Shown here piece after piece: positions 1-64,000 of a stretch of DNA of 64,000 bases (positions within the stretch are counted from its first letter, which is position 1; every line of letters begins with the position of its first letter). This DNA comes from Dawidia soli (lineage in GTDB: Bacteria > Bacteroidota > Bacteroidia > Cytophagales > Cyclobacteriaceae): the NCBI RefSeq assembly GCF_018598185.1, contig NZ_JAHESC010000001.1:62001-126000 (forward strand). The letters run 5' to 3'. Position numbers and translations under genes: made by a program. Under the pieces are notes generated by a model. The model made no database searches and was not told the origin of the DNA. It was given only the letters and a program-made list of their open reading frames with translations.

Positions 1-2
1 CC

Positions 3-3004
<3,002 letters not shown>

Positions 3005-3008
<4 letters not shown>

Positions 3009-4267
3009 AAGCGCGCAAACACATCCATCACATACAGAAGACAATCGTGATAGGGCTCTGCCTGGCCATCGCGCCGGCTGCCTGGTCACAAACAACAACG
3101 CTCACACTCGAACAAGCCGTGCAGCAAGGCCTGGCCAGCAACAAGACAGTACAGTCCGCGCAGTATGATGTCGAAGCCAAGCAAAGCCTCCGGAAAACCG
3201 CGGGAGACATCGGCCGCTTCACCGCCGTGGGCATGATCGGCCAGTACAACAGTTACGAGAAAGCCGACAATAACATCACCGTGAGTCAGACCATTCCGTT
3301 CCCGACGGTATTTGCCGCGCGCGCGGCCCTGGGCGATGCCAACATCAAAAGCAGCGAGCTTACGCTGGCGGCTACACAGAACGAGATCGCATACCAGGTA
3401 AAGTCGACATGGTATCACCTCGCATACCTGCACGCGCTTAACACGTGGTACACCCGCACCGACAGCCTGTGGAAAGCCTTTGCACAAGCCGCCGCGCTGC
3501 GCCAGCGCACCGGCGAAACTAACCTGCTGGAAAAGGTCACGGCCGAGAGCCGGTACCTCCAGGCGCAAACCCAGCTCCACCAGAACCAGCGTGACATCGA
3601 CATCTATAAACAACGGCTGCAGACCGTGTTGCACAGCGCCGCCGGCGTAGACGTAGAGAGTATAAAGCTTACCGCCCGCCCGCGTCCGGCCGCCGATACC
3701 GCCGCGGGGCCCGAAAACCCGCGCATAGGCTGGTATCGGCAGCAGGTAGCCGTTGCGTCGAAAGAACGCGCCGTCGAAAAAAGCGGCCTCGCCCCCGAGC
3801 TGATCCTGGGCTACTTCAACCAGACCCTCATCGGCACACCGCGTGCCGAAGGCACCACCGCGCTGGCGACAAAAAGCGACCGCTACCAGGGCTTCGAAGT
3901 AGGCGTGAGCTTCCCGCTCTGGTTTAAACCCCAGGTAGCCCGCGTACGCGCGGCGGAATATACCCGCCTCACCGCGCAGACCCGCTACGAGCAGGAGCTG
4001 CGCAACTACAGCGGCGAAGTGTCCGTCCTGAACCAGGAAGTCGACAAGCTCTATACCTCGCTGACCTACTACGAAAGCAGCGCGCTGCCCCGGGCAGAGC
4101 TGATCCTCAAACAGGCAAACCTCGCCCTGCGCGGCGGAGAGATCGGCTACCTGGAGCTCATCCAGGCCGTCAGCACCGCCGCCGAGCTGCAGGTAGGCTA
4201 CCTGGAAACATTAAACAACTATAACCAGGCAGTCGTTCGTCTCGAGCTCCTGCTGGGACAACGCTAA
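3005..4267 (+). CDS. TolC family outer-membrane channel of the RND efflux system (CusC/CzcC-like)
   Basis: This is the outer-membrane channel that completes the metal efflux complex. The 420-residue product has a signal peptide (residues 1-29, ending AAWSQ). Two long helical repeats with conserved heptad-like stretches follow, for example ETNLLEKVTAESRYLQAQTQ near residue 180 and a C-terminal copy ending GEIGYLELIQA near residue 380, as in OEP-family proteins. The ATG overlaps the pump stop (ATGA), and the adaptor gene starts 12 bp after its stop, so the three genes form one operon in the order pump-channel-adaptor. Length is normal for CzcC/CusC relatives. No cysteine lipobox is visible, so it is probably not lipidated, unlike some CusC proteins. 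Confidence 0.9.
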
Positions 4268-4279
4268 CCATCGCACTAC

Positions 4280-5533
4280 ATGAAAACAAATAAATATAGA
4301 CTACAATCCCTGCGCATAGCCCTGTTCTCCGCAAGCATCCTGCTGGCAGCGGGATGTTCCGGTTCAAAAGAAGAAAAAGCAGGACCGGCGCACGAAGAGC
4401 ATCACCACGAAGAAGAAGGCACCGTCGAGCTGTCGGCGATACAGTATAGATCGGTGGGCATCGGGCTCGGCGCCGTACAACCGCGGCAGCTCACCGGCCT
4501 GCTGAAAGTGAACGGCCTGCTGGACGTGCCGCCGCAAAACCAGGTCAGCATCTCGGTGCCCTTCGGCGGCATCCTGAAAGACACCGACCTGCTGCAAGGC
4601 AAATGGGTCAACAAAGGCGAAGTGATCGCCCGCATGGAACACCCCGATTATATCCAGATGCAGCACGACTACGTCGATGCCCAAAGCCAGCTCGGCTACC
4701 TGGAAAGCGAGTATAAACGGCAGCAGGAGCTGAGCCGCGAAAACGTCAGCGCCATGAAGACATTTCAAAAAGCGGAAGCCGACTACCAGTCCACCCGCTC
4801 GCGGGTAGAGGCACTGAAACAAAAGCTCTCCCTGCTGAACATCCGCGCGGAGAACATCCTGAAGACAGGCATCCTGCGTTCGATCCCCGTGGTGTCGCCC
4901 ATCAGCGGCTATGTAACCGAGGTGAACGCCAACATCGGAAAGTTCGTGCAGCCCAATGAAGTGATCTTTGAGATCGTCGATACGCGGCACCTGCACGTCG
5001 AGCTGATGGTCTTTGAAAAAGATGTACCCAAAGTCAGGGAAGGGCAGCAGGTGCGCTTCATCCTGGCCAACGAGTCGAAAGAACGCCTGGCCGAAGTACA
5101 CCTCATCGGCCGCGAGATCAGCCCCGAGCGCACCGTACGTGTGCATTGCCACCTGGAGCAGGAAGATAAGAACCTCCTGCCAGGCATGTACCTCAAAGCC
5201 ACCATCGAAACCGGCGCATCACAGACCGACGCGCTGCCGAACGAAGCCGTCGTCAACAACGGGGGCAAGTATTACTTCTTCACACAGCTCGCCGGCGAAG
5301 AAGCGCACCAACCCTCCGGCAAAGAAGCCGAAGCCGACACGCACGAGGACGATGAGCAACACGGCTATCGCTTCCAGGCCGTCGAAGTAGGCGTGGGCGT
5401 GACCGACAACGGCTATACCGAAGTGATCCTCCCCGAAGGCTTCGATCGCAGTGCCCGGAACATCGTGCTCAAAGGCGCGTACGACTTGCTGTCCGCCATG
5501 AACAACAGCGAAGAAGAAGGCCACAGCCATTGA
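4280..5533 (+). CDS. RND efflux periplasmic adaptor lipoprotein (CusB/CzcB-like)
   Basis: This is the periplasmic adaptor (membrane fusion protein) that links pump and channel. The 417-residue product carries a lipoprotein signal with lipobox LAAGC (Cys26). Next comes a His/Glu-rich stretch (HEEHHHEEEG, about residues 36-45) that could bind metal. A second His/acid-rich patch lies at residues 345-360 and the protein ends in HSH. The central part has the lipoyl/hairpin organisation, with coiled coil at about residues 125-195 (QSQLGYLESEYKRQQELSRE), and a beta-barrel region at 230-310. The start ATG lies 12 bp after the channel gene. Histidine clusters agree with a heavy-metal rather than drug role, but the specific metal is unknown. 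Confidence 0.9.
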   Translation: MKTNKYRLQSLRIALFSASILLAAGCSGSKEEKAGPAHEEHHHEEEGTVELSAIQYRSVGIGLGAVQPRQLTGLLKVNGLLDVPPQNQVSISVPFGGILKDTDLLQGKWVNKGEVIARMEHPDYIQMQHDYVDAQSQLGYLESEYKRQQELSRENVSAMKTFQKAEADYQSTRSRVEALKQKLSLLNIRAENILKTGILRSIPVVSPISGYVTEVNANIGKFVQPNEVIFEIVDTRHLHVELMVFEKDVPKVREGQQVRFILANESKERLAEVHLIGREISPERTVRVHCHLEQEDKNLLPGMYLKATIETGASQTDALPNEAVVNNGGKYYFFTQLAGEEAHQPSGKEAEADTHEDDEQHGYRFQAVEVGVGVTDNGYTEVILPEGFDRSARNIVLKGAYDLLSAMNNSEEEGHSH

Positions 5534-5787
5534 AACAGTGTGAGTGTGAAGAGCGGGAGTGATGCGCCCGGGTATGGCCCGCATCTGGCGCCGGTGTTAG
5601 CGCCGGGCGAAGCGCAGGCGCGCCACCGGTGCCCCGTATGGTGGCGGTCTCCCGACCGCCTTCGGATGGCAACGCCGACTATATTTCCCTATTCAAAAGG
5701 TTCCCCAAAAAAACACTACCTTTAAGAGCAATATCCGCCGGTAACATTACTATAGTCTTACAGAAAACAACGGCGCAGGAGAGCGGT
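5534..5787. other. Intergenic repeat-bearing gap between the efflux operon and the ClC gene
   Basis: No convincing gene lies here. It holds repeat copy A (5587-5633) followed by a perfect hairpin, GGCGGTC (5643-5649), loop TCCC, GACCGCC (5654-5660). The long open frame that begins at 5629 is repeat DNA joined in frame to the ClC gene and should not be used as the start. Confidence 0.7.
5587..5633 (+). repeat. Interspersed intergenic repeat, copy A (inverted relative to copy B at 7103-7150)
   Basis: About 47 bp beginning GGCGCCGGTGTTAGCGCC and ending GCGCGCCACCGGTGCC. The reverse complement of 7103-7150 aligns with it along its whole length with only a few changes and short indels. The two copies face each other across the ClC gene. 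A shorter relative sits at about 33370-33391. Confidence 0.75.
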
Positions 5788-7086
5788 ATGCATAAACCTG
5801 AATCTTCATTCGAACATCTCCTCATTGCAAAGCACTTACTACGCTGGACATTGCTGATCCTGCCCGTAGCCATCGTTGTGGGATTGCTCGTAGCACTTTT
5901 CCTCTGGCTGCTGGACCTGGCCACGCAGACCCGCTGGGCAAACCCCTGGCTCCTCTGGCTGTTGCCCCTCGCCGGCATAGCGATCTGGTATCTATATAAG
6001 GTCGTCGGCAAGAACACCGACGCGGGAAACAACCTCGTGCTCGACGAGATCCACAACCCGGGGGGCGGGGTACCCGCCCGCATGGCCCCGCTGATCTTAT
6101 TCACCACGGTCATAACACACCTTTTTGGCGGCTCGGCCGGCCGCGAAGGGACCGCCGTGCAGATAGGAGGGAGCACATCCTCGCTCTTTGCCCGGTGGTA
6201 CCGCCTGGATCACCAGGATCGCCGCGTGTTGCTGATGGCCGGCGTCGCCGCCGGCTTTGGCGCCGTATTCGGCACGCCCATCACGGGGGCCATATTCGCC
6301 CTGGAAGTACTGGCCGTCGGCCGGATCAAATACGACGCCCTGGTCCCCTGTCTCATCGCCAGCGTGGTGGCCGACGTCACCTGCCTGACCGTCGGCATCG
6401 AGCACACGCACTACAGCATTCACTTTCGCCCCGCGCAACAGCACATCACGTCCTTCCTGAAAACCGATTATATCTTGCTGGCAAAGGTCATCGCCGCCGG
6501 CGTGATCTTCGGCCTGGCCGCCTGGCTGTTCGCCAAAACCACGCACCACATCAAACACTGGAGCAATCGCTACATCACATACAAATGGCTTATACCCGTC
6601 GTGGGAGCCGTCCTGGTCGTAGGCATCAGTTACCTCATCGGCACCTTCGATTACCTCGGCCTGGGCGTAACAACCCCCGACCCCGACGGTGTCAGCATCC
6701 AAAGCGCCTTCACACCCGGCGGCGCGCACTACTACAGCTGGGGTATCAAACTGCTGCTAACAGCCATTACGTTGGGCATGGGCTTCAAAGGCGGCGAAGT
6801 AACACCCCTGTTTTTTATCGGCGCCACCCTCGGCAACACCCTGGCCGTCCTCACCGGCGCCCCGGTAGACCTCCTGGCCGGCCTGGGCTTCATCGCAGTC
6901 TTCGCCGGCGCCACCAACACCCCCATCGCCTGCACCATCATGGGCATCGAGCTCTTCGGCGCCGACAACGCCCTCTACTTCGCCATAGCCTGCTTCACCG
7001 CCTACTACTTCAGCGGCCCCACCGGCATCTACACCTCGCAACGCACCGTCGTCGACAAACTCCACAACACCGACTCGAACGACTAA
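5788..7086 (+). CDS. ClC-family chloride channel/antiporter
   Basis: This is a membrane protein of the voltage-gated chloride channel family, moving chloride (or fluoride) across the inner membrane, with or without proton exchange. Starting at ATG 5788 it has 432 residues. An AGGAG at 5777-5781 precedes this ATG by 6 bases and the upstream codons lie in repeat DNA, so I prefer it to the longer frame from 5629. Motifs seen are [14 protein letters not shown] near residue 115, which holds the gating glutamate in GREG, then [16 protein letters not shown] near residue 152 and [17 protein letters not shown] near residue 335. It lacks cytoplasmic CBS domains. The flanking inverted repeats hint that it could have moved as a unit. 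Family is clear; ion and transport mode are not. Confidence 0.88.
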
Positions 7087-7102
7087 GGAAGCTGCACTGT
7101 CC

Positions 7103-7150
7103 GGCGCCGGTGGCGCGCCCACGCTTCGTTGGCCACTAAACACCGGCGCG
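7103..7150 (-). repeat. Interspersed intergenic repeat, copy B (inverted copy of 5587-5633)
   Basis: Read on the minus strand this 48-bp stretch begins CGCGCCGGTGTTTAGTGG and ends GCGCGCCACCGGCGCC. It matches copy A. It starts 16 bp after the ClC stop codon, so the ClC gene sits between two head-to-head copies. Confidence 0.75.
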
Positions 7151-7186
7151 AGCTGTAGCGCGTTGGTAACAGCAAAGTTTGGGGTC

Positions 7187-7289
7187 ATAGGGGCGAAGCC
7201 CCTATATGCATTAGTATCTGGCGCGAGTCTCAGACCCGCCGCGGGTCGAAGACTTGTGCCTACCATGAGGGGGAGTCTCCAGACTCCCC
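7187..7289. repeat. Stack of three palindromic intergenic elements
   Basis: Three hairpins follow one another. The first is ATAGGGGC (7187-7194), GAA, GCCCCTAT (7198-7205), a perfect 8-bp stem. The second, 7220-7260, is a nested hairpin with outer arms GGCGCGAGTCT and AGACTTGTGCC and an inner perfect GACCCG/CGGGTC stem. The third is GGGGAGTCT (7270-7278), CC, AGACTCCCC (7281-7289), a perfect 9-bp stem. Together with copy B they fill most of the 7087-7402 gap. An open frame at 7163-7378 is made of this repeat DNA and I do not call it a gene. Confidence 0.65.
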
Positions 7290-7402
7290 AACGGCACCGT
7301 CGTAACCTGCGCCACTATATAAGACGCCCCGGTCCCGTCGTCTTTTTCGTCATAGCCCACGCTCGTGCTGGCATTTAGGTATACGTTTTTCACGCTACGC
7401 AA

Positions 7403-7786
7403 CTACATATAAAACACATTAAACCGATGCCCATCCAAATCAGCAAACACAAACCCATAATACCCCTCCCCAAACTCTTCCGGCTTGGAAACGATCGTTC
7501 CCCCCGCCTGCCGCACTTCCTTCTCCCACCGATTCACCTCTTCCTTACTATCAGCAGAAAGCGTAAAGATAATTTCATTCCCAGCCTTTGCATCACTGAT
7601 CGGCCCCTTCATCGCGGGCTCGAGCACATCCCTCAAAAAGAAGTGGATGATAAAGTTCTCCTCCCCAAAGAAGAAGCTGGTCAGCTGCTCCGACGCCCCG
7701 TTGTGTTTAAATCCGAGTTGCTTATAGAATTTAGTCGTCCGTTCTAGTTCTTTTACGCTGAAATTGGCCCAGATCTTTGTTTTCAT
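7403..7786 (-). CDS. VOC family (glyoxalase/bleomycin-resistance fold) protein
   Basis: A 127-residue single-domain vicinal-oxygen-chelate protein. The N-terminal module starts KIWANFSVKELERTTKFYKQ with the usual LGF after it. The C-terminal module ends with YYGFVFADLDGHRFNVFYM, the family's D-x-DGH-x-(W/F)-x-(V/L) pattern. Such proteins bind a metal and act as glyoxalases, dioxygenases or drug-binding proteins; this one resembles the broad uncharacterised PhnB/extradiol-like class. It is a monocistronic minus-strand gene whose end borders the repeat-rich gap. The specific substrate cannot be inferred. Confidence 0.85.
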   Translation of the reverse strand: MKTKIWANFSVKELERTTKFYKQLGFKHNGASEQLTSFFFGEENFIIHFFLRDVLEPAMKGPISDAKAGNEIIFTLSADSKEEVNRWEKEVRQAGGTIVSKPEEFGEGYYGFVFADLDGHRFNVFYM

Positions 7787-7943
7787 ACACGATATATTTT
7801 GGTGAATAGCTTTTTCTTTTGATCCGCTGGATCATACTCAAAAGTAGTCTATAAGCCGATCAGGTAGAGAGGCTATTTGCGAAATTCCCCGGGGGCATTT
7901 CTGCCATTCTCACACAAAAGAAACGAACAAATTAAAAATCGAT

Positions 7944-8567
7944 CTACGTCAACGTCACCTTCTTCCCCAAATTCTCCTGCAAAACCGCCTCCTTCAGCAA
8001 ATACTCCGCAACATCCGCCCGACTGATCTTGCCAACCTTCATCTGTGGCTCCAGGGCCGTAAAAATTCCATAGTGCCCTGAAAGAGGAGCATTCGTCAAC
8101 ATACCCGGCCTGACTATTCCCCACTGCAAATGACTAGCGGTAATGATCTGTTCCATCACGGTCTTATCCAGGTATTGATCGCGAAGAAAAAGACGAATGA
8201 CCATCTTCATAAAAAAGCCGAGGTACGACGCGCTCTCGCCGGCGCCGAAACCGGTGATGATCAGCACCGGCTTCGTATACTGTACCTCGTCCGCCGCGGC
8301 AACCAGGGCGCGCGCGATTTCAGAGAATAAGGTGGTATTCTTTTTTTTCTTCGTACCGACCGTGATCAGGAGCGCGTCGCTCCGCACCATGACCTTCTTT
8401 AAGTCGGATATGTTTGCCGCGCTGCCCTGTATAATGGTCAGCCCGGGGCGGCGTGCTATACCGCTGACGTTGGTCGACAACGCGATTACCGTATGTCCTT
8501 TGTCCAGTGCCTGGTTCACAGCTTCCCGGCCGATCCCCGCAGCAGCTCCTGCGATCGCGATAGTCAT
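7944..8567 (-). CDS. NAD(P)-binding NmrA/SDR-like oxidoreductase
   Basis: Atypical short-chain-dehydrogenase-like protein of 207 residues with an N-terminal Rossmann motif (AIAGAAAGIGREA), a TKPVLIITGFGAG strand and a WGIVRPGMLTN stretch characteristic of NmrA/BVR-B-like proteins. It lacks a clear YxxxK pair, so it may be a redox sensor or flavin/NADPH-binding reductase rather than a classical SDR. I choose the ATG at 8567, not the in-frame GTG one codon earlier, because this ATG shares its A with the upstream stop (TGATG). That implies translational coupling to the IMPase-like gene. The window holds a similar protein at 21720-22376. Confidence 0.82.
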   Translation of the reverse strand: MTIAIAGAAAGIGREAVNQALDKGHTVIALSTNVSGIARRPGLTIIQGSAANISDLKKVMVRSDALLITVGTKKKKNTTLFSEIARALVAAADEVQYTKPVLIITGFGAGESASYLGFFMKMVIRLFLRDQYLDKTVMEQIITASHLQWGIVRPGMLTNAPLSGHYGIFTALEPQMKVGKISRADVAEYLLKEAVLQENLGKKVTLT

Positions 8568-9370
8568 CACTTTTTATATGTCTGTAAGAAAAGCTTAACC
8601 GCGTTGGCTGTCCCCGCCAGCAACCCCTCGTCGCCCCACTGCCAGTGAGCCGCGTCAACCGATAGCACCTGCGCGCCCGCCTCCCGGGCAATGAGCATAC
8701 CGGCCAGCCAGTTGTGTGTGTCCAGGTCGTCTTGAAGAAAAAGATCGATCCGCCCGGCACCCAGGTAAGCGAGCTGCAAGCCATGCGGGCCGTAGTTCCG
8801 GACGATCCCAAAACAATCCAGGAGACCCGTAACCGCATCAGCCGTTTTATCCCGCCAGCCGGGATGCATTTTTAGTTGATGACCGTATTCCCATACCGCC
8901 AGCATATTGTCACCGACCGTCTTTGTGCTGGTCCGGAGCTTCCGGTCGTAGAGGTAAGCACCCTGGCCGTCGACCGCCCAAAAGAGCTCGTCTGTCAGCG
9001 CATCGTACACGACCGAGAAATAGGGACGGCCTTTCCGGACCAGCACGACGTTGATCGTCCAGCCCGGGATGTGCTGCAGGTATTGTATCGCCCCATCCAT
9101 GGTGTCACAAAGCCAGTATTCATCATGCTCCGCGGGACGACGTTGGGTGTCGGCTGTAAATTCGTCGTCGTCCACCCACGGGATGGAGGGATAATAAAGA
9201 TCGATGCGGCGCTGCAAGGCCTCAAAGCACGTGTCCTCGATATTCCGCACGGCGGTGAGCAGGTCGTCCATCGTTTGGGGGATTGCCGTTTTGCGGAAAT
9301 CCGCCAGGAAGGTCTGGCCCACTTCCCGTATAGCCCGGGTCAGAAGCCCGTAGTCTAATTCCTGTTGCAT
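8567..9370 (-). CDS. Inositol monophosphatase family protein, divergent
   Basis: A 267-residue member of the metal-dependent IMPase/FBPase/CysQ superfamily, which hydrolyses sugar or nucleotide phosphates. Visible are the acidic DDDEF (Glu70), CDTMDGAIQYLQHIPGW (Asp89, Asp92) matching the DPIDGT-NF motif, and a C-terminal LDTHNWLAGMLIAREAGA that corresponds to WDxAAG. In the last motif the usual metal-binding Asp reads as Asn, and the motif Thr after DG is Ala, so activity may be altered. It precedes and overlaps the SDR-like gene by one base (TGATG), and the AraC gene lies 76 bp upstream on the same strand. The substrate is unknown. Confidence 0.8.
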   Translation of the reverse strand: MQQELDYGLLTRAIREVGQTFLADFRKTAIPQTMDDLLTAVRNIEDTCFEALQRRIDLYYPSIPWVDDDEFTADTQRRPAEHDEYWLCDTMDGAIQYLQHIPGWTINVVLVRKGRPYFSVVYDALTDELFWAVDGQGAYLYDRKLRTSTKTVGDNMLAVWEYGHQLKMHPGWRDKTADAVTGLLDCFGIVRNYGPHGLQLAYLGAGRIDLFLQDDLDTHNWLAGMLIAREAGAQVLSVDAAHWQWGDEGLLAGTANAVKLFLQTYKK

Positions 9371-9446
9371 GTCGTTTCATGTTTAGGCACGCAAAACTAC
9401 CGGCGGGAAGGACAACAGCGTAGTCTTCGTTACGGAAGGGATAGTC

Positions 9447-10322
9447 CTATTCGCGGAATTTCGCGCGAAAGCCCTGCGGCGTCAGCTGCGTGTGCTTCTT
9501 GAAGAGCTTACCGAAATACACAGGGTCCTCATACCCCAACGCAAACCCGATCTCGCCGGCCGTCAGGTCGGTAGTATACAGCATACGTTTCGCTTCCAGT
9601 ATGTTTCGTGTCTGAATATGCGCAGACACCGTCCACCCCGATACAGCCTTTACCGTGTCGTTGAGGTGGCTGGCAGAGATCGCCAGGGAGGCAGCATAAA
9701 CCGACGTCTGCTTCCACGTCCTGTAATGTTGCTCCAGCAATACCTTGAACTGCCGGTACAGGGAACCGTTTCGCCCCACAGGGTACGTGGCCGGTACGTT
9801 GGATTCCCCAAGCGACAACCCTAACGACACAACGCTGAGCACCACAGACTGGATCGCCTTATCGACAAAACCGTTCGCGGTGCCCGCACGCAGTTCATCC
9901 GCCATCCGCAGCAGCGAGAACACGTGCGGTATCGCAGGCGGATCTTTTTCCAGCGGCAGCGGTGCGCGCAGGTAGTGGTCGATCGCCACGCGCAGATCGT
10001 CGGGAAATACCCCCGTCTCTACATTCACCAACCAGCCGACGGCATCGGTCATGCCCACCAATTGATGGATCTGCTCAGGCGCGATCAGAAAGAATGTGGG
10101 CGTGGTGATCGTGACCGGCTCAAAATCGACCGACAGTTCAATGCGTCCGGACTGCAGCGCCAGCAACGTAAAGTGATCGTCGCGGTGCGGCTCCACCACA
10201 ACGTGCCGGCTATAGTCCTCATAGCGCGACAGGTCGACCGTTACGATCCCGTTCCTGGTCTGGGGTGTAAGACGATAATGCGGTATGTTTTTGTGGGAAG
10301 ACACAGGCAGAAGATCGTTCAC
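9447..10322 (-). CDS. AraC family transcriptional regulator
   Basis: A 291-residue regulator with an N-terminal sensing region (cupin-like, residues about 15-170) and a C-terminal AraC DNA-binding domain with two helix-turn-helices at about residues 190-288. The second bears the signature GEIGFALGYEDPVYFGKLFKKH and the ending LTPQGFRAKF. It starts 2 bp after the stop of the Lrp-type gene on the same strand and is followed by the IMPase/SDR-like pair. The four genes could form one transcript, with these two enzymes as plausible targets. The ligand is not predictable. Confidence 0.88.
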   Translation of the reverse strand: MNDLLPVSSHKNIPHYRLTPQTRNGIVTVDLSRYEDYSRHVVVEPHRDDHFTLLALQSGRIELSVDFEPVTITTPTFFLIAPEQIHQLVGMTDAVGWLVNVETGVFPDDLRVAIDHYLRAPLPLEKDPPAIPHVFSLLRMADELRAGTANGFVDKAIQSVVLSVVSLGLSLGESNVPATYPVGRNGSLYRQFKVLLEQHYRTWKQTSVYAASLAISASHLNDTVKAVSGWTVSAHIQTRNILEAKRMLYTTDLTAGEIGFALGYEDPVYFGKLFKKHTQLTPQGFRAKFRE

Positions 10323-10324
10323 CG

Positions 10325-10789
10325 CTACAAATTGATATTATACGAGTTCTTATTCTCCGACATCACAAACGTACTATGCGTGCTCCCGATACTCTTCACC
10401 GACCCCAGCTTGTTAAAAACAAAGTCCTGGTAGTGCTTCATATCCCGTGCATATACCTTGAGGAGAAAATCGTAGTCCCCCGAAATATTATAACACTCCA
10501 CCACCTCGTCCAGCCGAAGGATGTCTGTCACGAACGACCGGCCGATGCTTTTGTCGTGTTGCTTAAGCTTGATGTTACAAAAGACGATCAGGCCGAAGTT
10601 GAGCTTCTCCGCATCGAGCAGGGCGATATATTTTTTTATATAGCCGTTCGCCTCCAGACGTTTTACGCGTTCAAAGACCGGCGACGGCGACAGGTTCACC
10701 TTCGCGGCCAATTCCTTCATCGTCACCTTGGAGTCTGCCCCCAGGTGCTTTAAGAGCTGAATGTCGGTGTCGTCGAGTGTTTCTTCCAT
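10325..10789 (-). CDS. Lrp/AsnC family transcriptional regulator
   Basis: A 154-residue leucine-responsive-regulator-like protein. The N-terminal winged HTH is at about residues 5-60 (LLKHLGADSKVTMKELAAKV, then SPSPVFERVKRLEANGYIK). The C-terminal RAM/AsnC ligand domain is at about 65-145 (EVVECYNISGDYDFLLKVYA), the usual oligomerisation and amino-acid-binding fold. Length is typical. It is divergent from the riboswitch-controlled metE across an AT-rich region, so a role in amino-acid metabolism, possibly methionine, is a reasonable but unproven guess. The AraC gene follows after 2 bp. Confidence 0.9.
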   Translation of the reverse strand: MEETLDDTDIQLLKHLGADSKVTMKELAAKVNLSPSPVFERVKRLEANGYIKKYIALLDAEKLNFGLIVFCNIKLKQHDKSIGRSFVTDILRLDEVVECYNISGDYDFLLKVYARDMKHYQDFVFNKLGSVKSIGSTHSTFVMSENKNSYNINL

Positions 10790-10913
10790 AGAATAATTTC
10801 CTTTTCAGGCCGTAAAGAGGAGGGGTGTATAGAAAAATATTTTTAATAAAGTAACAAATGTAGATTATTAAACCGAATTGATAGCCATTTTAAAGCGTTT
10901 ATAACCAAATTAA

Positions 10914-10921
10914 TACATTTG
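10914..10921 (+). promoter_or_regulatory. Putative -7 element (TACATTTG) for the metE riboswitch transcript
   Basis: TACATTTG fits the Bacteroidota primary-sigma -7 consensus TAnnTTTG. It lies in an AT-rich stretch about 60 bp upstream of the cobalamin riboswitch and points toward metE. No convincing -33 TTTG at the ideal distance is visible, so this is a candidate only. Confidence 0.45.
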
Positions 10922-10978
10922 TTCAGAATTTAGAACTGCTTTAGGCCGATAAAAGAGATCAAAGTTCTTTCTGTACAT

Positions 10979-11163
10979 CCCCCGGGAAAATGGTGTCCGA
11001 CAAGCGTCGGACTGAAAAGGGAACCGTGTGCAAATCACGGGCTGTCGCGCAACTGTAAGTGACCTCGCACAATTTTCCGCCAGCAATGTCCACTGTTCCG
11101 ATACATCGGCACGGGAAGGACGGCGGAAAATGTCACAAGCCAGGAGACCTGCCTTTGCCGGGT
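10979..11163 (+). ncRNA. Cobalamin (B12) riboswitch upstream of metE
   Basis: The aptamer is recognisable from the core GGGAACCGTGTGCAAATCAC (about 11019-11038), GGCTGTCGCGCAACTGTAAG immediately after, and the B12 box AAGCCAGGAGACCTGCC at 11137-11153. A perfect GTCCGAC/GTCGGAC hairpin precedes the core. A long ACAATTTTCCGCC / GGCGGAAAATGT pairing (about 11069-11081 with 11122-11133) forms another arm. The element ends 25 bases before the metE start and no U-run terminator lies between them. Translational rather than transcriptional control is therefore more likely. Known role: bound adenosyl- or methylcobalamin turns the downstream gene off, so the B12-independent enzyme is made only when B12 is scarce. 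Confidence 0.93.
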
Positions 11164-11188
11164 ATTATGAACCAAACCAATTCAAAAA

Positions 11189-13489
11189 ATGCTAACGCAA
11201 AACCTGGGCTACCCGCGCATCGGTAGCCAACGACAACTGAAAAAAGCCAACGAACAGTACTGGGCCGGCAAGATCGACCTGAACGAGCTCACACAGGTCG
11301 CCCGCACGATCAAAGAAGAGAACTGGCAGACCCAATTGGCCGCCGGCATCGACCTGATCCCCTGCAACGACTTTAGCTTCTACGACCAGGTGCTCGACAC
11401 CAGCCTGCTGCTGGGCGTAATACCGCAACGCTATGCGCCGCTGTTGGCGAAAGCAAAAGGCAACGGCGAAATGGACCTGTATTTTGCCATGGCCCGCGGG
11501 TATCAAAAAGAAGGGTTGGATCTCACCGCCATGGAGATGACCAAATGGCTGGACACCAACTATCATTACATCGTGCCGGAGTTCACCGCCACCCAGGAGT
11601 TTAAGATCCTCTCCGAAAAGATCTTCCGTGAGTATACCAGCGCCAAAGCGTTGCTCGGCCCCAAAGCCAAGCCCGTACTCGTCGGCCCCGTCAGCTACCT
11701 GTTGCTCGGCAAAGAAAAAGAGGCAGGCTTTGAACGCGCAGACCTCGTCAAAAAACTGGTGCCGGTATATGTAGAGATCATCAACCGCCTGCGCCAGCTC
11801 GGCGCAACGTGGATCCAGCTGGACGAGCCCTGCCTGGCATTGGACCTTTCCAAAAAAGAAAAAGAAGCATTTGATTATGCCTACCGCCGTATAGCCAGCC
11901 AGGTAAGCGGCGTCAGGCTCTTGGTGGCAACATATTTCGAAGCCCTCGCAGACAACACCCAGCTGGCCGTAAACCTTCCCATCGATGCGCTGCACATCGA
12001 CCTGGTGCGCGCGCCCGGGCAACTGGACGAAGTGCTCGCGCGGATCCCCGAACAGCTGCAACTGTCGCTCGGCGTGGTCGACGGCCGCAACGTTTGGAAA
12101 AACGACTACGAGCGATCGCTGACCCTCATCGACAAAGCCGTACAGAAGATAGGAGCCGATAGGGTGATCGTGGCACCGTCGTGCTCGCTGCTGCATAGCC
12201 CCATCGACCTCGATCTCGAAACGGCCATCGACCCGGAGATCCGGAACTGGATGGCCTTCGCCAAACAAAAACTGGACGAAGTATCTGCGCTCAAGCAGAT
12301 CGCCGAAGGGAACAACGCGCCGCTCCCGGCAAACCAGCAGGCCCAGGCAAGCCGGCGCGCATCGCAGAAGGTTCACAAGGCCGCCGTCAAGAACCGCGTC
12401 GGCGCCATCACCGAAGCCGATGCAACGCGCACGAGCGCATTCCCCGTACGCCAGCAGCTGCACCACCGGCGCTTTAACCTGCCGGCCTTCCCCACGACAA
12501 CCATCGGATCATTCCCGCAGACCGACGACATCCGCCAGCTGCGCGCCAAACTAAAAAGTGGCGAGCTCACCGTCGCGCAATACGAAAAGTCGATCGAGCA
12601 AGCGACCATCGACGCCATCCGCTGGCAGGAAGAGCTCGGCATCGACGTGCTGGTACACGGCGAGTTCGAGCGTAACGACATGGTAGAATACTTCGGCGAG
12701 CAGCTCGACGGTTTCCTGTTCACGAAGAACGGCTGGGTACAAAGCTACGGTAGCCGTTGCGTGAAGCCGCCGGTGATCTACGGCGACGTAAGCCGCCCGA
12801 AAGACATGACCGTGCGCTGGAGCACCTTTGCCGCCGCCCAGACCGACAAGCCCATGAAAGGCATGTTGACCGGCCCCGTCACCATTCTGCAATGGTCCTT
12901 CGTACGCGACGACCAGTCCCGCGAGCAAACCACCAACCAGATCGCCCTGGCGATTCGCGATGAAGTGTTGGCGTTGGAAAAAGCCGGCATCGGCATCATC
13001 CAGATCGACGAAGCGGCGATCCGCGAAGGCCTCCCGCTGCGCAAAGCCAAACGCGCCCAGTACCTGGCTTGGGCCGTAAAAGCCTTCCGTATCTCGGCCG
13101 GAGGCGTAGAAGACAAGACACAGATCCATACCCACATGTGCTATAGCGAGTTCAACGACATCATCGAGCACATCGCCGCCATGGACGCCGACGTGATCAC
13201 CATCGAGACCTCGCGCTCGCAGATGGAGCTGCTCCAGGCATTCGCGCACTTCGACTATCCCAACGAGATCGGCCCCGGTGTATACGACATCCACTCGCCG
13301 CGCGTACCGACTACCCACGAGATGGCCGCACTGCTGGCCAAAGCCGCCAGCCTGCTGCCCGCGCGACACCTATGGGTGAACCCCGACTGCGGTCTCAAGA
13401 CCCGTAAATGGCCGGAGACAAAAGCCGCCCTGGAGAACATGGTGGCCGCCGCCCGCCAGGCACGGCAGACGATCCCGGTAGACGCATAA
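11189..13489 (+). CDS. metE: Cobalamin-independent methionine synthase
   Basis: Transfers the methyl group of 5-methyltetrahydropteroyl-triglutamate to homocysteine to make methionine in the cytoplasm. The 766-residue length is normal. The zinc ligands are visible: His649 and Cys651 in THMCYSEF, Glu673 in TIETSRS and Cys734 in [15 protein letters not shown], each eight positions beyond the E. coli residues 641/643/665/726. The N-terminal barrel starts with [15 protein letters not shown]. The start codon follows the riboswitch with no Shine-Dalgarno, as is common in this phylum. The upstream cobalamin riboswitch implies repression by B12, and so a B12-dependent MetH elsewhere in the genome. 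Confidence 0.97.
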
Positions 13490-13505
13490 CCTAACGAACG
13501 TATAG

Positions 13506-13531
13506 ACTGCGGGCAACAACGCCCGCAGTTT
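13506..13531 (+). terminator. Hairpin after metE (possible terminator or attenuator)
   Basis: ACTGCGGGC (13506-13514), loop AACAAC, GCCCGCAGT (13521-13529) is a perfect 9-bp stem 16 bp after the metE stop. Only a weak pyrimidine tract (TTCCT) follows, so termination may be partial and the MTHFR-like gene could still be read through. Confidence 0.55.
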
Positions 13532-13609
13532 CCTACATTAACGGGGTATACCGTAGGTTAAAAAACGAATAATGAATAACATTGTATAATATTCAAGGCA
13601 CACTGTAGT

Positions 13610-14569
13610 ATGTTTTTAGACAAGATCAAGTCTCGTGAGTCGGGTATCCTCACGTATGGAATCACGCCGCCCAAAATGGGCACCACGCCCGAGCGCACCA
13701 CCGAGATCGCCGGCAAGACCATGGCAAGACTTTTTCCGCTCGACATCGACGCCCTCATCGTGTACGACGTACAGGACGAATCCGCCCGCACATCGGCCGA
13801 AAGACCCTTCCCGTTCTTCCAGGCACAAGACCCGTTTGACTTCGCCCGCCGCTACCTGCAGGACCTCAAAGTGCCGAAGATCATCTACCGCCCCGCCGGC
13901 AAATTCTCAAAAGACGAGCTGTCCGACTGGCTCGAAGAACTTCATACCCATACGTTCTACCCCGTGTTCGTCGGCGTGCCCGCACCGGACTATCCCGTAA
14001 AGACCAGCTTGCCGGAAGCCTACAGGATCTGGAGCAAGCACCAGGCAACGTCCGTCATAGGCGCCGTGACGATCCCCGAAAGACACGCCGTGCTGAACGA
14101 CGAGGACAAACGCATTCTCGACAAAGCCGGCTGCGGCGTATCGTACTTCATCTCCCAGTGCGTCTTTAATGTCGACTATGCCAAACAAGTGATCGCCGAC
14201 CTGGAGCAAACGTGCAAAGCCCGGCAGGCAGACTTCCCCACGATCATTTTCACACTCACCGTCTGTGGCTCCGAAAAGACGCTGAGCTTCATGGACTGGC
14301 TGGGCATCCACGTGCCCGACGATCTGAAGCAGGACTTCCGTACCGCCGGAAATATGCTCGAACGATCCGTACAGGTCTGCCTGGAGATAGCCGCGGAACT
14401 GACGGCATTCTGCGCCGGCCGGGCCATCCCCTTCGGTTTCAACATCGAAAGCGTGGCGATCCGCAACGACGAGATCGAAGCATCGATCTATATGGTGAAT
14501 AAGATCGCCGGGATGTTAGAAAGCACCGGCGTGCGCAAGGCCACCGTTTCACAGTCGTCGGCAGCCTGA
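13610..14569 (+). CDS. Methylenetetrahydrofolate reductase-like protein
   Basis: A 319-residue TIM-barrel protein resembling the divergent MTHFR class: it begins ESGILTYGITPPKMGTTPER and continues DALIVYDVQDESAR and RPFPFFQAQDPFDFARRYL. MTHFRs reduce 5,10-methylene- to 5-methyl-THF with FAD, supplying the methyl donor MetE needs. Its place 120 bp behind riboswitch-controlled metE supports this. Sequence identity to E. coli MetF is clearly low: the classical FSVEFFPPK and ILALRGD motifs are not evident. It could be a MetE-partner MTHFR variant or another folate/C1 barrel enzyme. The partially terminating hairpin between the genes suggests it may share the B12 regulon. Confidence 0.68.
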   Translation: MFLDKIKSRESGILTYGITPPKMGTTPERTTEIAGKTMARLFPLDIDALIVYDVQDESARTSAERPFPFFQAQDPFDFARRYLQDLKVPKIIYRPAGKFSKDELSDWLEELHTHTFYPVFVGVPAPDYPVKTSLPEAYRIWSKHQATSVIGAVTIPERHAVLNDEDKRILDKAGCGVSYFISQCVFNVDYAKQVIADLEQTCKARQADFPTIIFTLTVCGSEKTLSFMDWLGIHVPDDLKQDFRTAGNMLERSVQVCLEIAAELTAFCAGRAIPFGFNIESVAIRNDEIEASIYMVNKIAGMLESTGVRKATVSQSSAA

Positions 14570-14672
14570 CGCGACTTCAGGTCGCCCGCGACGATCCACG
14601 CCGTAATAAAGTCCAACATGTAGCCATTTTGCAACGGGCGCCAGGAGGGGTTTATAAAAGCCGGCTATTTTT

Positions 14673-14680
14673 TACATTTG
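14673..14680 (+). promoter_or_regulatory. Putative -7 element (TACATTTG) immediately before the AraC start
   Basis: TACATTTG matches TAnnTTTG and ends 3 bp before the ATG at 14684, so the predicted transcription start falls at or within the start codon. This also argues against the longer reading that begins at TTG 14678 inside the element. Confidence 0.5.
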
Positions 14681-14683
14681 TCC

Positions 14684-15577
14684 ATGGCTGCCGAATCGCT
14701 AGGCTCTTTTTACCGTCATAAAGTAAGCTCCCCGCATACCGTGGACCCCGGAGGCTTCGGCGAGTTCAATGTCTTCAATATCGAAGAACGCGTGCGTACA
14801 GGACAGTCCTCTCCGGCCTTCGTACGCCGCGATTTTTACAAGATCATGCTGTTCCAGGGTGACAACATATTTCACTACGCGGACAAAAGTATACCGGTAA
14901 GCGGCAGCACGCTGTTATATTTTAATCCATCGGTTCCGTATACCTATGAACCGTTGCATGCCGGCAGCAAAGGTTATTTCTGTGTTTTTAGAGATGGATT
15001 CCTGGGCGAGAATTTAAAAACCGTAAAAGCGCACGCCCTGTTCGCTGCCGGAGCCAAACCGGTATTCCCTTTAAATAAAGAGCAAACACATCAGATAGCG
15101 ATCATCTTCCAGAAGATGGAAGCAGAGGTGCAGTCAACGTTTGCCTACAAGTACGAGCTCATTCGAAGCTATACATTGGAGCTGATCTACCTGGGCCTGA
15201 AACTGAACCCCGCCGACATCACATCGCCGGTGAATGCCGGCACCAGGATCATGGCTGTTTTTAATGAGATCCTCGAACGTCAATTTCCGATAGAACACCC
15301 CGCGCAGCGATTTGATCTTCGATCCCCTCGGAAGATTGCGGATCTATTATCCGTTCACGTCAATTATTTGAACCGCGTTGTTAAACAGCAAAGCGGAAGA
15401 ACAACGTCCGAATACATTGCCGATCGGCTGTCGGCAGAAGCACAGGCCTTGCTAAGGCACACCGACTGGACCGTTTCTGAAATCGGATACGCACTGGGGT
15501 TTGAGACCGCTTCGCAGTTCAATGCTTTTTTTAAAAAACAAACCAGCCATAGCCCTTTGTCATTCCGGAAGGTTTGA
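14684..15577 (+). CDS. AraC family transcriptional regulator
   Basis: About 297 residues with a cupin-like N-terminal half (FGEFNVFNIEERV, then a SGSTLLYFNPSVPYTYEP beta-rich stretch) and a C-terminal AraC domain with DWTVSEIGYALGFETASQFN and the ending HSPLSFRKV. It lies directly before an SDR oxidoreductase gene on the same strand; this AraC+SDR pairing is common in Bacteroidota, where the regulator often controls its neighbour. I chose ATG 14684 because the TTG six bases upstream overlaps a TAnnTTTG promoter element. Base composition here is visibly less GC-rich than in metE, suggesting a different history. Confidence 0.87.
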   Translation: MAAESLGSFYRHKVSSPHTVDPGGFGEFNVFNIEERVRTGQSSPAFVRRDFYKIMLFQGDNIFHYADKSIPVSGSTLLYFNPSVPYTYEPLHAGSKGYFCVFRDGFLGENLKTVKAHALFAAGAKPVFPLNKEQTHQIAIIFQKMEAEVQSTFAYKYELIRSYTLELIYLGLKLNPADITSPVNAGTRIMAVFNEILERQFPIEHPAQRFDLRSPRKIADLLSVHVNYLNRVVKQQSGRTTSEYIADRLSAEAQALLRHTDWTVSEIGYALGFETASQFNAFFKKQTSHSPLSFRKV

Positions 15578-15608
15578 TACAGGATATCATCGGTTTGAAT
15601 TTGATAGT

Positions 15609-15636
15609 TTTGACATCACCGGGCCGCCTAGTTTTG
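15609..15636 (+). promoter_or_regulatory. Putative -33/-7 promoter for the SDR gene
   Basis: TTTG at 15609-15612 and TAGTTTTG at 15629-15636 (TAnnTTTG) are separated by 16 bp, slightly short of the usual 17-23. The -7 element ends 13 bp before the ATG at 15650. This suggests the SDR has its own promoter besides any read-through from the AraC gene. Confidence 0.45.
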
Positions 15637-15649
15637 CCTCAAAAAAAGT

Positions 15650-16483
15650 ATGAGCAAAAGGCAGGTATGGTATATCACCGGCGCATCCAAAGGCATGGGT
15701 CTGTCGCTGGTCCGACAGCTGTTATCGAAAGGTTACCGGGTCATTGCAACAACCCGCAATATCACAGCGTTCGAAGAAATACAGGATAAGGACAATTTTT
15801 TGCCGCTCGCGGTCGACCTGAAAAGCGAGGATGCTGTCGCTGCTTCTTTCCGTGCAGCGGTCGATAAATTCGGAAGTATCGATGTTGTGGTCAATAATGC
15901 AGGGTATGGGCTGGGAGGCGCTGTCGAAGAACTGACACAACATGAGATCCAGGAGAATTTTGAGATCAACTTTTTTGCCGTTGTTCGTGTCATACAGCAC
16001 GCGCTGCCATACTTACGGAAACAACGTAGCGGGTATATAATCAATATCTCCTCCATTGCGGGTTTTGCCCCGGGCATGGGATGGAGTATATACTCCGCCG
16101 CCAAATTTGCAGTCAGTGGACTCTCGCAGGCACTGGCCAACGACCTTAAGCCGCTGGGTATTTATGTGATCAATGTGATGCCCGGCTGGTTCAGGACGAA
16201 CTTTGCCAGACCCGATTCCATTGCCTATGGAAACGCCCGCATCGAAGACTATGATCACCTACGGGCTTCGCATGAAAAAATGCAGCAACTGGATGGCGCG
16301 CAATCGGGAGATCCCGATAAAATAGCAGACGTCTTTATACAGATCGTAAACAGTGCGCTCCCCCCGGTAAACATATTCTTGGGCAGCGATGCCTTTGCCA
16401 GGGCTCAAGAAAAGGTCGTTCAGCTGACAAAAGAGATGGAGCAATGGCAGGCTTCTTCCGGCATCACCGACTTTACAGCTTAG
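15650..16483 (+). CDS. Short-chain dehydrogenase/reductase (SDR) oxidoreductase
   Basis: A classical SDR of 277 residues that reduces or oxidises an alcohol/carbonyl with NAD(P)H. The cofactor motif TGASKGMG is at residues 10-17, NNAG at 82-85, the catalytic Ser at about 134 (INISSIAG), and Tyr148/Lys152 in the YSAAK motif. An Arg in place of an acidic residue at the end of strand 2 (ATTRN, residue 36) suggests an NADP preference, which is inference. It follows an AraC regulator by 72 bp and has its own candidate promoter. The substrate is unknown. Confidence 0.9.
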   Translation: MSKRQVWYITGASKGMGLSLVRQLLSKGYRVIATTRNITAFEEIQDKDNFLPLAVDLKSEDAVAASFRAAVDKFGSIDVVVNNAGYGLGGAVEELTQHEIQENFEINFFAVVRVIQHALPYLRKQRSGYIINISSIAGFAPGMGWSIYSAAKFAVSGLSQALANDLKPLGIYVINVMPGWFRTNFARPDSIAYGNARIEDYDHLRASHEKMQQLDGAQSGDPDKIADVFIQIVNSALPPVNIFLGSDAFARAQEKVVQLTKEMEQWQASSGITDFTA

Positions 16484-16542
16484 CCGGCGACATGCAGGGT
16501 AGGGCATAATGTGCCCTTTTCACGAAGACAGTGCCCCATTGC

Positions 16543-16568
16543 AAATGTAAAACACATCTGTTACATTT
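16543..16568. promoter_or_regulatory. Inverted repeat, candidate PadR operator
   Basis: AAATGTAA (16543-16550) and TTACATTT (16561-16568) form a perfect 8-bp inverted repeat with a 10-bp spacer. It lies 20 bp before the PadR start and overlaps the likely promoter region. It contains the ATGT...ACAT half-sites typical of PadR-family operators. Autoregulation is inferred. Confidence 0.5.
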
Positions 16569-16588
16569 ACTTTACAAAATAGAAGCAA

Positions 16589-16912
16589 ATGGGCAAGGAG
16601 TACCTGGGCGAATTCGAAGAACTGATCCTGACGATGGTGGCGGCCCTGCAAGACGACGCATACGGAGCGGCCATCGCCATGAAGATCGAGACGGAACTGA
16701 AACGGGAGATCACGCTCAGCTCGGTACACATCACCCTGTACCGGCTGGAGGATAAAGGACTGGTGCAGTCGAAGGTCGGTGGTGCGACAAGCGAAAGAGG
16801 AGGGAGGCGGAAGCGGATCTTTACCATCACGCGGCAAGGGCTCGGCATGCTCAAGGCGATGAAAGAATCCCGGATCCAATTGTGGAACATGGTGCCTCAA
16901 CTGAAAATGTAA
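16589..16912 (+). CDS. PadR family transcriptional regulator
   Basis: A 107-residue winged-HTH regulator of the short PadR type (MGKEYLGEFEELILTMVAAL at the N terminus, then DAYGAAIAMKIETEL and the wing GGRRKRIFTITRQG). It has almost no C-terminal dimerisation helix, as in the PadR-s2 subgroup. The following ABC-type permease starts 5 bp after its stop, so they form a two-gene operon. In Cytophagales this PadR-plus-FtsX permease layout is recurrent, and PadR probably controls the permease and itself through the inverted repeat at 16543-16568. The inducer is unknown. Confidence 0.9.
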   Translation: MGKEYLGEFEELILTMVAALQDDAYGAAIAMKIETELKREITLSSVHITLYRLEDKGLVQSKVGGATSERGGRRKRIFTITRQGLGMLKAMKESRIQLWNMVPQLKM

Positions 16913-16917
16913 CGCGC

Positions 16918-19560
16918 ATGAAGCAGCCTGACGATGTCCTGCCGAAATGGTCGATCCGCTTTTTGAATGCCGTCTGCCCGGACTATCTGGCGGAGGAGAT
17001 AGAAGGCGATCTGCTGCAGAAATACCAGTTTGACATCGAGCGGTACGGCGCCCGGAAGGCACGCAAAAAACTGGTCTGGAATATTCTGAGCTTTTCGCAC
17101 CCTTCCATTTTGTTAAGGAACACCATTTCGTTCAGAACAACCCAAACGATCATGTTGAAAAATTACTTCATCACCGCGCTGCGCGCCTCCCAACGGCAAA
17201 AGCTTTATTCACTGATCAACGTTGCCGGCCTCTCCGTGGGGCTGGCGTCCGTATTGCTCATCGGAATATATATCGCCGATGAAGCACGGTATGATCGCCA
17301 TATTCCCGACGCAGAAAGGATCTACCGCGTGGGTATCAACGAAACCTTTAAAGGCGATGAGATCCTGTATTCCAGCACCAGCGCCCCGCTGGCCGCCGCC
17401 ATGCAAGCTGAAATGCCCGATGTCGAAGCCGTCGTGCGCGTGGCGGATATCGACAACCCCGTGCGGTATCACGACAAGGCATTTATTGAAAAACGATTTC
17501 TGGTAGCAGACTCGAACTTTTTTGAATTCTTCGGCCAGGACCTGATCGAAGGCAACGCAAAAGAATGCCTGAAAGGCCCGCAAAAGATCGTGCTCTCCCG
17601 GTCGGCCGCGGAAAAATATTTCGGATACAAAGGCTCCGGCGAGTCGCCGGTCGGCAAACAGCTCATCGTCGGAAGAGATGCAAAGCTTACCGAAGTCACA
17701 GGCATCTTTGAAGATGTACCCGCCGCCACCCACATGAAGTACGACATGGTCCTGTCCATGGAGTCTATACCCTTTGCCACCAACGAATGTTGGGGATGTT
17801 ACGGCGCAAAAACATATTTTAAGACATATCATCAAAAAGGCACCGAAGAGATAGACAGAAAGCTCGATGTATTTGCGCAACAGCGGATCGTACCGGGAAT
17901 TGAGAAGGACCTGGGTATCTCTCATGATCAGTTTGTCAGGAGCGGAGACCACGTAAGCTTTTTTATTCAACCGCTCTTGTCCATTCACCTCCAATCCAAT
18001 CTCACCAACGAATTCGAAGCCAACGGCGATATCCGGTATGTATATATCTTCGGCATCACCGCGATCTTCCTGACCGTGATCGCCTGCATCAACTTCATGA
18101 ACCTGGCCACCGCGCGTGCCGTCAGCCGGGCAAAAGAGGTAGGGGTTAGAAAGACCATGGGCGCCACACGCCATGGGCTGATTCCCCAATTCCTGATGGA
18201 GTCGCTTTTATATGTTTTTGTAGCCGGAGTACTGGCAGTGATACTTACCTACATCGCGCTGGGACCCTTTAACGACCTCACGGGGAAAACCCTGCGCCTG
18301 GACCTGCTGAGCAACCGCTATGTAGTGCCGTCGTTGATCGTATTCCTGGTCGTGGTGGCCCTGCTCGCCGGAACGTATCCGGCCTTTCATCTGACCGCCT
18401 TCAGCCCGGCAAAGGTCTTGAAGGGGAACAGCCTGCACAGCCGCGAAAGATCCTTTCTCCGCAGCACACTGGTCGTCGTTCAGTTCACCATCTCGATGGC
18501 CCTGATCGTCGGTACCATGATCATCTACAAACAAGTACGGTTTATCCGGGACCATAATCTGGGCTTTGACAAGGAAAACATTCTGCGCATCCCGCAAACA
18601 TATGTCCTCGGCGACCATTGCCTCACATTTAAGGATGAATTGATGAAGCACGCAGGATTTGCAAACGCCAGTTTCGCGCAGGCGTTGCCGCCGAATATCC
18701 TCAGCACCGTGTTCCTGAAGGTAAAAGGATCACAGCAACTGGTCGGCACGTACCTGTGCGCGGCCGATCAGGACCTGGTCGCCACCATGGGCTATGAAAT
18801 GAAAAGCGGGCGCTATTTTTCGCGCGACTTTTTATCCGACTCCAGCGCCGTCGTCATCAACGAGGCATGCGCAAAATTATTAGGCGTGGAAGACCACGAA
18901 GGAAAACAGGTCGGGTTTGCGGATGACGACATGTATACCGTCATCGGGATCATGAAGGATTTTAATTTTGAAAGCCTAAAGTCGGAGGTGCAGCCGCTGG
19001 CTATATTCCTGAATCCCGAAGTGAACCGAACGCTGGCCGTTCGGCTCACGCCGGGAGACATGCAGGAGAAAATAGCGTTTGCCGAAGCGACCTGGAAAAA
19101 GTATGCCAACGGCCAACCGTTCGAGTATTCGTTTGTAGACGAAGACTTCGACTCGCTGTTCCGCGCCGAGCAACGGCTGGGCACCGTGTTTGCGGCGTTC
19201 ACCGTCCTGGCTATTCTCATTGCATGCCTGGGCTTGTTCGGTCTGATCACCTATACCGCGGCCCAGCGCACCAAAGAGATCGGCATCCGGAAAATCCTGG
19301 GCGCAACCGCCGGGCAGGTGGCAGTGTTGCTCCTCTCAGACCTGGTGCGGCTCGTGCTTATCTCCTTTGTTATTGCTATACCCCTGGCGTGGTACGGCAT
19401 GGAACAGTGGCTCCAGTCGTTTGCCTACCGAACGGACTTCGATCTGTTTTCCGTGCTCATCGCCGGAGCCTGCGGTCTGCTGATCGCCGTCGGCGCCGTG
19501 GGATACCGGTCGTTCAAAGCCGCGTCGGTCAACCCGGTCGAGTCGCTCAAGAACGAATGA
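16918..19560 (+). CDS. FtsX/MacB-like ABC transporter permease with N-terminal prefix domain
   Basis: An 880-residue inner-membrane permease. Residues about 1-75 form a soluble 'permease prefix' segment (RFLNAVCPDYLAEEIEGDL). Two MacB_PCD/FtsX modules follow: a first TM (LINVAGLSVGLASVLLIGIY), a periplasmic domain, then three TMs (FGITAIFLTVIACINFMN etc.), repeated in the second half, ending NPVESLKNE. Both VGVRKTMGAT and IGIRKILGAT cytoplasmic-loop motifs are present. No ATPase is encoded nearby, so it must use a distant one or act as a mechanotransducing signalling unit. I start at ATG 16918, after the PadR stop, rather than at the in-frame ATG at 16882 inside padR. Substrate unknown; export of peptides or drugs is only a guess. 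Confidence 0.88.
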   Translation: MKQPDDVLPKWSIRFLNAVCPDYLAEEIEGDLLQKYQFDIERYGARKARKKLVWNILSFSHPSILLRNTISFRTTQTIMLKNYFITALRASQRQKLYSLINVAGLSVGLASVLLIGIYIADEARYDRHIPDAERIYRVGINETFKGDEILYSSTSAPLAAAMQAEMPDVEAVVRVADIDNPVRYHDKAFIEKRFLVADSNFFEFFGQDLIEGNAKECLKGPQKIVLSRSAAEKYFGYKGSGESPVGKQLIVGRDAKLTEVTGIFEDVPAATHMKYDMVLSMESIPFATNECWGCYGAKTYFKTYHQKGTEEIDRKLDVFAQQRIVPGIEKDLGISHDQFVRSGDHVSFFIQPLLSIHLQSNLTNEFEANGDIRYVYIFGITAIFLTVIACINFMNLATARAVSRAKEVGVRKTMGATRHGLIPQFLMESLLYVFVAGVLAVILTYIALGPFNDLTGKTLRLDLLSNRYVVPSLIVFLVVVALLAGTYPAFHLTAFSPAKVLKGNSLHSRERSFLRSTLVVVQFTISMALIVGTMIIYKQVRFIRDHNLGFDKENILRIPQTYVLGDHCLTFKDELMKHAGFANASFAQALPPNILSTVFLKVKGSQQLVGTYLCAADQDLVATMGYEMKSGRYFSRDFLSDSSAVVINEACAKLLGVEDHEGKQVGFADDDMYTVIGIMKDFNFESLKSEVQPLAIFLNPEVNRTLAVRLTPGDMQEKIAFAEATWKKYANGQPFEYSFVDEDFDSLFRAEQRLGTVFAAFTVLAILIACLGLFGLITYTAAQRTKEIGIRKILGATAGQVAVLLLSDLVRLVLISFVIAIPLAWYGMEQWLQSFAYRTDFDLFSVLIAGACGLLIAVGAVGYRSFKAASVNPVESLKNE

Positions 19561-19865
19561 GACGTCAGTACGATCTGGGCGGCCGGGTGCCGTAACCACC
19601 TGGGTGCCCCACCCGGCTGACCGGGCATTATTCTCACCATCGAAAACAACGACCGTATAACGCAGTGGCTGTAGACACAGCCCTGCAGGAACAACTCCTG
19701 TGTACGCGCGAGGAGGCCTCCGGCGTTGCATTCCCGGATGAAAAAATGAGAAACGCTCCGCAATCCGTTCCGCACGGCGACGGAACGATTGCCGCATGCT
19801 GGATGTTCAGCAGATACCCGCTATCTTTGAGGCGGAGTGAAGAAAAATAGTAAATAAAAGACCGA
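19561..19865. other. Intergenic region without a gene; one promoter-like element
   Basis: No coding region is supported in this 305-bp gap. It contains a TATCTTTG (19822-19829) that matches the -7 consensus TAnnTTTG and points to the esterase at 19866, giving a predicted leader of about 30 bases. No clear -33 element or rho-independent terminator was seen. Confidence 0.5.
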
Positions 19866-20441
19866 GTGAAACGAATCGTATTTTTTGGCGATAGCCTGAC
19901 AGCGGGATATGGATTAAAAGATCCGGCAGCAGAGTCGTTCCCGGCATTGATCCGCGCCAGGATCGAGGCCGAGAACCTGCGCTATGAGATTGTCAACGCC
20001 GGCATCAGCGGCGACACGTCCTCCGGGGGACTGGGGCGACTGGAGTATTGGATCAGCGCGCCGGTAGAGATCTTCGTACTGGCGCTCGGCATCAACGATG
20101 CCATCCGCGGCTTGCCCGTGTCGTCTACCTACCTCAACCTGAACAGCATTCTGCGAAAGGTTCGATCCAAACACAAAGAGTGCAAGCTGGCCGTCATGGG
20201 AATGGAAATACCCAACCAGCTGGCCCCCGGCAAGTTCGACGAATTCCGGGCGATCTTCCGCAAGCTCGCCGACGAGCACCAGGCAGCGCTGGTCCCGTTT
20301 TTCCTCGAAGGCGTCGCCGGCGTCAGCAACCTGAACCTGCCGGATGGCCTTCACCCTTCCAAAAAAGGCTACGAAGTGATCGCCGCCAACGTTTGGCCTG
20401 TCCTACGCAATCTCATGAGTGACGTAGACGCCCCCGTCTAG
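19866..20441 (+). CDS. SGNH/GDSL hydrolase, arylesterase/TesA-like
   Basis: A 191-residue single-domain esterase or lysophospholipase-type hydrolase. The catalytic Ser10 lies in GDSLTAGYG (block I), the oxyanion residues in ISGDTSSGG (block II) and GIND (75-78, block III), and the catalytic pair Asp160/His163 in DGLHPSKKGYE (block V). Translation starts at GTG, giving MKRIVFF directly at the first strand. No signal peptide is visible, so unlike TesA it is probably cytoplasmic. It is convergent with the MarR-type gene 27 bp downstream. Family is secure; substrate is unknown. Confidence 0.88.
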   Translation: MKRIVFFGDSLTAGYGLKDPAAESFPALIRARIEAENLRYEIVNAGISGDTSSGGLGRLEYWISAPVEIFVLALGINDAIRGLPVSSTYLNLNSILRKVRSKHKECKLAVMGMEIPNQLAPGKFDEFRAIFRKLADEHQAALVPFFLEGVAGVSNLNLPDGLHPSKKGYEVIAANVWPVLRNLMSDVDAPV

Positions 20442-20468
20442 CCGCGGCCCGCGCACGTCGACCGATGA

Positions 20469-21167
20469 TCACGTTGCGCTGTTTACGATACTGGTATATA
20501 CTTCGGGAAATGGCTTGCCCTTGTGCTCCGGCCAGAGCCTGGAGAACTTGACTTCCACACCCTTCAGGATCTGAATGCAGAGCTTCTTGTCGGCGTCGTC
20601 CAGGTCGTGCAGCAGCATGCGTGCGTTCTGGACAATGCGTTGATGGCATTGGTCGACCGCCGTTTCTCCCTTCGCCGTAAGCGCAAGACGTTTGGAACGC
20701 CGGTCGTCCTCATCCACATACTCGCGCACAAAGCCGCGTTTCTGCAGCCGCTTCAGCATGTCCGACCCGCTGCTGAGCTCCAGCAGGCTGGCATAGATCA
20801 CATCCGTTTTCCGCGGGTTGACATTTTGTTTGATGTGTACCAGGATGCCGAACTCTTCGATCTGACCCAGACCCGTACCGCTCAGCGCCTTCGAAGCATA
20901 TTGCATGTTCAGCTTGCTGATCCGCCCCATGATCTTGAGCAGCAGACTGTCGGTTATATTCGGCACCACACCGCCCACCAGCGTGCCCTTTACTTCCTTT
21001 ACATCCTGGTGCGCCAGGTAGTAACGGCAAAAGTCAGCGACATCGCCACCCGGATATTTTGCCTCGTACCGGGCCCATGCATTCACCAGCTCGACTGTTT
21101 TGTTGACCACCATAAGATTACTTCGGTTTCGTAACAAATTCCCGATCGTCCGCTCAGCTTTCGGCAT
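20469..21167 (-). CDS. MarR family transcriptional regulator
   Basis: A 232-residue winged-HTH regulator, longer than usual because of an N-terminal segment of about 70 residues. The MarR core runs from about residue 75 to 200, with the wing SSGSDMLKRLQKRGFVREY and DEDDRRSKRLALTAKGE. Its start is 51 bp from that of a divergent small membrane protein gene, so it may control that gene and the NAD(P)-binding protein behind it. A TACATTTA sequence (one mismatch to TAnnTTTG) lies in the divergent gap. Effector unknown. Confidence 0.87.
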   Translation of the reverse strand: MPKAERTIGNLLRNRSNLMVVNKTVELVNAWARYEAKYPGGDVADFCRYYLAHQDVKEVKGTLVGGVVPNITDSLLLKIMGRISKLNMQYASKALSGTGLGQIEEFGILVHIKQNVNPRKTDVIYASLLELSSGSDMLKRLQKRGFVREYVDEDDRRSKRLALTAKGETAVDQCHQRIVQNARMLLHDLDDADKKLCIQILKGVEVKFSRLWPEHKGKPFPEVYTSIVNSAT

Positions 21168-21218
21168 GACCGCATCGTAAACCTAATACATTTACGGCAA
21201 CACAACGAAACAGATACT

Positions 21219-21677
21219 ATGAATCAGCAGGTTTACGACGCCGCCAAGACATTGCACATCGCGGGCATCACCGTGGCGGCAGGAATGAGTTTAATGGATC
21301 TGATCTTGTTCCGGTATTTCTGGAACAGCGACCCACGGCAACCACAAGAGGGCATCCTGATAGAGAAAATTATAGGACGCCTGCAGCGCGTGATGGGCAT
21401 CGGCATGCTGCTGACCATCGCCGCCGGCGTCACCATGATGGTCTACCTGCACGCCGTGTGGGGACAACAGCTGTGGCTTCGCGTCAAGATGGGCATCCTG
21501 CTCCTCTTGATCATCAATGCCCTGTCGTTTCGCAGGATCCTCGGCAAGCGGATCCATGCGCGGATGACGCAGGAGCAAAACGTGCAGACGCTACGATCCG
21601 GAATGACCGCCGTACAGCTCACGCAGCTGGTGCTATTCCTCGTGATCTTCGTCCTGAGCGTATTCAGATTCAATTGA
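21219..21677 (+). CDS. Small four-helix membrane protein (CopD/DUF2269-like)
   Basis: A 152-residue integral membrane protein with four predicted helices (about residues 10-33, 57-78, 86-104 and 128-149). A His near the start of helix 1 (LHIAGIT) and the overall layout recall CopD/DUF2269-type four-helix proteins, some of which bind haem or copper. It is followed after 42 bp by an NAD(P)-binding protein gene and is divergent from the MarR regulator. I do not recognise a specific function; the CopD resemblance is weak. Confidence 0.7.
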   Translation: MNQQVYDAAKTLHIAGITVAAGMSLMDLILFRYFWNSDPRQPQEGILIEKIIGRLQRVMGIGMLLTIAAGVTMMVYLHAVWGQQLWLRVKMGILLLLIINALSFRRILGKRIHARMTQEQNVQTLRSGMTAVQLTQLVLFLVIFVLSVFRFN

Positions 21678-21719
21678 TACCGTTTCGTAAAAATTCTACT
21701 AACACCTCTAAAAGATCAA

Positions 21720-22376
21720 ATGGATACAAATAAAACTATACACCCCCGTGTGGTGGTCTTCGGAGCCAACGGAGGCATTGGTAAACCCACTGTAGAGCAA
21801 GCCTTGTACCGGGGGCACCCGGTCGTGGCGATCGTACGGAACCCCGCCGTCTTTACCTTGCGTCACCCGGCGTTAACCATACGAAAAGCCGATGTCATGG
21901 CGCCGGAAACACTCAACGGGATCCTCGAAAAAGAAGATGTGGTCATCTCGGCCATAGGCAAAAATTCAACAGCCGAAACCACACTATATTCCGCTGGCGA
22001 TAAACATATCCTGCGCGCCATGACACAGGCGGGCACAACCCGGTTGTTTGTGATCTCCGCGTCGGGACTCGAGGTGAACCCCACGCATAATTTCCTGATC
22101 CGGTGGGCGACAACGTCCATACTTCAGCGCATCCTGAAGCACATGTACGCCGACCTGCTGCGCATGGAAGACATCGTAAAAGCGAGCGCAGTCAACTGGA
22201 CGATCATGCGGCCGCCACAGCTCACAAACGGCGCCCTTACCGGGAAATACAGATCGTCCGTCGGTACCTTTGTGCCCAAAGGCATGAAGATCGCCCGCGC
22301 CGACGTAGCCGACTTTATGTTGCGCAGCATCCACGACGAGACTATTTTTAAAGATACAGTGGAGCTGGCGTACTGA
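21720..22376 (+). CDS. NAD(P)H-binding NmrA-like oxidoreductase
   Basis: A 218-residue atypical SDR/NmrA-like protein. The N-terminal Rossmann motif is VVVFGANGGIGKPTVEQAL, followed by AIVRNP, DVVISAIGKNS and the C-terminal WTIMRPPQLTNG stretch. It resembles biliverdin-reductase-B-like and NAD(P)H-flavin reductase proteins and is a paralogue-type relative of 7944-8567. It probably shares a transcript with the upstream four-helix membrane protein and ends at the strong terminator at 22441. Substrate unknown. Confidence 0.85.
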   Translation: MDTNKTIHPRVVVFGANGGIGKPTVEQALYRGHPVVAIVRNPAVFTLRHPALTIRKADVMAPETLNGILEKEDVVISAIGKNSTAETTLYSAGDKHILRAMTQAGTTRLFVISASGLEVNPTHNFLIRWATTSILQRILKHMYADLLRMEDIVKASAVNWTIMRPPQLTNGALTGKYRSSVGTFVPKGMKIARADVADFMLRSIHDETIFKDTVELAY

Positions 22377-22440
22377 CAGGAACCAACCGGTAGCGTCCTG
22401 GCGTAAGTCAAACCGCCGTCAGAAAAAAAATGAGTAATAA

Positions 22441-22466
22441 AAGGCCTCCTTCGGGAGGCTTTTTTA
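22441..22466 (+). terminator. Rho-independent terminator with UUCG loop
   Basis: GGCCTCC (22443-22449), TTCG, GGAGGCT (22454-22460), followed by a run of T. It closes the 21219-22376 transcript. An open frame that starts at 22430 reads through it into the next AraC gene, which shows that start to be wrong. Confidence 0.9.
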
Positions 22467-22493
22467 TACACCCTGCGGTTGATCAACATTCAC

Positions 22494-22501
22494 TACTTTT
22501 G
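22494..22501 (+). promoter_or_regulatory. Putative -7 element (TACTTTTG) just before the AraC start
   Basis: Matches TAnnTTTG and ends 3 bp before ATG 22505, the same spacing as at 14673-14680. The predicted transcription start coincides with the start codon, implying a leaderless mRNA. Confidence 0.5.
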
Positions 22502-22504
22502 TGT

Positions 22505-23368
22505 ATGAAAAGTACGGAGCCGTTCCTGGACCGCTTTACGCAGAACAACAAACTGGCCATCCGCGCGGTGGCGCCGGAGTTCGGCCATCTGCCGCCGCAG
22601 ATCACGGCCACCTTTGGGCCCACGCTGCAACGGTCATATTACTTTTTTCTGTTGATGATCGACGGCAGCGCCCGGCACGTGGTCGATCTGCAGGCATACG
22701 ATGTCGGAAACAACGAATTACTTTTTATCCTGCCGAACCAGATCCACGAGCTTCCCAAGGAGCGCCGGGAAACAGACTATTTCAAGATCGGATTCGACAA
22801 GAACTGTCTGTCGTTACTGCCCCGGCAATATCCGTTCCTGATCGATCCGTTAAACAGTCAGAAGATCCAGCTTACACCGGCCGCGGCGCGCCGGCTAAAA
22901 CCTGTATCAGAGATGCTCCTCGGATTATTGAGCTCGATGAACACCGAGCCCGAGCTCATCCTGGCGCATTTGAATAGCTTGCTGACAGAGATCAACACCG
23001 CGTATTTTGCCACCGACAAATCCCCCGTCGACAGCAGGCTCTCCAAATACATAGCCTTTAAGGCCTTCATCGAAGACAACCTCACCGAGCAGCCCAGGGT
23101 GGAAGACATCGCAGAAGAGCTCGCCCTCAATCCCAACAGCTTATATACCCTGGTGAAACACTATTCAGGACAGTCGCCGAAAGAGTATATCACAAGTCGC
23201 CTGATCCTGGAAGCCCGGCGCCGCTTGTATTACCGCGAAACGACCACCGTAAAAGAGCTTGCCTTTCAGCTGGGTTTTAGCGATCCCGATTATTTTTCCC
23301 GCCTGTTCAAAAAAGAGACCGGCCAGACCGTTGGCGCCTTCTTTCAGGAATTGGCCGGCAAGGAATAA
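22505..23368 (+). CDS. AraC family transcriptional regulator
   Basis: A 287-residue regulator starting MKSTEPFLDRF. The N-terminal half is a cupin-like sensor (IDGSARHVVDLQAYD, NELLFILPNQIHELPKE). The C-terminal AraC domain at about residues 185-285 contains EDIAEELALNPNSLYTLVK and ELAFQLGFSDPDYFSRLFKK. The start is fixed by the upstream terminator (22441-22466) and the promoter element at 22494-22501: codons before 22505 would come from the terminator. It is followed by a Crp-type gene 52 bp downstream. Target unknown. Confidence 0.88.
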   Translation: MKSTEPFLDRFTQNNKLAIRAVAPEFGHLPPQITATFGPTLQRSYYFFLLMIDGSARHVVDLQAYDVGNNELLFILPNQIHELPKERRETDYFKIGFDKNCLSLLPRQYPFLIDPLNSQKIQLTPAAARRLKPVSEMLLGLLSSMNTEPELILAHLNSLLTEINTAYFATDKSPVDSRLSKYIAFKAFIEDNLTEQPRVEDIAEELALNPNSLYTLVKHYSGQSPKEYITSRLILEARRRLYYRETTTVKELAFQLGFSDPDYFSRLFKKETGQTVGAFFQELAGKE

Positions 23369-23420
23369 CGTTACAAGATTTGTCAATACCATAACAGCGC
23401 CCCTAAAACGATTGTAAACA

Positions 23421-23942
23421 ATGACAGACGAATGGAATAAATTCCGTCATTATTTTAAACAACAGGAAGTTCCTGCAAAGACCCTGCTGTTGGCAGAAGG
23501 AAAAGTTTCGAAGACGATGTTCTTCATCGAAAAAGGTTGCTTGCGAACCTGGGTGAATAATGGCGGTAAAGAAATAACGACCCAATTCTTCTTTGAAGGC
23601 GACAGCGTTTCGTCTATTGAAAGTTTTAGGACAAACCAGCCGAGCCTGTACAGCATCGAGAGCCTGGAACCCTGTGTATTACAAACAGTCTCACAAACAG
23701 ATTTTCTGGAGATCATTGAAAAATCACCCGAATTGAGAAAAGAGCTGATCGAACATTTATTCAGAAGACTTTTTCAGGCGCAGCAGCTTTTTTACACGCA
23801 TCTTAAAAGTAATCCGCAAAAGCGCTACGAAGAATTGATCGAGCAATACCCCCATATCGTTCAACGCGTTCCGCAACATTACATAGCCTCGTATTTGGGG
23901 ATCACATCGGTTTCATTGAGCCGGATCCGGAACAGAAAATAA
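23421..23942 (+). CDS. Crp/Fnr family regulator (cyclic-nucleotide-binding fold)
   Basis: A 173-residue protein with an N-terminal cNMP-binding beta barrel (about residues 10-120) and a short C-terminal HTH (YIASYLGITSVSLSRIRNRK) that ends right after the recognition helix. This short form is common in Bacteroidota. No conserved cAMP-binding arginine pattern or FNR-type cysteine cluster is visible, so it is not a sensor of those classical types. It stands upstream of the NAD(P)H oxidoreductase/DUF4405 genes and may regulate them. Its AT-richer composition matches those neighbours. Confidence 0.87.
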   Translation: MTDEWNKFRHYFKQQEVPAKTLLLAEGKVSKTMFFIEKGCLRTWVNNGGKEITTQFFFEGDSVSSIESFRTNQPSLYSIESLEPCVLQTVSQTDFLEIIEKSPELRKELIEHLFRRLFQAQQLFYTHLKSNPQKRYEELIEQYPHIVQRVPQHYIASYLGITSVSLSRIRNRK

Positions 23943-24090
23943 GCTCCTTAAGTTCTCCCAGCGCAGTAGCCGAACAGGTAGGGCACGGTGTTGCTTTTTT
24001 ATTTTTTCGGGGCGGGTCATTTCTTTACAATTGTTATCGTCCCGGCACAGAAAGGCGTCTCAAATTTGTACTGTACTGAAACAGTAGAAA

Positions 24091-24681
24091 ATGAGAACAG
24101 TGATCGTATTTAATCATCCATACGAGGGCAGTTACTGCAATGCTATCCTGAACGTGGTAACGAAAGGACTCCAGAAAGCCCGTCACGAAGTTGACCTGAT
24201 GCACCTCGACCATGACGGATTCAACCCGGCCATGTCACCGTCCGACCTGAAAGCTTTTGTGGACCATAAACCGGTAGACCCGCAGGTAATGGAATATACC
24301 GAACGCCTGAAGAAAGCGGACCACATCATCTTTATTTTTCCAATCTGGTGGGACATCATGCCGGCAACAACCAAGGGGTTTATTGACAGGGTGCTGGCCC
24401 CGGGCGTGGTGTACGATCACCATCCAAGAGGATTTGGATTAATACCCCTCTTAAAAGACCTGAAAAGCATAACCGTCATTACCACCATGAACAAGCCCAG
24501 GATCCTGTATTCGTTACTCATCGGAAATTTGATCAGAAAAGTAATGTTGAGAAGTGTTTTCAAAACGATGGGATACAAGAACCTGAGCTGGATCAGTTTT
24601 ACATCGGTAAAATCCGTAGGCCAGGAAAAGCGGGTGAAATGGTTGACGGATCTGGAACACAGGTTTTCAAAGTTTGACTAA
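24091..24681 (+). CDS. NAD(P)H-dependent oxidoreductase, flavodoxin-like fold (KefF/MdaB type)
   Basis: A 196-residue quinone-reductase-like flavoprotein. It shows FNHPYEGSYCNAI (phosphate loop for FMN), a KADHIIFIFPIWW motif with DIMPATTKGFIDRVL, the signature of the NQO1/MdaB/KefF family, and a C-terminal helix. Such enzymes transfer two electrons from NAD(P)H to quinones and protect against electrophiles. It is followed after 15 bp by a DUF4405 membrane protein and then a small ferredoxin-like-fold protein, making a probable operon downstream of the Crp-type regulator. Confidence 0.88.
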   Translation: MRTVIVFNHPYEGSYCNAILNVVTKGLQKARHEVDLMHLDHDGFNPAMSPSDLKAFVDHKPVDPQVMEYTERLKKADHIIFIFPIWWDIMPATTKGFIDRVLAPGVVYDHHPRGFGLIPLLKDLKSITVITTMNKPRILYSLLIGNLIRKVMLRSVFKTMGYKNLSWISFTSVKSVGQEKRVKWLTDLEHRFSKFD

Positions 24682-24696
24682 ATAGATCCATAAAGT

Positions 24697-25173
24697 ATGA
24701 AGCTGAGCAGAAATTATATTACGCCGTTTATATCCTTGGTATTTCTCGTCGTAGGACTGTCAGGTTTACTGATGCTTTTTCATTTATTCGACGGCTATAC
24801 AGAAGTAGTGCACGAATGTTTAGGGGTGTTTTTCGTGATATGTGCCATTTTTCACGTGATCCTCAATTGGAGCGCATTAAAAATTCATTTTAGAAGAGGG
24901 ATTTTTCTTCCGGCTTTGGCAGGCGCCGTAACCCTGACCGTTGCCTTGGTTATTTTAGAAAGCATGCATCCCCCGGTAGACATGCTTATTATAAATAGAA
25001 TAATAAAAGCCCCCATGAATGACGCATTCAAGGCACTGGAAGTCGAGTATTCGGAAGCGGCAAAAAGATTAAAAGCAAATGGAATATCGATTGAAAATGC
25101 AAGGACAATAGAAGACATCTGGGTGAACAGTAACGCCGACCCCGAGAAGGTCATTGATTTGATCACGGAATGA
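24697..25173 (+). CDS. DUF4405 domain membrane protein
   Basis: A 158-residue protein with three hydrophobic helices in the first 90 residues (NYITPFISLVFLVVGLSGLL, then ECLGVFFVICAIFHVILNW). The histidines in VHECLGVFF and FHVILNW are positioned as in DUF4405 / di-haem cytochrome b561-like proteins. A soluble C-terminal tail (about residues 95-158, SEAAKRLKANGISIENARTI) follows. Haem binding is a plausible inference from the His pattern. It lies 15 bp behind the flavodoxin-fold reductase, suggesting a small membrane redox unit. Confidence 0.82.
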   Translation: MKLSRNYITPFISLVFLVVGLSGLLMLFHLFDGYTEVVHECLGVFFVICAIFHVILNWSALKIHFRRGIFLPALAGAVTLTVALVILESMHPPVDMLIINRIIKAPMNDAFKALEVEYSEAAKRLKANGISIENARTIEDIWVNSNADPEKVIDLITE

Positions 25174-25238
25174 TTTTATGCACAACGAAAACCATCCACT
25201 GTAAGACGGAGATCGGCGATCACTAAAGTATGGAGTAA

Positions 25239-25451
25239 ATGATCTATGTATTTAAGACCTCGGTAGTTACAACGAACGACATAGCGTTGGTAAAAACACA
25301 GTTGGAAGACATACCGCATACGAAATGGAGTTTTGATCTGGAAGATTGTGACAAGATCTTGCGTATTGATAGTCCCCGCGGGATCTCAGCGGATCAAATA
25401 ATCAGGATTTTGCCGAATAAAGGCTTTGACTGTGAAGTATTATTAGAGTAA
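25239..25451 (+). CDS. Small protein with ferredoxin-like (HMA-like) fold, no metal motif
   Basis: A 70-residue protein, MIYVFKTSVVTTNDIALVKT at the start and ending CEVLLE. The beta-alpha-beta-beta-alpha-beta rhythm (KTSVVTTNDIALVKTQLEDI, SFDLEDCDKILRID, ISADQIIRILPNKGFDCEVL) is like heavy-metal-associated domains. It lacks the CxxC metal site, having only two separate cysteines. I do not recognise a characterised family. It follows the DUF4405 gene by 65 bp in the same AT-richer block. Confidence 0.6.
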   Translation: MIYVFKTSVVTTNDIALVKTQLEDIPHTKWSFDLEDCDKILRIDSPRGISADQIIRILPNKGFDCEVLLE

Positions 25452-25555
25452 GAACAGCGGGAGCCTTCTCTCAGGATTTGTCCAGCAGGAACTAAGGTTT
25501 GTCCGGCATGGGCAACGGTATTCTGTCAAGCTTTGCGCATCAAAACAGAAAAGCT

Positions 25556-26545
25556 ATGAACAGAACATTGGGAAAGAACGGCCCGCAAGTATCCGCCGTG
25601 GGGTTGGGCTGCATGGGCATGTCGGGCGCCTACGGACCGTCCGACGAACGGGAAGCCATGGCCACGCTGGAGCGTGCGCTCGAGCTTGGCCACAATTTTA
25701 TCGATACGGCCGACTATTACAACGTAGGCCATAATGAACTGCTGATCGGCCGGGCGATCCAGGGAAAACGCGACAAGGCTTTTCTCTCGGTAAAGACGGG
25801 CCAGCTCGTCACGGCCGGCCCGAACGGCGGCATGGCGCCCGGCCCGGTCCATACACACCCCGATTATCTCCGGCATGCGGTCTTCTACAGCCTGCGCCGG
25901 CTCGGGACCGACTATATCGATTTGTATACACCGGCGCGGGTCGACCCCGATATTCCGATCGAGGAGACCATCGGCGCGCTGGCCGACCTCGTTCAGAAAG
26001 GCGTCATCCGGTATATCGGACTTTCGGAAGCGTCGGCGGAATCCATTCGAAAGGCTGCCGCGGTACATCCCGTTACGGCCCTGCAGATAGAATATTCGTT
26101 GTGGAGCCGTGACATCGAAGCCGAAGTGCTTCCGACGATCCGCGCGCTGGGCATCGGCCTGGTGGCCTATGCGCCGCTGAGCCGCGGCTTCTTAAGTGGT
26201 GAATTTCAAAAGCCGGAGGACATCAAAGACAGTCGCGTGAACATGCCCCGGTTTCAGGGCGAAAACTTTTACAGGAACCTCGAGCTGGTGAACAAAGTCA
26301 AAGCCATGGCAGGGGAGAAGGGCTGCACGCCGGCGCAGCTGGCCATCGCCTGGGTGCTGGCCCAGGGCGAGGATGTCATTACCATACCCGGCTCGAAACG
26401 GATCGGACACCTGGAAGAAAATATCGCAGCCGCGCAGGTACAATTAAGCGGCGCCGACCTGGCAAGCATAGTAGCGATCATGCCGGCCGGCGTTGTTTCC
26501 GGCACGCGTTATCCCGAAAGATTCCTGGGGGCATTGAACCGGTAA
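25556..26545 (+). CDS. Aldo/keto reductase
   Basis: A 329-residue (beta/alpha)8 NADPH-dependent oxidoreductase. The N terminus TLGKNGPQVSAVGLGCMGMS is typical, and Asp50, Tyr55 and Lys80 of the catalytic tetrad are visible (FIDTADYYNVG, FLSVKTG). The tetrad His, normally in the DLYYQHR motif, is replaced: the segment reads YTPARVDPD. I recall this PAR variant as an established subgroup. The NADPH site near the C terminus reads TIPGSKRIGHLEENIAA. The ATG 25556 is preferred to the longer TTG reading at 25499, which adds an untypical leader. Substrate unknown. Confidence 0.88.
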   Translation: MNRTLGKNGPQVSAVGLGCMGMSGAYGPSDEREAMATLERALELGHNFIDTADYYNVGHNELLIGRAIQGKRDKAFLSVKTGQLVTAGPNGGMAPGPVHTHPDYLRHAVFYSLRRLGTDYIDLYTPARVDPDIPIEETIGALADLVQKGVIRYIGLSEASAESIRKAAAVHPVTALQIEYSLWSRDIEAEVLPTIRALGIGLVAYAPLSRGFLSGEFQKPEDIKDSRVNMPRFQGENFYRNLELVNKVKAMAGEKGCTPAQLAIAWVLAQGEDVITIPGSKRIGHLEENIAAAQVQLSGADLASIVAIMPAGVVSGTRYPERFLGALNR

Positions 26546-26639
26546 TGCCGGGGTAACCGCGACAGTTCCGGACCACGTTCGAGGCGCTACAACAACCCCT
26601 CGGGCAATCCTATACACCCGCCCTGAGCGTTGGCGCCTT

Positions 26640-27218
26640 TCAAGGAGACAAGGGCGCTAAAGGAAACGTGATTTTCTCGATCGACGCCTGGTCGAAAGCG
26701 TCGATCGCCGTAACCGTCAGTATACAAGGGTGAGAAAATGGCATATTCGAAGTATATACCCAATCCGTACTATTGATCTGGCGCGCCTGCCCCGATGACA
26801 GGACCGCACCGGTAGACGAAGTCAATTTTACATCCACCTGCTTTACCTTGAAACCCTTCTTGGTGGCAGTCAGTACGATACGAGCCCGGCCCCTCGTAGA
26901 AGCTTTAACGTCCTTCGCCTCGATGCTGACACGCAGCATATACTCGGAGATGATAACATTATACGCACAATGTTTCTTCAGCTTGACCGCAAGCTTCCGG
27001 TAATGTTCCCGCTTCACAGGATCGCGAAGGATCGAGCGGGCATACCGCGAAGCCTCCTTAAACCGGCTACAACTAAGCTGTTGAAGCGGACTATTCTTTT
27101 TACGGCTTCGCGAAGGCCTCCGCGTAACAACAGTCTTATCCTTGTATTTCTTAAATACAAGTTCATCAATCGTTCCACTAATATCCTTTAACGGAGAATC
27201 TCCTACGACTACAGCCAT
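26640..27218 (-). CDS. Hypothetical protein of a Bacteroidota-specific 'SGTIDELVFKKYKDKTVV' family
   Basis: About 192 residues from ATG 27218. The first half (MAVVVGDSPLKDISGTIDEL, then VFKKYKDKTVVTRRP and a Lys/Arg-rich region) resembles small uncharacterised Bacteroidota proteins with the pattern SGTxxxxVFKxYxDKTVV. The second half (about residues 110-192: VSIEAKDVKASTRGRARIVL) is beta-rich and Ig-like. The family's function is unknown to me. The frame is open upstream to 27368, but that part begins differently from the family, so I take the inner ATG. It is isolated, AT-richer than its neighbours, and beside REP-like repeat DNA. Confidence 0.55.
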   Translation of the reverse strand: MAVVVGDSPLKDISGTIDELVFKKYKDKTVVTRRPSRSRKKNSPLQQLSCSRFKEASRYARSILRDPVKREHYRKLAVKLKKHCAYNVIISEYMLRVSIEAKDVKASTRGRARIVLTATKKGFKVKQVDVKLTSSTGAVLSSGQARQINSTDWVYTSNMPFSHPCILTVTAIDAFDQASIEKITFPLAPLSP

Positions 27219-27589
27219 ATCATTTGTTGTTGTATAATCGAATATAGCAAAACCTCCAGCATAATCCATACATCGGTCCATCACAGCATCCCCCAACCTT
27301 ATGGTTAACCTATAGAAAAGCCATAGCAAACATATACCAAAAGTATACATTCTCCACTCATCCTCCACTCACGGTCCACTCCCAGACCTGAAAAACCGCA
27401 TTTTATACTTCAGTAAGACTTTGGAATAAAAGACACACGCCGACCGGCAAGCGTAAAAGAATTTACAAACAAATTATCCACAATTAATAATAAGGTATAA
27501 ACACACAACATATAAACAAATGTAAGAATATACACCTCAATACCCAAGCACCCCGCCCCGAGAGCGCTGGCGGAAGCCCGGGAAACACC
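27219..27589. other. AT-rich intergenic region, no gene seen
   Basis: This stretch upstream of the minus-strand hypothetical gene is clearly less GC-rich than its surroundings. Short open frames cross it on the minus strand, but none has family features or plausible composition. It probably holds the promoter of 26640-27218. Confidence 0.4.
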
Positions 27590-27700
27590 ACAGACGCTAC
27601 GCTGCCCTGAAAGGGCGCAACACAATAGCCCAGGCTGAAGCGACAGCGCAGGCCTTCTATAGACACAACCGATGATATCAAAGCCCTGTAAGGGCGTAAC
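27590..27700 (+). repeat. REP-like palindromic intergenic repeat
   Basis: Two short palindrome units, GCCCTGAAAGGGCG (about 27602-27615) and GCCCTGTAAGGGCG (about 27681-27694), flank an AGCCCAGGCTGAAGCGACAG segment. This matches a pattern I recognise from REP-type interspersed repeats in Bacteroidota and Planctomycetes intergenic DNA. No transposase is nearby. Confidence 0.6.
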
Positions 27701-27813
27701 AATTCCTCGCGCAAGCAGCCCGGCGCCACATGCCGACGCCGGGACTGACTTTTGTCAGCATCCAGCCGATTTTCATATAAATCGAGTGACTTTCAGTGAT
27801 TTTTTGCAGGTGT

Positions 27814-27845
27814 TTTGGACGGTCCCGTTTCCGCCGCTATCTTTG
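27814..27845 (+). promoter_or_regulatory. Complete -33/-7 promoter, TTTG-N20-TATCTTTG
   Basis: TTTG (27814-27817) and TATCTTTG (27838-27845) are separated by 20 bp, the optimal spacing for the Bacteroidota primary sigma factor. The -7 element ends 4 bp before ATG 27850, so the transcript is predicted to be almost leaderless. It would drive the small Cys protein, the TonB receptor and the PepSY protein. Confidence 0.7.
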
Positions 27846-27849
27846 GCGC

Positions 27850-28233
27850 ATGTTCAAGAAAGGAATGGTAATACTGATTCTGACCTGCATGATGCTGCAT
27901 TGTGCCAGTCGCGTTGGTTTCCTTTCTTACCTGTATCAGCAACGCCAGGAGATCGCATTTGCCCTGGGCCTGATCGCCGAAGTGCCCATTGCAATGTGTA
28001 GCAGCGACTACGATTTTACCGACGACCTGGCGGTCCACGTTTCGGACAACGACGAGGCCGCCCGCCACACCCTGCCCATGGCGTTTGAGATCAACCTGTT
28101 CTGTACCGCCGTAGCGATGCCTGACTTCGCTGCAAAAGAAGCCGGCAATACCCCCGGCATTTCCCACGATTGGTGCAGCCCGCTGGCCGGTTGTCTGCGC
28201 GCCATTTTTCATCCACCCGCCCGTATAGCATAA
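27850..28233 (+). CDS. Small secreted/membrane-anchored protein upstream of a TonB receptor
   Basis: A 127-residue protein with a hydrophobic N terminus (KKGMVILILTCMMLHCASRV). It then has YLYQQRQEIAFALGLIAEVP, AMCSSDYDF and a C-terminal Cys pair (DWCSPLAGC). The layout recalls small Bacteroidota proteins next to metal-related TonB receptors, with Y-x(n)-I-x(n)-LC and CNGKC motifs, but the CNGKC motif is degenerate here, so the relation is a guess. The start ATG is fixed by the promoter ending 4 bp upstream; the longer frame from 27796 would begin before the promoter. It probably sits in one transcript with the receptor 87 bp downstream. Confidence 0.58.
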   Translation: MFKKGMVILILTCMMLHCASRVGFLSYLYQQRQEIAFALGLIAEVPIAMCSSDYDFTDDLAVHVSDNDEAARHTLPMAFEINLFCTAVAMPDFAAKEAGNTPGISHDWCSPLAGCLRAIFHPPARIA

Positions 28234-28320
28234 GCCGCAAGCGTACCCGCTTGCCATGACTTCCCCGTGCGCCTGTACGCGGAAGGGGTCTTATGTATTA
28301 TTTCAACTATTACCGGGTTC

Positions 28321-30693
28321 ATGAACCAAACATTTTATACCCTTTTAGGGCTCTGCCTTATTACTATACCGACCTTTGGTCAGCATGTTATTCGAGGAAC
28401 GATCTACGATGCGGAGACGAAAGAGCCCAGCATCGGAGCCACCGTTCAGCTGGTGTCAAACACCAACGTAGGGGCCGTCACCGACGCGTCCGGCCTTTTT
28501 GAATTGACCACCGCCGACGAGCATCCGCGCGTGCGGGTGTCGATGGTGGGCTACGAAACACAGGAGTTGGAGGCCGGCCGCGAGCCGCTGCGCATCGCCC
28601 TGCTGCCCAAGGCACAGGAGATGCAAAGCGTGGTCGTCACCGCCAACCGCGAGGCTACACTGCGCACGGAGACACCCATCGCCATTTCCAAACTGTCGCC
28701 CCGGCTGCTGGACGAGACCAAGCCCACCCAGCTGGTGGAGGCGCTCAACAAGGTGCCGGGCGTGCTGATGGTCAACTACAACAACGAGCAGCACGCCATG
28801 TCCATACGCCAGCCAATGACCACCAACGGTTATTTTTTGTACCTGGAAGACGGCGTGCCCATCCGGCCGCTGGGCGTATTCAACCACAACGCCCTGCTGG
28901 AGATCAACCAGTTTGCCATCAGCTCGGTAGAGGTGATAAAAGGCCCCGCGTCGTCCATCTATGGCGCCGAAGCGATCGGCGGAGCGATCAACTTTATCAT
29001 GCAACGCCCCACGGCCGTGCCCACCGCCAAAGTGGGCATTCAGTTTGACAACTTCGGCTATCGCCGTCTGCAGGTAAGTGCCGGTGCGCGCACCGGTAAG
29101 TTCGGTTTCTACGTGGCCACCATGCGCAGCGAGCAGACCGACTCCTGGATGGCCAACTCGGACTACGACAAAACCACCGTGAACGCCCGCCTGGAATATC
29201 ACTTCACGTCCAACACACGCCTGACAGGAAACTTTATCTACGGCACCTACTTTTCAAATACCGCCGGCAGCGTAGACAGCGTCGCCTTCTTCAGCCGCCA
29301 GTATGTAAGCACGACCGATTTTACCTACCGGAAGTCCGACGCCAACCGCTCGCGTCTGACGCTCGAGCACGACTGGCATGCCGGCGCGAAGACATTCGTC
29401 ACACTCTTTAACCGCAACAACGACCACGGCCAAAACCCCACGTATGGCATCCGCTGGAACCCGACCCCGAGCGCCACGAACGATCCGACAAAAGCGCGCG
29501 GCGAGATCAACTCCAACAACTTCAAGAGCTATGGCGTCCTGGCGCAGCACAGCCAGCAATTTTCATTTCTCGACGCGCGCCTCATTGCCGGCGGTATGTA
29601 CGACTATTCGCCGAACGATTACGGGTCGTATCAGATCGATCTGAACGCGAAGCTGCGCGCCGACGGCAAGTCGGTCGAGCAATATACCCTCTTGCAGGAG
29701 CGACCGGACATCCGGCTGGCCGACTACGAGGCGAAGATCCGCAATGCCGCCGGCTACCTGCAGTATGATTTCTCGCCGGTAAAGAACCTCCGGTTCTCGG
29801 CGGGTGCGCGATATGACCGCATGTCGTTCACCTACGACAACTACCTGGAAAGCTCCGCCGGCAGCAAGTCGTATAGCAAGATCACACCCAAGATCGGCCT
29901 GACCTACGACCTGGGCAGAGACAAAGGACTCTACGCCAACTACTCGCAGGGCTTCTCACCGCCGGCGCTGACATCGATCTTCCGCCGCAAGCCTAACACA
30001 GAGCCCGCCGAATTTTATTACAACCTCAAACCGGCGCAGTTTCAAAACTACGAGGTCGGCGGCTGGGCGGCATTCTGGGAAAACAAAGTATACCTGGACG
30101 CGGCGCTCTATCAGATGAACGGTACCAACGAGCTGCTGAACATCCGCCAGCCCGACAACTCCACCGACTATCAATCCGCGGGCAAGACCTTGCACCGCGG
30201 CGTCGAGCTGGGCCTGACGGTAAAGCCCTCGCAACAGCTCTTCTTCCGCCTGGGCGGCACACATGCGCTGCACCGGTTTGAAGATTTCCAGATCAGCACG
30301 CGCGCCACCGATCAGTACCAGAACCTGGGCGGGTTCGATATGCCCACGGCCCCGCGGTGGAGCTGGAACACCGAGCTTTATTATTACCCGGCCTTTGTAA
30401 AAAACCTGCGTACGTCGCTGGAGTGGCAGCACGTGGGCGGTTACTACCAGAACCAGATCAACACCGTGCGGTACGATGCCTGCAACGTGGTCAACTACCG
30501 CATCGGCTACCAGTGGAAGAGCGTCGAAGTATATACCAACGTCCTCAACGTAGGCGATGTGCTGTACTCGCCCAACGCCACCCGCGGCAACAACGCCACC
30601 GACCGCACGACCTATACCCCGGCGGCGCCGCGCACATTCATGTTCGGCATTCAATACAATTTTACCGGTAAAAATAACAGCGATGGAAAATAA
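28321..30693 (+). CDS. TonB-dependent outer-membrane receptor
   Basis: A 790-residue receptor that imports a ligand such as a siderophore or metal complex using TonB energy. It has a signal peptide (MNQTFYTLLGLCLITIPTFG), a carboxypeptidase-regulatory-like domain at about residues 22-95 and a plug at about 110-235. The plug includes VEALNKVPGVLMVNYNN and ISSVEVIKGPASSIYGAEAI. A 22-strand barrel follows, ending YTPAAPRTFMFGIQYNF. I start at ATG 28321 because it opens the signal peptide; the frame runs upstream to 28267. The next gene (PepSY) overlaps by 11 bp. A TonB receptor coupled to a PepSY-TM protein is typical of iron-siderophore uptake and reduction; the ligand is unproven. Confidence 0.92.
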   Translation: MNQTFYTLLGLCLITIPTFGQHVIRGTIYDAETKEPSIGATVQLVSNTNVGAVTDASGLFELTTADEHPRVRVSMVGYETQELEAGREPLRIALLPKAQEMQSVVVTANREATLRTETPIAISKLSPRLLDETKPTQLVEALNKVPGVLMVNYNNEQHAMSIRQPMTTNGYFLYLEDGVPIRPLGVFNHNALLEINQFAISSVEVIKGPASSIYGAEAIGGAINFIMQRPTAVPTAKVGIQFDNFGYRRLQVSAGARTGKFGFYVATMRSEQTDSWMANSDYDKTTVNARLEYHFTSNTRLTGNFIYGTYFSNTAGSVDSVAFFSRQYVSTTDFTYRKSDANRSRLTLEHDWHAGAKTFVTLFNRNNDHGQNPTYGIRWNPTPSATNDPTKARGEINSNNFKSYGVLAQHSQQFSFLDARLIAGGMYDYSPNDYGSYQIDLNAKLRADGKSVEQYTLLQERPDIRLADYEAKIRNAAGYLQYDFSPVKNLRFSAGARYDRMSFTYDNYLESSAGSKSYSKITPKIGLTYDLGRDKGLYANYSQGFSPPALTSIFRRKPNTEPAEFYYNLKPAQFQNYEVGGWAAFWENKVYLDAALYQMNGTNELLNIRQPDNSTDYQSAGKTLHRGVELGLTVKPSQQLFFRLGGTHALHRFEDFQISTRATDQYQNLGGFDMPTAPRWSWNTELYYYPAFVKNLRTSLEWQHVGGYYQNQINTVRYDACNVVNYRIGYQWKSVEVYTNVLNVGDVLYSPNATRGNNATDRTTYTPAAPRTFMFGIQYNFTGKNNSDGK

Positions 30694-32272
30694 CCCGACG
30701 GCAGCCTTTCAACAGACCGGCGCGCCGGTCACCACCGGGGCACCCGCGCAGCCCGCCAATCGTAGCGTCACACGGCGACGGAATCTTTACAAATGGCACC
30801 GCATCATCGGCCTGATCACGATCGTGCCGGTCATCTTCTGGTGCCTCTCCGGGCTGATGCATCCGTTTCTGTCGCATTGGTTTAAACCCACCATTGCGCG
30901 CGAATTCATGATGCCGAAGGCACTCGATAAAACGCAGATCGCGTTGTCCCTGCAAGACGTGCTGCATCAGAATACCGTAGCCGACTTCAGGAACTTTCGG
31001 CTGGTAGCCTTTGACAGGCAGACGTTTTACCAGGTTAAAGGCATCGACGGCTACCTGCGGTATTACAACGCGGCCACCGGCGAAGCGTTACCCGACGGCG
31101 ATCAGAAATATGCCGCGTTTATGGCGCGGTATTTCCTCGACGATCAGACCAGCACCATCACGTCGGTGACACTTCAAAAAGAATTCACGCAGCAATACAA
31201 ATATGTGAACCGCTACCTGCCGGTGTGGAAAGTCAGCTTTGACCGGCCCGACGGCATGGATGTATATGTGGAAACGGCGTCCAGCCGGTTAGGTACGTTT
31301 AACACCACCTCGCGCAAGGCGTTCCTGTGGGTGTTTGACAATTTTCACAACTGGTCCTTTGTAGGGACGATCACAAACAATACGCTGCGCATAACGATCA
31401 TGGTGCTGCTGCTGGGTGTCATCCTGGCATCGGCCGTGACGGGCATCGTCATCTATGGTCTTTTCTGGCGGCGGTTTAAAAAGCTTACCGGTACGACCGA
31501 AAAGAAAGGCCTCCGGAAATATCACCGGCAGCTCGGTGTCGCCACCGCCGTTGTCGCGCTGGCCTTTACCATGAGCGGCGCCTTTCACGCCACGCGCAAG
31601 CTCGAGCCCAACGTGCTGCCCGAAATGATCTACGAGCCCGCCATCCTGACACGCGAGCTGACGACCGCGTCACTTGCCCTGGACCTCGACTGGGAGCGGC
31701 TGTATAATCTTTCGATCGTACGAAAAAGCAAGCATGATTACTTCCAGGCGTTTTATTTACCCAACGACGACGAGCCTGCACAAACGGTATACATCGACGC
31801 CGCCGACGGGCGGGTGTGGGAGAATGGCGACCTGGCCTATGCCAGATTCCTCGGCAAGAAATTCCTGGCGGTGCTAAGCCATACCACCAGCATGACGGCC
31901 GCCTGTTGCGACGAGATGGGCGACGTGCCGGGTGGTGGCGTCGATCAGAACGCCACCTTGCTAAAAGCAGAGCTCGTTCCGAGATTTGAAAGCCGCGAGT
32001 ATGGCTTTGTCTTTAAGCGCCTGCCGGTAGTGCGCCTGCAGTACGACACGCCCGACGAGCATGCACTGTACATAGAAACGGCAACGTCGCGGCTGGCGGC
32101 CAGCATCAACACCGCCGACCGCGTGGAAGGCTATTCCTTTGCGATCTTTCACAAATACCTGCTCCTGGACTGGGCCGGTAAAAACGTGCGGGACGTTGTC
32201 ATGATGCTGTCGGCCTTTGGATTGTTGACCGTGTCGGTGCTGGGACTACTGGTATTTCTCAAAAGATCGTAA
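30683..32272 (+). CDS. PepSY-associated TM domain protein (PiuB-like)
   Basis: A 529-residue inner-membrane protein with four TM helices (HRIIGLITIVPVIFWCLSGL; a second at about residue 240; a third HRQLGVATAVVALAFTMSGA; a fourth at the C terminus). Long periplasmic PepSY segments lie between them. Histidine near helices 1 and 3 (KWHRIIG, YHRQLG) is a family feature. Such proteins are linked to reductive release of iron from siderophores. The ATG overlaps the end of the receptor gene by 11 bp, so the two are translationally coupled. A longer upstream frame exists but lies inside the receptor gene. Confidence 0.88.
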   Translation: MENNPTAAFQQTGAPVTTGAPAQPANRSVTRRRNLYKWHRIIGLITIVPVIFWCLSGLMHPFLSHWFKPTIAREFMMPKALDKTQIALSLQDVLHQNTVADFRNFRLVAFDRQTFYQVKGIDGYLRYYNAATGEALPDGDQKYAAFMARYFLDDQTSTITSVTLQKEFTQQYKYVNRYLPVWKVSFDRPDGMDVYVETASSRLGTFNTTSRKAFLWVFDNFHNWSFVGTITNNTLRITIMVLLLGVILASAVTGIVIYGLFWRRFKKLTGTTEKKGLRKYHRQLGVATAVVALAFTMSGAFHATRKLEPNVLPEMIYEPAILTRELTTASLALDLDWERLYNLSIVRKSKHDYFQAFYLPNDDEPAQTVYIDAADGRVWENGDLAYARFLGKKFLAVLSHTTSMTAACCDEMGDVPGGGVDQNATLLKAELVPRFESREYGFVFKRLPVVRLQYDTPDEHALYIETATSRLAASINTADRVEGYSFAIFHKYLLLDWAGKNVRDVVMMLSAFGLLTVSVLGLLVFLKRS

Positions 32273-32317
32273 GCGGCCTTTCGCGGTACAAGGACATCCG
32301 GCGAAGCAGTGCTATAG

Positions 32318-33226
32318 CTATAGCTGCAACGCGCGCCGGATGTCGTCGTATGTCGTTACCCGTATGCCGCCCCGCGCTTCCAGCCGCCGGGGCCAGCGCA
32401 AACCCGCGTCTGACAGGCTGCTGTCCAGTATAAATACTTTTCTCTTTTGGTATAATGCGGCGTGGGCCAGGCCCAGCGTGCCGGAGGTATCGCCTGCTTC
32501 GACGATGATCGTGGCTTCGCTCAACGCCGCGCTGACCCTGTTGCGTTCGGGAAAGAATTTGCTGTTCTGCTGGTAGCCCTGCCGCGCGTAGCGCCTGTAG
32601 GGCACGGGGCTGATGAGCAAATGCCGACGGGCAATGGTCTCCTGCAGATCGGCGTGCGCCGGTGGGTACGTGTGGTTCAGCGGCGTGCCGATCACGCCCA
32701 CGGTGCGGCCGTTGTTTACCAGCGCCGCGCGGTGAGCAACGGCGTCGATACCGACTGCCAGACCCGAAACGATCGTGACGCCGTCGCCTACCAGGAGCCC
32801 GACAAGACGCGTGGTGCGCGCAAGCCCTTCGGCGGTCGGGTGACGTGTGCCGACCACCGTTACCAGCCGCGTTTGGAGCAGGGAGAGGTCGCCGCGATAA
32901 TATAGCAGCTCGACCGGATGCTCGGCGTCGCGTAGGCGCGCGGGATACTCCGGCGTGCCGTGCAACAGGATGCCCGGCGGCACGGTGCCTTCCAGCAGGG
33001 CCTGCAGCTGCTGACGACTCTGCGCGATGTCGTGCTCGGCCACGAGCGCCGAGGGCGGTTGCCCGGGATGGCGGGCAAAGAGCGCGGCAAGCTTGCGCAT
33101 GGAGGCATCCGGGGTATTCCAGAGCGCTTCGTACGCAGCCATCTCGCGCATCAGGTCGCGTTCCGGGGGTATGCGATCGGTCGATGATCCAAGCGAAAGT
33201 TGCATAGCTGTATGGTTGGAGAACAA
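32318..33226 (-). CDS. DNA-processing protein A (DprA/Smf family), without C-terminal domain
   Basis: A Rossmann-fold single-strand DNA-binding and RecA-loading protein of the DprA family, needed for natural transformation in many bacteria. It shows VTVVGTRHPTAEG, VSGLAVGIDAVAHRAALVN, FFPERNRVSAALSEATIIVE and AGDTSGTLGLAHAALYQKRK, the core motifs. It has 302 residues against about 360-380 for full DprA, and ends soon after the Rossmann fold, lacking the C-terminal winged-helix domain. An N-terminal SAM-like segment is also reduced. The start may be ATG 33226 or the ATG seven codons later. It could be a DprA paralogue with another role. Confidence 0.82.
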   Translation of the reverse strand: MFSNHTAMQLSLGSSTDRIPPERDLMREMAAYEALWNTPDASMRKLAALFARHPGQPPSALVAEHDIAQSRQQLQALLEGTVPPGILLHGTPEYPARLRDAEHPVELLYYRGDLSLLQTRLVTVVGTRHPTAEGLARTTRLVGLLVGDGVTIVSGLAVGIDAVAHRAALVNNGRTVGVIGTPLNHTYPPAHADLQETIARRHLLISPVPYRRYARQGYQQNSKFFPERNRVSAALSEATIIVEAGDTSGTLGLAHAALYQKRKVFILDSSLSDAGLRWPRRLEARGGIRVTTYDDIRRALQL

Positions 33227-33767
33227 ACGCTAAAAACAATGCCCGATGCCGTGTGGAGCGCGGAGCGAAATAGTGTAGTTCGTGGTACGACGGAAATACA
33301 CGCGGACGCTGGAGGCCGTCAGGCAAGTAAAATAAAGTAAGCGAAGCAAGCCGTGGCTGTGGATCGCTGCCGGTGTTTATCACCGGGCGTCCGCAGCCAC
33401 ATTCATGGTAGCCCGGTGTGCCGCTATACAGGGGCGATTACTGTAGACGTTTGCGGACAGTGTGACACTTCTGCCGCCAGACGCGGGTCGGGGTAACGCC
33501 CGCGGGGCGATATATCCACAGGCACGGAAGCGGGAAGAAAGCGTCGCCACCCCCGTCCCGGGTTGTCGGTTTACCCGACCGACGACGCGCGGCTCCTCGA
33601 CGTGCTGCCCGCCAGCGACCCTGGCCAGGGGGGTATGCGGCAATTGCGGGTATACACGCGCTGCGGATGTTTACCCCGTATGCGGCTCGGTTAAACAAGA
33701 ACGAGATGCTCGCTATAAGCACCCTGGCGGCGGCCGTGAGTGCCGATCCTGGCACCCGACCGTGGTG
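33227..33767. other. Intergenic/decayed DNA with an imperfect hairpin; no intact gene
   Basis: No open frame here has believable content. It contains the hairpin at 33353-33400. The stretch 33460-33767 may once have encoded the upstream part of the DUF421 gene, but I cannot recognise its membrane segments in any frame. Confidence 0.45.
33353..33400. repeat. Imperfect 48-bp inverted repeat, related to repeat copy A/B
   Basis: The left arm starts GTGGCTGTGGATCGCTGCC and the right arm ends GTCCGCAGCCAC, with an apical CCGGTG-TTTAT-CACCGG hairpin. The arms differ only by one substitution and short bulges. Its core, CCGGTGTTTATCACCGGGCG, resembles CCGGTGTTAGCGCCGGGCG in copy A at 5587-5633. It may be a third, shorter member of that repeat family. 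Confidence 0.6.
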
Positions 33768-34137
33768 TGCTGGTTTGAAAGTATATCGCAGGACAAGATC
33801 ACTACGCTGGCGGTCGACTCGGTGCTGCAGCTGCCGGCGCTCGCACGCGTCGGCATTATCCGCGAGCGGCTGTTTGCACACCTGCGCTCAAAAGGGTTCA
33901 CCCACCTGGGACAGGTCAAGAGGGTATATTTCGAAGCGGGCGGCTTTTTTACCTTCGTACGGAACGAACCGCCCCGCCCGGGGCTCAAGCTGATCCCCGG
34001 GATACAGACTTTATCGGGAGCAGGATATAGCAGCGGATGTGGAGGTATACTGGCAATGTGGATGCACGCGCGGTGGCCCCACCTGTACCAACTGCCAGAA
34101 CGAACGCTGGGAGAAAGCAGTGACAGGTAGCGGATAA
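33768..34137 (+). pseudogene. DUF421 (YetF-like) C-terminal remnant with a frameshift
   Basis: Reading from 33768 gives FESISQDKITTLAVDSVLQL, then ALARVGIIRERLFAHLRSKG, HLGQVKRVYFEAGGFFTF and RPGLKLIPG. This matches the C-terminal soluble domain of DUF421 membrane proteins. Within the segment CTGATCCCCGGGATACAGAC (about 33990-34009) the homology jumps to the +1 frame. There it continues as YWQCGCTRGGPTCTNCQNER then WEKAV and TAA at 34135, a cysteine-ribbon tail seen in some members. The N-terminal TM helices are missing. The gene is therefore truncated and frameshifted; a sequencing error would explain only the shift. Similarity is from memory of the family. Confidence 0.6.
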
Positions 34138-34263
34138 AGCTTGGTACTTTATAGCTTTATTGTAACTTGCAATACCTGCCTGGTTTATTGACCATTCAAC
34201 GCTTGATTTTAGTTGTTGCGCTGGAATGATCTTGCGCGCATTGTATACGTAATCCCTAAAAAC

Positions 34264-35121
34264 ATGGAAAGCCCCTATTCGTCGGGAGATATGACCCAAA
34301 CGGATCACGACGTATTGCGATGCCTCGTCCATGCTGCCTTCCGCGACTTTGACGGTACCTGGCAGGTGGACGACGAGACGATGGCAGCGTGCCCATCGCC
34401 GATCGGCCTGCCGGTGAACTTTGACTACATCGTGCATTTCCAGGACGCGAACTACCTCATCTATCCGGATGACATCGACACGTTCCGCGCGATCATCAGG
34501 CGGGGAACAGGTTCACACGCATCGTCCGTCCGCATCATCGCGCAGGATGGAAAGGTAATGCGGTTGCAGCTCGAAGGTTCCTTCGGAGATGCCGACGAGG
34601 CACGGGGGCCCCAGTCCGCACGGGCGCAGAGAATGGGCACGGACCGGCAGGACTATGTGATCGTGAGCGCGGAAGATATCACGCTCGAGAAAAAGAAACA
34701 GGAGCAGATCCTGCGCATGAACGAGCTGGTGGCGCAGCGCGCGCAGGCACAATACCAGGAGCTGTTCCGGTCCATCGACCAGGGGTTTGCGCTGGTGCAG
34801 ATGCAGTACGACCCGCAGGGCGACGCGGTGGATTTTACCTACTTACAGGTGAACCCTGCCTTTGAAAAGGTGACCGGCCTGGCCGACGCCGCCGGTAAGA
34901 CGCTGACGTCGCTCGACATCGCTCACGCAAAAGCGTGGCTCAACGCGTATCAGCAGGTGGTGGCCATGCAAGCGCCGGTGCGGCTGATCATGCCGGGCGA
35001 CCAGCAGGAAACGAAGTATTACGAAGTATATGCTTTTCCGACCGGCGAAGCATCCACGCATACCGTGGCGGTGCTGCTCAGCGATGTTACCGCGCGGCAG
35101 GAGTCCGAACGGCAATTGTAG
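34264..35121 (+). pseudogene. N-terminal PAS portion of a hybrid sensor kinase, ended by an in-frame TAG
   Basis: This 285-codon segment (ATG 34264; an upstream TTG at 34213 is less likely) carries PAS-like sensing domains: YQELFRSIDQGFALVQMQYD and FTYLQVNPAFEKVTGLADAA at about residues 165-215 and VAVLLSDVTARQESERQL at its end. The stop TAG at 35119-35121 is followed in the same frame by ALNDKLQQMDRAKTQFF, the usual coiled linker and H-box of a histidine kinase. The ancestral codon was probably CAG (Gln). Thus one protein of about 704 residues has been split. The kinase part is listed separately. Confidence 0.7.
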
Positions 35122-36378
35122 GCGCTGAACGATAAGCTGCAGCAAATGGACCGGGCCAAGACACAGTTCTTCAGCAATGTGAGCCACGAGTTCCGTACGC
35201 CGCTTACCCTCATCCAGGGGCCGTTGCAGGATGTGCTGCGCCCCGAAAGCGGGCTTTCGGCCGACCATCGGCGTACATTGAGCATTGCCGGGCGCAATGT
35301 GTTCCGGCTGCTGAAACTGGTCAACAGCCTGCTCGACTTCTCACGCGTAGAGGCCGGGCGGATCGATGCTCTTTTTCAACCCACGCGGCTGGGTGAGCTC
35401 ACCGCCGAGATTGCGGCCAACTTCCGGCCGTTGTTCGAGCACGCGGGATTGAAGCTGGTCGTGAAAAGCGATGTCCCGTCGGAGCAGATCTATGTCAACC
35501 GCGACATGTGGGAGAAGATCGTGCTCAACCTCTTATCGAACGCCTTCAAGTTCACCCACCAGGGCAAGGTGGAGGTAAAGATGCGCGATAAGAAGTTCGG
35601 CGTTCAGCTCATTGTGCGCGACACCGGCATCGGCATTCCCCGCAAGAACCAGGCGCGGATCTTCGAGCGGTTCTACCGGCAGGAGAATGCCAGGGCCCGG
35701 ACCTACGAAGGCACCGGCATCGGGCTGGCGTTGGTGCGCGAGCTCATCGAGTTGCACGGCGGCACCATCAAGGTAAAAAGCGAAGAAGGCGTAGGAACGA
35801 CATTTACCGTGACCCTGCGCAAAGGCAAGGCGCACTTGCCCGCACGGCAAATCTTTGAGACCGCGGCGCGGCTGGGCGACGCCGATACGGCAACGTACTT
35901 CGTGGAAGACGCCGCCGGCTGGCTTCCCCAAGCTCCGCCTGAAAGCCCGGCGTCGAAGAAAGGTGGCGAGGATACCAGGCCGTTGATCCTGGTCGTAGAC
36001 GATAACATCGACATGCGCGCCTACTTGGTCAACATGCTTTCGCCGGCGTACCGCTTGGTGTCCGCCAACCATGGCCGGATGGCGCTCGACCTGCTCGGCA
36101 AAGGCACGCGCCCGGCGTTGATCGTGTCGGATGTGATGATGCCGGAGGTGGATGGGTACGGCCTGGTAAGCGCGCTGCGCAACGATCCTGCCTACGCCGG
36201 CATCCCGGTCATTTTACTGTCGGCGTACATCGGCGAGGAAGCCGCGATCGAAGCGCTGAACCGCGGTGCCGTAGACTTTGTCGAGAAACCTTTTTCCTCG
36301 CGTACGCTGCGTGCTTTTATAGAGGCCCGCTTGCGGCGCCGGGCCGCCGACGTCCACAGCGAAGCGACCGTGGTCTAG
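35122..36378 (+). pseudogene. Histidine kinase-receiver (hybrid) portion downstream of the TAG
   Basis: In frame with the PAS part, this segment encodes HisKA with H-box FFSNVSHEFRTPLTLIQGPL, then the HATPase with NLLSNAFKFT (N box), DTGIGIP (G1), FERFY (F box) and GTGIGLAL (G2). A C-terminal receiver follows with VVDDN, SDVMMPEVDGYG (phospho-Asp) and VEKPF (Lys). All catalytic residues are present. It could be translated separately from ATG 35146, giving a 410-residue sensorless kinase, so it may still be active. I call the pair a disrupted gene with an intact kinase moiety. Its stop shares CTAG with a remnant on the other strand. Confidence 0.72.
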
Positions 36379-36600
36379 ATATGGTTGGCGATCATTTGCC
36401 GCAGCTCCTGGAGGAGGAACGGTTTTTCGATCACATCGTCCGCCCCGGCCGACTGCGCCAGCGCAGTGATGTTGGGTGACGCCGAGATGATGATCGGTAT
36501 ATTTTTCGTCGCCTGCTGTTTTTTTCAGGTGGTGGCAAGGTCGAGCCCATCTATGCCAGGAAGCTGGCGGTCGAGCAGGAACGGCCATACGTCGTTAAAT
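36375..36600 (-). pseudogene. Truncated response-regulator receiver remnant
   Basis: Reading the minus strand gives DVWPFLLDRQLPGIDGLDL, then TGA, then KKQQATKNIPIIISASPNIT, AGADDVIEKPFLLQELRQ and MIANHI-stop. These are the phospho-Asp, Ser and Lys-Pro regions of a receiver domain. The first third, with the DD pair, is missing and an internal TGA interrupts it where Leu is expected. The remnant abuts the terminator at 36604 and its own stop overlaps the hybrid kinase stop (CTAG). It was probably the cognate single-domain regulator or the end of another kinase. Confidence 0.65.
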
Positions 36601-36603
36601 CAA

Positions 36604-36629
36604 AACAGCCCATCATGCGATGGGCTGTT
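36604..36629 (-). terminator. Rho-independent terminator of the DUF892 gene
   Basis: AACAGCCCATC (36604-36614), loop ATGC, GATGGGCTGTT (36619-36629): an 11-bp perfect stem. On the minus strand the stem is followed by TTTTGATTT. It lies 37 bp beyond the DUF892 stop. Confidence 0.85.
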
Positions 36630-36665
36630 CAACCTCTATACAACGTAATCAAAACAAACGACCTG

Positions 36666-37202
36666 TTATTCCGCAGGCTCCCAGGCCGCTTCGTTATTGA
36701 CATTTGAAACAGCCACTTCGGTTAAGAGCGTATCTGCTTTTTTCTCTTCTTCGAGCGTCGTTTCGAGAATCGTGACCGCTTCGTCCAGCTGCAGTGTTTG
36801 CGCGAAGGTACGCAGGGTGCCATACGACGAGATCTCATAGTGCTCGACCTTCTGCACGGACGCGATAATGGCGGCATCGCGCATGGCACCCTCTTCGGCT
36901 TCGCCGGTCACTTCCTCCGCTTCTTTGAGCAAGCCTTCCATGGCTTCGCATTTTTTTGCCCGCGGCTCTTTGTTGAGCATCCCGAAGATCCGCTCAACGC
37001 GTGATACCTGCTCTTCCGTCTCCGTTAGGTGGTCTTGCAGGGCTGTTACCAGGTCCGGCGACGTCGCCTTCTTGGCCATTTTGGGCAGCGCCTTCAGCAG
37101 TGCTTTCTCCACCCAATAGATGTCACGTATTTCCTGTTCGAAGAGTTTGCCCAGCTTAGAGGCCATCTCCTCGGAGATCGCTGTTTTTTCAGACTTTTTC
37201 AT
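36666..37202 (-). CDS. Ferritin-like DUF892 protein (YciE/YciF family)
   Basis: A 178-residue four-helix-bundle protein of the YciF-like ferritin superfamily, associated with stress responses. It shows LGKLFEQEIRDIYWVEKALL, LVTALQDHLTETEEQVSRVE and VEHYEISSYGTLRTFAQTL, with the Glu and ExxH-type ligands for a di-iron site. I choose ATG 37202 because the product then begins MKKSEKTAISEEMASKLG like relatives; the open frame extends 22 codons further upstream. It is single and ends with a strong terminator. Exact role unknown. Confidence 0.88.
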   Translation of the reverse strand: MKKSEKTAISEEMASKLGKLFEQEIRDIYWVEKALLKALPKMAKKATSPDLVTALQDHLTETEEQVSRVERIFGMLNKEPRAKKCEAMEGLLKEAEEVTGEAEEGAMRDAAIIASVQKVEHYEISSYGTLRTFAQTLQLDEAVTILETTLEEEKKADTLLTEVAVSNVNNEAAWEPAE

Positions 37203-37398
37203 ATCGGTATGAATGTTGGTTTTTACGACAGTATGCAAATACAGGTCCCGCGCGACAACACCGGTCATCCAGACCGGGCGGCGGATGTATATCTACAGGA
37301 TGGGGAGCAAGGGCAACACGGGCATTATGTTTTAGTGGTATAACGATGCGTGATCATCCAGAAGCCCAGGAGGGTTATAGATCCGGAAAATCCCGTAC

Positions 37399-37683
37399 GT
37401 GAAAATTGCCAACAAAACTATATACATGGATACATCGCTCTATACCGACGGTGAGACCCTTTGTTGCGTGACGTGCAACCAGACGTTACAAGCCGGGATC
37501 TGGAACGACGCATTTTATCAATACCTGTTGACGCTCGTTGCCATTGTCGCGTTACTGGCGGGCGTAGTGCTCGGTATGCGTACCGGCGTCGCTTCGGGAA
37601 ATACCGGGCGATCCTCAACCCCGACCGATCGTTACGGCAGGGCTGGTGCTCGGCATCGGCATGATGCGGCATCGGGGCTGTAA
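37399..37683 (+). CDS. Hypothetical small membrane protein, possibly frameshifted
   Basis: A 94-residue frame with a Cys cluster (TLCCVTCNQTL, about residues 20-30) and one clear TM helix (QYLLTLVAIVALLAGVVLGM). After the helix the frame becomes low-complexity in Ser/Thr/Arg/Gly. Two other frames then carry more protein-like text, YRRRFGKYRAILNPDRS and GLVLGIGMMRHRGCKPVV. This suggests that the original gene suffered frameshifts, or that only a short CCxxC-TM peptide is made. I do not recognise a family. Start could also be ATG 37426. Confidence 0.35.
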   Translation: MKIANKTIYMDTSLYTDGETLCCVTCNQTLQAGIWNDAFYQYLLTLVAIVALLAGVVLGMRTGVASGNTGRSSTPTDRYGRAGARHRHDAASGL

Positions 37684-37766
37684 GCCGGTGGTACAACAGG
37701 AAAGCACGTACGGCCACTAATGCCGCACGGCATGGTTTTGGTCACACCGGAATATTATGTTCTGCC

Positions 37767-38429
37767 ATGAAAAAGCATTCTTTCTTTTACCGCAATAGTT
37801 TATCCATCGTGCTCATAGTGCTCTTCCTGGTATCCATTACCGGTCAGATCTTTACCGGGTTGCGCGAGCACAACGAAGAGCTGAAGGAGTATGGCGCCGC
37901 GCCCGTTGCCCTATCGGAATACCTGACGACCGGACACTTTTTTCAGGCAACCTTTGAGAACTGGGAAAGTGAGTTCCTTCAAATGGCCATGTATGTGGTC
38001 CTAACCATTTTCCTGCGCCAGCAGGGATCGAGTGAATCAAAACCGCTGGACGAAGAAGAGGAGGTGGACCGGAAGCCCGACCCCACGCGCAAGGATGCAC
38101 CCTGGCCGGTGCGAAAGGGTGGCTTCACGCTGGCCCTGTACAAGCACTCGTTGTCGCTGGCGTTTGCGTTTCTTTTCCTGGTAAGCTTTGCACTGCACGC
38201 AAACGGCAGCCTGAGCAACTTTAACGAAGAGCAGGTATTGAAGGGCAAGCCGGTGGTGAGCCTTTCAGACTATATGCGCCAGAGCCGGTTCTGGTTCGAG
38301 TCGTTTCAAAACTGGCAGAGTGAGTTCGTGGCCGTGATCTCGATCGTGGTGTTGTCGATCTTTTTGCGTCAATACCGGTCGCCGGAGTCGAAGCCGGTGG
38401 ACGCGCCCGACAGCGAGACCGGCGGGTGA
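37767..38429 (+). CDS. DUF6766-like membrane protein with an internal tandem duplication
   Basis: A 220-residue membrane protein built from two copies of one module. Copy 1 runs from SLSIVLIVLFLVSITGQIF through ALSEYLTTGHFFQATFENWE and SEFLQMAMYVVLTIFLRQQG. Copy 2 has SLSLAFAFLFLVSFALHANG, SLSDYMRQSRFWFESFQNWQ and SEFVAVISIVVLSIFLRQYR. Each has two TM helices, separated by an acidic linker (LDEEEEVDRKPDP). The conserved loop (FFxxxFENWxSEF) suggests a functional surface. The family resembles DUF6766; its function is unknown to me. Confidence 0.78.
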   Translation: MKKHSFFYRNSLSIVLIVLFLVSITGQIFTGLREHNEELKEYGAAPVALSEYLTTGHFFQATFENWESEFLQMAMYVVLTIFLRQQGSSESKPLDEEEEVDRKPDPTRKDAPWPVRKGGFTLALYKHSLSLAFAFLFLVSFALHANGSLSNFNEEQVLKGKPVVSLSDYMRQSRFWFESFQNWQSEFVAVISIVVLSIFLRQYRSPESKPVDAPDSETGG

Positions 38430-38494
38430 GATGCCGGTATGGAGTATAATCTTTTGCAGCAGTGAAGCATGACAGTAGAAAGTCGGAGGAGCCC

Positions 38495-39262
38495 ATGAAA
38501 ACAAGCAGCCGCAACGGCGGGGTACTGCATACGAACAATATGCCGCGCCCGGTATATTACTGCATGGCGGAGTCTAAGCTCAGGACATTGAGCTTGTACC
38601 GGTATACCACAAAGGAATTTATGGAATTGTTTTTTGATACCGGGCGGCTACGGCTCAACAGCCTGCGGATCTACCGCGCCGAGCGGAAGCCCGATCACCA
38701 GATGAATGTGGAGGTAGAAGACCGGCAGGAAGGAAAAGCGGTGATCGTCACGAACTCATCCGAAGCAAATGAAAAAGATTTCTCCAGCGGCTTTCTGAAC
38801 CTGAGCACGTCGCTGACGTATTCGGAAACATTGCGGCAGACATTTGAGGTGGCGGCGGGCGGCGACAAGCGATACGGTGTCTTCGAAATACACAAGCCGA
38901 TTCCGTTCGGGCAGGCCATCGCCGCGCGCATTCACGAGCGTTATCCGCTCCAGCATATTCTGGCCGGTAAATGCGACTACGTGGAGCAACGCGACAAGAC
39001 GCTGGACACCCACGACCCGCGCCTGCTGGAAGACGAAGCGAACAAAGAAGTGCTATCTTATCTGACGACGCCGAATAACTACCAGGGCCGCTCGGTGCAG
39101 GATGTCGTCAAAGTCTTTTTTCTCAAAGAGAAGCAACTGGAGCACCAGTCCGAATTTCGATACCTGTGGAAAAGCCACGCACTGGCTGTCCGCGATTACC
39201 TGGACATCGAAGTGCCCGAGGCAATCCAATACTGTCGTATGATGACGAAGAACTTAATGTAA
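38495..39262 (+). CDS. Uncharacterised protein, weakly DUF2971-like
   Basis: A 255-residue soluble protein without signal peptide or TM segments. ATG 38495 is preceded by a strong GGAGGA at 38485-38490, which decides it over the GTG at 38462. An early LSLYRYTTKEFMELFFDTGR with LRLNSLRIYR and a late FLKEKQLEHQSEFRYLWKS are arranged like DUF2971 proteins (LYKY... near the start, K/E-x(n)-EyR-W near the end). This resemblance is weak and its biochemistry is not known. It is followed after 6 bp by the LLM-class oxidoreductase gene. Its Shine-Dalgarno is unusually good for this phylum. Confidence 0.6.
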   Translation: MKTSSRNGGVLHTNNMPRPVYYCMAESKLRTLSLYRYTTKEFMELFFDTGRLRLNSLRIYRAERKPDHQMNVEVEDRQEGKAVIVTNSSEANEKDFSSGFLNLSTSLTYSETLRQTFEVAAGGDKRYGVFEIHKPIPFGQAIAARIHERYPLQHILAGKCDYVEQRDKTLDTHDPRLLEDEANKEVLSYLTTPNNYQGRSVQDVVKVFFLKEKQLEHQSEFRYLWKSHALAVRDYLDIEVPEAIQYCRMMTKNLM

Positions 39263-39268
39263 AACGAG

Positions 39269-40300
39269 ATGATCGGTTATCAGGCATCCCACGAACAATT
39301 TTCACCGCGCGAGCTGCTGCGCCTGGCCAAGCTCGCGGAACGGGCCGGGTTTGAGGCGATCCATTCTTCCGACCATTTTCATCCGTGGAGTGAACGCCAG
39401 GGGCAAAGCGGGTTCTCATTTGCCTGGCTCGGTGCGGCCATGCAAGCCACGCATATCCCGTTCGGCATGATCTGCGCGCCGGGGCCACGGTATCATCCTG
39501 CGATCATCGCCCAGGCATGCGCCACGTTACAGCAGATGTTTCCGCGGCGCCTGTGGGTGACGCTGGGCAGTGGCGAGGCGCTGAACGAAGTGATCACCGG
39601 CAGTACCTGGCCGGAAAAGAAGATCCGCAATGAGCGTTTGCACGAGGCAGCGCAGATCATACGACGCCTGTTCACCGGCGAAGAAGTTTCCCACGACGGG
39701 CATTTTACAACGCACCGGGCGCGGCTGTATACGCTGCCGAAGACTCCACCGGCGTTGCTGGGCGCTGCGCTGTCGGCAGAGACCGCCGCCCTGCATGGAA
39801 CATGGGCCGACGGTTTGCTCATCACGGCCAATGACCCCGCCTCCGCCGGCAAGCTCATCCAGGCCTTCCGTGAAAACGGAGGTGCGGGCAAACCCATATA
39901 CTTTAAATTTCAACTGTCGTATGCGCGCGATCTGACAGTGGCACAGGAAGGTGCATACGAGCAATGGCGAAACAACATCCTGCCGCAGCATCTGCTCGCC
40001 TCGCTGCAACATGTTTCAGATTTCGACGCCGCCGGAGAGGACGTTACACGCGAGGAAGTGAACCAACGCCTGCCGATTTCCGATGACCCACTTTTCTTCA
40101 AAACAAAGATCCAGGCATTCCAGGAAGCCGGCTGCGACCATATCATGTTGCACAACGTCAATCGCCGGCAGGAAGACTTTATCGAAGATTTTGGCAAGGC
40201 TTTTTTCCGGAGCCGGCGTACAGCAACAGACTATGCAGGCGTCGACCGGCCTTCAGCGGGCAGCCGTGACACAGGGGCCGACAACGACCCGGTGAAATAA
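39269..40300 (+). CDS. LLM-class (luciferase-like) flavin/F420-type oxidoreductase, TIGR03885-like
   Basis: A 343-residue TIM-barrel oxidoreductase of the bacterial-luciferase-like superfamily. It begins MIGYQASHEQFSPRELLRLA and has FEAIHSSDHFHPW, LWVTLGSGEALNEVI and HGTWADGLLITAND, matching the 'non-F420, TIGR03885' subgroup I know from Bacteroidota. Members use FMN or F420 to oxidise alcohol or aldehyde substrates; the cofactor is not evident here. It lies 6 bp after the unknown gene and may be cotranscribed with it. The C-terminal tail (after FFRSRRT) is extended by about 25 residues. Confidence 0.85.
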   Translation: MIGYQASHEQFSPRELLRLAKLAERAGFEAIHSSDHFHPWSERQGQSGFSFAWLGAAMQATHIPFGMICAPGPRYHPAIIAQACATLQQMFPRRLWVTLGSGEALNEVITGSTWPEKKIRNERLHEAAQIIRRLFTGEEVSHDGHFTTHRARLYTLPKTPPALLGAALSAETAALHGTWADGLLITANDPASAGKLIQAFRENGGAGKPIYFKFQLSYARDLTVAQEGAYEQWRNNILPQHLLASLQHVSDFDAAGEDVTREEVNQRLPISDDPLFFKTKIQAFQEAGCDHIMLHNVNRRQEDFIEDFGKAFFRSRRTATDYAGVDRPSAGSRDTGADNDPVK

Positions 40301-40390
40301 ATCCTTATATTGCCGCATTCCGCCACCCGATCTCCGACTTGCGTGATTTTGAGTGGATGGTATATATTGCGTTTACGGAATGTGAAAGTT

Positions 40391-40819
40391 ATGCCTATAC
40401 ATACGATCTGGCTTGCGGATGATGATGCAGACGACTGTATGCTGTTCGGTGATGCGATCGCGGAACTGGGGGCAGGGCCCTCGGTGGTTTGTGTAGGAAA
40501 TGGTGTCGAGCTGATGGACAAACTGCAACATGTTTCGCACGTGCCCGATGTGCTGTTCCTCGACGTGAACATGCCCGTAAAAGATGGCCTGACGTGCCTG
40601 GCGGAAATCAAAGGTGATGAACGGTTTAAGGACTTACCGATCGTCATATGGTCCACATCGGCACAACCAGAGGCTGTCCGGCAGGCATTTGAGCTGGGCG
40701 CAAGATTGTTTATGAAGAAGCCCTACAATTTTAACAAACTGACGTCGCTCCTGGAGGGCGTATTGCAATTAAACCTGCATGCTGTCGTTTCGCAGGGCGA
40801 TTTCCTGGTGGGGAAATAA
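40391..40819 (+). CDS. Stand-alone response regulator receiver protein
   Basis: A 142-residue receiver domain without output domain. The acidic pair is Asp10/Asp11 (WLADDDADD), the phospho-acceptor Asp58 (LFLDVNMPVKDG), the Ser/Thr in WSTSAQ and Lys110 in FMKKPYN. The ATG at 40391 gives a normal N terminus; the open frame begins earlier at 40310 with an unlikely leader. The PAS kinase gene starts 57 bp downstream on the same strand, so the two probably form a phosphorelay pair. Single-receiver proteins like this one typically act by protein contacts. Confidence 0.9.
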   Translation: MPIHTIWLADDDADDCMLFGDAIAELGAGPSVVCVGNGVELMDKLQHVSHVPDVLFLDVNMPVKDGLTCLAEIKGDERFKDLPIVIWSTSAQPEAVRQAFELGARLFMKKPYNFNKLTSLLEGVLQLNLHAVVSQGDFLVGK

Positions 40820-40876
40820 ATCCTCAGGGTAATTGACGGTCGTTTTGCACTGAAAGCGTATTTTTACTCTTTCGCT

Positions 40877-42781
40877 ATGATCGAGCTGCAAACGGATTCT
40901 CTCAATCTCATCCCGTTTCCCGTGTTGTACGTAGACCGGGAATTTCGCTACCAGTTTTCAAATGGTGCCTTTCAGGAATGGATCGGCACGGAATATACTG
41001 CTGCGCCGGGACAGCCGTTGTCGGCAATTTTCGGAGAGCAGTTCTTCGATCGCATTCGTTTTAATCTGGTCGCTATTGGCCGTATGGGGCAGTCGTTTCC
41101 ATATCGCTTGCTGCGGGGTGGAAAGTATTGTCCCGTGGAGATCTCGGTTACGGCAGACGTGCACGAGCATCAGGAGGTGCGCGGGTATACCATCATCATT
41201 CAGGATGTGTCGGGTCGCCGCCAGCGCGAGCGTTACTTACAGGATTATGTGGATACTGCGCCGATCGGCCTTCACTGGGTGAACGCCGAGGGCATTATAC
41301 TATGGGCGAACCAGGCCGAGCTGGACATGCTCGGCTACCGCGCCGACGAATATATAGGGCATCATATCGCCGAGTTCCACGGAAATCCCGACGAGGCGGC
41401 GGAGATCTTGCGCCGCCTGGCCGCCAACGACCTGCTGCGGCAGCACGAGGTGTCGATGATACACAAGGACGGCTCCGTCCGCGATGTGCTCATCAGCTCC
41501 AGCGTGTTGTGGGAGAACGGAAATTTTGTTCATACCCGGTGCTTCACGCAGGATATTACCGGACGACGGCCGCTCAACGAGAAAGTGGCCCTGCACCGCG
41601 GACTGGAACGACTGGTGGCCGAACGCACGCGCGAGCTTCGGCTTCGAAACCAGGAGCTGCAGGCCAGTGAAGAACGGTATCACCGGATGATCGACGAAGT
41701 AGAGGATTATGCGATCCTGTTGCTGAGCCCGGAAGGTATAGTCGAAAACTGGAACAAAGGCGCCGAGAAGATCAAAGGTTATACGGCCGAAGAGGCGATT
41801 GGCAGGAGCTTCAAGATATTCTATACCCGGGAGGACCAGGAGAGCCGGTTGCCCGACCATTTGCTGCAGAAAGCGCTGCTGGAAGGCAAGGCGGTGCACG
41901 AGGGGTACCGGGTGCGCAAGGACGGCACCATGTTCTGGGGGAGTATTTTGATCACCGCCCTGCACGACGACGACGGCCGCGTGATCGGGTTCTCAAAAGT
42001 TACGCGCGACCTCAGCGAACGCAAGAAAGCGCAGGATGCCATTCAGCGTAAGAACGAAGAGCTGGAGAAGATGAACCAGGAGTTGTCGTCGTTCGCATAT
42101 GTGTCCAGCCACGACCTGCAGGAGCCCCTGCGCAAGATCCGCGCATTCTCCTCGCGCATCCTCGAGCTCGACTATGACCGCCTGTCGGAAAAGGGACGCG
42201 ATCATTTTGACCGCATTCAACGGGCCGCCGCACGCATGCAGAATCTGATCGAAGATCTGCTGACCTACTCCCGCACCACCAGCGCGGACCGCACCCTGGA
42301 GTCCATCAACCTGCAAACCGCCGTCACACAGGTTGTCGAGGAGCTTAGCGAGCGGGTGGAAGAGAAGAACGCTACCGTTACGTTCAATGACTTGCCGACG
42401 ATCAACGGCATACCGTTCCAGATCCACCAGCTCTTGTTTAACCTGATCGGCAATGCGTTGAAATTCGCGAAGGAGGACGAACCCTCGCGCATCCAGGTGC
42501 AGGCCACACTGGTACCCGGCACGTTGATGCCGTTTGCGGAAGCCGATGCCGGCCGGCGATACCACTGCATCACGGTAGTTGACAATGGTATTGGCTTTGA
42601 GCCCGAGTTCAGTAAAAAGATCTTCGGCATCTTCCAGCGTTTGCACCGCCGCGACCGCTACGAAGGTACCGGAGTAGGGCTGGCGATCTGCCGCCGCATC
42701 GCCGAGAACCACGAAGGCTTTATCGAGGCTCACGGCATGTCGGGACAGGGTGCTGTGTTCCAGGTATATATACCGGCCTGA
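40877..42781 (+). CDS. PAS-domain histidine kinase
   Basis: A 634-residue soluble sensor kinase with no TM segments. Three PAS domains lie at about residues 10-120 (PFPVLYVDREFRYQFSNGAF), 130-240 (APIGLHWVNAEGIILWANQA) and 265-385 (DYAILLLSPEGIVENWNKGA). A HisKA with the phospho-His near residue 412 (FAYVSSHDLQEPLRKIRAFS) and an HATPase follow, with LIGNALKFAK, VVDNGIGFEPE and GTGVGLAIC. It is phytochrome/bacteriophytochrome-kinase-like in the H-box (SHDLQEPL). It is paired with the upstream response regulator. The signal (redox, light or small molecule) is unknown. Confidence 0.9.
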   Translation: MIELQTDSLNLIPFPVLYVDREFRYQFSNGAFQEWIGTEYTAAPGQPLSAIFGEQFFDRIRFNLVAIGRMGQSFPYRLLRGGKYCPVEISVTADVHEHQEVRGYTIIIQDVSGRRQRERYLQDYVDTAPIGLHWVNAEGIILWANQAELDMLGYRADEYIGHHIAEFHGNPDEAAEILRRLAANDLLRQHEVSMIHKDGSVRDVLISSSVLWENGNFVHTRCFTQDITGRRPLNEKVALHRGLERLVAERTRELRLRNQELQASEERYHRMIDEVEDYAILLLSPEGIVENWNKGAEKIKGYTAEEAIGRSFKIFYTREDQESRLPDHLLQKALLEGKAVHEGYRVRKDGTMFWGSILITALHDDDGRVIGFSKVTRDLSERKKAQDAIQRKNEELEKMNQELSSFAYVSSHDLQEPLRKIRAFSSRILELDYDRLSEKGRDHFDRIQRAAARMQNLIEDLLTYSRTTSADRTLESINLQTAVTQVVEELSERVEEKNATVTFNDLPTINGIPFQIHQLLFNLIGNALKFAKEDEPSRIQVQATLVPGTLMPFAEADAGRRYHCITVVDNGIGFEPEFSKKIFGIFQRLHRRDRYEGTGVGLAICRRIAENHEGFIEAHGMSGQGAVFQVYIPA

Positions 42782-42845
42782 CGGAAGAATTTCGCCACGC
42801 CTGAACTTTTGGGATGTAAGACGGGTTCATCCTGAAAGTCATTTT

Positions 42846-43331
42846 ATGGAAACCACCGCTACAGACACACGCTTTATCATCAACCTGGCCCTGAGTGCCT
42901 GGGAAACACAGATCGAACGCTTCGACAAACACCTCGAAAAGCTCACCGACCAACAACTGGAATCCGAGATCGCCCCGGGCCGCAACCGGGGGGTATATGT
43001 GCTCGGGCACCTGGTAGCCGTTAACGACAACCTCTTTACCCTGCTGGGCCTCGGCGAAAGAATGTATCCGCAATTACAAGACCTCTTCATCCGCACACCC
43101 GACCGCACCGTGCCGATCCCCGCAACCGCCGAGCTGCGCAAGTACTGGTACGACGTAAATGCAAAGCTTACACCCGCGCTGCGTAACCTCACTCCGGAAG
43201 AGTGGCTGGGCAAGCACAGCTCGGTATCGGCCGAGGACTTTGCCAAAGAGCCGACCCGGAATAAACTGAATGTATTGTTGAGCCGGACATCGCACCAGGC
43301 ATATCACTTCGGGCAGATTATACTGCTGTAG
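42846..43331 (+). CDS. DinB family protein
   Basis: A 161-residue four-helix-bundle protein of the DinB/YfiT-like superfamily, whose members bind a divalent metal through three His residues and include thiol transferases such as BshA/BshC-related and maleylpyruvate-type enzymes. His-containing segments LGHLVAVNDNLFTL and SHQAYHFGQIILL correspond to the metal ligands. It is single on the plus strand and ends at the hairpin at 43355, convergent to the MarR-GNAT gene. I start at ATG 42846, as the upstream frame overlaps the kinase. Substrate unknown. Confidence 0.87.
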   Translation: METTATDTRFIINLALSAWETQIERFDKHLEKLTDQQLESEIAPGRNRGVYVLGHLVAVNDNLFTLLGLGERMYPQLQDLFIRTPDRTVPIPATAELRKYWYDVNAKLTPALRNLTPEEWLGKHSSVSAEDFAKEPTRNKLNVLLSRTSHQAYHFGQIILL

Positions 43332-43354
43332 GAAGAGATAGCATAATGATGAAG

Positions 43355-43392
43355 ATCGCGGATCGGAGGTTTACTTCCGTCTGCGATTTTTT
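43355..43392 (+). terminator. Rho-independent terminator between convergent genes
   Basis: The stem ATCGCG-GATCGGAG, loop GTTTA, CTTCCGTC-TGCGAT (imperfect, with small bulges) is followed by TTTTTT at 43387-43392. It closes the DinB transcript. Confidence 0.75.
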
Positions 43393-43436
43393 ATTTAATA
43401 GAGCCCATCAATCACAAGTGTTTTTTTGAGAAACGG

Positions 43437-44381
43437 CTATAATATCGCTTCCATCTGTATATTACACCGCTCGTAGGGAGAGGGCAGGCCGGTAACTTTC
43501 TTAAATCCCAGTTTATGGTATAGGTGAATGGCAGGCTTGAGTATCGTATTACTTTCGAGGTATAATTTAGTGGCACCGAGCGCACGGGCTTTTTCGAATG
43601 CCGCCTGGCCAAGCGTCCACCCAATGTGGCGTCCTTGCATCTCGGGCGCTACCGCCATCTTGGCAAGCTCAAAGGTAGTGGCATCCATCGGGATGAGCGC
43701 GCAGGCACCGACCGCTGTATCGTCGTAGAGGGCGATCAGGATGTGGCCGCCTTTATCCAGTATATATTCTTGTGGGTGGTCGAGTGATTTATAGTCTGTC
43801 TCTTCCATTTTAAAGTACGTGGTGATCCACTGCTCGTTGAGCAGGCGAAACGCCTGTTGATGGGCCGGTGTATAGTCAACGATGGTGACGCGGTTGCCTT
43901 CGCGGGTGCGCCGGGCCTCTTGCACACGACGCAGCAGGCTCTTTTCCGCCAACAGGAACTCCCATTCTTCCAGCGCCTTCCATAAGTTATGCTGGGTTTC
44001 CTCCAGCGCCTTTTCAACGGCCGCGTTCACATCATTGTATTGTGCCTGGATCTTTTCCTGCACCTGCTGGCCTTGTGGGGACAGGGTAACGAAATTTTTG
44101 CGGCCGTCGTCTTTTCCTTTTTTCTCCTTGACCAATCCCTGCTGCGCCATTTCCTGGACAATCTTACTGACAGAAGGGTGGGAGTGGCCGATCTCCTGCG
44201 CGATCTCGGTGATCGTGCGGGGACCGCCTTCCGACAAAGCATAGAACACGGGAAACCACTTCGGCTGCAGGTTGACGTCGTACAGGCGGTAGACGTCGCC
44301 GGCCTCTTCGGTGATCATTTCACTGAGCCGGCGGAGGCGGCTGCCAAGGGCCATTTTGCCGGTTTTATTATAGAATTCCAT
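43437..44381 (-). CDS. MarR-GNAT fusion: HTH regulator with C-terminal acetyltransferase
   Basis: A 314-residue two-domain protein. Residues 1-150 are a MarR winged HTH (GGPRTITEIAQEIGHSHPSV, QGLVKEKKGKDDGRKNFVTL). Residues about 160-314 are a GNAT acetyltransferase, with VAPEMQGRHIGWTLGQAAF supplying the acetyl-CoA loop (QxxGxG/A type) and YHKLGFKKV near the end. The architecture is a known fusion in Bacteroidota and Proteobacteria in which the MarR part is thought to control the gene or neighbours. A 28-bp palindrome starts 14 bp upstream. The acetyl acceptor is unknown. Confidence 0.9.
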   Translation of the reverse strand: MEFYNKTGKMALGSRLRRLSEMITEEAGDVYRLYDVNLQPKWFPVFYALSEGGPRTITEIAQEIGHSHPSVSKIVQEMAQQGLVKEKKGKDDGRKNFVTLSPQGQQVQEKIQAQYNDVNAAVEKALEETQHNLWKALEEWEFLLAEKSLLRRVQEARRTREGNRVTIVDYTPAHQQAFRLLNEQWITTYFKMEETDYKSLDHPQEYILDKGGHILIALYDDTAVGACALIPMDATTFELAKMAVAPEMQGRHIGWTLGQAAFEKARALGATKLYLESNTILKPAIHLYHKLGFKKVTGLPSPYERCNIQMEAIL

Positions 44382-44394
44382 GGTTGGATAAATT

Positions 44395-44422
44395 ATGTAA
44401 CCAATTACGTAATTAACTACAT
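44395..44422. promoter_or_regulatory. 28-bp hyphenated palindrome, candidate MarR operator
   Basis: ATGTA (44395-44399), 3 bp, perfect 12-bp palindrome AATTACGTAATT (44403-44414), 3 bp, TACAT (44418-44422). Every paired base matches. It lies just upstream of the MarR-GNAT start on the minus strand and overlaps its promoter region, as expected for autorepression. Confidence 0.65.
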
Positions 44423-44596
44423 ATAATGCCAGAAGGTTGGCGGTATTTAGTAAAAGGATGTTTGTCTAAGCCTCAAAAGTTGTGGTCACGTTTTTTCAAA
44501 TGCTGGAAAATAACCCTTTAGCCCACGATTTAGCCTCTAATAATTAAATTATCTATCTATTCTATAGACTTATAGTGTGTGAATGGAAAATTATAA

Positions 44597-44604
44597 TACC
44601 TTTG
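44597..44604 (+). promoter_or_regulatory. Putative -7 element (TACCTTTG) of the YceI gene
   Basis: TACCTTTG fits TAnnTTTG in an AT-rich stretch. It predicts a leader of about 50 bases before ATG 44661. No clear -33 element was seen. Confidence 0.45.
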
Positions 44605-44660
44605 CCGCATCGGCTTTGGATCCTGCTGGATCCGGGTCGCTATAAAAGAACCTATTCAAT

Positions 44661-45290
44661 ATGCTAACCGCTATGAAACGAAGAACGATTGCTACGCCCT
44701 TGTGCTGGATACTGGGGCTGCTGGCACTGTCGGCTTTCCTGGAGAAGCCCGCGGAAGAAAAATTTGTCGTAGACACACAAGCCAGTACGCTGGTGTGGAC
44801 AGCCAAAAAGGTAACGGGGGCGCATACCGGGGCCGTGAAGTTATCCGCCGGCGAGCTGGCGCTGGAAGGCAAGGCCCTGAAGCGCGGCAGCTTCGATATC
44901 GACCTGACGTCGATCACAGTGACCGATATTACCGACCCGCAGTCGAATGCCAGGCTGGTAGGACACCTGAAGGGCGAAGACTTCTTTTCGGTCAATGCGT
45001 TTCCGAAAGCAAGCTTCGCATTGACGTCCGCTACCCCGCAGGCAGGTACGACCTACCTGGTAAAAGGCAAGCTGACGATCAAAGGCATTACCAACGACGT
45101 GGAGTTTCCCGCGTCTGTGGTAAAGGACGGCAGGAAATTAACGGCCACCGCCAGGATCGTAGTAGACCGCACGAAATATGACATTCGCTACCGGTCGACC
45201 AACTTTTTTGAGAACCTGGGTGACAAAGCCATTGAAAACGAATTTACACTTGATATTAAACTGGTAGCAGCAGCGCAAAAAGGAGTTTAG
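44661..45290 (+). CDS. YceI family protein
   Basis: A 209-residue secreted lipocalin-like beta-barrel protein, a family that binds isoprenoid-type lipids such as quinones. The N-terminal signal (RRTIATPLCWILGLLALSAF) precedes the mature domain VDTQASTLVWTAKKVTGAHT. Then come the conserved TDITDPQSNARLVGHLKGED, FFSVNAFPKASFALTSA and GITNDVEFP. The start is ATG 44661; ATG 44673 also fits. It is divergent from the MarR-GNAT gene and not clearly tied to it. The SusC operon begins 226 bp downstream. Confidence 0.9.
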   Translation: MLTAMKRRTIATPLCWILGLLALSAFLEKPAEEKFVVDTQASTLVWTAKKVTGAHTGAVKLSAGELALEGKALKRGSFDIDLTSITVTDITDPQSNARLVGHLKGEDFFSVNAFPKASFALTSATPQAGTTYLVKGKLTIKGITNDVEFPASVVKDGRKLTATARIVVDRTKYDIRYRSTNFFENLGDKAIENEFTLDIKLVAAAQKGV

Positions 45291-45515
45291 AAAAAGGGGA
45301 AAAAGGGATTCGTCGCTCTGGAAAAGTTTAGAATCTTCTTTCTCCCCCGTATCTGACCCGGCACATACTGGACGTATAGCAGGATCATCAGGCCAAGGTA
45401 GTCAATTTAGTTGAGACCCTAAAGACCTCGTTTCGTGGTCTTCCCACCCTGATGTTCGTGCTCTGGCATTGCCATGCCCCGCTGGACCACTTCATCCATG
45501 TTTCAACACTACCGC
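45291..45515. other. Upstream region of the SusC operon
   Basis: No gene is seen. An inverted repeat AAGACC (45422-45427) / GGTCTT (45437-45442) lies about 75 bp before the SusC start. No unambiguous -33/-7 pair was found. Confidence 0.4.
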
Positions 45516-48500
45516 ATGAATTCTACTTTACATTCACGCATTGATCGTCACGGTCACACGCAGCCATGGTATACCGTGCTGCTCCTGCTCGCCGGCACGC
45601 TGCTCGCGCTGTCCGCCTATGGTCAGGACGCCACCATCACAGTAAGCGGTAAAGTTACCGCTGACGACACGCAAGAGGGGATCCCCGGCGTAAACATCGT
45701 CGTAAAAGGAACCAATGCCGGCGCCATTACCGACGCCGCCGGCACCTATACGATCACGGCGCCCGCCGCCGGCACGCTGGTCTTTTCAAGCATCGGTTTT
45801 GCTTCCGCCGAGGTGGCGGTGAACAACCATACGGCGCTGAACGTCGGGTTAAAGACCGACATCAACGAATTACAGGAAATTGTGATCGTCGGGTACGACA
45901 CCCGCGAGCGCAAAGACCTGGTAGGCTCGATTGCCAAAGTAGACCCTGCCGCGACCAAAGCGATTCCCGCGGGCAGCTTTGACGCACAGCTGCAAGGCAA
46001 GATCGCCGGTGTGCAGATTGCCAGCAACACGGGCGTGCCCGGCGAGGCGGTGAATGTGCGCATCCGCGGCGTGACGTCGATCAACGCCGATGTCGACCCG
46101 CTCTACATCGTCGACGGGGTCTTTGTGAACAGCAACAGCCTGCAAAAGATCAACACCGGTGGTAAAGCGACATCGCCGATCGCCGACATCAATCCCGCCG
46201 ACATCGAGAGTGTCGAGGTATTAAAGGATGCTTCGGCCACCGCCCTGTATGGCTCGCGTGCAGCCAACGGCGTGATCGTCATCACGACCAGGCGCGGCAA
46301 CTACGAGCAGAAACCGACCATCAGCTTCAACGCCTCCCACGGCTGGGCGAAAGCCGCAAAGCTGTGGCACCTGACGACGGGCCCCGAGCACGCGCAGCTA
46401 GTGAACGAGTTTTATAGCAATGCCTATAAAGATGCCGAAACAGCCGGCAACACGGCCGATATGGCGAAGTATAAGACCGTACCGTTCCGCGCACACGACG
46501 ATCGCCCCAATGAAACGCCCGCGCCGCGTGGCCTGCCCGAAGATCAGCAGACCTACGATCGCCTGGGCGAGCTGTTCCGCACCGCGCATTTACAGAACTA
46601 CGACCTGTCACTCGCCGGTGGTACAAAGACAACCAGGTACTACATCGGTGCTGGCTATAACACGCAGGAGGCGATCATCCGCCCCATTACTTTCGAACGC
46701 GCCAGCTTTAAGGTGAATCTCGACCAGCGCATCAACGATAAAGTGCTGGTGGGCGTGAGCAATACCTTTACCCGTACCTATCGCAACCAGGCGCGCGCCG
46801 GCGACGGTCCGCAAGGTGGTTTGCTACAGTCGGCGCTGCATACGCCCACCTATATCTCGCCGTACGATGCAAACGGCGTTTTGGTAGCGGGTGGCAACTT
46901 CGACAACCTGACGCTGTTGCTGGATAACTACGACGTCAATTCCCGGAGCCTTCGTTATGTCGGCAACCTCTTCCTCGAAGCCGACCTGCTGCCCGAGCTG
47001 AAGTTCCGTACCAGCGTTGGCGCCGATTATAATAACTACGAGGAATCGGAATACTGGAATACGTTTACGACCGTGGGAGGAAAAACGGGCCTGGCCACGT
47101 CGGGGATATCGCAAAACGCCACGCTGCTCAACGAGCAGGTGCTGACGTACCGGCACACCTTCGGCAGCGCCCATACAGTCGGCATACTGGTCGGCAATAC
47201 GCTGCAAAGCGATGCTACAACACGTACGTATGCGGAGGGCTCTGGCTTTGCCAACAACTCGGTGAAGCTCATTTCACAGGCGGCCACCGTAAAGGGCTCA
47301 CAAACCTGGACCAGGAGCACGCTGGTATCATTCTTCAGCCGCTTGGATTACAACTATGCTGACAAGTATCTGCTGGATGTCAGCTTCCGGGCCGACGGCT
47401 CGTCGCGGTTTGGTGCCAACAACCGGTGGGGCTACTTCCCGTCGGTAGGTGTGGCGTGGCGTATCAAGGAAGAGGGCTTCCTGCAGGATGTGGAGACGAT
47501 CTCGGACCTGAAGCTGCGCGCAAGCTTTGGCATTTCGGGTAACCAGAACATCGGTGACTTTGCCTGGCAAGGACAATGGGGCGCCGGGGCGTCATACAAC
47601 GGCAACCCAGGTATTGCGCCCTCACAGCTGGCCAACCCCGACCTCAAGTGGGAGGAGACCCGCCAATGGAACCTGGGCCTGGACGTGACGCTGCTCGATC
47701 GTCGCCTGACATTCGAGGTTAACGCATACGATAAATATACTCACGACGGTCTGCTGAAGCGAAACATTCCTTCGAAGACCGGCTTCACGTCGATTTGGGA
47801 TAACGCCATCGAGGTGAGCAACCGCGGGTTCGAGCTCGGCATTACAACCGTCAACCTGCGCAAGACCGACCTGACGTGGACCACGTCGCTGAACGTTTCA
47901 CGCAACGTCAACAAGATCGAAAAGCTGGAAACGCCGCTGCGCTTTGGCAGCCGCGACCTGATCTTACAACGGGAAGGCTCGCCGCTGTATTCGTTCTGGG
48001 TGTATAAACAACTGTATGTCGACCCGCAGACAGGCGACGCGGTATACGAGGACGTAGACGGCGTGCCCGGCATTACGGTCAACGACCGCCAGCTGATCGG
48101 CAGCATCTGGCCAAAGTATTTCGGCGGTATCACCAACGAAGTGACGTATAAAGGCTTTGATCTGAACGTATTCTTTGCCTTCTCGTATGGCAACAAAGTA
48201 TATAATCACAACAAGTTCTTTGGAGAGGGGGGCGGGGCACGCGACGCAAGCCGGGTGATCTTTGCCAGCAACCTGGCGCGGTGGCAGAAGCCGGGTGACA
48301 TCACGGATGTACCGCGACCGCAGGTTACGAACGTCAACAACTACCGCGATGGTGGAAGTCGGTGGTTGGAAGACGGTTCGTACCTGCGGCTGCGATCCCT
48401 CACGCTGGGCTACACGCTGCCGTCGTCTGTCACGGAGCGGCTGAAGCTCGAAAAGCTGCGCATCTATGCCGTAGGCACCAACCTGTGGCTGCTGACCGAC

Positions 48501-48617
48501 TATACCGGCCTGGACCCCGAGTCCAGCTCCAGCAGCAGCCAGAATGAACCCGGCATCGACCTGGGCACACCGCCGCAACCCCGCGGCTTGCAGATCGGTA
48601 TTGACCTCAGACTTTAA
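45516..48617 (+). CDS. SusC/RagA family TonB-linked outer-membrane protein
   Basis: A TonB-dependent importer, the barrel of a SusCD pair. Starting at ATG 45516 (1,033 residues) it has a signal peptide (WYTVLLLLAGTLLALSAYG). A CarboxypepD_reg-like domain follows (ISGK-type pattern: TVSGKVTADDTQEGIPGVNI), then the plug with EIVIVGYDTRERKDLVGSI, VQIASNTGVPGEAVNVRIRG and VEVLKDASATALYGSRAANG, the classic SusC signature. The long barrel ends LGTPPQPRGLQIGIDLRL. Earlier in-frame ATGs (45474, 45498) would only lengthen the leader. SusD starts 12 bp downstream. Here the pair heads genes for sulfur oxidation, so the ligand might be a sulfonated or sulfated compound; that is inference. Confidence 0.94.
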   Translation: MNSTLHSRIDRHGHTQPWYTVLLLLAGTLLALSAYGQDATITVSGKVTADDTQEGIPGVNIVVKGTNAGAITDAAGTYTITAPAAGTLVFSSIGFASAEVAVNNHTALNVGLKTDINELQEIVIVGYDTRERKDLVGSIAKVDPAATKAIPAGSFDAQLQGKIAGVQIASNTGVPGEAVNVRIRGVTSINADVDPLYIVDGVFVNSNSLQKINTGGKATSPIADINPADIESVEVLKDASATALYGSRAANGVIVITTRRGNYEQKPTISFNASHGWAKAAKLWHLTTGPEHAQLVNEFYSNAYKDAETAGNTADMAKYKTVPFRAHDDRPNETPAPRGLPEDQQTYDRLGELFRTAHLQNYDLSLAGGTKTTRYYIGAGYNTQEAIIRPITFERASFKVNLDQRINDKVLVGVSNTFTRTYRNQARAGDGPQGGLLQSALHTPTYISPYDANGVLVAGGNFDNLTLLLDNYDVNSRSLRYVGNLFLEADLLPELKFRTSVGADYNNYEESEYWNTFTTVGGKTGLATSGISQNATLLNEQVLTYRHTFGSAHTVGILVGNTLQSDATTRTYAEGSGFANNSVKLISQAATVKGSQTWTRSTLVSFFSRLDYNYADKYLLDVSFRADGSSRFGANNRWGYFPSVGVAWRIKEEGFLQDVETISDLKLRASFGISGNQNIGDFAWQGQWGAGASYNGNPGIAPSQLANPDLKWEETRQWNLGLDVTLLDRRLTFEVNAYDKYTHDGLLKRNIPSKTGFTSIWDNAIEVSNRGFELGITTVNLRKTDLTWTTSLNVSRNVNKIEKLETPLRFGSRDLILQREGSPLYSFWVYKQLYVDPQTGDAVYEDVDGVPGITVNDRQLIGSIWPKYFGGITNEVTYKGFDLNVFFAFSYGNKVYNHNKFFGEGGGARDASRVIFASNLARWQKPGDITDVPRPQVTNVNNYRDGGSRWLEDGSYLRLRSLTLGYTLPSSVTERLKLEKLRIYAVGTNLWLLTDYTGLDPESSSSSSQNEPGIDLGTPPQPRGLQIGIDLRL

Positions 48618-48629
48618 TCATACGCATTC

Positions 48630-50015
48630 ATGAAAGCATATCGTATATACATCGGATTTTTACTGGCGCTGATCGCGGCCGCGTCCTGCGACGACTACCT
48701 GGACGTGCGGCCGAAAGAAACGATCCCCGATACAAACCCCATTTTTGATAAGACCTCGGCCGAGCAGGCCGTGCGGGCCATGTACAACAAGTTCTATTAC
48801 GGCGCTGCGTCGTATTCTGAAAACGGTACGACGTCGGGCGGCAGCCCGTCGTTCGAAGCGATCGGCTACCTTTCGGGCGGCAACGTGAAGTGGACGGGTT
48901 CACAGTCACAGATCGGCGAGTTTGAGAAACATTTTGTCAACGCCGAGAACTCGACGGTAAGCGCTACCTGGACGAACATCTACCGCGTGGTGAACCTGGC
49001 GAACAACGTACTGGCCAAGGTGCCGCTGATCACCGGCGACCCCACGCTGACCGAGGCACTGCGCGATCAATACCTCGGCGAGGCATACTTCGTTCGCGCG
49101 CTGGCATACTTTGACCTGGCGCGGGTGTGGGGCGGCGTGCCGATCATTACGAAACCGACCGAAGTAGCGACCGACAACGTCGGCATCGGCCGCGGCACGG
49201 TGGAGGAAGCGTACGCCCAGGTATTGAGCGACCTGGAGGCTGCCGAGCCCCTGCTGCCCGAGACGACAGACCGCTACCGGGCCACACGCAAGACGGTATG
49301 GGCGCTGCGCGCGCGCTACCATCTGTACCAGCGCGAGTGGGCGTTGGCCGAAGGGTATGCCGATAAGCTCATCGCCGACGAAGCGAGCTACAAACTGGTA
49401 GCGCCCTATAACTCGTTCTTCTTTCCCGCGACCGTGCGTGGTTCGGTAGAGTCTGTGCTCGAGATCTTTTTCAACGGTACCACCGAAATAAACAACCACT
49501 TCACATCGTGGCAGATTCAGGCCAACGGCGGCACGCGGCAGTGGGCGCCGAGCGACGAGATCGTGGCACTGCTGAACAACGCCGGGATCGGTGGAAACCG
49601 CAATACCCTGATCGCGAAAGATGGCTCCGGTAACTGGTACAACAATCTTTATTACCGCAAGCCTGGCGCCGACCCCGCGTTTGTCATCCGCATCGCCGAG
49701 TTATACCTGATCCGCGCGGAAGCGCGGGCACAACGGGAAAAGCTGACCGAAGCCGTGGACGATCTCGATGCCGTGCGACAACGTGCCGGCCTGGCGGGCA
49801 GCACCGCTGCCACACAACAGGAAATCCTGGATGCCATCGAGCTGGAACGCCGCGTGGAGTTTGCCTTCGAGCATCACCGCTGGTTTGACCTGGTGCGTAC
49901 GGACCGCGCGGCCGCGGTACTGAGCATCAGTGACAAAGGGCGGTACGTCATGCCGATCCCCGCCGCCGAGCGCCTCGTGGACAAGACGCTTGAACAGAAC
50001 GACGCATACAAATAG
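48630..50015 (+). CDS. SusD/RagB family nutrient-binding outer-membrane lipoprotein
   Basis: The surface lipoprotein lid of the SusCD importer, 461 residues. It has a lipobox AASC (Cys20, then DDYLDVRPKETIPDTNP, the usual SusD start). TPR helices include ALRDQYLGEAYFVRALAYFD and YLIRAEARAQREKLTEAVDD. The C-terminal region has LERRVEFAFEHHRWFDLVRT and the ending DKTLEQNDAYK. It is shorter than many SusD proteins (about 500-550). It directly follows SusC and precedes the DoxX-like pair by 30 bp. The ligand cannot be deduced. Confidence 0.93.
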   Translation: MKAYRIYIGFLLALIAAASCDDYLDVRPKETIPDTNPIFDKTSAEQAVRAMYNKFYYGAASYSENGTTSGGSPSFEAIGYLSGGNVKWTGSQSQIGEFEKHFVNAENSTVSATWTNIYRVVNLANNVLAKVPLITGDPTLTEALRDQYLGEAYFVRALAYFDLARVWGGVPIITKPTEVATDNVGIGRGTVEEAYAQVLSDLEAAEPLLPETTDRYRATRKTVWALRARYHLYQREWALAEGYADKLIADEASYKLVAPYNSFFFPATVRGSVESVLEIFFNGTTEINNHFTSWQIQANGGTRQWAPSDEIVALLNNAGIGGNRNTLIAKDGSGNWYNNLYYRKPGADPAFVIRIAELYLIRAEARAQREKLTEAVDDLDAVRQRAGLAGSTAATQQEILDAIELERRVEFAFEHHRWFDLVRTDRAAAVLSISDKGRYVMPIPAAERLVDKTLEQNDAYK

Positions 50016-50045
50016 ACGACCTTATACCCTTAACCGCTGATTGTT

Positions 50046-51446
50046 ATGAACGTGGTAGAAACCCCCGTCGCACCCGTAAAACGGGTCAAGGCCTATGCCG
50101 CTTCGCCCGTGGTGAAGCCGGCTGGCGAGCATGATCAGGCCCCTGCCTGGAAAGGTTGGGAGAAGACGGCCTTCCGCTTCTTCTTTGTGTACTTCCTCAT
50201 TCAGATCGTACCCCTCGACTGGAAATACTACCGCGACCTGTTTGAGCCGGATGGCGCCTTCCTGTCGCTGCGCGATATATTCTATGCCGCCCGTTATACG
50301 CCGCGTTTCTTTGGCGACGTGCCGGTCTTTGCCGACTGGGGCATTGCCGCGGCGCTGGCGGCGGCCGCTACGGCGCTCTGGGGTTATTGGGATCGCGAAC
50401 GCAAAGAGTATACGAATCTGTACTACGCATTGCGTGTGATCCTGCGCTACCGGTTAGCCTTTGCATTGCTGGCCTATGCCCTGATCAAGTTCTATCCGCA
50501 ACAAATGCCGCTGCCGTCGGTCGGGAACCTCAACACACATTATGGCGATATCAGCGCCTGGAAGCTCTTCTCCATGAGCACCGGTATCGTGCCCGGGTAC
50601 CAATCGTTCCTGGGCTTGGTCGAAGCGGCAGCCGCGCTGCTGCTGGTATACCGCAAGACAGCGTCCATTGGCGCGTTTATCGTGCTGCCGTTTACGGGCA
50701 ACGTGTTGATGTCGAACCTGGCGTACGAAGGCGGTGAATATGTATACAGCCTGCTGCTGATCACCTTTGCCGCGTTTGTGCTGGCGTACGATGTGCCGCG
50801 CCTCTTACGACTTACGTCGTTTGAGCTGCCGACAGAGCCCAATCGCTATCAACCGGTATGTAAGGCCGATTGGCAACGGTATGGTCGCTGGTCGTTGAAG
50901 CTGCTCTTTGTCGCGTTGGTGGGCTGGTATGGATACCAAAGCCTGCAAACCTACCGGCAGGGCGGGTACCAGTTTCCGCACGCGCCAGGCTTGGCGAACG
51001 CCGCAGGGCTTTATGACGTGCATACCTTCCGCGTCAATGGTCGCACGATATCGCCCGGCGCGACGGACGCACAACGCTGGCGTGATGTGGCGTTCGAAAA
51101 ATGGGCGACACTCAGCATCCGCACCAATCAGCCCGCACCGCTGGTGATGGCCGGCACCGAAGAGCTCTTTGCAAACGACGATGACCGTAACTACGAGTAT
51201 GCCGGTACGACCGGACGCCATTACCTGCGGTACGATGCCGACACGATAAACCGTGTGTTGACCTTCCGCGAGCGCGACAGCAAGCTGCTGACCCTGCACT
51301 ATACACGCCCGGACACCCAGACCATTACACTGGCGGGTGTTACAGCGGCAAAAGATTCGGTATACGTCGAGCTGCGCAGGATCGACAAGAGATACCTGCT
51401 CGACGAAGCGGCCAAAGTTGGCCGTCGCAGAGGACTGAAACTATAA
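50046..51446 (+). CDS. DoxX-like membrane protein with C-terminal extracytoplasmic domain (first of two)
   Basis: A 466-residue protein. Residues about 40-290 form a membrane part with several helices, containing the DoxX-type motif LIKFYPQQMPLPS (about 147-158), LLLVYRKTASIGAFIVLPF and NLAYEGGEYVYSLLLITFAA. Residues about 315-466 form a soluble domain starting DVHTFRVNGRTISPGATDAQ with RWRDVAFEKWATLSIR. DoxX-family proteins include the DoxD subunit of archaeal thiosulfate:quinone oxidoreductase. Together with the SoxC and cytochrome genes downstream this suggests a role in sulfur-electron transfer to quinone, but no direct evidence exists. It is paralogous to the next gene. Confidence 0.75.
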   Translation: MNVVETPVAPVKRVKAYAASPVVKPAGEHDQAPAWKGWEKTAFRFFFVYFLIQIVPLDWKYYRDLFEPDGAFLSLRDIFYAARYTPRFFGDVPVFADWGIAAALAAAATALWGYWDRERKEYTNLYYALRVILRYRLAFALLAYALIKFYPQQMPLPSVGNLNTHYGDISAWKLFSMSTGIVPGYQSFLGLVEAAAALLLVYRKTASIGAFIVLPFTGNVLMSNLAYEGGEYVYSLLLITFAAFVLAYDVPRLLRLTSFELPTEPNRYQPVCKADWQRYGRWSLKLLFVALVGWYGYQSLQTYRQGGYQFPHAPGLANAAGLYDVHTFRVNGRTISPGATDAQRWRDVAFEKWATLSIRTNQPAPLVMAGTEELFANDDDRNYEYAGTTGRHYLRYDADTINRVLTFRERDSKLLTLHYTRPDTQTITLAGVTAAKDSVYVELRRIDKRYLLDEAAKVGRRRGLKL

Positions 51447-51459
51447 AACGACCACTCCT

Positions 51460-53064
51460 ATGAACGAACGCAGCACATTCCGCCGCCCCTGGAAGGAATC
51501 CGAAAAGCTTGCCTTCCGGGTAGCGTTTATTTTCTTTATCAGCTTAAGCATTCCCAATAACCCGGAGTGGTATAAACATGTGTGGTCCATCGACTGGACT
51601 AACCTGCACTACCGCGACCTGTACGACATCGCGCGGTTCGGCTCGGGTCTGAACTTCTTCGGCAACGAGATCTTTGGCAGCCCGCTGGCGGGTTATGCCA
51701 ACTGGGTCATAACCCTGCTGGTGTCACTGGCCGCAGGTATTGTCTGGACAGTCGTCGATCGCATTCGCCGCAAACCGGAAGAATATAACGTATTATACTA
51801 CTGGTTGCGCGCCATCGTGCGTTATCGCGCCGGGATCGGCATCATCGGCTTTGGTTTTACCAAACTGCTGCCGGTGCAAATGCCATACCCGTCGACAGCG
51901 TTGCTCAATACCGACTTTGGTGATTTTACCGCGCAGAAGATCTACTGGCTGTCCATCGGCATTGTACCCTGGTACCAGGTGTTTGCCGGTGTTGTGGAAG
52001 TAGCGGCCGGCACCTTACTGTTTTTTCGGAAAACAACATTGTTAGGAGCAGCCTTGCTGTTTGGTGCGCTGGGTGATATCGTCTATGTGAACTTTGCTTA
52101 CGACGGCGGTGTGCACGTCTACAGCTCGTACTTTGTGTTGCTGGCAGGCTTCCTGTTGGTGCATTATATCCCGGCATTATACCGCTTGCTGATCCTGGAG
52201 CAACCGGCTAACCTGGTGTCGTTTTACCCGTACCTGGCCAAACCGTGGCAGCAGGCCGTGCGCATCGGACTCAAGTCGCTTACGATCTTGATCTTCCTGG
52301 TGGTGCTCTTTTACCTGCAACTGGTAAACTTCTGGTACGATCCGTATAAACAACCGTCTACCAAAGGTGTGACGGCATTGCGCGGATATTACAATGTGAC
52401 CGAGTTCCGTGTCAACGATCAGGCGATAGCCTACGCGCCGCTGGACTCGGTGCGGTGGTCGGAAGTGACCCTGGAGAACTGGACCACGCTGACGTTTAAA
52501 GTAAACCGCGCCACGGACCTCGACTTGTCGAACGGCGGCGGCGACCCGCAACGCGACATCAACCGCACATTCGAGCTGGCGGGTGTTGGCGGTGGCCGCC
52601 GCGTATTTCACTACTTCGCGGATACGGTCGACCATGTATTATACCTGCAAGACAAGTATAAAGCCGTACCCGACCGCCGCAACGTAACGGCCGGGGCAGG
52701 CGGCGACGGTGGCGATCCCGATGCGATACGCCTGGCGAAGAAGGGAAAACCTGAAGTTAAAAAGGAAGGCATTTACGCCGACGATTGGATCAGCCGCCAA
52801 GCCTGGGCGCATATCGGCGACGAAACCACGAAGATCAATGCCCTGGCAGCTTCGACGCGGCGCGACCGCGAGTTTGCCCGGGAAAAAGGAAAATATGATG
52901 AACGCAAGCGCATGGTGCTGCACTACGCGGTAGAGCGTGGGGGAGCGCGTGTGATCTTGCGCGGGGTTGATGAGAAACAAGATTCGTTATATGTCGTGCT
53001 GGACCGGCAGGATAAACAATACGCGCTGTCGGGCAGTACGCTGCAGGCAGGCGATTATCAGTAA
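51460..53064 (+). CDS. DoxX-like membrane protein with C-terminal extracytoplasmic domain (second of two)
   Basis: A 534-residue paralogue of the preceding protein. Shared features are the N-terminal EKLAFRVAFIFFI, LRAIVRYRAGIGIIGFGFTK, LLPVQMPYPSTALLNTDFGD (about 136-155), WLSIGIVPWYQVFAGVVEVA and LFFRKTTLLGAALLFGALGD. The soluble domain (from about residue 300, YNVTEFRVNDQAIAYAPLDS) is longer by about 65 residues. It carries a Gly-rich, charged insert (AGAGGDGGDPDAIRLAKKGK) and ends YVVLDRQDKQYALSGS. The gap to the first copy is 13 bp. The pair may form a heterodimer in the membrane. Function as above, inferred only from context. Confidence 0.75.
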   Translation: MNERSTFRRPWKESEKLAFRVAFIFFISLSIPNNPEWYKHVWSIDWTNLHYRDLYDIARFGSGLNFFGNEIFGSPLAGYANWVITLLVSLAAGIVWTVVDRIRRKPEEYNVLYYWLRAIVRYRAGIGIIGFGFTKLLPVQMPYPSTALLNTDFGDFTAQKIYWLSIGIVPWYQVFAGVVEVAAGTLLFFRKTTLLGAALLFGALGDIVYVNFAYDGGVHVYSSYFVLLAGFLLVHYIPALYRLLILEQPANLVSFYPYLAKPWQQAVRIGLKSLTILIFLVVLFYLQLVNFWYDPYKQPSTKGVTALRGYYNVTEFRVNDQAIAYAPLDSVRWSEVTLENWTTLTFKVNRATDLDLSNGGGDPQRDINRTFELAGVGGGRRVFHYFADTVDHVLYLQDKYKAVPDRRNVTAGAGGDGGDPDAIRLAKKGKPEVKKEGIYADDWISRQAWAHIGDETTKINALAASTRRDREFAREKGKYDERKRMVLHYAVERGGARVILRGVDEKQDSLYVVLDRQDKQYALSGSTLQAGDYQ

Positions 53065-53081
53065 TCAGTAAGGGAGTCGGC

Positions 53082-53732
53082 ATGCGTTCTTTATTTGGGT
53101 TAGGTACGGTGCCGGCTTCACTTATTGCCGGTCGCAACAGACCAGGGACTTTTCAGGCAGGCGGGCTGCGGGCGCTATACGTGGTGGTGTTAGTGTTCGC
53201 GCTTGCCTCCTGTTTTGGTAACAAGGAGGATACGACGGGCGAAGAAGCCTGGCCGGCAACGTCAGGGTTGGGGCGTGTGGCTACTGCCGCCGAGATCGCC
53301 AGGCTCGATATCGATGTTCGTCCGGATGGACAGGGGCTGCCAAACGGCTCCGGCACCGTGCCGAAGGGCCGGCGGCTATACCAGCAAAAGTGTGCGCGCT
53401 GTCATGGCCGCACCGGCGTAGAGGGACCGTACAACGTACTGGTCTCTATTCAGGGAGATACAACCCGTAAGAACAAACAGGAAAAGACGATCGGCGACTA
53501 CTGGCCGTACGCCAGTACCCTGTACGACTATATACATCGGGCCATGCCGTACGACAGCTCCGGGTCACTGACGCCCGGGCAGGTGTACAGCCTGACGGCA
53601 TTTCTGCTGCATGCCAACGGCATGATCGATTCGACCACGGTACTGACCAAACAGAACCTGCCGCAGGTAGTGATGCCCGCGCAGGAAATGTTTGTGCCCG
53701 ACGACCGCAAGGGCGGGCCGGAAGTACGGTAA
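53082..53732 (+). CDS. Cytochrome c lipoprotein, mono-haem
   Basis: A 216-residue secreted c-type cytochrome. A hydrophobic signal with lipobox LASC (Cys44) suggests a membrane-anchored lipoprotein. The haem site CARCH is at residues 104-108 within GRRLYQQKCARCHGRTGVEG. An axial Met (about residue 155, HRAMPYDSSGSL) is followed by the typical TPGQVYSLTAFLLHANG helix. The Gly/Met layout resembles SoxX and sulfite-dehydrogenase partner cytochromes. It starts 17 bp after the second DoxX-like gene and ends 16 bp before the SoxC-like gene, so I read it as the electron acceptor of that enzyme. Confidence 0.88.
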   Translation: MRSLFGLGTVPASLIAGRNRPGTFQAGGLRALYVVVLVFALASCFGNKEDTTGEEAWPATSGLGRVATAAEIARLDIDVRPDGQGLPNGSGTVPKGRRLYQQKCARCHGRTGVEGPYNVLVSIQGDTTRKNKQEKTIGDYWPYASTLYDYIHRAMPYDSSGSLTPGQVYSLTAFLLHANGMIDSTTVLTKQNLPQVVMPAQEMFVPDDRKGGPEVR

Positions 53733-53748
53733 CACGAGGAGGTTTTTT

Positions 53749-55026
53749 ATGAAGCAAGATAACGAAGGGATCCAGCACAATACAACGGCACCGGTACACA
53801 CGGGTACCGTAATGAAACGACGTACCTGGCTGGGAGGGGCGGCTACGGCAGCCGTTGTATTGGTGCAAACAGCGTTTGGCAAACGGCTGCAGGCCGCGGT
53901 GACCGAAGCGGAGAAGACCCTGGAGGATACTACCAAGAGGTTGGGCACGCCGCCCGGGGTATTGGGTACGCGTTCACCGTTTGAAACACCGCACAAGAAG
54001 CCGTCCGATACATCGTCGCGTACGCCGTTGCAGGATCTCTACGGCATGATCACGCCGTCCGATCTGCACTTCGAGCGCAACCATGGCGGCGTGCCGCGGA
54101 TCGACCCGCAACACCATGAGCTGATGATCCATGGCATGGTGGAGAAACCGATGATCTTTACGGTGGCGGAGCTGAAACGCTTCCCCTCGGTATCGCGGAT
54201 CTGCTTTGTTGAATGCTCCGGTAATTTTCGCGGCGGCAGCGAGGCGCTCACGCCGCAGGAGATTTGTGGCCTGACGAGCCAGAGCGAATGGACGGGCGTC
54301 ATGCTCTCCACGTTGTTTCGCGAGGTGGGCGTGAAGCCTGCGGCGGCGTGGTTCCTGGCCGAAGGTGCCGACGCGGCCGTGATGACGCGCAGCGTGTTGG
54401 TGAGCAAGGGGTGGGAGGACGCGATGATCGTCTACGCGCAGAACGGCGAAGCGATCCGGCCCGAACAGGGATACCCGCTGCGGTTGTTGCTGCCGGGGTG
54501 GGAGGGTAACACCAGCGTGAAGTGGCTGCGCCGCATCGAGCTGTCGGACCAGCCCTTCATGACGCGCGAGGAGACATCCAAATACACCGAGTCGATCGGT
54601 GGCGGCAAGGTGCGGCAGTTCAGTTTTGTGATGGATGCCCGTTCGATCATTACATTTCCCGCGTACCCGGCACATGTCGGCAAGGGCTGGATCGAGATAC
54701 GAGGCCTGGCCTGGAGTGGCCGGGGCAAAATTCAGGCGGTGGAGGTGAGCACCGACGCCGGCAAGACCTGGGCGCCCGCGCGCCTGCAGGAGCCGGTACT
54801 GGACAAGGCGCACACCCAATTTCGCTATATATGGCAGTGGAATGGTGAAGAGACTGAAATTATGAGTCGTGCAATCGATGAAACCGGTTATATTCAGCCT
54901 ACTTTTCGTCAGCTTTCGGACGCCCGCGGGGGAAGTAAAGGTGGCTATCACTTTAATCCCGTCACGGCGTGGCGCATCAAGCGTACCGGCGAGGTACTGC
55001 TGCAGCCGGAAGCGGGAAGAAGGTGA
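53749..55026 (+). CDS. Sulfite dehydrogenase, SoxC/sulfite-oxidase-family molybdoenzyme
   Basis: A periplasmic molybdenum-cofactor enzyme that oxidises sulfite or a related sulfur compound, about 425 residues. A twin-arginine signal is visible (KRRTWLGGAATAAVVLVQTA; Arg24/Arg25), preceded by about 20 extra residues. The Mo-ligating Cys156 lies in RICFVECSGNFRGGSEAL. The motif SDLHFERNHGGVPRI and QEICGLTSQSEWTGV are typical of SoxC. The C-terminal dimerisation domain has WIEIRGLAWSGRGKIQAVEV. A strong AGGAGG at 53737-53742, 6 bases before ATG 53749, fixes the start, although ATG 53812 is possible for the Tat signal alone. It probably donates electrons to the cytochrome c gene product. SoxC function is inferred from family. 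Confidence 0.88.
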   Translation: MKQDNEGIQHNTTAPVHTGTVMKRRTWLGGAATAAVVLVQTAFGKRLQAAVTEAEKTLEDTTKRLGTPPGVLGTRSPFETPHKKPSDTSSRTPLQDLYGMITPSDLHFERNHGGVPRIDPQHHELMIHGMVEKPMIFTVAELKRFPSVSRICFVECSGNFRGGSEALTPQEICGLTSQSEWTGVMLSTLFREVGVKPAAAWFLAEGADAAVMTRSVLVSKGWEDAMIVYAQNGEAIRPEQGYPLRLLLPGWEGNTSVKWLRRIELSDQPFMTREETSKYTESIGGGKVRQFSFVMDARSIITFPAYPAHVGKGWIEIRGLAWSGRGKIQAVEVSTDAGKTWAPARLQEPVLDKAHTQFRYIWQWNGEETEIMSRAIDETGYIQPTFRQLSDARGGSKGGYHFNPVTAWRIKRTGEVLLQPEAGRR

Positions 55027-55042
55027 TCAAATAGGTAACGAC

Positions 55043-56488
55043 GTGGGGAAAACAGAATATGACGCAATCGTAGTGGGATCGGGGCCGAACGGCCTGGCCG
55101 CCGCGATCACTTTGCAGCAGGCGGGATGCTCGGTGTTGCTGATAGAAGGGAAAGATACCCTGGGTGGCGGCATGCGCTCGGAAGCGCTGACGCTGCCGGG
55201 CTTTACGCACGATGTATGCTCGGCCATACACCCGCTGGCGATCGCATCGCCGTTCTTCTGCAAGCTGCCGCTGGAAAAGCACGGCCTGCGATATATCCTG
55301 CCCGACATTGCGGCGGCCCACCCCTTGGAAGACGGTAGCGAAGCTTTTCTCGACATGTCGCTCGATGTGACCGCCCGCGCGCTGCGCCGCGATGAGCACG
55401 TCTATCGCCACCTGATCAAACCCGTAGCCGATACCTGGCCGCACCTGGCCGAAGATGTGCTGGGACCGCTGACCATACCGCGCCACCCCGTGGCCATGGC
55501 CCGGTTTGGCGTAAATGCGCTGCGTTCAGCCAACGCCATTGCACGTCGCTTTTCTACGCCGCAAGGCAAGGGTCTCTGGGCCGGTATGGCCGCACACGGC
55601 ATACAACCGCTGAGCAATCTCTCATCGGCTGCTATCGGGTTGGTGCTGATGGCAAATGCGCATATAAAAGGGTGGCCGGTGCCGGTGGGCGGATCACAAT
55701 CCATCGCCAACGCGCTGGTGTCATACTTTAAGTCGCTTGGCGGAACCATCCAAACGGAGTTCTTTGTCAGCAACCTGGGCGACCTGCCTTCGGCGAAGGC
55801 CGTGCTGCTGGATGTCACGCCGCGCCAGCTGTTGCAGATCGCGGGCCACACGTTCTCGTCGTTCTATACCTGGCAGCTGCAACGCTATCGCTACGGCATG
55901 GGTGTCTTTAAGGTCGACTGGGCACTGAACGGACCCGTGCCCTTTACCGCACCGGCCTGCCGCATCGCCGGTACCGTGCACCTGGGCAACACGTTTGAAG
56001 AGATTGCCCGGTCGGAATATGAGACTTCCACCGGCCGGCATGCAGACAAGCCGTTCGTACTGCTGGCACAACAAAGTATATTTGACCCCACACGCGCCCC
56101 CGCCGGGCATCACACCGCGTGGGCCTATTGCCACGTGCCGCACGGCTCGACGCGCGACATGACAGAGGCCATTGAAAAACAGGTCGAGCGGTTTGCTCCA
56201 GGCTTCCGCGACCGCATCATCGCGCGGCATACCATGAACACGCTGCAGATGCAGGAGCACAACCCCAACTATATCGGCGGCGACATCAACGGGGGAGTCA
56301 TTGATCTCGGGCAGCTTTTTACACGGCCCGCGCTGCGCTTCTCGCCGTACCGTACCTCCGCCAAAGGCATCTATATCTGCTCGTCGTCTACGCCGCCCGG
56401 TGGGGGGGTACACGGCATGTGCGGATTTCATGCCGCCCGCCGGGCCTTAAACGATATTTTTAGACATACATTTTTTTCGATCCGATAA
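55043..56488 (+). CDS. FAD-dependent oxidoreductase, phytoene-dehydrogenase-like
   Basis: A 481-residue flavoprotein with the Rossmann motif AIVVGSGPNGLAAAITLQQA (Gly12, Gly14, Gly17), LLIEGKDTLGGGMRSEAL and a C-terminal ICSSSTPPGGGVHGMCGFHA typical of COG1233 carotenoid-desaturase-like oxidoreductases. Starting from the GTG at 55043, 16 bp after the SoxC stop, gives a normal N terminus. The longer open frame from 54869 lies mostly inside the SoxC gene. No carotenoid genes surround it, so a different substrate is likely, for example an organic sulfur compound or quinone-linked step. That is conjecture. Confidence 0.8.
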   Translation: MGKTEYDAIVVGSGPNGLAAAITLQQAGCSVLLIEGKDTLGGGMRSEALTLPGFTHDVCSAIHPLAIASPFFCKLPLEKHGLRYILPDIAAAHPLEDGSEAFLDMSLDVTARALRRDEHVYRHLIKPVADTWPHLAEDVLGPLTIPRHPVAMARFGVNALRSANAIARRFSTPQGKGLWAGMAAHGIQPLSNLSSAAIGLVLMANAHIKGWPVPVGGSQSIANALVSYFKSLGGTIQTEFFVSNLGDLPSAKAVLLDVTPRQLLQIAGHTFSSFYTWQLQRYRYGMGVFKVDWALNGPVPFTAPACRIAGTVHLGNTFEEIARSEYETSTGRHADKPFVLLAQQSIFDPTRAPAGHHTAWAYCHVPHGSTRDMTEAIEKQVERFAPGFRDRIIARHTMNTLQMQEHNPNYIGGDINGGVIDLGQLFTRPALRFSPYRTSAKGIYICSSSTPPGGGVHGMCGFHAARRALNDIFRHTFFSIR

Positions 56489-56498
56489 CCACCTGGGT

Positions 56499-57830
56499 AT
56501 GAGCAACACAACAATCGCCAAAGAAAGAACCCCGCTACACGAAGATTGGGCCGTCGTGGTCCTCGGCTTCCTGATCATTGCCATCAGTTTTTTTTACCTC
56601 GTGCCTGTACCGGCCTATAGTTGGAAAGATGCCGAGGGCCTGGCCGACGTATTGGCAAAGGCCAACCTCGGCGCGATCCTCGTGCAGTTCCTGTTTGTAT
56701 TTGTCCTGGGCCTGTTTGGCGCGTGGTTGACGGGAAAATCGGTGACGGCATTTGTGAAGGCGTTTCCGCTGATCGCCGTGCTGACGATAGTGGCATTGAT
56801 CATTGCCGGCAACAGCGGCATCAAGGGGCTGGGCCTCGAGGCGGTGATCTTCAGTCTTTCCATCGGCTTGCTGGTGAGCAATACCATCAAGTTGCCCGAC
56901 TGGTTCCGCGCGGCATTGACCGCCGAGATGTTTGTAAAGATCGGCCTCGTGCTGCTGGGTACATCGGTGATCTTTACCGACATTCTCACCGCCGGTTCCC
57001 TGGGACTTATCCAGGCCCTGGTGGTGGTGGTATCCGTATGGTACTTTGCCTTCTGGGTGTGCAGGAAGTTTAAGCTCGACGGAGAGCTGACCATGATGTT
57101 GTCAAGCGCCGTATCGATCTGCGGCGTATCTGCGGCGATTGCCACTGCCGGTGCCATCAAAGGCGACACAAAGAAACTTTCGTATATCATTTCCCTCGTG
57201 CTGATCACCGCCATTCCTATGATGATCTTTATGCCGTACATCGCCCGCTACTTCCATTTTCCCGAAGCGGTTACAGGCGCCTGGCTCGGGGGCAGCATCG
57301 ATACAACGGGAGCAGTAGTGGCGTCGGGCACGCTGGTGGGAGAAACGGCGCTCAAGATTAGTACCATCGTCAAGTTCTCGCAAAACGTGCTGCTGGGACT
57401 GGCAGCATTTGCTATCAGTCTCTACTGGACCTATACCAACGAAGGAAAGACCCAGGATGCCGCCAGACAGCCCACCTTGGCCGTGATCTGGGAACGCTTT
57501 CCGAAGTTTGTACTGGGCTTCATCGCAGCATCGTTGTTATTTACGTTCCTGTCCTCGGGCGGATCGATCATCGGGTTCAGCAAACTACACTTGGAGTTTG
57601 AAATACCGCATGTGATCTCGAAGGATGCCCTGAAGCCGATAACAAAAAACCTGAAGAGCATCCAACTGTTGTGGTTTGCCCTGGCGTTTACCAGCATTGG
57701 ACTCGAAACCAAGTTCTCTGACCTCTTCAACGCCGAGAGTCGCAAGCCGCTTTATGCATTTCTGATCGCACAGCTGTTTAATATTATCGTGACATTGATC
57801 ATTGCCTTTATCCTCTTCGGAAATGCCTGA
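56499..57830 (+). CDS. YeiH family putative sulfate exporter
   Basis: A 443-residue membrane protein of the YeiH/UPF0324 'putative sulfate exporter' family with about ten helices. Visible are AGNSGIKGLGLEAVIFSLSI, LLVSNTIKLPDWFRAALTAE, GTSVIFTDILTAG, LSSAVSICGVSAAIATAGAI and TGAWLGGSIDTTGAVVASGT, hallmarks of the family. The gene starts 10 bp after the FAD gene, closing the operon. Its presence next to a sulfite-oxidising enzyme agrees with exporting the sulfate formed. Transport direction and substrate are family-level predictions. Confidence 0.88.
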   Translation: MSNTTIAKERTPLHEDWAVVVLGFLIIAISFFYLVPVPAYSWKDAEGLADVLAKANLGAILVQFLFVFVLGLFGAWLTGKSVTAFVKAFPLIAVLTIVALIIAGNSGIKGLGLEAVIFSLSIGLLVSNTIKLPDWFRAALTAEMFVKIGLVLLGTSVIFTDILTAGSLGLIQALVVVVSVWYFAFWVCRKFKLDGELTMMLSSAVSICGVSAAIATAGAIKGDTKKLSYIISLVLITAIPMMIFMPYIARYFHFPEAVTGAWLGGSIDTTGAVVASGTLVGETALKISTIVKFSQNVLLGLAAFAISLYWTYTNEGKTQDAARQPTLAVIWERFPKFVLGFIAASLLFTFLSSGGSIIGFSKLHLEFEIPHVISKDALKPITKNLKSIQLLWFALAFTSIGLETKFSDLFNAESRKPLYAFLIAQLFNIIVTLIIAFILFGNA

Positions 57831-57890
57831 TCCAAGTGACTTTCCGGGGGAGTTGCATACGTTGGAAATGGCAATAAAACTGTATATTCG

Positions 57891-57910
57891 CGGGGTTGCC
57901 CCCGGGGCAA
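57891..57910. repeat. Short GC-rich hairpin after the sulfur operon
   Basis: TTGCCCC-CGGGGCAA near 57895-57909 forms a 7-bp perfect stem. It lacks a U-run, so its role as a terminator is doubtful. Confidence 0.4.
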
Positions 57911-57917
57911 TACGGCA

Positions 57918-57948
57918 TTTGTCTATCGTCATTTCCCGCTAAACTTTG
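57918..57948 (+). promoter_or_regulatory. Candidate promoter of the MFS transporter gene
   Basis: TTTG (57918-57921), 19-bp spacer, AAACTTTG (57941-57948), one mismatch to TAnnTTTG. The ATG at 57956 lies 7 bp after the -7 element. Confidence 0.45.
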
Positions 57949-57955
57949 ATTGCTC

Positions 57956-59269
57956 ATGAATGGCATAACCGCCACCGCCACGCTGAATAACCCCCGCACC
58001 GTACGGGCTTGGTACATGTTTGACTGGGCAAACTCGGTGTATTCGCTGATCATTATCACGGCCATTTTTCCGATCTACTACAAGGAAGTAGCAGTATCGA
58101 GTGGCACGGACCAGGTGAACTTTCTGGGTTTTACGTTGCAGAACTCGGTGTTGTATTCGTACGCCCTGTCGTTCTCCTTCCTGGTCGTAGCGGCCATCCT
58201 GCCGTTGCTCTCCGGCGTGGCCGACTATACAGGCAGGAAAAAGACTTTTATGAAGATCTTTGTCTGGCTCGGAAGTTTATCGTGCATGGGACTATACCTC
58301 TTTGAAAACGTATCGTGGTTGGAATGGGGCATTGTATGTTCCATCCTGGCAAGCATAGGGTACTCTGGCAGCCTGGTGTTTTACGACGCCTTCCTGCCCG
58401 AGATCGTAACCCGCGACCGTTATGACGCGACCAGCGCGAACGGTTACTCCATGGGGTATTTCGGCAGCGTGCTGCTGATGGTCATTTGTACCGTGCTCAT
58501 TCTGGGCGCAGATACCTTTGGCTTTACAGAAGGTGAGGCTACACGCTTTTCGTTTTTGCTGGTAGGCGTATGGTGGATAGGTTTTTCGATGATACCGTTT
58601 GCCTTGCTGCCGGAGAATGTCGCGGAGCGCAAGCTGGAAGGCAGCAGCATCTGGACGAAGGGCTACGAGGAGATCCGCAAGGTGTGGCGCAGCCTGCGTC
58701 AGCAGCCCGACCTGAAACGCTATCTGTTCGCATTTTTCTTTTACAACGGCGGTGTGCAAACCGTGATGTACCTGGCTACGTTGTTCGGCACCGATGTACT
58801 GCATTTAGGCACCACCAGCCTCATCGCTACCGTCGTGATCATACAATTGGTCGGGATTCTGGGAGCATGGCTTTTTGCACGCCTGTCGCAAGCCAAAGGC
58901 AACCGCTTTTCGCTGACGGTCATGATCATGATCTGGATCGGCATCTGCGTCAGCGCGTACTTTATCACGACAGAGTATGAGTTTTATATCCTGGCATTTG
59001 TCGTGGGCATGGTGATGGGCGGCATTCAATCGCTGTCGCGCGCAACCTATTCCAAGCTGATCCCCGACAACACGATCGATCACGCGTCATACTTCAGCTT
59101 CTACGATGTGACATATAATCTCGCCATTGTGTTTGGTACTTTCTCTTATGGATTTATCGATCACCTGACCGGCAGCATGCGATATAGCGCGCTGGCACTG
59201 GCGTTGTATTTTATTGTTGGCGGAGCAGTGTTGTTTACGGTCAGGACGAAAGCGATTCGGAAAGCCTAG
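57956..59269 (+). CDS. MFS transporter, UMF1/Atg22-like
   Basis: A 437-residue twelve-helix major facilitator. The start RTVRAWYMFDWANSVYSLII and PEIVTRDRYDATSANGYSMG are typical of the UMF1/'vacuole effluxer Atg22-like' class. The loop SGVADYTGRKKTFMKIFVWL is the MFS signature between helices 2 and 3. The C-terminal half has GGIQSLSRATYSKLIPDNTI. ATG 57956 is chosen over the TTG two codons earlier. It faces the PIN toxin gene and its end is 4 bp from it. Substrate unknown. It follows the sulfur operon but has its own candidate promoter. Confidence 0.87.
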   Translation: MNGITATATLNNPRTVRAWYMFDWANSVYSLIIITAIFPIYYKEVAVSSGTDQVNFLGFTLQNSVLYSYALSFSFLVVAAILPLLSGVADYTGRKKTFMKIFVWLGSLSCMGLYLFENVSWLEWGIVCSILASIGYSGSLVFYDAFLPEIVTRDRYDATSANGYSMGYFGSVLLMVICTVLILGADTFGFTEGEATRFSFLLVGVWWIGFSMIPFALLPENVAERKLEGSSIWTKGYEEIRKVWRSLRQQPDLKRYLFAFFFYNGGVQTVMYLATLFGTDVLHLGTTSLIATVVIIQLVGILGAWLFARLSQAKGNRFSLTVMIMIWIGICVSAYFITTEYEFYILAFVVGMVMGGIQSLSRATYSKLIPDNTIDHASYFSFYDVTYNLAIVFGTFSYGFIDHLTGSMRYSALALALYFIVGGAVLFTVRTKAIRKA

Positions 59270-59273
59270 TGTG

Positions 59274-59843
59274 CTATAGCAGGGCCAGGAGCCTTTTACT
59301 GGTCAGTGGCAACCCACATTTTTCCAACGTGGCGAGTACCTGCAGGTAGGTCTTGGAAGGGTTTCTTAGATATGACACTTGTTGCTTGAATGCCCGAATA
59401 GATTCGGTAGGATTCAGGTCAATCACATTCGAAATAAACACATCGGGGTGTTGCGCCTCTATATCAAATTCCCGCAGGTAGCTATTCGGAAAATCCTTCG
59501 TATTAGAGGTAACGATAAGCTCTGCCTGGCAGCGAATGGCTGCCGCCAGGATATGCCGATCGTCGGGATCGGGCAAGGTAAAGGAGGAAACGAGCGCTTC
59601 GTATCGTTCGACATTGGCATCGGGAAACGCCGTGTTCATACTGTCTACCGTCTTTTGCAATTGTCCCACGGTAATGTCGGGGCGATTTTGGAGTAGATTC
59701 CGGATCCATTCGTGCTGAATCGTATCCGTCCACTTGGGTTTATACAGCTCGACTGCCGCGAGGTGTAACAGCAAGTCTCTCACAGGCGCGGGATAGAGAA
59801 CACAAGCATCGAGGATAACAGTGAAACGGGGGGAGTGGATCAT
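59274..59843 (-). CDS. PIN domain toxin (VapC-like RNase)
   Basis: A 189-residue PIN-fold protein with Asp12 in TVILDACVLYPAPVRDLL, acidic PDPDDRHILAAAIRCQAELI and SNTKDFPNSYLREFDIEA, which supply the conserved acidic metal site of these RNases. It is longer than classical VapC (about 130). Its start overlaps the stop of the upstream HTH-protein gene by the ATGA pattern, as in toxin-antitoxin operons. It probably cleaves RNA when freed from the antitoxin. Target unknown. Confidence 0.82.
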   Translation of the reverse strand: MIHSPRFTVILDACVLYPAPVRDLLLHLAAVELYKPKWTDTIQHEWIRNLLQNRPDITVGQLQKTVDSMNTAFPDANVERYEALVSSFTLPDPDDRHILAAAIRCQAELIVTSNTKDFPNSYLREFDIEAQHPDVFISNVIDLNPTESIRAFKQQVSYLRNPSKTYLQVLATLEKCGLPLTSKRLLALL

Positions 59844-60295
59844 TCGTAGCCTAAACTCAAATCTTGAGCCTGCTGAGCCAGCTGTTTGAGGCTTGCAGTG
59901 CGCTGATCCTTTTGTTTGGCCTCATAGGCGACCAGATCTTCTAATAAGATCCTTCTGTGGCTGCCTACTTTTTTATAGGGGATCAAACCTTGCTCTAATA
60001 ATTTTACAACGTGAGGCCTTGATACATTCAGCATGTCAGCCGCTTGCTGCGTACTGACCTCTGCTTCTGACGGAATGAGTGTGATGGATTTTCCTTCGGC
60101 CATATTGGAAAGAATGTCAAACAACAATTCAAGCGCCTTGCCCGGAACGGTCACAAACTCGTCACTTTCCTGAATCTTGATCTTTACAACGTTGGGCTTC
60201 TTTTTCAAGAAAGCTGCTGTAGAGTTCAAGGCAGAAATTGACTTGGTTGCAATTTCCTGATCTTTCCGTGTCGTCCGCTGAATTACCGTCTCCAT
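59840..60295 (-). CDS. HTH antitoxin with excisionase-type DNA-binding domain
   Basis: A 151-residue protein. The C-terminal half (about 80-135) is an excisionase/MerR-like HTH: STQQAADMLNVSRPHVVKLL, then YKKVGSHRRILLEDLVAYEA. The N-terminal part is helical (about residues 1-75) with a beta-rich VKIKIQESDEFVTVPGKALE. The PIN-domain toxin follows in an overlapping frame (ATGA). Helical C-terminal tail SLKQLAQQAQDLSLGYE may wrap the toxin. It would repress its own promoter and neutralise the PIN protein. The pair is AT-richer than its neighbours, typical of acquired modules. Confidence 0.83.
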   Translation of the reverse strand: METVIQRTTRKDQEIATKSISALNSTAAFLKKKPNVVKIKIQESDEFVTVPGKALELLFDILSNMAEGKSITLIPSEAEVSTQQAADMLNVSRPHVVKLLEQGLIPYKKVGSHRRILLEDLVAYEAKQKDQRTASLKQLAQQAQDLSLGYE

Positions 60296-60386
60296 ATCGC
60301 CTTCGTTACCCTAAAGTAATAAACGAAATAAACGAAACAAAGTTTCTCCCTCAAATTACTTTATAACCCCTTTGATAATACGGCGG

Positions 60387-61157
60387 TTAATACCGTAAGT
60401 GCCTCACAGTCATTCCATTGTTGATCAACTGGCGGAGCGAGTCTATGCCGATGCGGAGATGAAGCTCCACAAAGTTTTTCGTAACGCTCAGGTCGCTGAC
60501 TTCGGTCTTGACCCCCTCGGGCACCATGGGCTGGTCGGATACCAGCAGCAGGGCACCGGCGGAGATCTTATTGTAGAAGGCAGTAGAGAAGATGGTGGCC
60601 GTTTCCATATCGATGGCCTGCGCGCGGATCTTGCGCAGATATTCTTTAAACTCTTCGTCCCACTCCCACACGCGGCGGTTGGTGGTATAGACGGTGCCGG
60701 TCCAGTAGTCTTGTTTGTGATCGCGGATGGTCGTCGAGATCGCCTTCTGCAGCGCGAACGACGGCAAGGCGGGTACTTCGGCAGGGAAGTAATCGTTGGA
60801 GGTACCTTCGCCGCGAATGGCCGCGATGGGCAGGATCAGATCGCCGATGTGGTTCTTGGCTTTGAGACCGCCGCACTTGCCCAGGAAGAGCGCAGCCTTG
60901 GGTTTGATGGCGCTGAGGCAGTCGATGATCGTGGCGGCGTTGGGGCTGCCCATCCCAAAGTTGATGATCGTGATGCCTTCGGCCGTGGCGCTGCGCATGG
61001 CGCGGTCCTGGCCGATGATGGGCACGTTATGCCACTCAGCGAACATGCGCACATAGTTGTCAAAATTGGTCAACAGTATATATTCCCCAAACTCATTGAG
61101 TGCCTGCCCGGTGTAACGGGGCAGCCAGTTCTCCACGATGTCCTGTTTCGTCTTCAT
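60387..61157 (-). CDS. amn: AMP nucleosidase
   Basis: A 256-residue nucleoside-phosphorylase-fold enzyme hydrolysing AMP to adenine and ribose 5-phosphate. It shows EGITIINFGMGSPNAATIID, LFLGKCGGLKAKNHIGDLIL and the C-terminal catalytic region AQAIDMETATIFSTAF. Its length is that of the short Bacteroidota AMP nucleosidase without the N-terminal extension seen in E. coli. It is divergent from the HsdR-N-like gene with 53 bp between the starts. It acts in purine salvage in the cytoplasm. Confidence 0.9.
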   Translation of the reverse strand: MKTKQDIVENWLPRYTGQALNEFGEYILLTNFDNYVRMFAEWHNVPIIGQDRAMRSATAEGITIINFGMGSPNAATIIDCLSAIKPKAALFLGKCGGLKAKNHIGDLILPIAAIRGEGTSNDYFPAEVPALPSFALQKAISTTIRDHKQDYWTGTVYTTNRRVWEWDEEFKEYLRKIRAQAIDMETATIFSTAFYNKISAGALLLVSDQPMVPEGVKTEVSDLSVTKNFVELHLRIGIDSLRQLINNGMTVRHLRY

Positions 61158-61210
61158 GCCCCTAATGTACCAAAAGTTTATGTGCGAAAACTGCCTATCT
61201 TCGCCCGGGT

Positions 61211-61660
61211 ATGTATGACCTCAACCTTCCGCCATTTGAATACCAGGTCAGGAAAGCCGACGATCGCTACTGGATCTTCGATGTGCTGCGAAAGAAGTAC
61301 CTGGTATTGACCCCCGAAGAGTGGGTGCGGCAGCATTTTGTGCACCACCTGTTGCGGGACCTGGCATATCCGCGGGCATTGATCCGTGTGGAGGGTGGGT
61401 TGTCGTATAACCAGTTGTCGAAGCGCTCGGACATTGTTGTATTCGACCGGCAGGGTGCACCCTGGATGGTGATCGAGTGTAAGGCGCCGACCCAGGCGAT
61501 CAATCAAAATACCATTCACCAGGCCTCGACATACAACGCCACGCTACGGGCTCCCTACCTGGTGGTAACGAATGGCCTGAGCCACTATTATTTTCAAGTA
61601 GACTGGCAGGAAAACAAGACGGAGCGCTTGCCATCCCTGCCAGCCTATATACCGCATTAG
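61211..61660 (+). CDS. Stand-alone HsdR N-terminal-like endonuclease domain protein
   Basis: A 149-residue protein matching the N-terminal PD-(D/E)xK nuclease domain of type I restriction enzyme R subunits. It shows VRQHFVHHLLRDLAYPRALI, RSDIVVFDRQGAPWMVIECK (the D and ExK catalytic pattern) and VVTNGLSHYYFQVDW. It lacks the helicase part, methylase or specificity subunit in this window, so it is not a restriction system. Small proteins of this kind are widespread in Bacteroidota with unknown function. ATG 61211 lies 7 bp after a TATCTTCG sequence, a near -7 element (61196-61203). Confidence 0.82.
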   Translation: MYDLNLPPFEYQVRKADDRYWIFDVLRKKYLVLTPEEWVRQHFVHHLLRDLAYPRALIRVEGGLSYNQLSKRSDIVVFDRQGAPWMVIECKAPTQAINQNTIHQASTYNATLRAPYLVVTNGLSHYYFQVDWQENKTERLPSLPAYIPH

Positions 61661-64000
61661 TGTGTGATCACCAGCTTGCGGTGCATCACGCCGCCTTCTG
61701 CCGAACGGAGCTGTAGAATGTAAACGCCGTCGGGGAAGTTTGCAGTGGAAATGGTCTTTCGTTTGTCGCCGCGTGTGAACACCTGCTGGTATACCGTGCG
61801 ACCAAATCCGTCCACCAGGCTCACCGGCAGATCCTGCGCTGCCTTCATCGGCAGGTCGATGTTTACTTCGCTGCGGGCGGGGTTGGGGTATACACGCACC
61901 TGTTCGCCGAAGGCCGGCTCGATGCCCGTTACAAAGTCCGGCTCTACCGTAGCGTCGATCACTTTTGCCTGAAAAACTTCTTTATTACCGCCTTCGATGC
62001 TTTGCACGAATACCACCACGGAACCCTCGCCGCTGGTCAGCAGGTCGCGTTTGCTCCAGACCACATCGTCGAGGGTGATGGTTTGCATTGGCGCGAGGTC
62101 CTCGGTGATGCGTACGCCCGCCGCGGTCGGCAGCATCTCTTTTGCCACATACTGGAACTCGGCGTTGCCGCTGCTGCCCAGGTAAGCAGGATCCGTAATG
62201 GTTTTTTCGACGACAGTGGTGAATACGTTCACCCCGGTCATGGGGATCACTTGTGTGGTGGCGTTGGTAATCGTGGTTTTGATCTTCACCACTTCGCCGT
62301 CTTTCGTCATCGTTACATCCAGGCGGATGGGAGAGGGGGTCAGGATGCGTTCGTTGTACAGGGCTTCCAATGCAGGCAGTGTGTTAACCACGTTACCGTC
62401 GAGACTGAAAGTAGGCGAGGTGGTAATGCCATAGAATGCCGTGCGGGCGTTGTTGATCTCGGCGTTGAGCGTGTTCAACGGATCGCTGCCGGGGAACGCC
62501 GTATGGAACTGGATCTTGGCAATCTCCTGAGAGCCCTGTGAGAAGTTGTTGAACAAGGCATTGTGCGCGGTGCCGTTGCCGGCAGCCGACGAATTCGTAA
62601 AGTTCTCGACCAGCACGGTACGGGTACGCTCGCCGACGAACACGTTGTCAAAAGCAAATCCTTCGCGACGCGGCGCATTGCTGGCAAAGGCAATGCGGAA
62701 GACGACATTCGGCTGGCCGATGAGGTTGTCGAGCTTGAAGGTAGCGGTCTTCCACGCGCCGTAGGCGCCCGTCCAGCCCAGGTCGTTGGCAGCCTGGTTA
62801 CCGGGGCGGCTCGAAATCCCGCTCTCGTCATACCAGTTCACACCCTGGCCGATCTGCCCCACCACCTGCCACTCCGATTCGTCCTCGATCCGGCCGCTCG
62901 TGTTGTACTGCAGTACGGCACCGTCGTTACCGGCAGGCGTATCGGACCAGATATCGAAGGAGAAGATCGGCTTCTCCGCCTGCGAGAAGTCGAAGCAACG
63001 GCTCATGACCCACGATTGCTCGCCGGCGTTGCTGGTGCCGGTCAGGTTGGTGTCCCAGGCATCGCCCTGGCCGTTAGCCGAAGCATCGACGTTCACCGTC
63101 GTGCCCGCCGGGTGGCCATGCGCCCACGACGAGCGTACACCGCCGGCGATCCAGCCGTCAGCCGTGCCGTTAAAGTCTTGTGTATAGGCGGTCTCTTCCG
63201 TCACCAGGCCGAAGGAAGGTACCATGTACACCGGCTTTTGGATCGTATCCTTACACGACGCTGTCGTAGTAATGATCAAACGCACCGTGTCAGCACCCAC
63301 AGATGTATAGTTTACATGGGGCGCTTTGCCTGTGCCTGCACTGCCGATCGCGAGCAGGTTGTGTTTGGCGAAGGTCCAGTCGTATGACTGGATGTTGGCC
63401 TCTGTGATGTTGCTGGTACCGGCGAGAAATTCTGTATCCGAGCCGCCGGAAGGGTCTACGCATACGTTACGCCAGCCAAAGAAACCGTCGGGAATCGGGT
63501 TGATCGTGATCGGGATCTGCGGCGGTGTGATAACACAGCCATCGGAAGTGACCATGGTAAATTGGGCCAGGAAGTTACCCATCCCGTTAAAGATATGGTC
63601 CGGGCTGAAGTATGTACCGGTCGTTTTGCCGTTGTTCGTACCGGCCGGGATCGCGCCACTGCCCGCTACCAGCGAAGCCCCGTCGCCGAAGATCCAGCTG
63701 GTGGAGGCGATGGTAGCCGTGGCGTTAGCCGGGACGATCGTCGAGTTATTGGTGATACTTACAGGGAAGCCGTTACAGGCCGTACCAATAGAATAGTCGG
63801 GGTCGATTGTGGGAAGTACCCGCAGCGCGAGGTCCTTGGTGTTGGAGCATGAGGTTACCGGATTCTGATACACCAGGTGAAGCGTATAATCACCCGGTGA
63901 CAACACCGCGGCATTGAGCTGCACGGTGCCGGCCGCGGCGTTCGGTACCAGGGCCGACGTAATGCCGGTACCCGACCAGGTGCCGTTCGAGGCGGCGGCG
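61657..64000 (-). CDS. T9SS-secreted protein with PKD-like and Omp28-related regions (5' partial)
   Basis: The C-terminal 780 residues or so of a large secreted protein. The frame stays open to the window edge, so the N terminus with its signal is missing. PKD-like modules lie in the upstream part (for example SWIFGDGASL and YDWTFAKHN). A lectin-like 'choice-of-anchor' stretch follows (SRCFDFSQAEKPIFSFDIWS). An Omp28-related thioredoxin-like region reads VLVENFTNSSAAGNGTAHNA and QFHTAFPGSDPLNTLNAEIN, without the usual cysteine pair. The end VRVYPNPARSEVNIDLPMKA to MHRKLVITH is the T9SS type A sorting domain that directs outer-membrane secretion and anchoring. Function beyond secretion is unknown. 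Confidence 0.88.
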   Translation of the reverse strand, partial: AAASNGTWSGTGITSALVPNAAAGTVQLNAAVLSPGDYTLHLVYQNPVTSCSNTKDLALRVLPTIDPDYSIGTACNGFPVSITNNSTIVPANATATIASTSWIFGDGASLVAGSGAIPAGTNNGKTTGTYFSPDHIFNGMGNFLAQFTMVTSDGCVITPPQIPITINPIPDGFFGWRNVCVDPSGGSDTEFLAGTSNITEANIQSYDWTFAKHNLLAIGSAGTGKAPHVNYTSVGADTVRLIITTTASCKDTIQKPVYMVPSFGLVTEETAYTQDFNGTADGWIAGGVRSSWAHGHPAGTTVNVDASANGQGDAWDTNLTGTSNAGEQSWVMSRCFDFSQAEKPIFSFDIWSDTPAGNDGAVLQYNTSGRIEDESEWQVVGQIGQGVNWYDESGISSRPGNQAANDLGWTGAYGAWKTATFKLDNLIGQPNVVFRIAFASNAPRREGFAFDNVFVGERTRTVLVENFTNSSAAGNGTAHNALFNNFSQGSQEIAKIQFHTAFPGSDPLNTLNAEINNARTAFYGITTSPTFSLDGNVVNTLPALEALYNERILTPSPIRLDVTMTKDGEVVKIKTTITNATTQVIPMTGVNVFTTVVEKTITDPAYLGSSGNAEFQYVAKEMLPTAAGVRITEDLAPMQTITLDDVVWSKRDLLTSGEGSVVVFVQSIEGGNKEVFQAKVIDATVEPDFVTGIEPAFGEQVRVYPNPARSEVNIDLPMKAAQDLPVSLVDGFGRTVYQQVFTRGDKRKTISTANFPDGVYILQLRSAEGGVMHRKLVITH

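Follow-up and report, generated by a model that had tools for sequence, protein, structure and literature searches.

An operon of eight genes in Dawidia soli joins a SusCD outer-membrane importer to a pair of membrane-type proteins (here Dox1 and Dox2), a monoheme cytochrome c, a SoxC-clade molybdoenzyme, an FAD oxidoreductase and a YeiH relative. This modular unit is conserved, SoxC lying outside its constant core (present in 58 of 80 loci), and by analogy it looks like a sulfur counterpart of the phosphorus PusCD loci. We tentatively favour a role in sulfur acquisition, through SusCD import, Dox and FAD processing, the YeiH relative, sulfite oxidation by the SoxC–cytochrome pair and sulfate assimilation. 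If true, nutrient-importing SusCD systems would extend from sugars and phosphorus to sulfur, an unclassified protein family (Dox) would gain a function, SoxC–cytochrome pairs annotated ‘sulfite dehydrogenase’ outside a Sox pathway would gain a role, and organic-sulfur acquisition by Bacteroidota would be directly testable in cultured strains. The locus is widespread in that phylum, the eight neighbouring genes being kept together in many members.

The window is the whole stretch of 64,000 nucleotides that was analysed. All eight genes named in the preliminary description are present on its forward strand, with intergenic gaps of 10–30 bp (successively 12, 30, 13, 17, 16, 16 and 10 bp). Starts at 53749 (SoxC) and 55043 (FAD oxidoreductase, GTG) were chosen because the longest open reading frames overlap the preceding genes. 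The genes and their flanks are as follows, with counts referring to 80 loci selected by Dox2.

44661..45290, + strand, YceI-like protein, 183 bp upstream, outside the conserved unit (1 of 80 loci)
45474..48617 (start may be 45516), + strand, SusC/RagA TonB-linked outer-membrane transporter (TIGR04056; solved relative 8aa4_A)
48630..50015, + strand, SusD/RagB lipoprotein lid (PF14322, PF07980)
50046..51446, + strand, Dox1, helical membrane-type protein outside any Pfam family, with a lipocalin-like beta barrel predicted at its C-terminus
51460..53064, + strand, Dox2, Dox1 paralogue with a longer C-terminal part
53082..53732, + strand, monoheme cytochrome c with a lipobox-like N-terminus, SoxD relative (PF13442; 2xts_B)
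53749..55026, + strand, SoxC-clade molybdoenzyme with a Tat-type signal and CSGNFR motif (TIGR04555)
55043..56488, + strand, FAD oxidoreductase of the phytoene-desaturase/CrtO class (61 of 80 loci)
56499..57830, + strand, YeiH/PF03601 family membrane transporter (PF03601)
57950..59269, + strand, MFS/ATG22 transporter, 119 bp downstream, outside the conserved unit (1 of 80 loci)

Operon membership was weighed for the YceI, MarR-GNAT and MFS genes and rejected, since each occurs in 1 of the 80 loci. Promoter and terminator scans of both operon ends, of a kind that suits Bacteroidota poorly, returned nothing.

Sought in relatives, the same gene arrangement was kept across families, more than expected by chance. 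Besides Dox1, found in all 80 loci selected by Dox2, SusC and SusD were present in 74 each, the cytochrome and SoxC in 58 each, the FAD gene in 61 and YeiH in 38, with SusC–SusD–Dox1–Dox2 as the most constant block; at the same identity thresholds, 18 control loci of distant Dox proteins held none of these partner genes. A SoxC-centred check, for which 40 loci were read from 63 SoxC-bearing genomes of 200, placed Dox genes near 35 of the 40 independently picked SoxC loci (within eight ORFs, same strand). The expectation that the genes travel together also survived a count in genomes of the family: Dox2 (E < 1e-60) occurred in 5 of 196, all five with SoxC, which at this threshold occurred in 7 of the 196. 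Overlap was looser in a class-wide sample (n = 395), with Dox2 in 4, SoxC in 3 and both in 2. SoxC was missing from 22 of the 80 loci; in 5 of these the genome had a close SoxC at another place, and for 17 none was found. FAD and YeiH genes were both retained in 12 of the 22 SoxC-less loci, and sulfite oxidation is therefore not the core of the unit.

SusCD systems are mostly read as glycan importers, phosphorus being one recent exception. The window SusC scored 844.7 bits against TIGR04056 (cut-off 368.25) and the adjacent gene matched both SusD families, identifying the pair as a SusCD importer. No carbohydrate-active enzyme was found among the eight window genes with Pfam and NCBIfam, and the locus does not qualify as a polysaccharide utilisation locus. 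The nearest solved relatives of SusC (8aa4_A being the best) and of SusD did not reveal a ligand. Uptake of a sulfur compound through SusCD, as first proposed, appears probable. A close parallel in form is PusCD of Flavobacterium phosphate utilisation (PMC8115612), which likewise combines SusCD for a non-carbon nutrient with releasing enzymes and inner-membrane transporters; the likeness is one of gene content, and the present operon differs in having sulfur-linked genes, not phosphatases, and riboswitch leaders in some carriers. Among the matches listed from the open-licence PMC literature, titles and the starts of abstracts gave no described system of this kind.

The molybdoenzyme is a SoxC by its TIGR04555 score of 482.8 bits (cut-off 420; 613.9 bits for the sox-operon SoxC of locus L188), and the only match of the cytochrome among solved structures was 2xts_B (E = 1e-38). 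Two of the signatures reported earlier recurred: a Tat motif, which a broad pattern detected in 57 of 57 operon SoxC and a narrower pattern in 52, and CxxCH, present once in the PF13442 cytochrome of the window and once in 58 of 58 examined. Both sox-operon SoxD examined carried two, and the operon cytochrome is not a diheme SoxD. The nearest solved relatives of both subunits come from SoxCD (2xts), part of the Sox thiosulfate-oxidising system, but the operon SoxC enzymes fall outside the sox-operon clade and carry C[SA]GN[FY]R (57 of 57), whereas sox-operon SoxC has CAANxG (4 of 4). SorA and SorT likewise combine a periplasmic molybdoenzyme with an adjoining cytochrome c, and have an arginine at the corresponding position behind the molybdenum cysteine; the window enzyme nevertheless belongs to the SoxC clade and scored 129.8 and 119.9 bits against their NCBIfam models (cut-offs 600 and 570). 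Kinship with SorAB was rejected, the pair being kin of SoxCD.

SoxY was found in 0 of 26 SoxC-bearing genomes, a search with no internal control, its model having matched 4 of 4 sox plasmids as a separate control. SoxB above the 550-bit cut-off was likewise found in 0 of the 26, in a search that held no known-SoxB control genome; lesser matches, up to 250.8 bits, occurred in 12. From family, active-site arginine and the lack of SoxY and SoxB we infer a role in sulfite oxidation, and the earlier proposal of periplasmic oxidation at the sulfite level seems probable. Sulfite is bound by Arg190 in sulfite oxidase (PMC5856855). None of the 10 standalone SoxC examined from proteobacteria has the arginine, although four of these enzymes are encoded next to sulfonate-type genes, and L036, L037 and L160 lack it as well; judged by these sequences, it is not a sure mark.

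The FAD-binding protein is nearest to CrtO, at 118.5 bits (cut-off 1000), and no export signal was seen by eye. The last gene encodes 11 hydrophobic segments, and its designation as YeiH stands in so far as it belongs to PF03601; it is a remote member, with 75.8 bits against TIGR00698 (cut-off 232.6) and 23% identity to E. coli YeiH over 354 columns. The sulfate export proposed for it finds no support: YeiH is tied experimentally to sulfite (PMC12880088, PMC12423496), and sulfate needs no inner-membrane exporter because SoxC acts in the periplasm. A PF03601 membrane protein linked to sulfite is common to this locus and YeiE/YeiH of Salmonella (as presented in PMC12880088), but here it is coupled to an importer and an oxidase, and no LysR-type gene lies among the eight.

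Sulfur-linked features recur around the operon in relatives. A SAM riboswitch (S-box, RF00162, above the gathering score) lies 5′ of the operon in L033, L034 (which shares a contig with L043), L042, L110 and L177; five of seven distinct S-box matches fall before the operon, at a rough positional chance of 1e-6, three of the five having helped to build the model. Searches found no S-box near the operon of the window, and most of the 144 sources screened lacked one as well. Among the carriers, Chryseosolibacter indicus has an S-box leader, and Parachryseolinea silvisoli and Chitinophaga pinensis have none. S-box control switches an operon on when SAM is scarce. PstS-like proteins, under the Pfam cut-off, lie between S-box and SusC in L033 and L035/L042. 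An SsuD-like LLM gene stands beside SoxC in 5 of 40 loci, joining or replacing the Dox genes: Dox-type genes accompany it in L250, L260 and L264 and are missing from L175. The latter, from Spirosoma oryzicola, resembles the present operon in that its SusCD, cytochrome and SoxC genes form a single run, but it has an amidohydrolase, the SsuD-like LLM enzyme and an amino-acid permease instead of Dox1–Dox2. At E ≤ 1e-20, the genome that contains the window yielded no SsuD-like relative. The L058 operon includes molybdenum-cofactor and molybdate-uptake genes, that of L248 (and, by similarity, L077) an OAH sulfhydrylase, and rhodanese or MBL-rhodanese genes lie near the Dox operons of L056, L087, L108 and L157.

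Under sulfur acquisition, an organosulfur compound would cross the outer membrane through SusCD, and Dox1–Dox2 with the FAD enzyme would process it, releasing sulfite. Cytoplasmic sulfite may leave through the YeiH relative, as its family suggests, and in the periplasm the molybdoenzyme and cytochrome would turn it into sulfate, harmless and available for cysteine and methionine synthesis. In the five riboswitch-bearing relatives, low SAM would turn the operon on, and such control suggests acquisition over energy metabolism. Against acquisition stand the lack of an S-box near the window's operon and in most sources, the lack of an SsuD-like relative at the threshold used, the 22 loci that have no SoxC and the remoteness of the YeiH relative; nor is it obvious why a sulfur-starved cell should oxidise sulfite before assimilating it. 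The reading is further weakened, and oxidation of sulfane sulfur strengthened, because the proteobacterial standalone enzymes lack the arginine motif.

Gene content and the SoxC–cytochrome pair would also suit the dissimilatory role proposed at first, in which the imported organosulfur yields sulfite that is oxidised in the periplasm for electrons, sulfate is waste and YeiH disposes of a sulfur oxyanion. Of 10 proteobacterial plasmid regions inspected, four (L179, L182, L184 and L185) have standalone SoxC–cytochrome pairs next to sulfonate-type genes, which points the same way. We consider this unlikely, given the S-box leaders, the dispensability of SoxC and an inner-membrane sulfate exporter that would have no role for periplasmic sulfate. 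That the pair oxidises sulfane (persulfide) sulfur on a small thiol or other carrier, as SoxCD does on SoxYZ, is quite improbable: its closest solved relatives and the nearby rhodanese genes argue for it, but the missing SoxY, the position outside the sox-operon clade, the CSGN[FY]R motif in place of CAANxG and the single heme all argue against.

YeiH confers sulfite resistance in Salmonella (PMC12880088) and SoxC would remove sulfite, as expected if detoxification of sulfite or reactive sulfur were joined to a general importer of nutrients that has no sulfur substrate of its own. This would leave the constant SusC–SusD–Dox1–Dox2 block needing explanation and fits poorly with the S-box leaders and the LLM, amidohydrolase and permease modules; we hold it very unlikely. 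Least probable of all is a non-sulfur role, in which importer and Dox proteins would handle, for example, a peptide or a lipid, and some other substrate would serve the molybdoenzyme. S51 cyanophycinase-like genes (9 of 80 Dox2 loci, 12 of 40 SoxC loci), the lipocalin-like barrel of Dox1 and the CrtO-like FAD enzyme would accord with it, but the S-box, SsuD-like, OAH-sulfhydrylase, rhodanese and molybdenum-cofactor neighbours would not.

The Dox proteins, central to sulfur acquisition as we read it, had been labelled ‘DoxX-like’, a label that proved weak. Dox1 had no Pfam match up to an E of 5, and Dox2 only three (E 0.064–0.2), all below their cut-offs and none from the DoxX group; neither matched NCBIfam at 0.001. 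DoxDA is a thiosulfate:quinone oxidoreductase, and its likeness to Dox1 and Dox2 lies in the name (DoxX group): neither protein matched a DoxX or DoxD Pfam domain or has a conserved cysteine, which speaks against DoxD-type thiosulfate:quinone chemistry, and a beta barrel is added. From their sequences, the two appear to belong to no known family. A Hymenobacter relative of Dox1 is annotated ‘DoxX family’.

Predicted from a 113-sequence alignment, the Dox1 structure reached a pLDDT of 91.3, with the barrel at its C-terminus; a poor 5-sequence prediction (pLDDT 40.2) was set aside. Foldseek with this model returned nothing under E 0.001, and no function is therefore read from the fold. The HTTM/vitamin K gamma-carboxylase fold appeared from E 0.046, with TM by query length below 0.3, and hhalign of the Dox profile with HTTM proteins gave one 30-column match (p 0.018; 0.15 with a smaller alignment). 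A PDB profile search with the Dox alignment yielded only four polo-like kinase sequences (E 0.78–0.86) and was discarded. A more specific proposal, which we regard as doubtful, is that Dox1 and Dox2 are the two subunits of a new membrane enzyme, built of a helical bundle and a lipocalin-like barrel and perhaps linked to menaquinone, which cleaves the C–S bond of imported organosulfur together with the FAD enzyme. Replaceable by an SsuD-type monooxygenase, it would be central to a ‘sulfur utilisation system’ that SAM riboswitches control in some carriers, and such loci would make up a class of SusCD systems feeding on sulfur instead of sugars. No Dox2 relatives were found in viral contigs. The Dox2 of SoxC-less loci looks shorter, judged by match ends, and distant single-copy Dox relatives (25–34%) sit in other neighbourhoods.

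Eight genes run on one strand from SusC to a PF03601-type relative of YeiH:

45474–57830, + strand: SusC, SusD, Dox1, Dox2, c-type cytochrome, SoxC, FAD oxidoreductase and YeiH relative, with intergenic gaps of 10–30 bp

Dox1 and Dox2 are working names for two paralogous proteins first called DoxX-like. The closely spaced, single-strand arrangement given in the preliminary description was borne out, with starts set at 53749 for SoxC and 55043 for the FAD oxidoreductase, whose longest open reading frames overlap the preceding genes. The genome is 7.48 Mb, and the closest named relative here, Parachryseolinea silvisoli (Cytophagales), has an operon identity of 85–92%.

The eight genes are one unit. 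Among 196 genomes of the family, SoxC (E<1e-60) was found in 7 and Dox2 (E<1e-60) in 5, all within the 7; with the window's own genome excluded, Dox2 occurred in 4 of 195, every one among the 6 SoxC carriers (Fisher p 2.6e-7). At the same E level, co-occurrence was looser in a class sample (n=395; Dox2 in 4, SoxC in 3, both in 2, of which the window's genome is one). The gene order, which the preliminary description had suggested seeking in related genomes, was recovered unchanged in two of them (G156 and G160); next to the operon, genome G177 lacked YeiH and G132 the FAD oxidoreductase.

A Dox2 profile scan of the genome collection confirmed at least 88 relatives, the best 80 of 88 being used; those listed come from, for example, Fulvivirgaceae, Spirosomataceae, Chitinophagaceae and Sphingobacteriaceae. 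At these 80 loci, where Dox2 is present by construction and genes were called by scripted identity thresholds, we found Dox1 in 80, SusC and SusD in 74 each, the FAD oxidoreductase in 61, cytochrome and SoxC in 58 each and YeiH in 38, all on the Dox2 strand save one FAD oxidoreductase and one YeiH. The complete set of eight lay on that strand at 17 of the 80, and SusC–SusD–Dox1–Dox2 was the most constant block. Identical thresholds returned no operon genes near the 18 distant Dox relatives whose loci served as controls. Sampling by SoxC (40 loci drawn from 63 SoxC-bearing genomes among 200, family of genome G507; some genomes are shared with the Dox2 sample) placed Dox genes on the same strand, no more than 8 ORFs away, in 35/40 loci.

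Not every operon gene is essential to the unit. SoxC was missing at 22 of the 80 Dox2 loci listed; a close SoxC lay elsewhere in the genome for 5 and was not found for 17, two of which hold distant sulfite-oxidase relatives only. The FAD oxidoreductase and YeiH were both near Dox in 12 of these 22, in one with YeiH on the opposite strand. Order also varied: many Chitinophaga have cytochrome–SoxC upstream of SusC, and in several Pedobacter and Mucilaginibacter FAD–YeiH precedes cytochrome–SoxC. An S51 cyanophycinase-like peptidase gene lay near the operon at 9/80 and 12/40 loci (for example, L063:7606-8487), in several between SusD and Dox1.

The closest solved relatives of SoxC and the cytochrome were 2xts_A (E 2e-89) and 2xts_B (E 1e-38, sole match), which we take to be SoxCD of Paracoccus. 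SoxCD-like subunits are common to the operon and the Sox system, but a model search of 26 genomes that carry SoxC, G045 and 25 others having the operon, found no SoxY, and SoxB exceeded its cut-off in none of the 26 (weaker matches in 12/26, up to 250.8 bits); as a control, the SoxY model matched in 4/4 sox plasmids, and it also matched in one further plasmid. In a 49-row tree with bootstrap still unsettled, Bacteroidota SoxC, with or without Dox neighbours, formed one starred group (98/99), and four sox-operon SoxC a separate one (100/100).

All 57 operon SoxC examined (window and 56 loci) carried C[SA]GN[FY]R, whose arginine aligns with that of C[GA]GNGR in four Sor-type enzymes and with Arg190 of chicken sulfite oxidase; sox-operon SoxC had CAANxG (4/4). 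A simple reading of this motif is weakened by the absence of the arginine from 10/10 proteobacterial standalone SoxC and from those of loci L036, L037 and L160, and by a threonine in the aligned window SoxC where the chicken enzyme has the arginine preceding SVKWLRR, presumably Arg450. Arg190 binds sulfite oxygens (PMC5856855), and sulfite oxidation is reported for sox-operon SoxCD itself (PMC5336275), the latter weakening that reading further. The operon cytochrome was monoheme in 58/58, with a lipobox-like motif in 29/58 by a loose pattern.

Sulfonate-type neighbours occurred in four of the ten proteobacterial standalone SoxC regions (L179, L182, L184 and L185) and were absent from six (L176, L178, L180, L181, L186 and L191). 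Paracoccus pantotrophus and P. versutus carry the nearer kind of SoxC beside a cytochrome, with sox genes not seen nearby. P. ferrooxidans has two SoxC types, one in a sox operon (L188) and the other, a nearer relative, on a different plasmid (database match H17); both are annotated 'sulfite dehydrogenase'. An Allomeiothermus plasmid with SoxY elsewhere carries a run of rhodanese, 'translation initiation factor 2', FAD oxidoreductase, SoxC and cytochrome (L183:416-4850, +).

Profile searches assigned Dox1 and Dox2 to no Pfam or NCBIfam family. The predicted Dox1 structure was confident (mean pLDDT 91.3), with long helices and a strand-rich C-terminal part; its Foldseek matches were weak (lipocalins/designed barrels, E from 0.015; vitamin K gamma-carboxylase, E from 0.046), with TM by query length <0.3. 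A strict hydropathy scan gave only 2 segments for Dox1 and 4 for Dox2, so it is from the structure model that we infer a membrane location. Across 113 aligned Dox sequences, K148, E193, R203, E351 and E384 were nearly or fully invariant and no column exceeded 30% cysteine, which argues against a thiol-based chemistry for the Dox proteins. Distant Dox-like genes, present as single copies (L139–L156; about 400–460 aa, 25–34% identity), form a family scattered through Bacteroidia in other neighbourhoods.

Neighbouring genes and riboswitches of relatives provide independent sulfur links. S-boxes (SAM riboswitch, RF00162) above the Rfam gathering score lay 5' of the operon in five relatives:

L033: S-box, 78.0 bits
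L034, on one contig with L043: S-box, 62.6 bits
L042: S-box, 69.3 bits
L110, a SoxC-less locus: S-box, 86.4 bits
L177, Hymenobacter volaticus plasmid, 7957–17024, + strand (SusC, SusD, Dox1, Dox2, YeiH): S-box, 73.7 bits

The Rfam scan covered the window and 26 loci; a covariance model from four S-box sites, run on 144 sources, gave 8 matches and then 3. Seven matches of the first run were distinct and five operon-leading, with a rough chance of 1e-6 when a 1.5-kb stretch is assumed, an estimate that leaves out the matches in L246, L253 and L258 and in which three of the five had helped to build the model. No S-box was found in the window by Rfam, nor in most of the 144 sources by the covariance model. 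One match, in L115, was on the opposite strand. In L246 (6342–6441, −), L253 and L258, the S-box lies 5' of a second, 33% similar SusC–SusD after YeiH, perhaps another sulfur-linked SusCD type. A second L042 S-box (14869–14971, +, 72.4 bits) lies directly 3' of YeiH and the operon, ahead of unclassified genes. In L177, SusC and YeiH each read in more than one frame; the SusC annotation is broken up, and YeiH, for which no gene is annotated, has matches in two frames, reflecting decay or sequencing error.

Genes for an SsuD-like monooxygenase (LLM type) and an amino-acid permease lay near SoxC in L228, L232, L250, L260 and L264; Dox-type genes were also present in the last three and absent from L228 and L232. 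TIGR03565 scores (L175, 246.6 bits; L264, 220.1 bits) were below the cut-off of 518.2. Runs of SusD–amidohydrolase–SsuD-like LLM–amino-acid permease–cytochrome–SoxC were seen in L228, L232, L175, L250 and L260, one on a Spirosoma plasmid. No relative of this LLM was found in the window genome at E<=1e-20; among 29 genomes not selected for it, 3 had a close relative and 1 a distant one. MoaA, ModA, ModB, ModC-, MoeA- and MoaE-like genes sit between Dox2 and cytochrome–SoxC in L058; other neighbours were rhodanese or MBL-rhodanese (L056, L087, L108, L109 and L157), OAH sulfhydrylase (L248 and L077), DASS anion symporters (5/40 and 1/80 loci) and Rrf2 regulators (anywhere in 5/120 loci).

The window YeiH relative shares 23% identity with E. 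coli YeiH over 354 columns. A Salmonella yeiH mutant shows sulfite sensitivity but no sulfate sensitivity (PMC12880088), and Hyphomicrobium YeiH is termed a sulfite exporter, its gene being among the two most raised on thiosulfate (526- and 66-fold; PMC12423496). The simplest coupling would be YeiH sending sulfite out to the periplasmic oxidase.

We propose that the locus is a sulfur counterpart of the PusCD loci, the SusCD pairs of phosphorus loci in Flavobacterium (PMC8115612). Gene content, co-conservation, the swap of modules, the riboswitches of relatives, the active-site motif and the missing SoxY are observed; the substrate, the transport directions and every reaction we infer. SusCD would import the substrate across the outer membrane, Dox1–Dox2 with the FAD oxidoreductase, or the SsuD-type module, would release sulfite, and YeiH with SoxC/cytochrome would handle it. 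Dox is placed upstream of sulfite mainly because amidohydrolase–LLM–permease replaces Dox1–Dox2, an exchange seen in L228 and L232/L175, the latter two very probably the same plasmid (equal length, 219,293). Among the matches listed from open-licence PMC papers, we found no description of such a system.

Elsewhere in the window, a cobalamin riboswitch (RF00174; 10974–11168, +, 102.6 bits) lies 20 bp 5' of a 766-aa ORF (11189–13489), and overlapping PIN-domain-like and small DNA-binding-like genes (59274–60295, −) form, by eye, a possible toxin–antitoxin pair.
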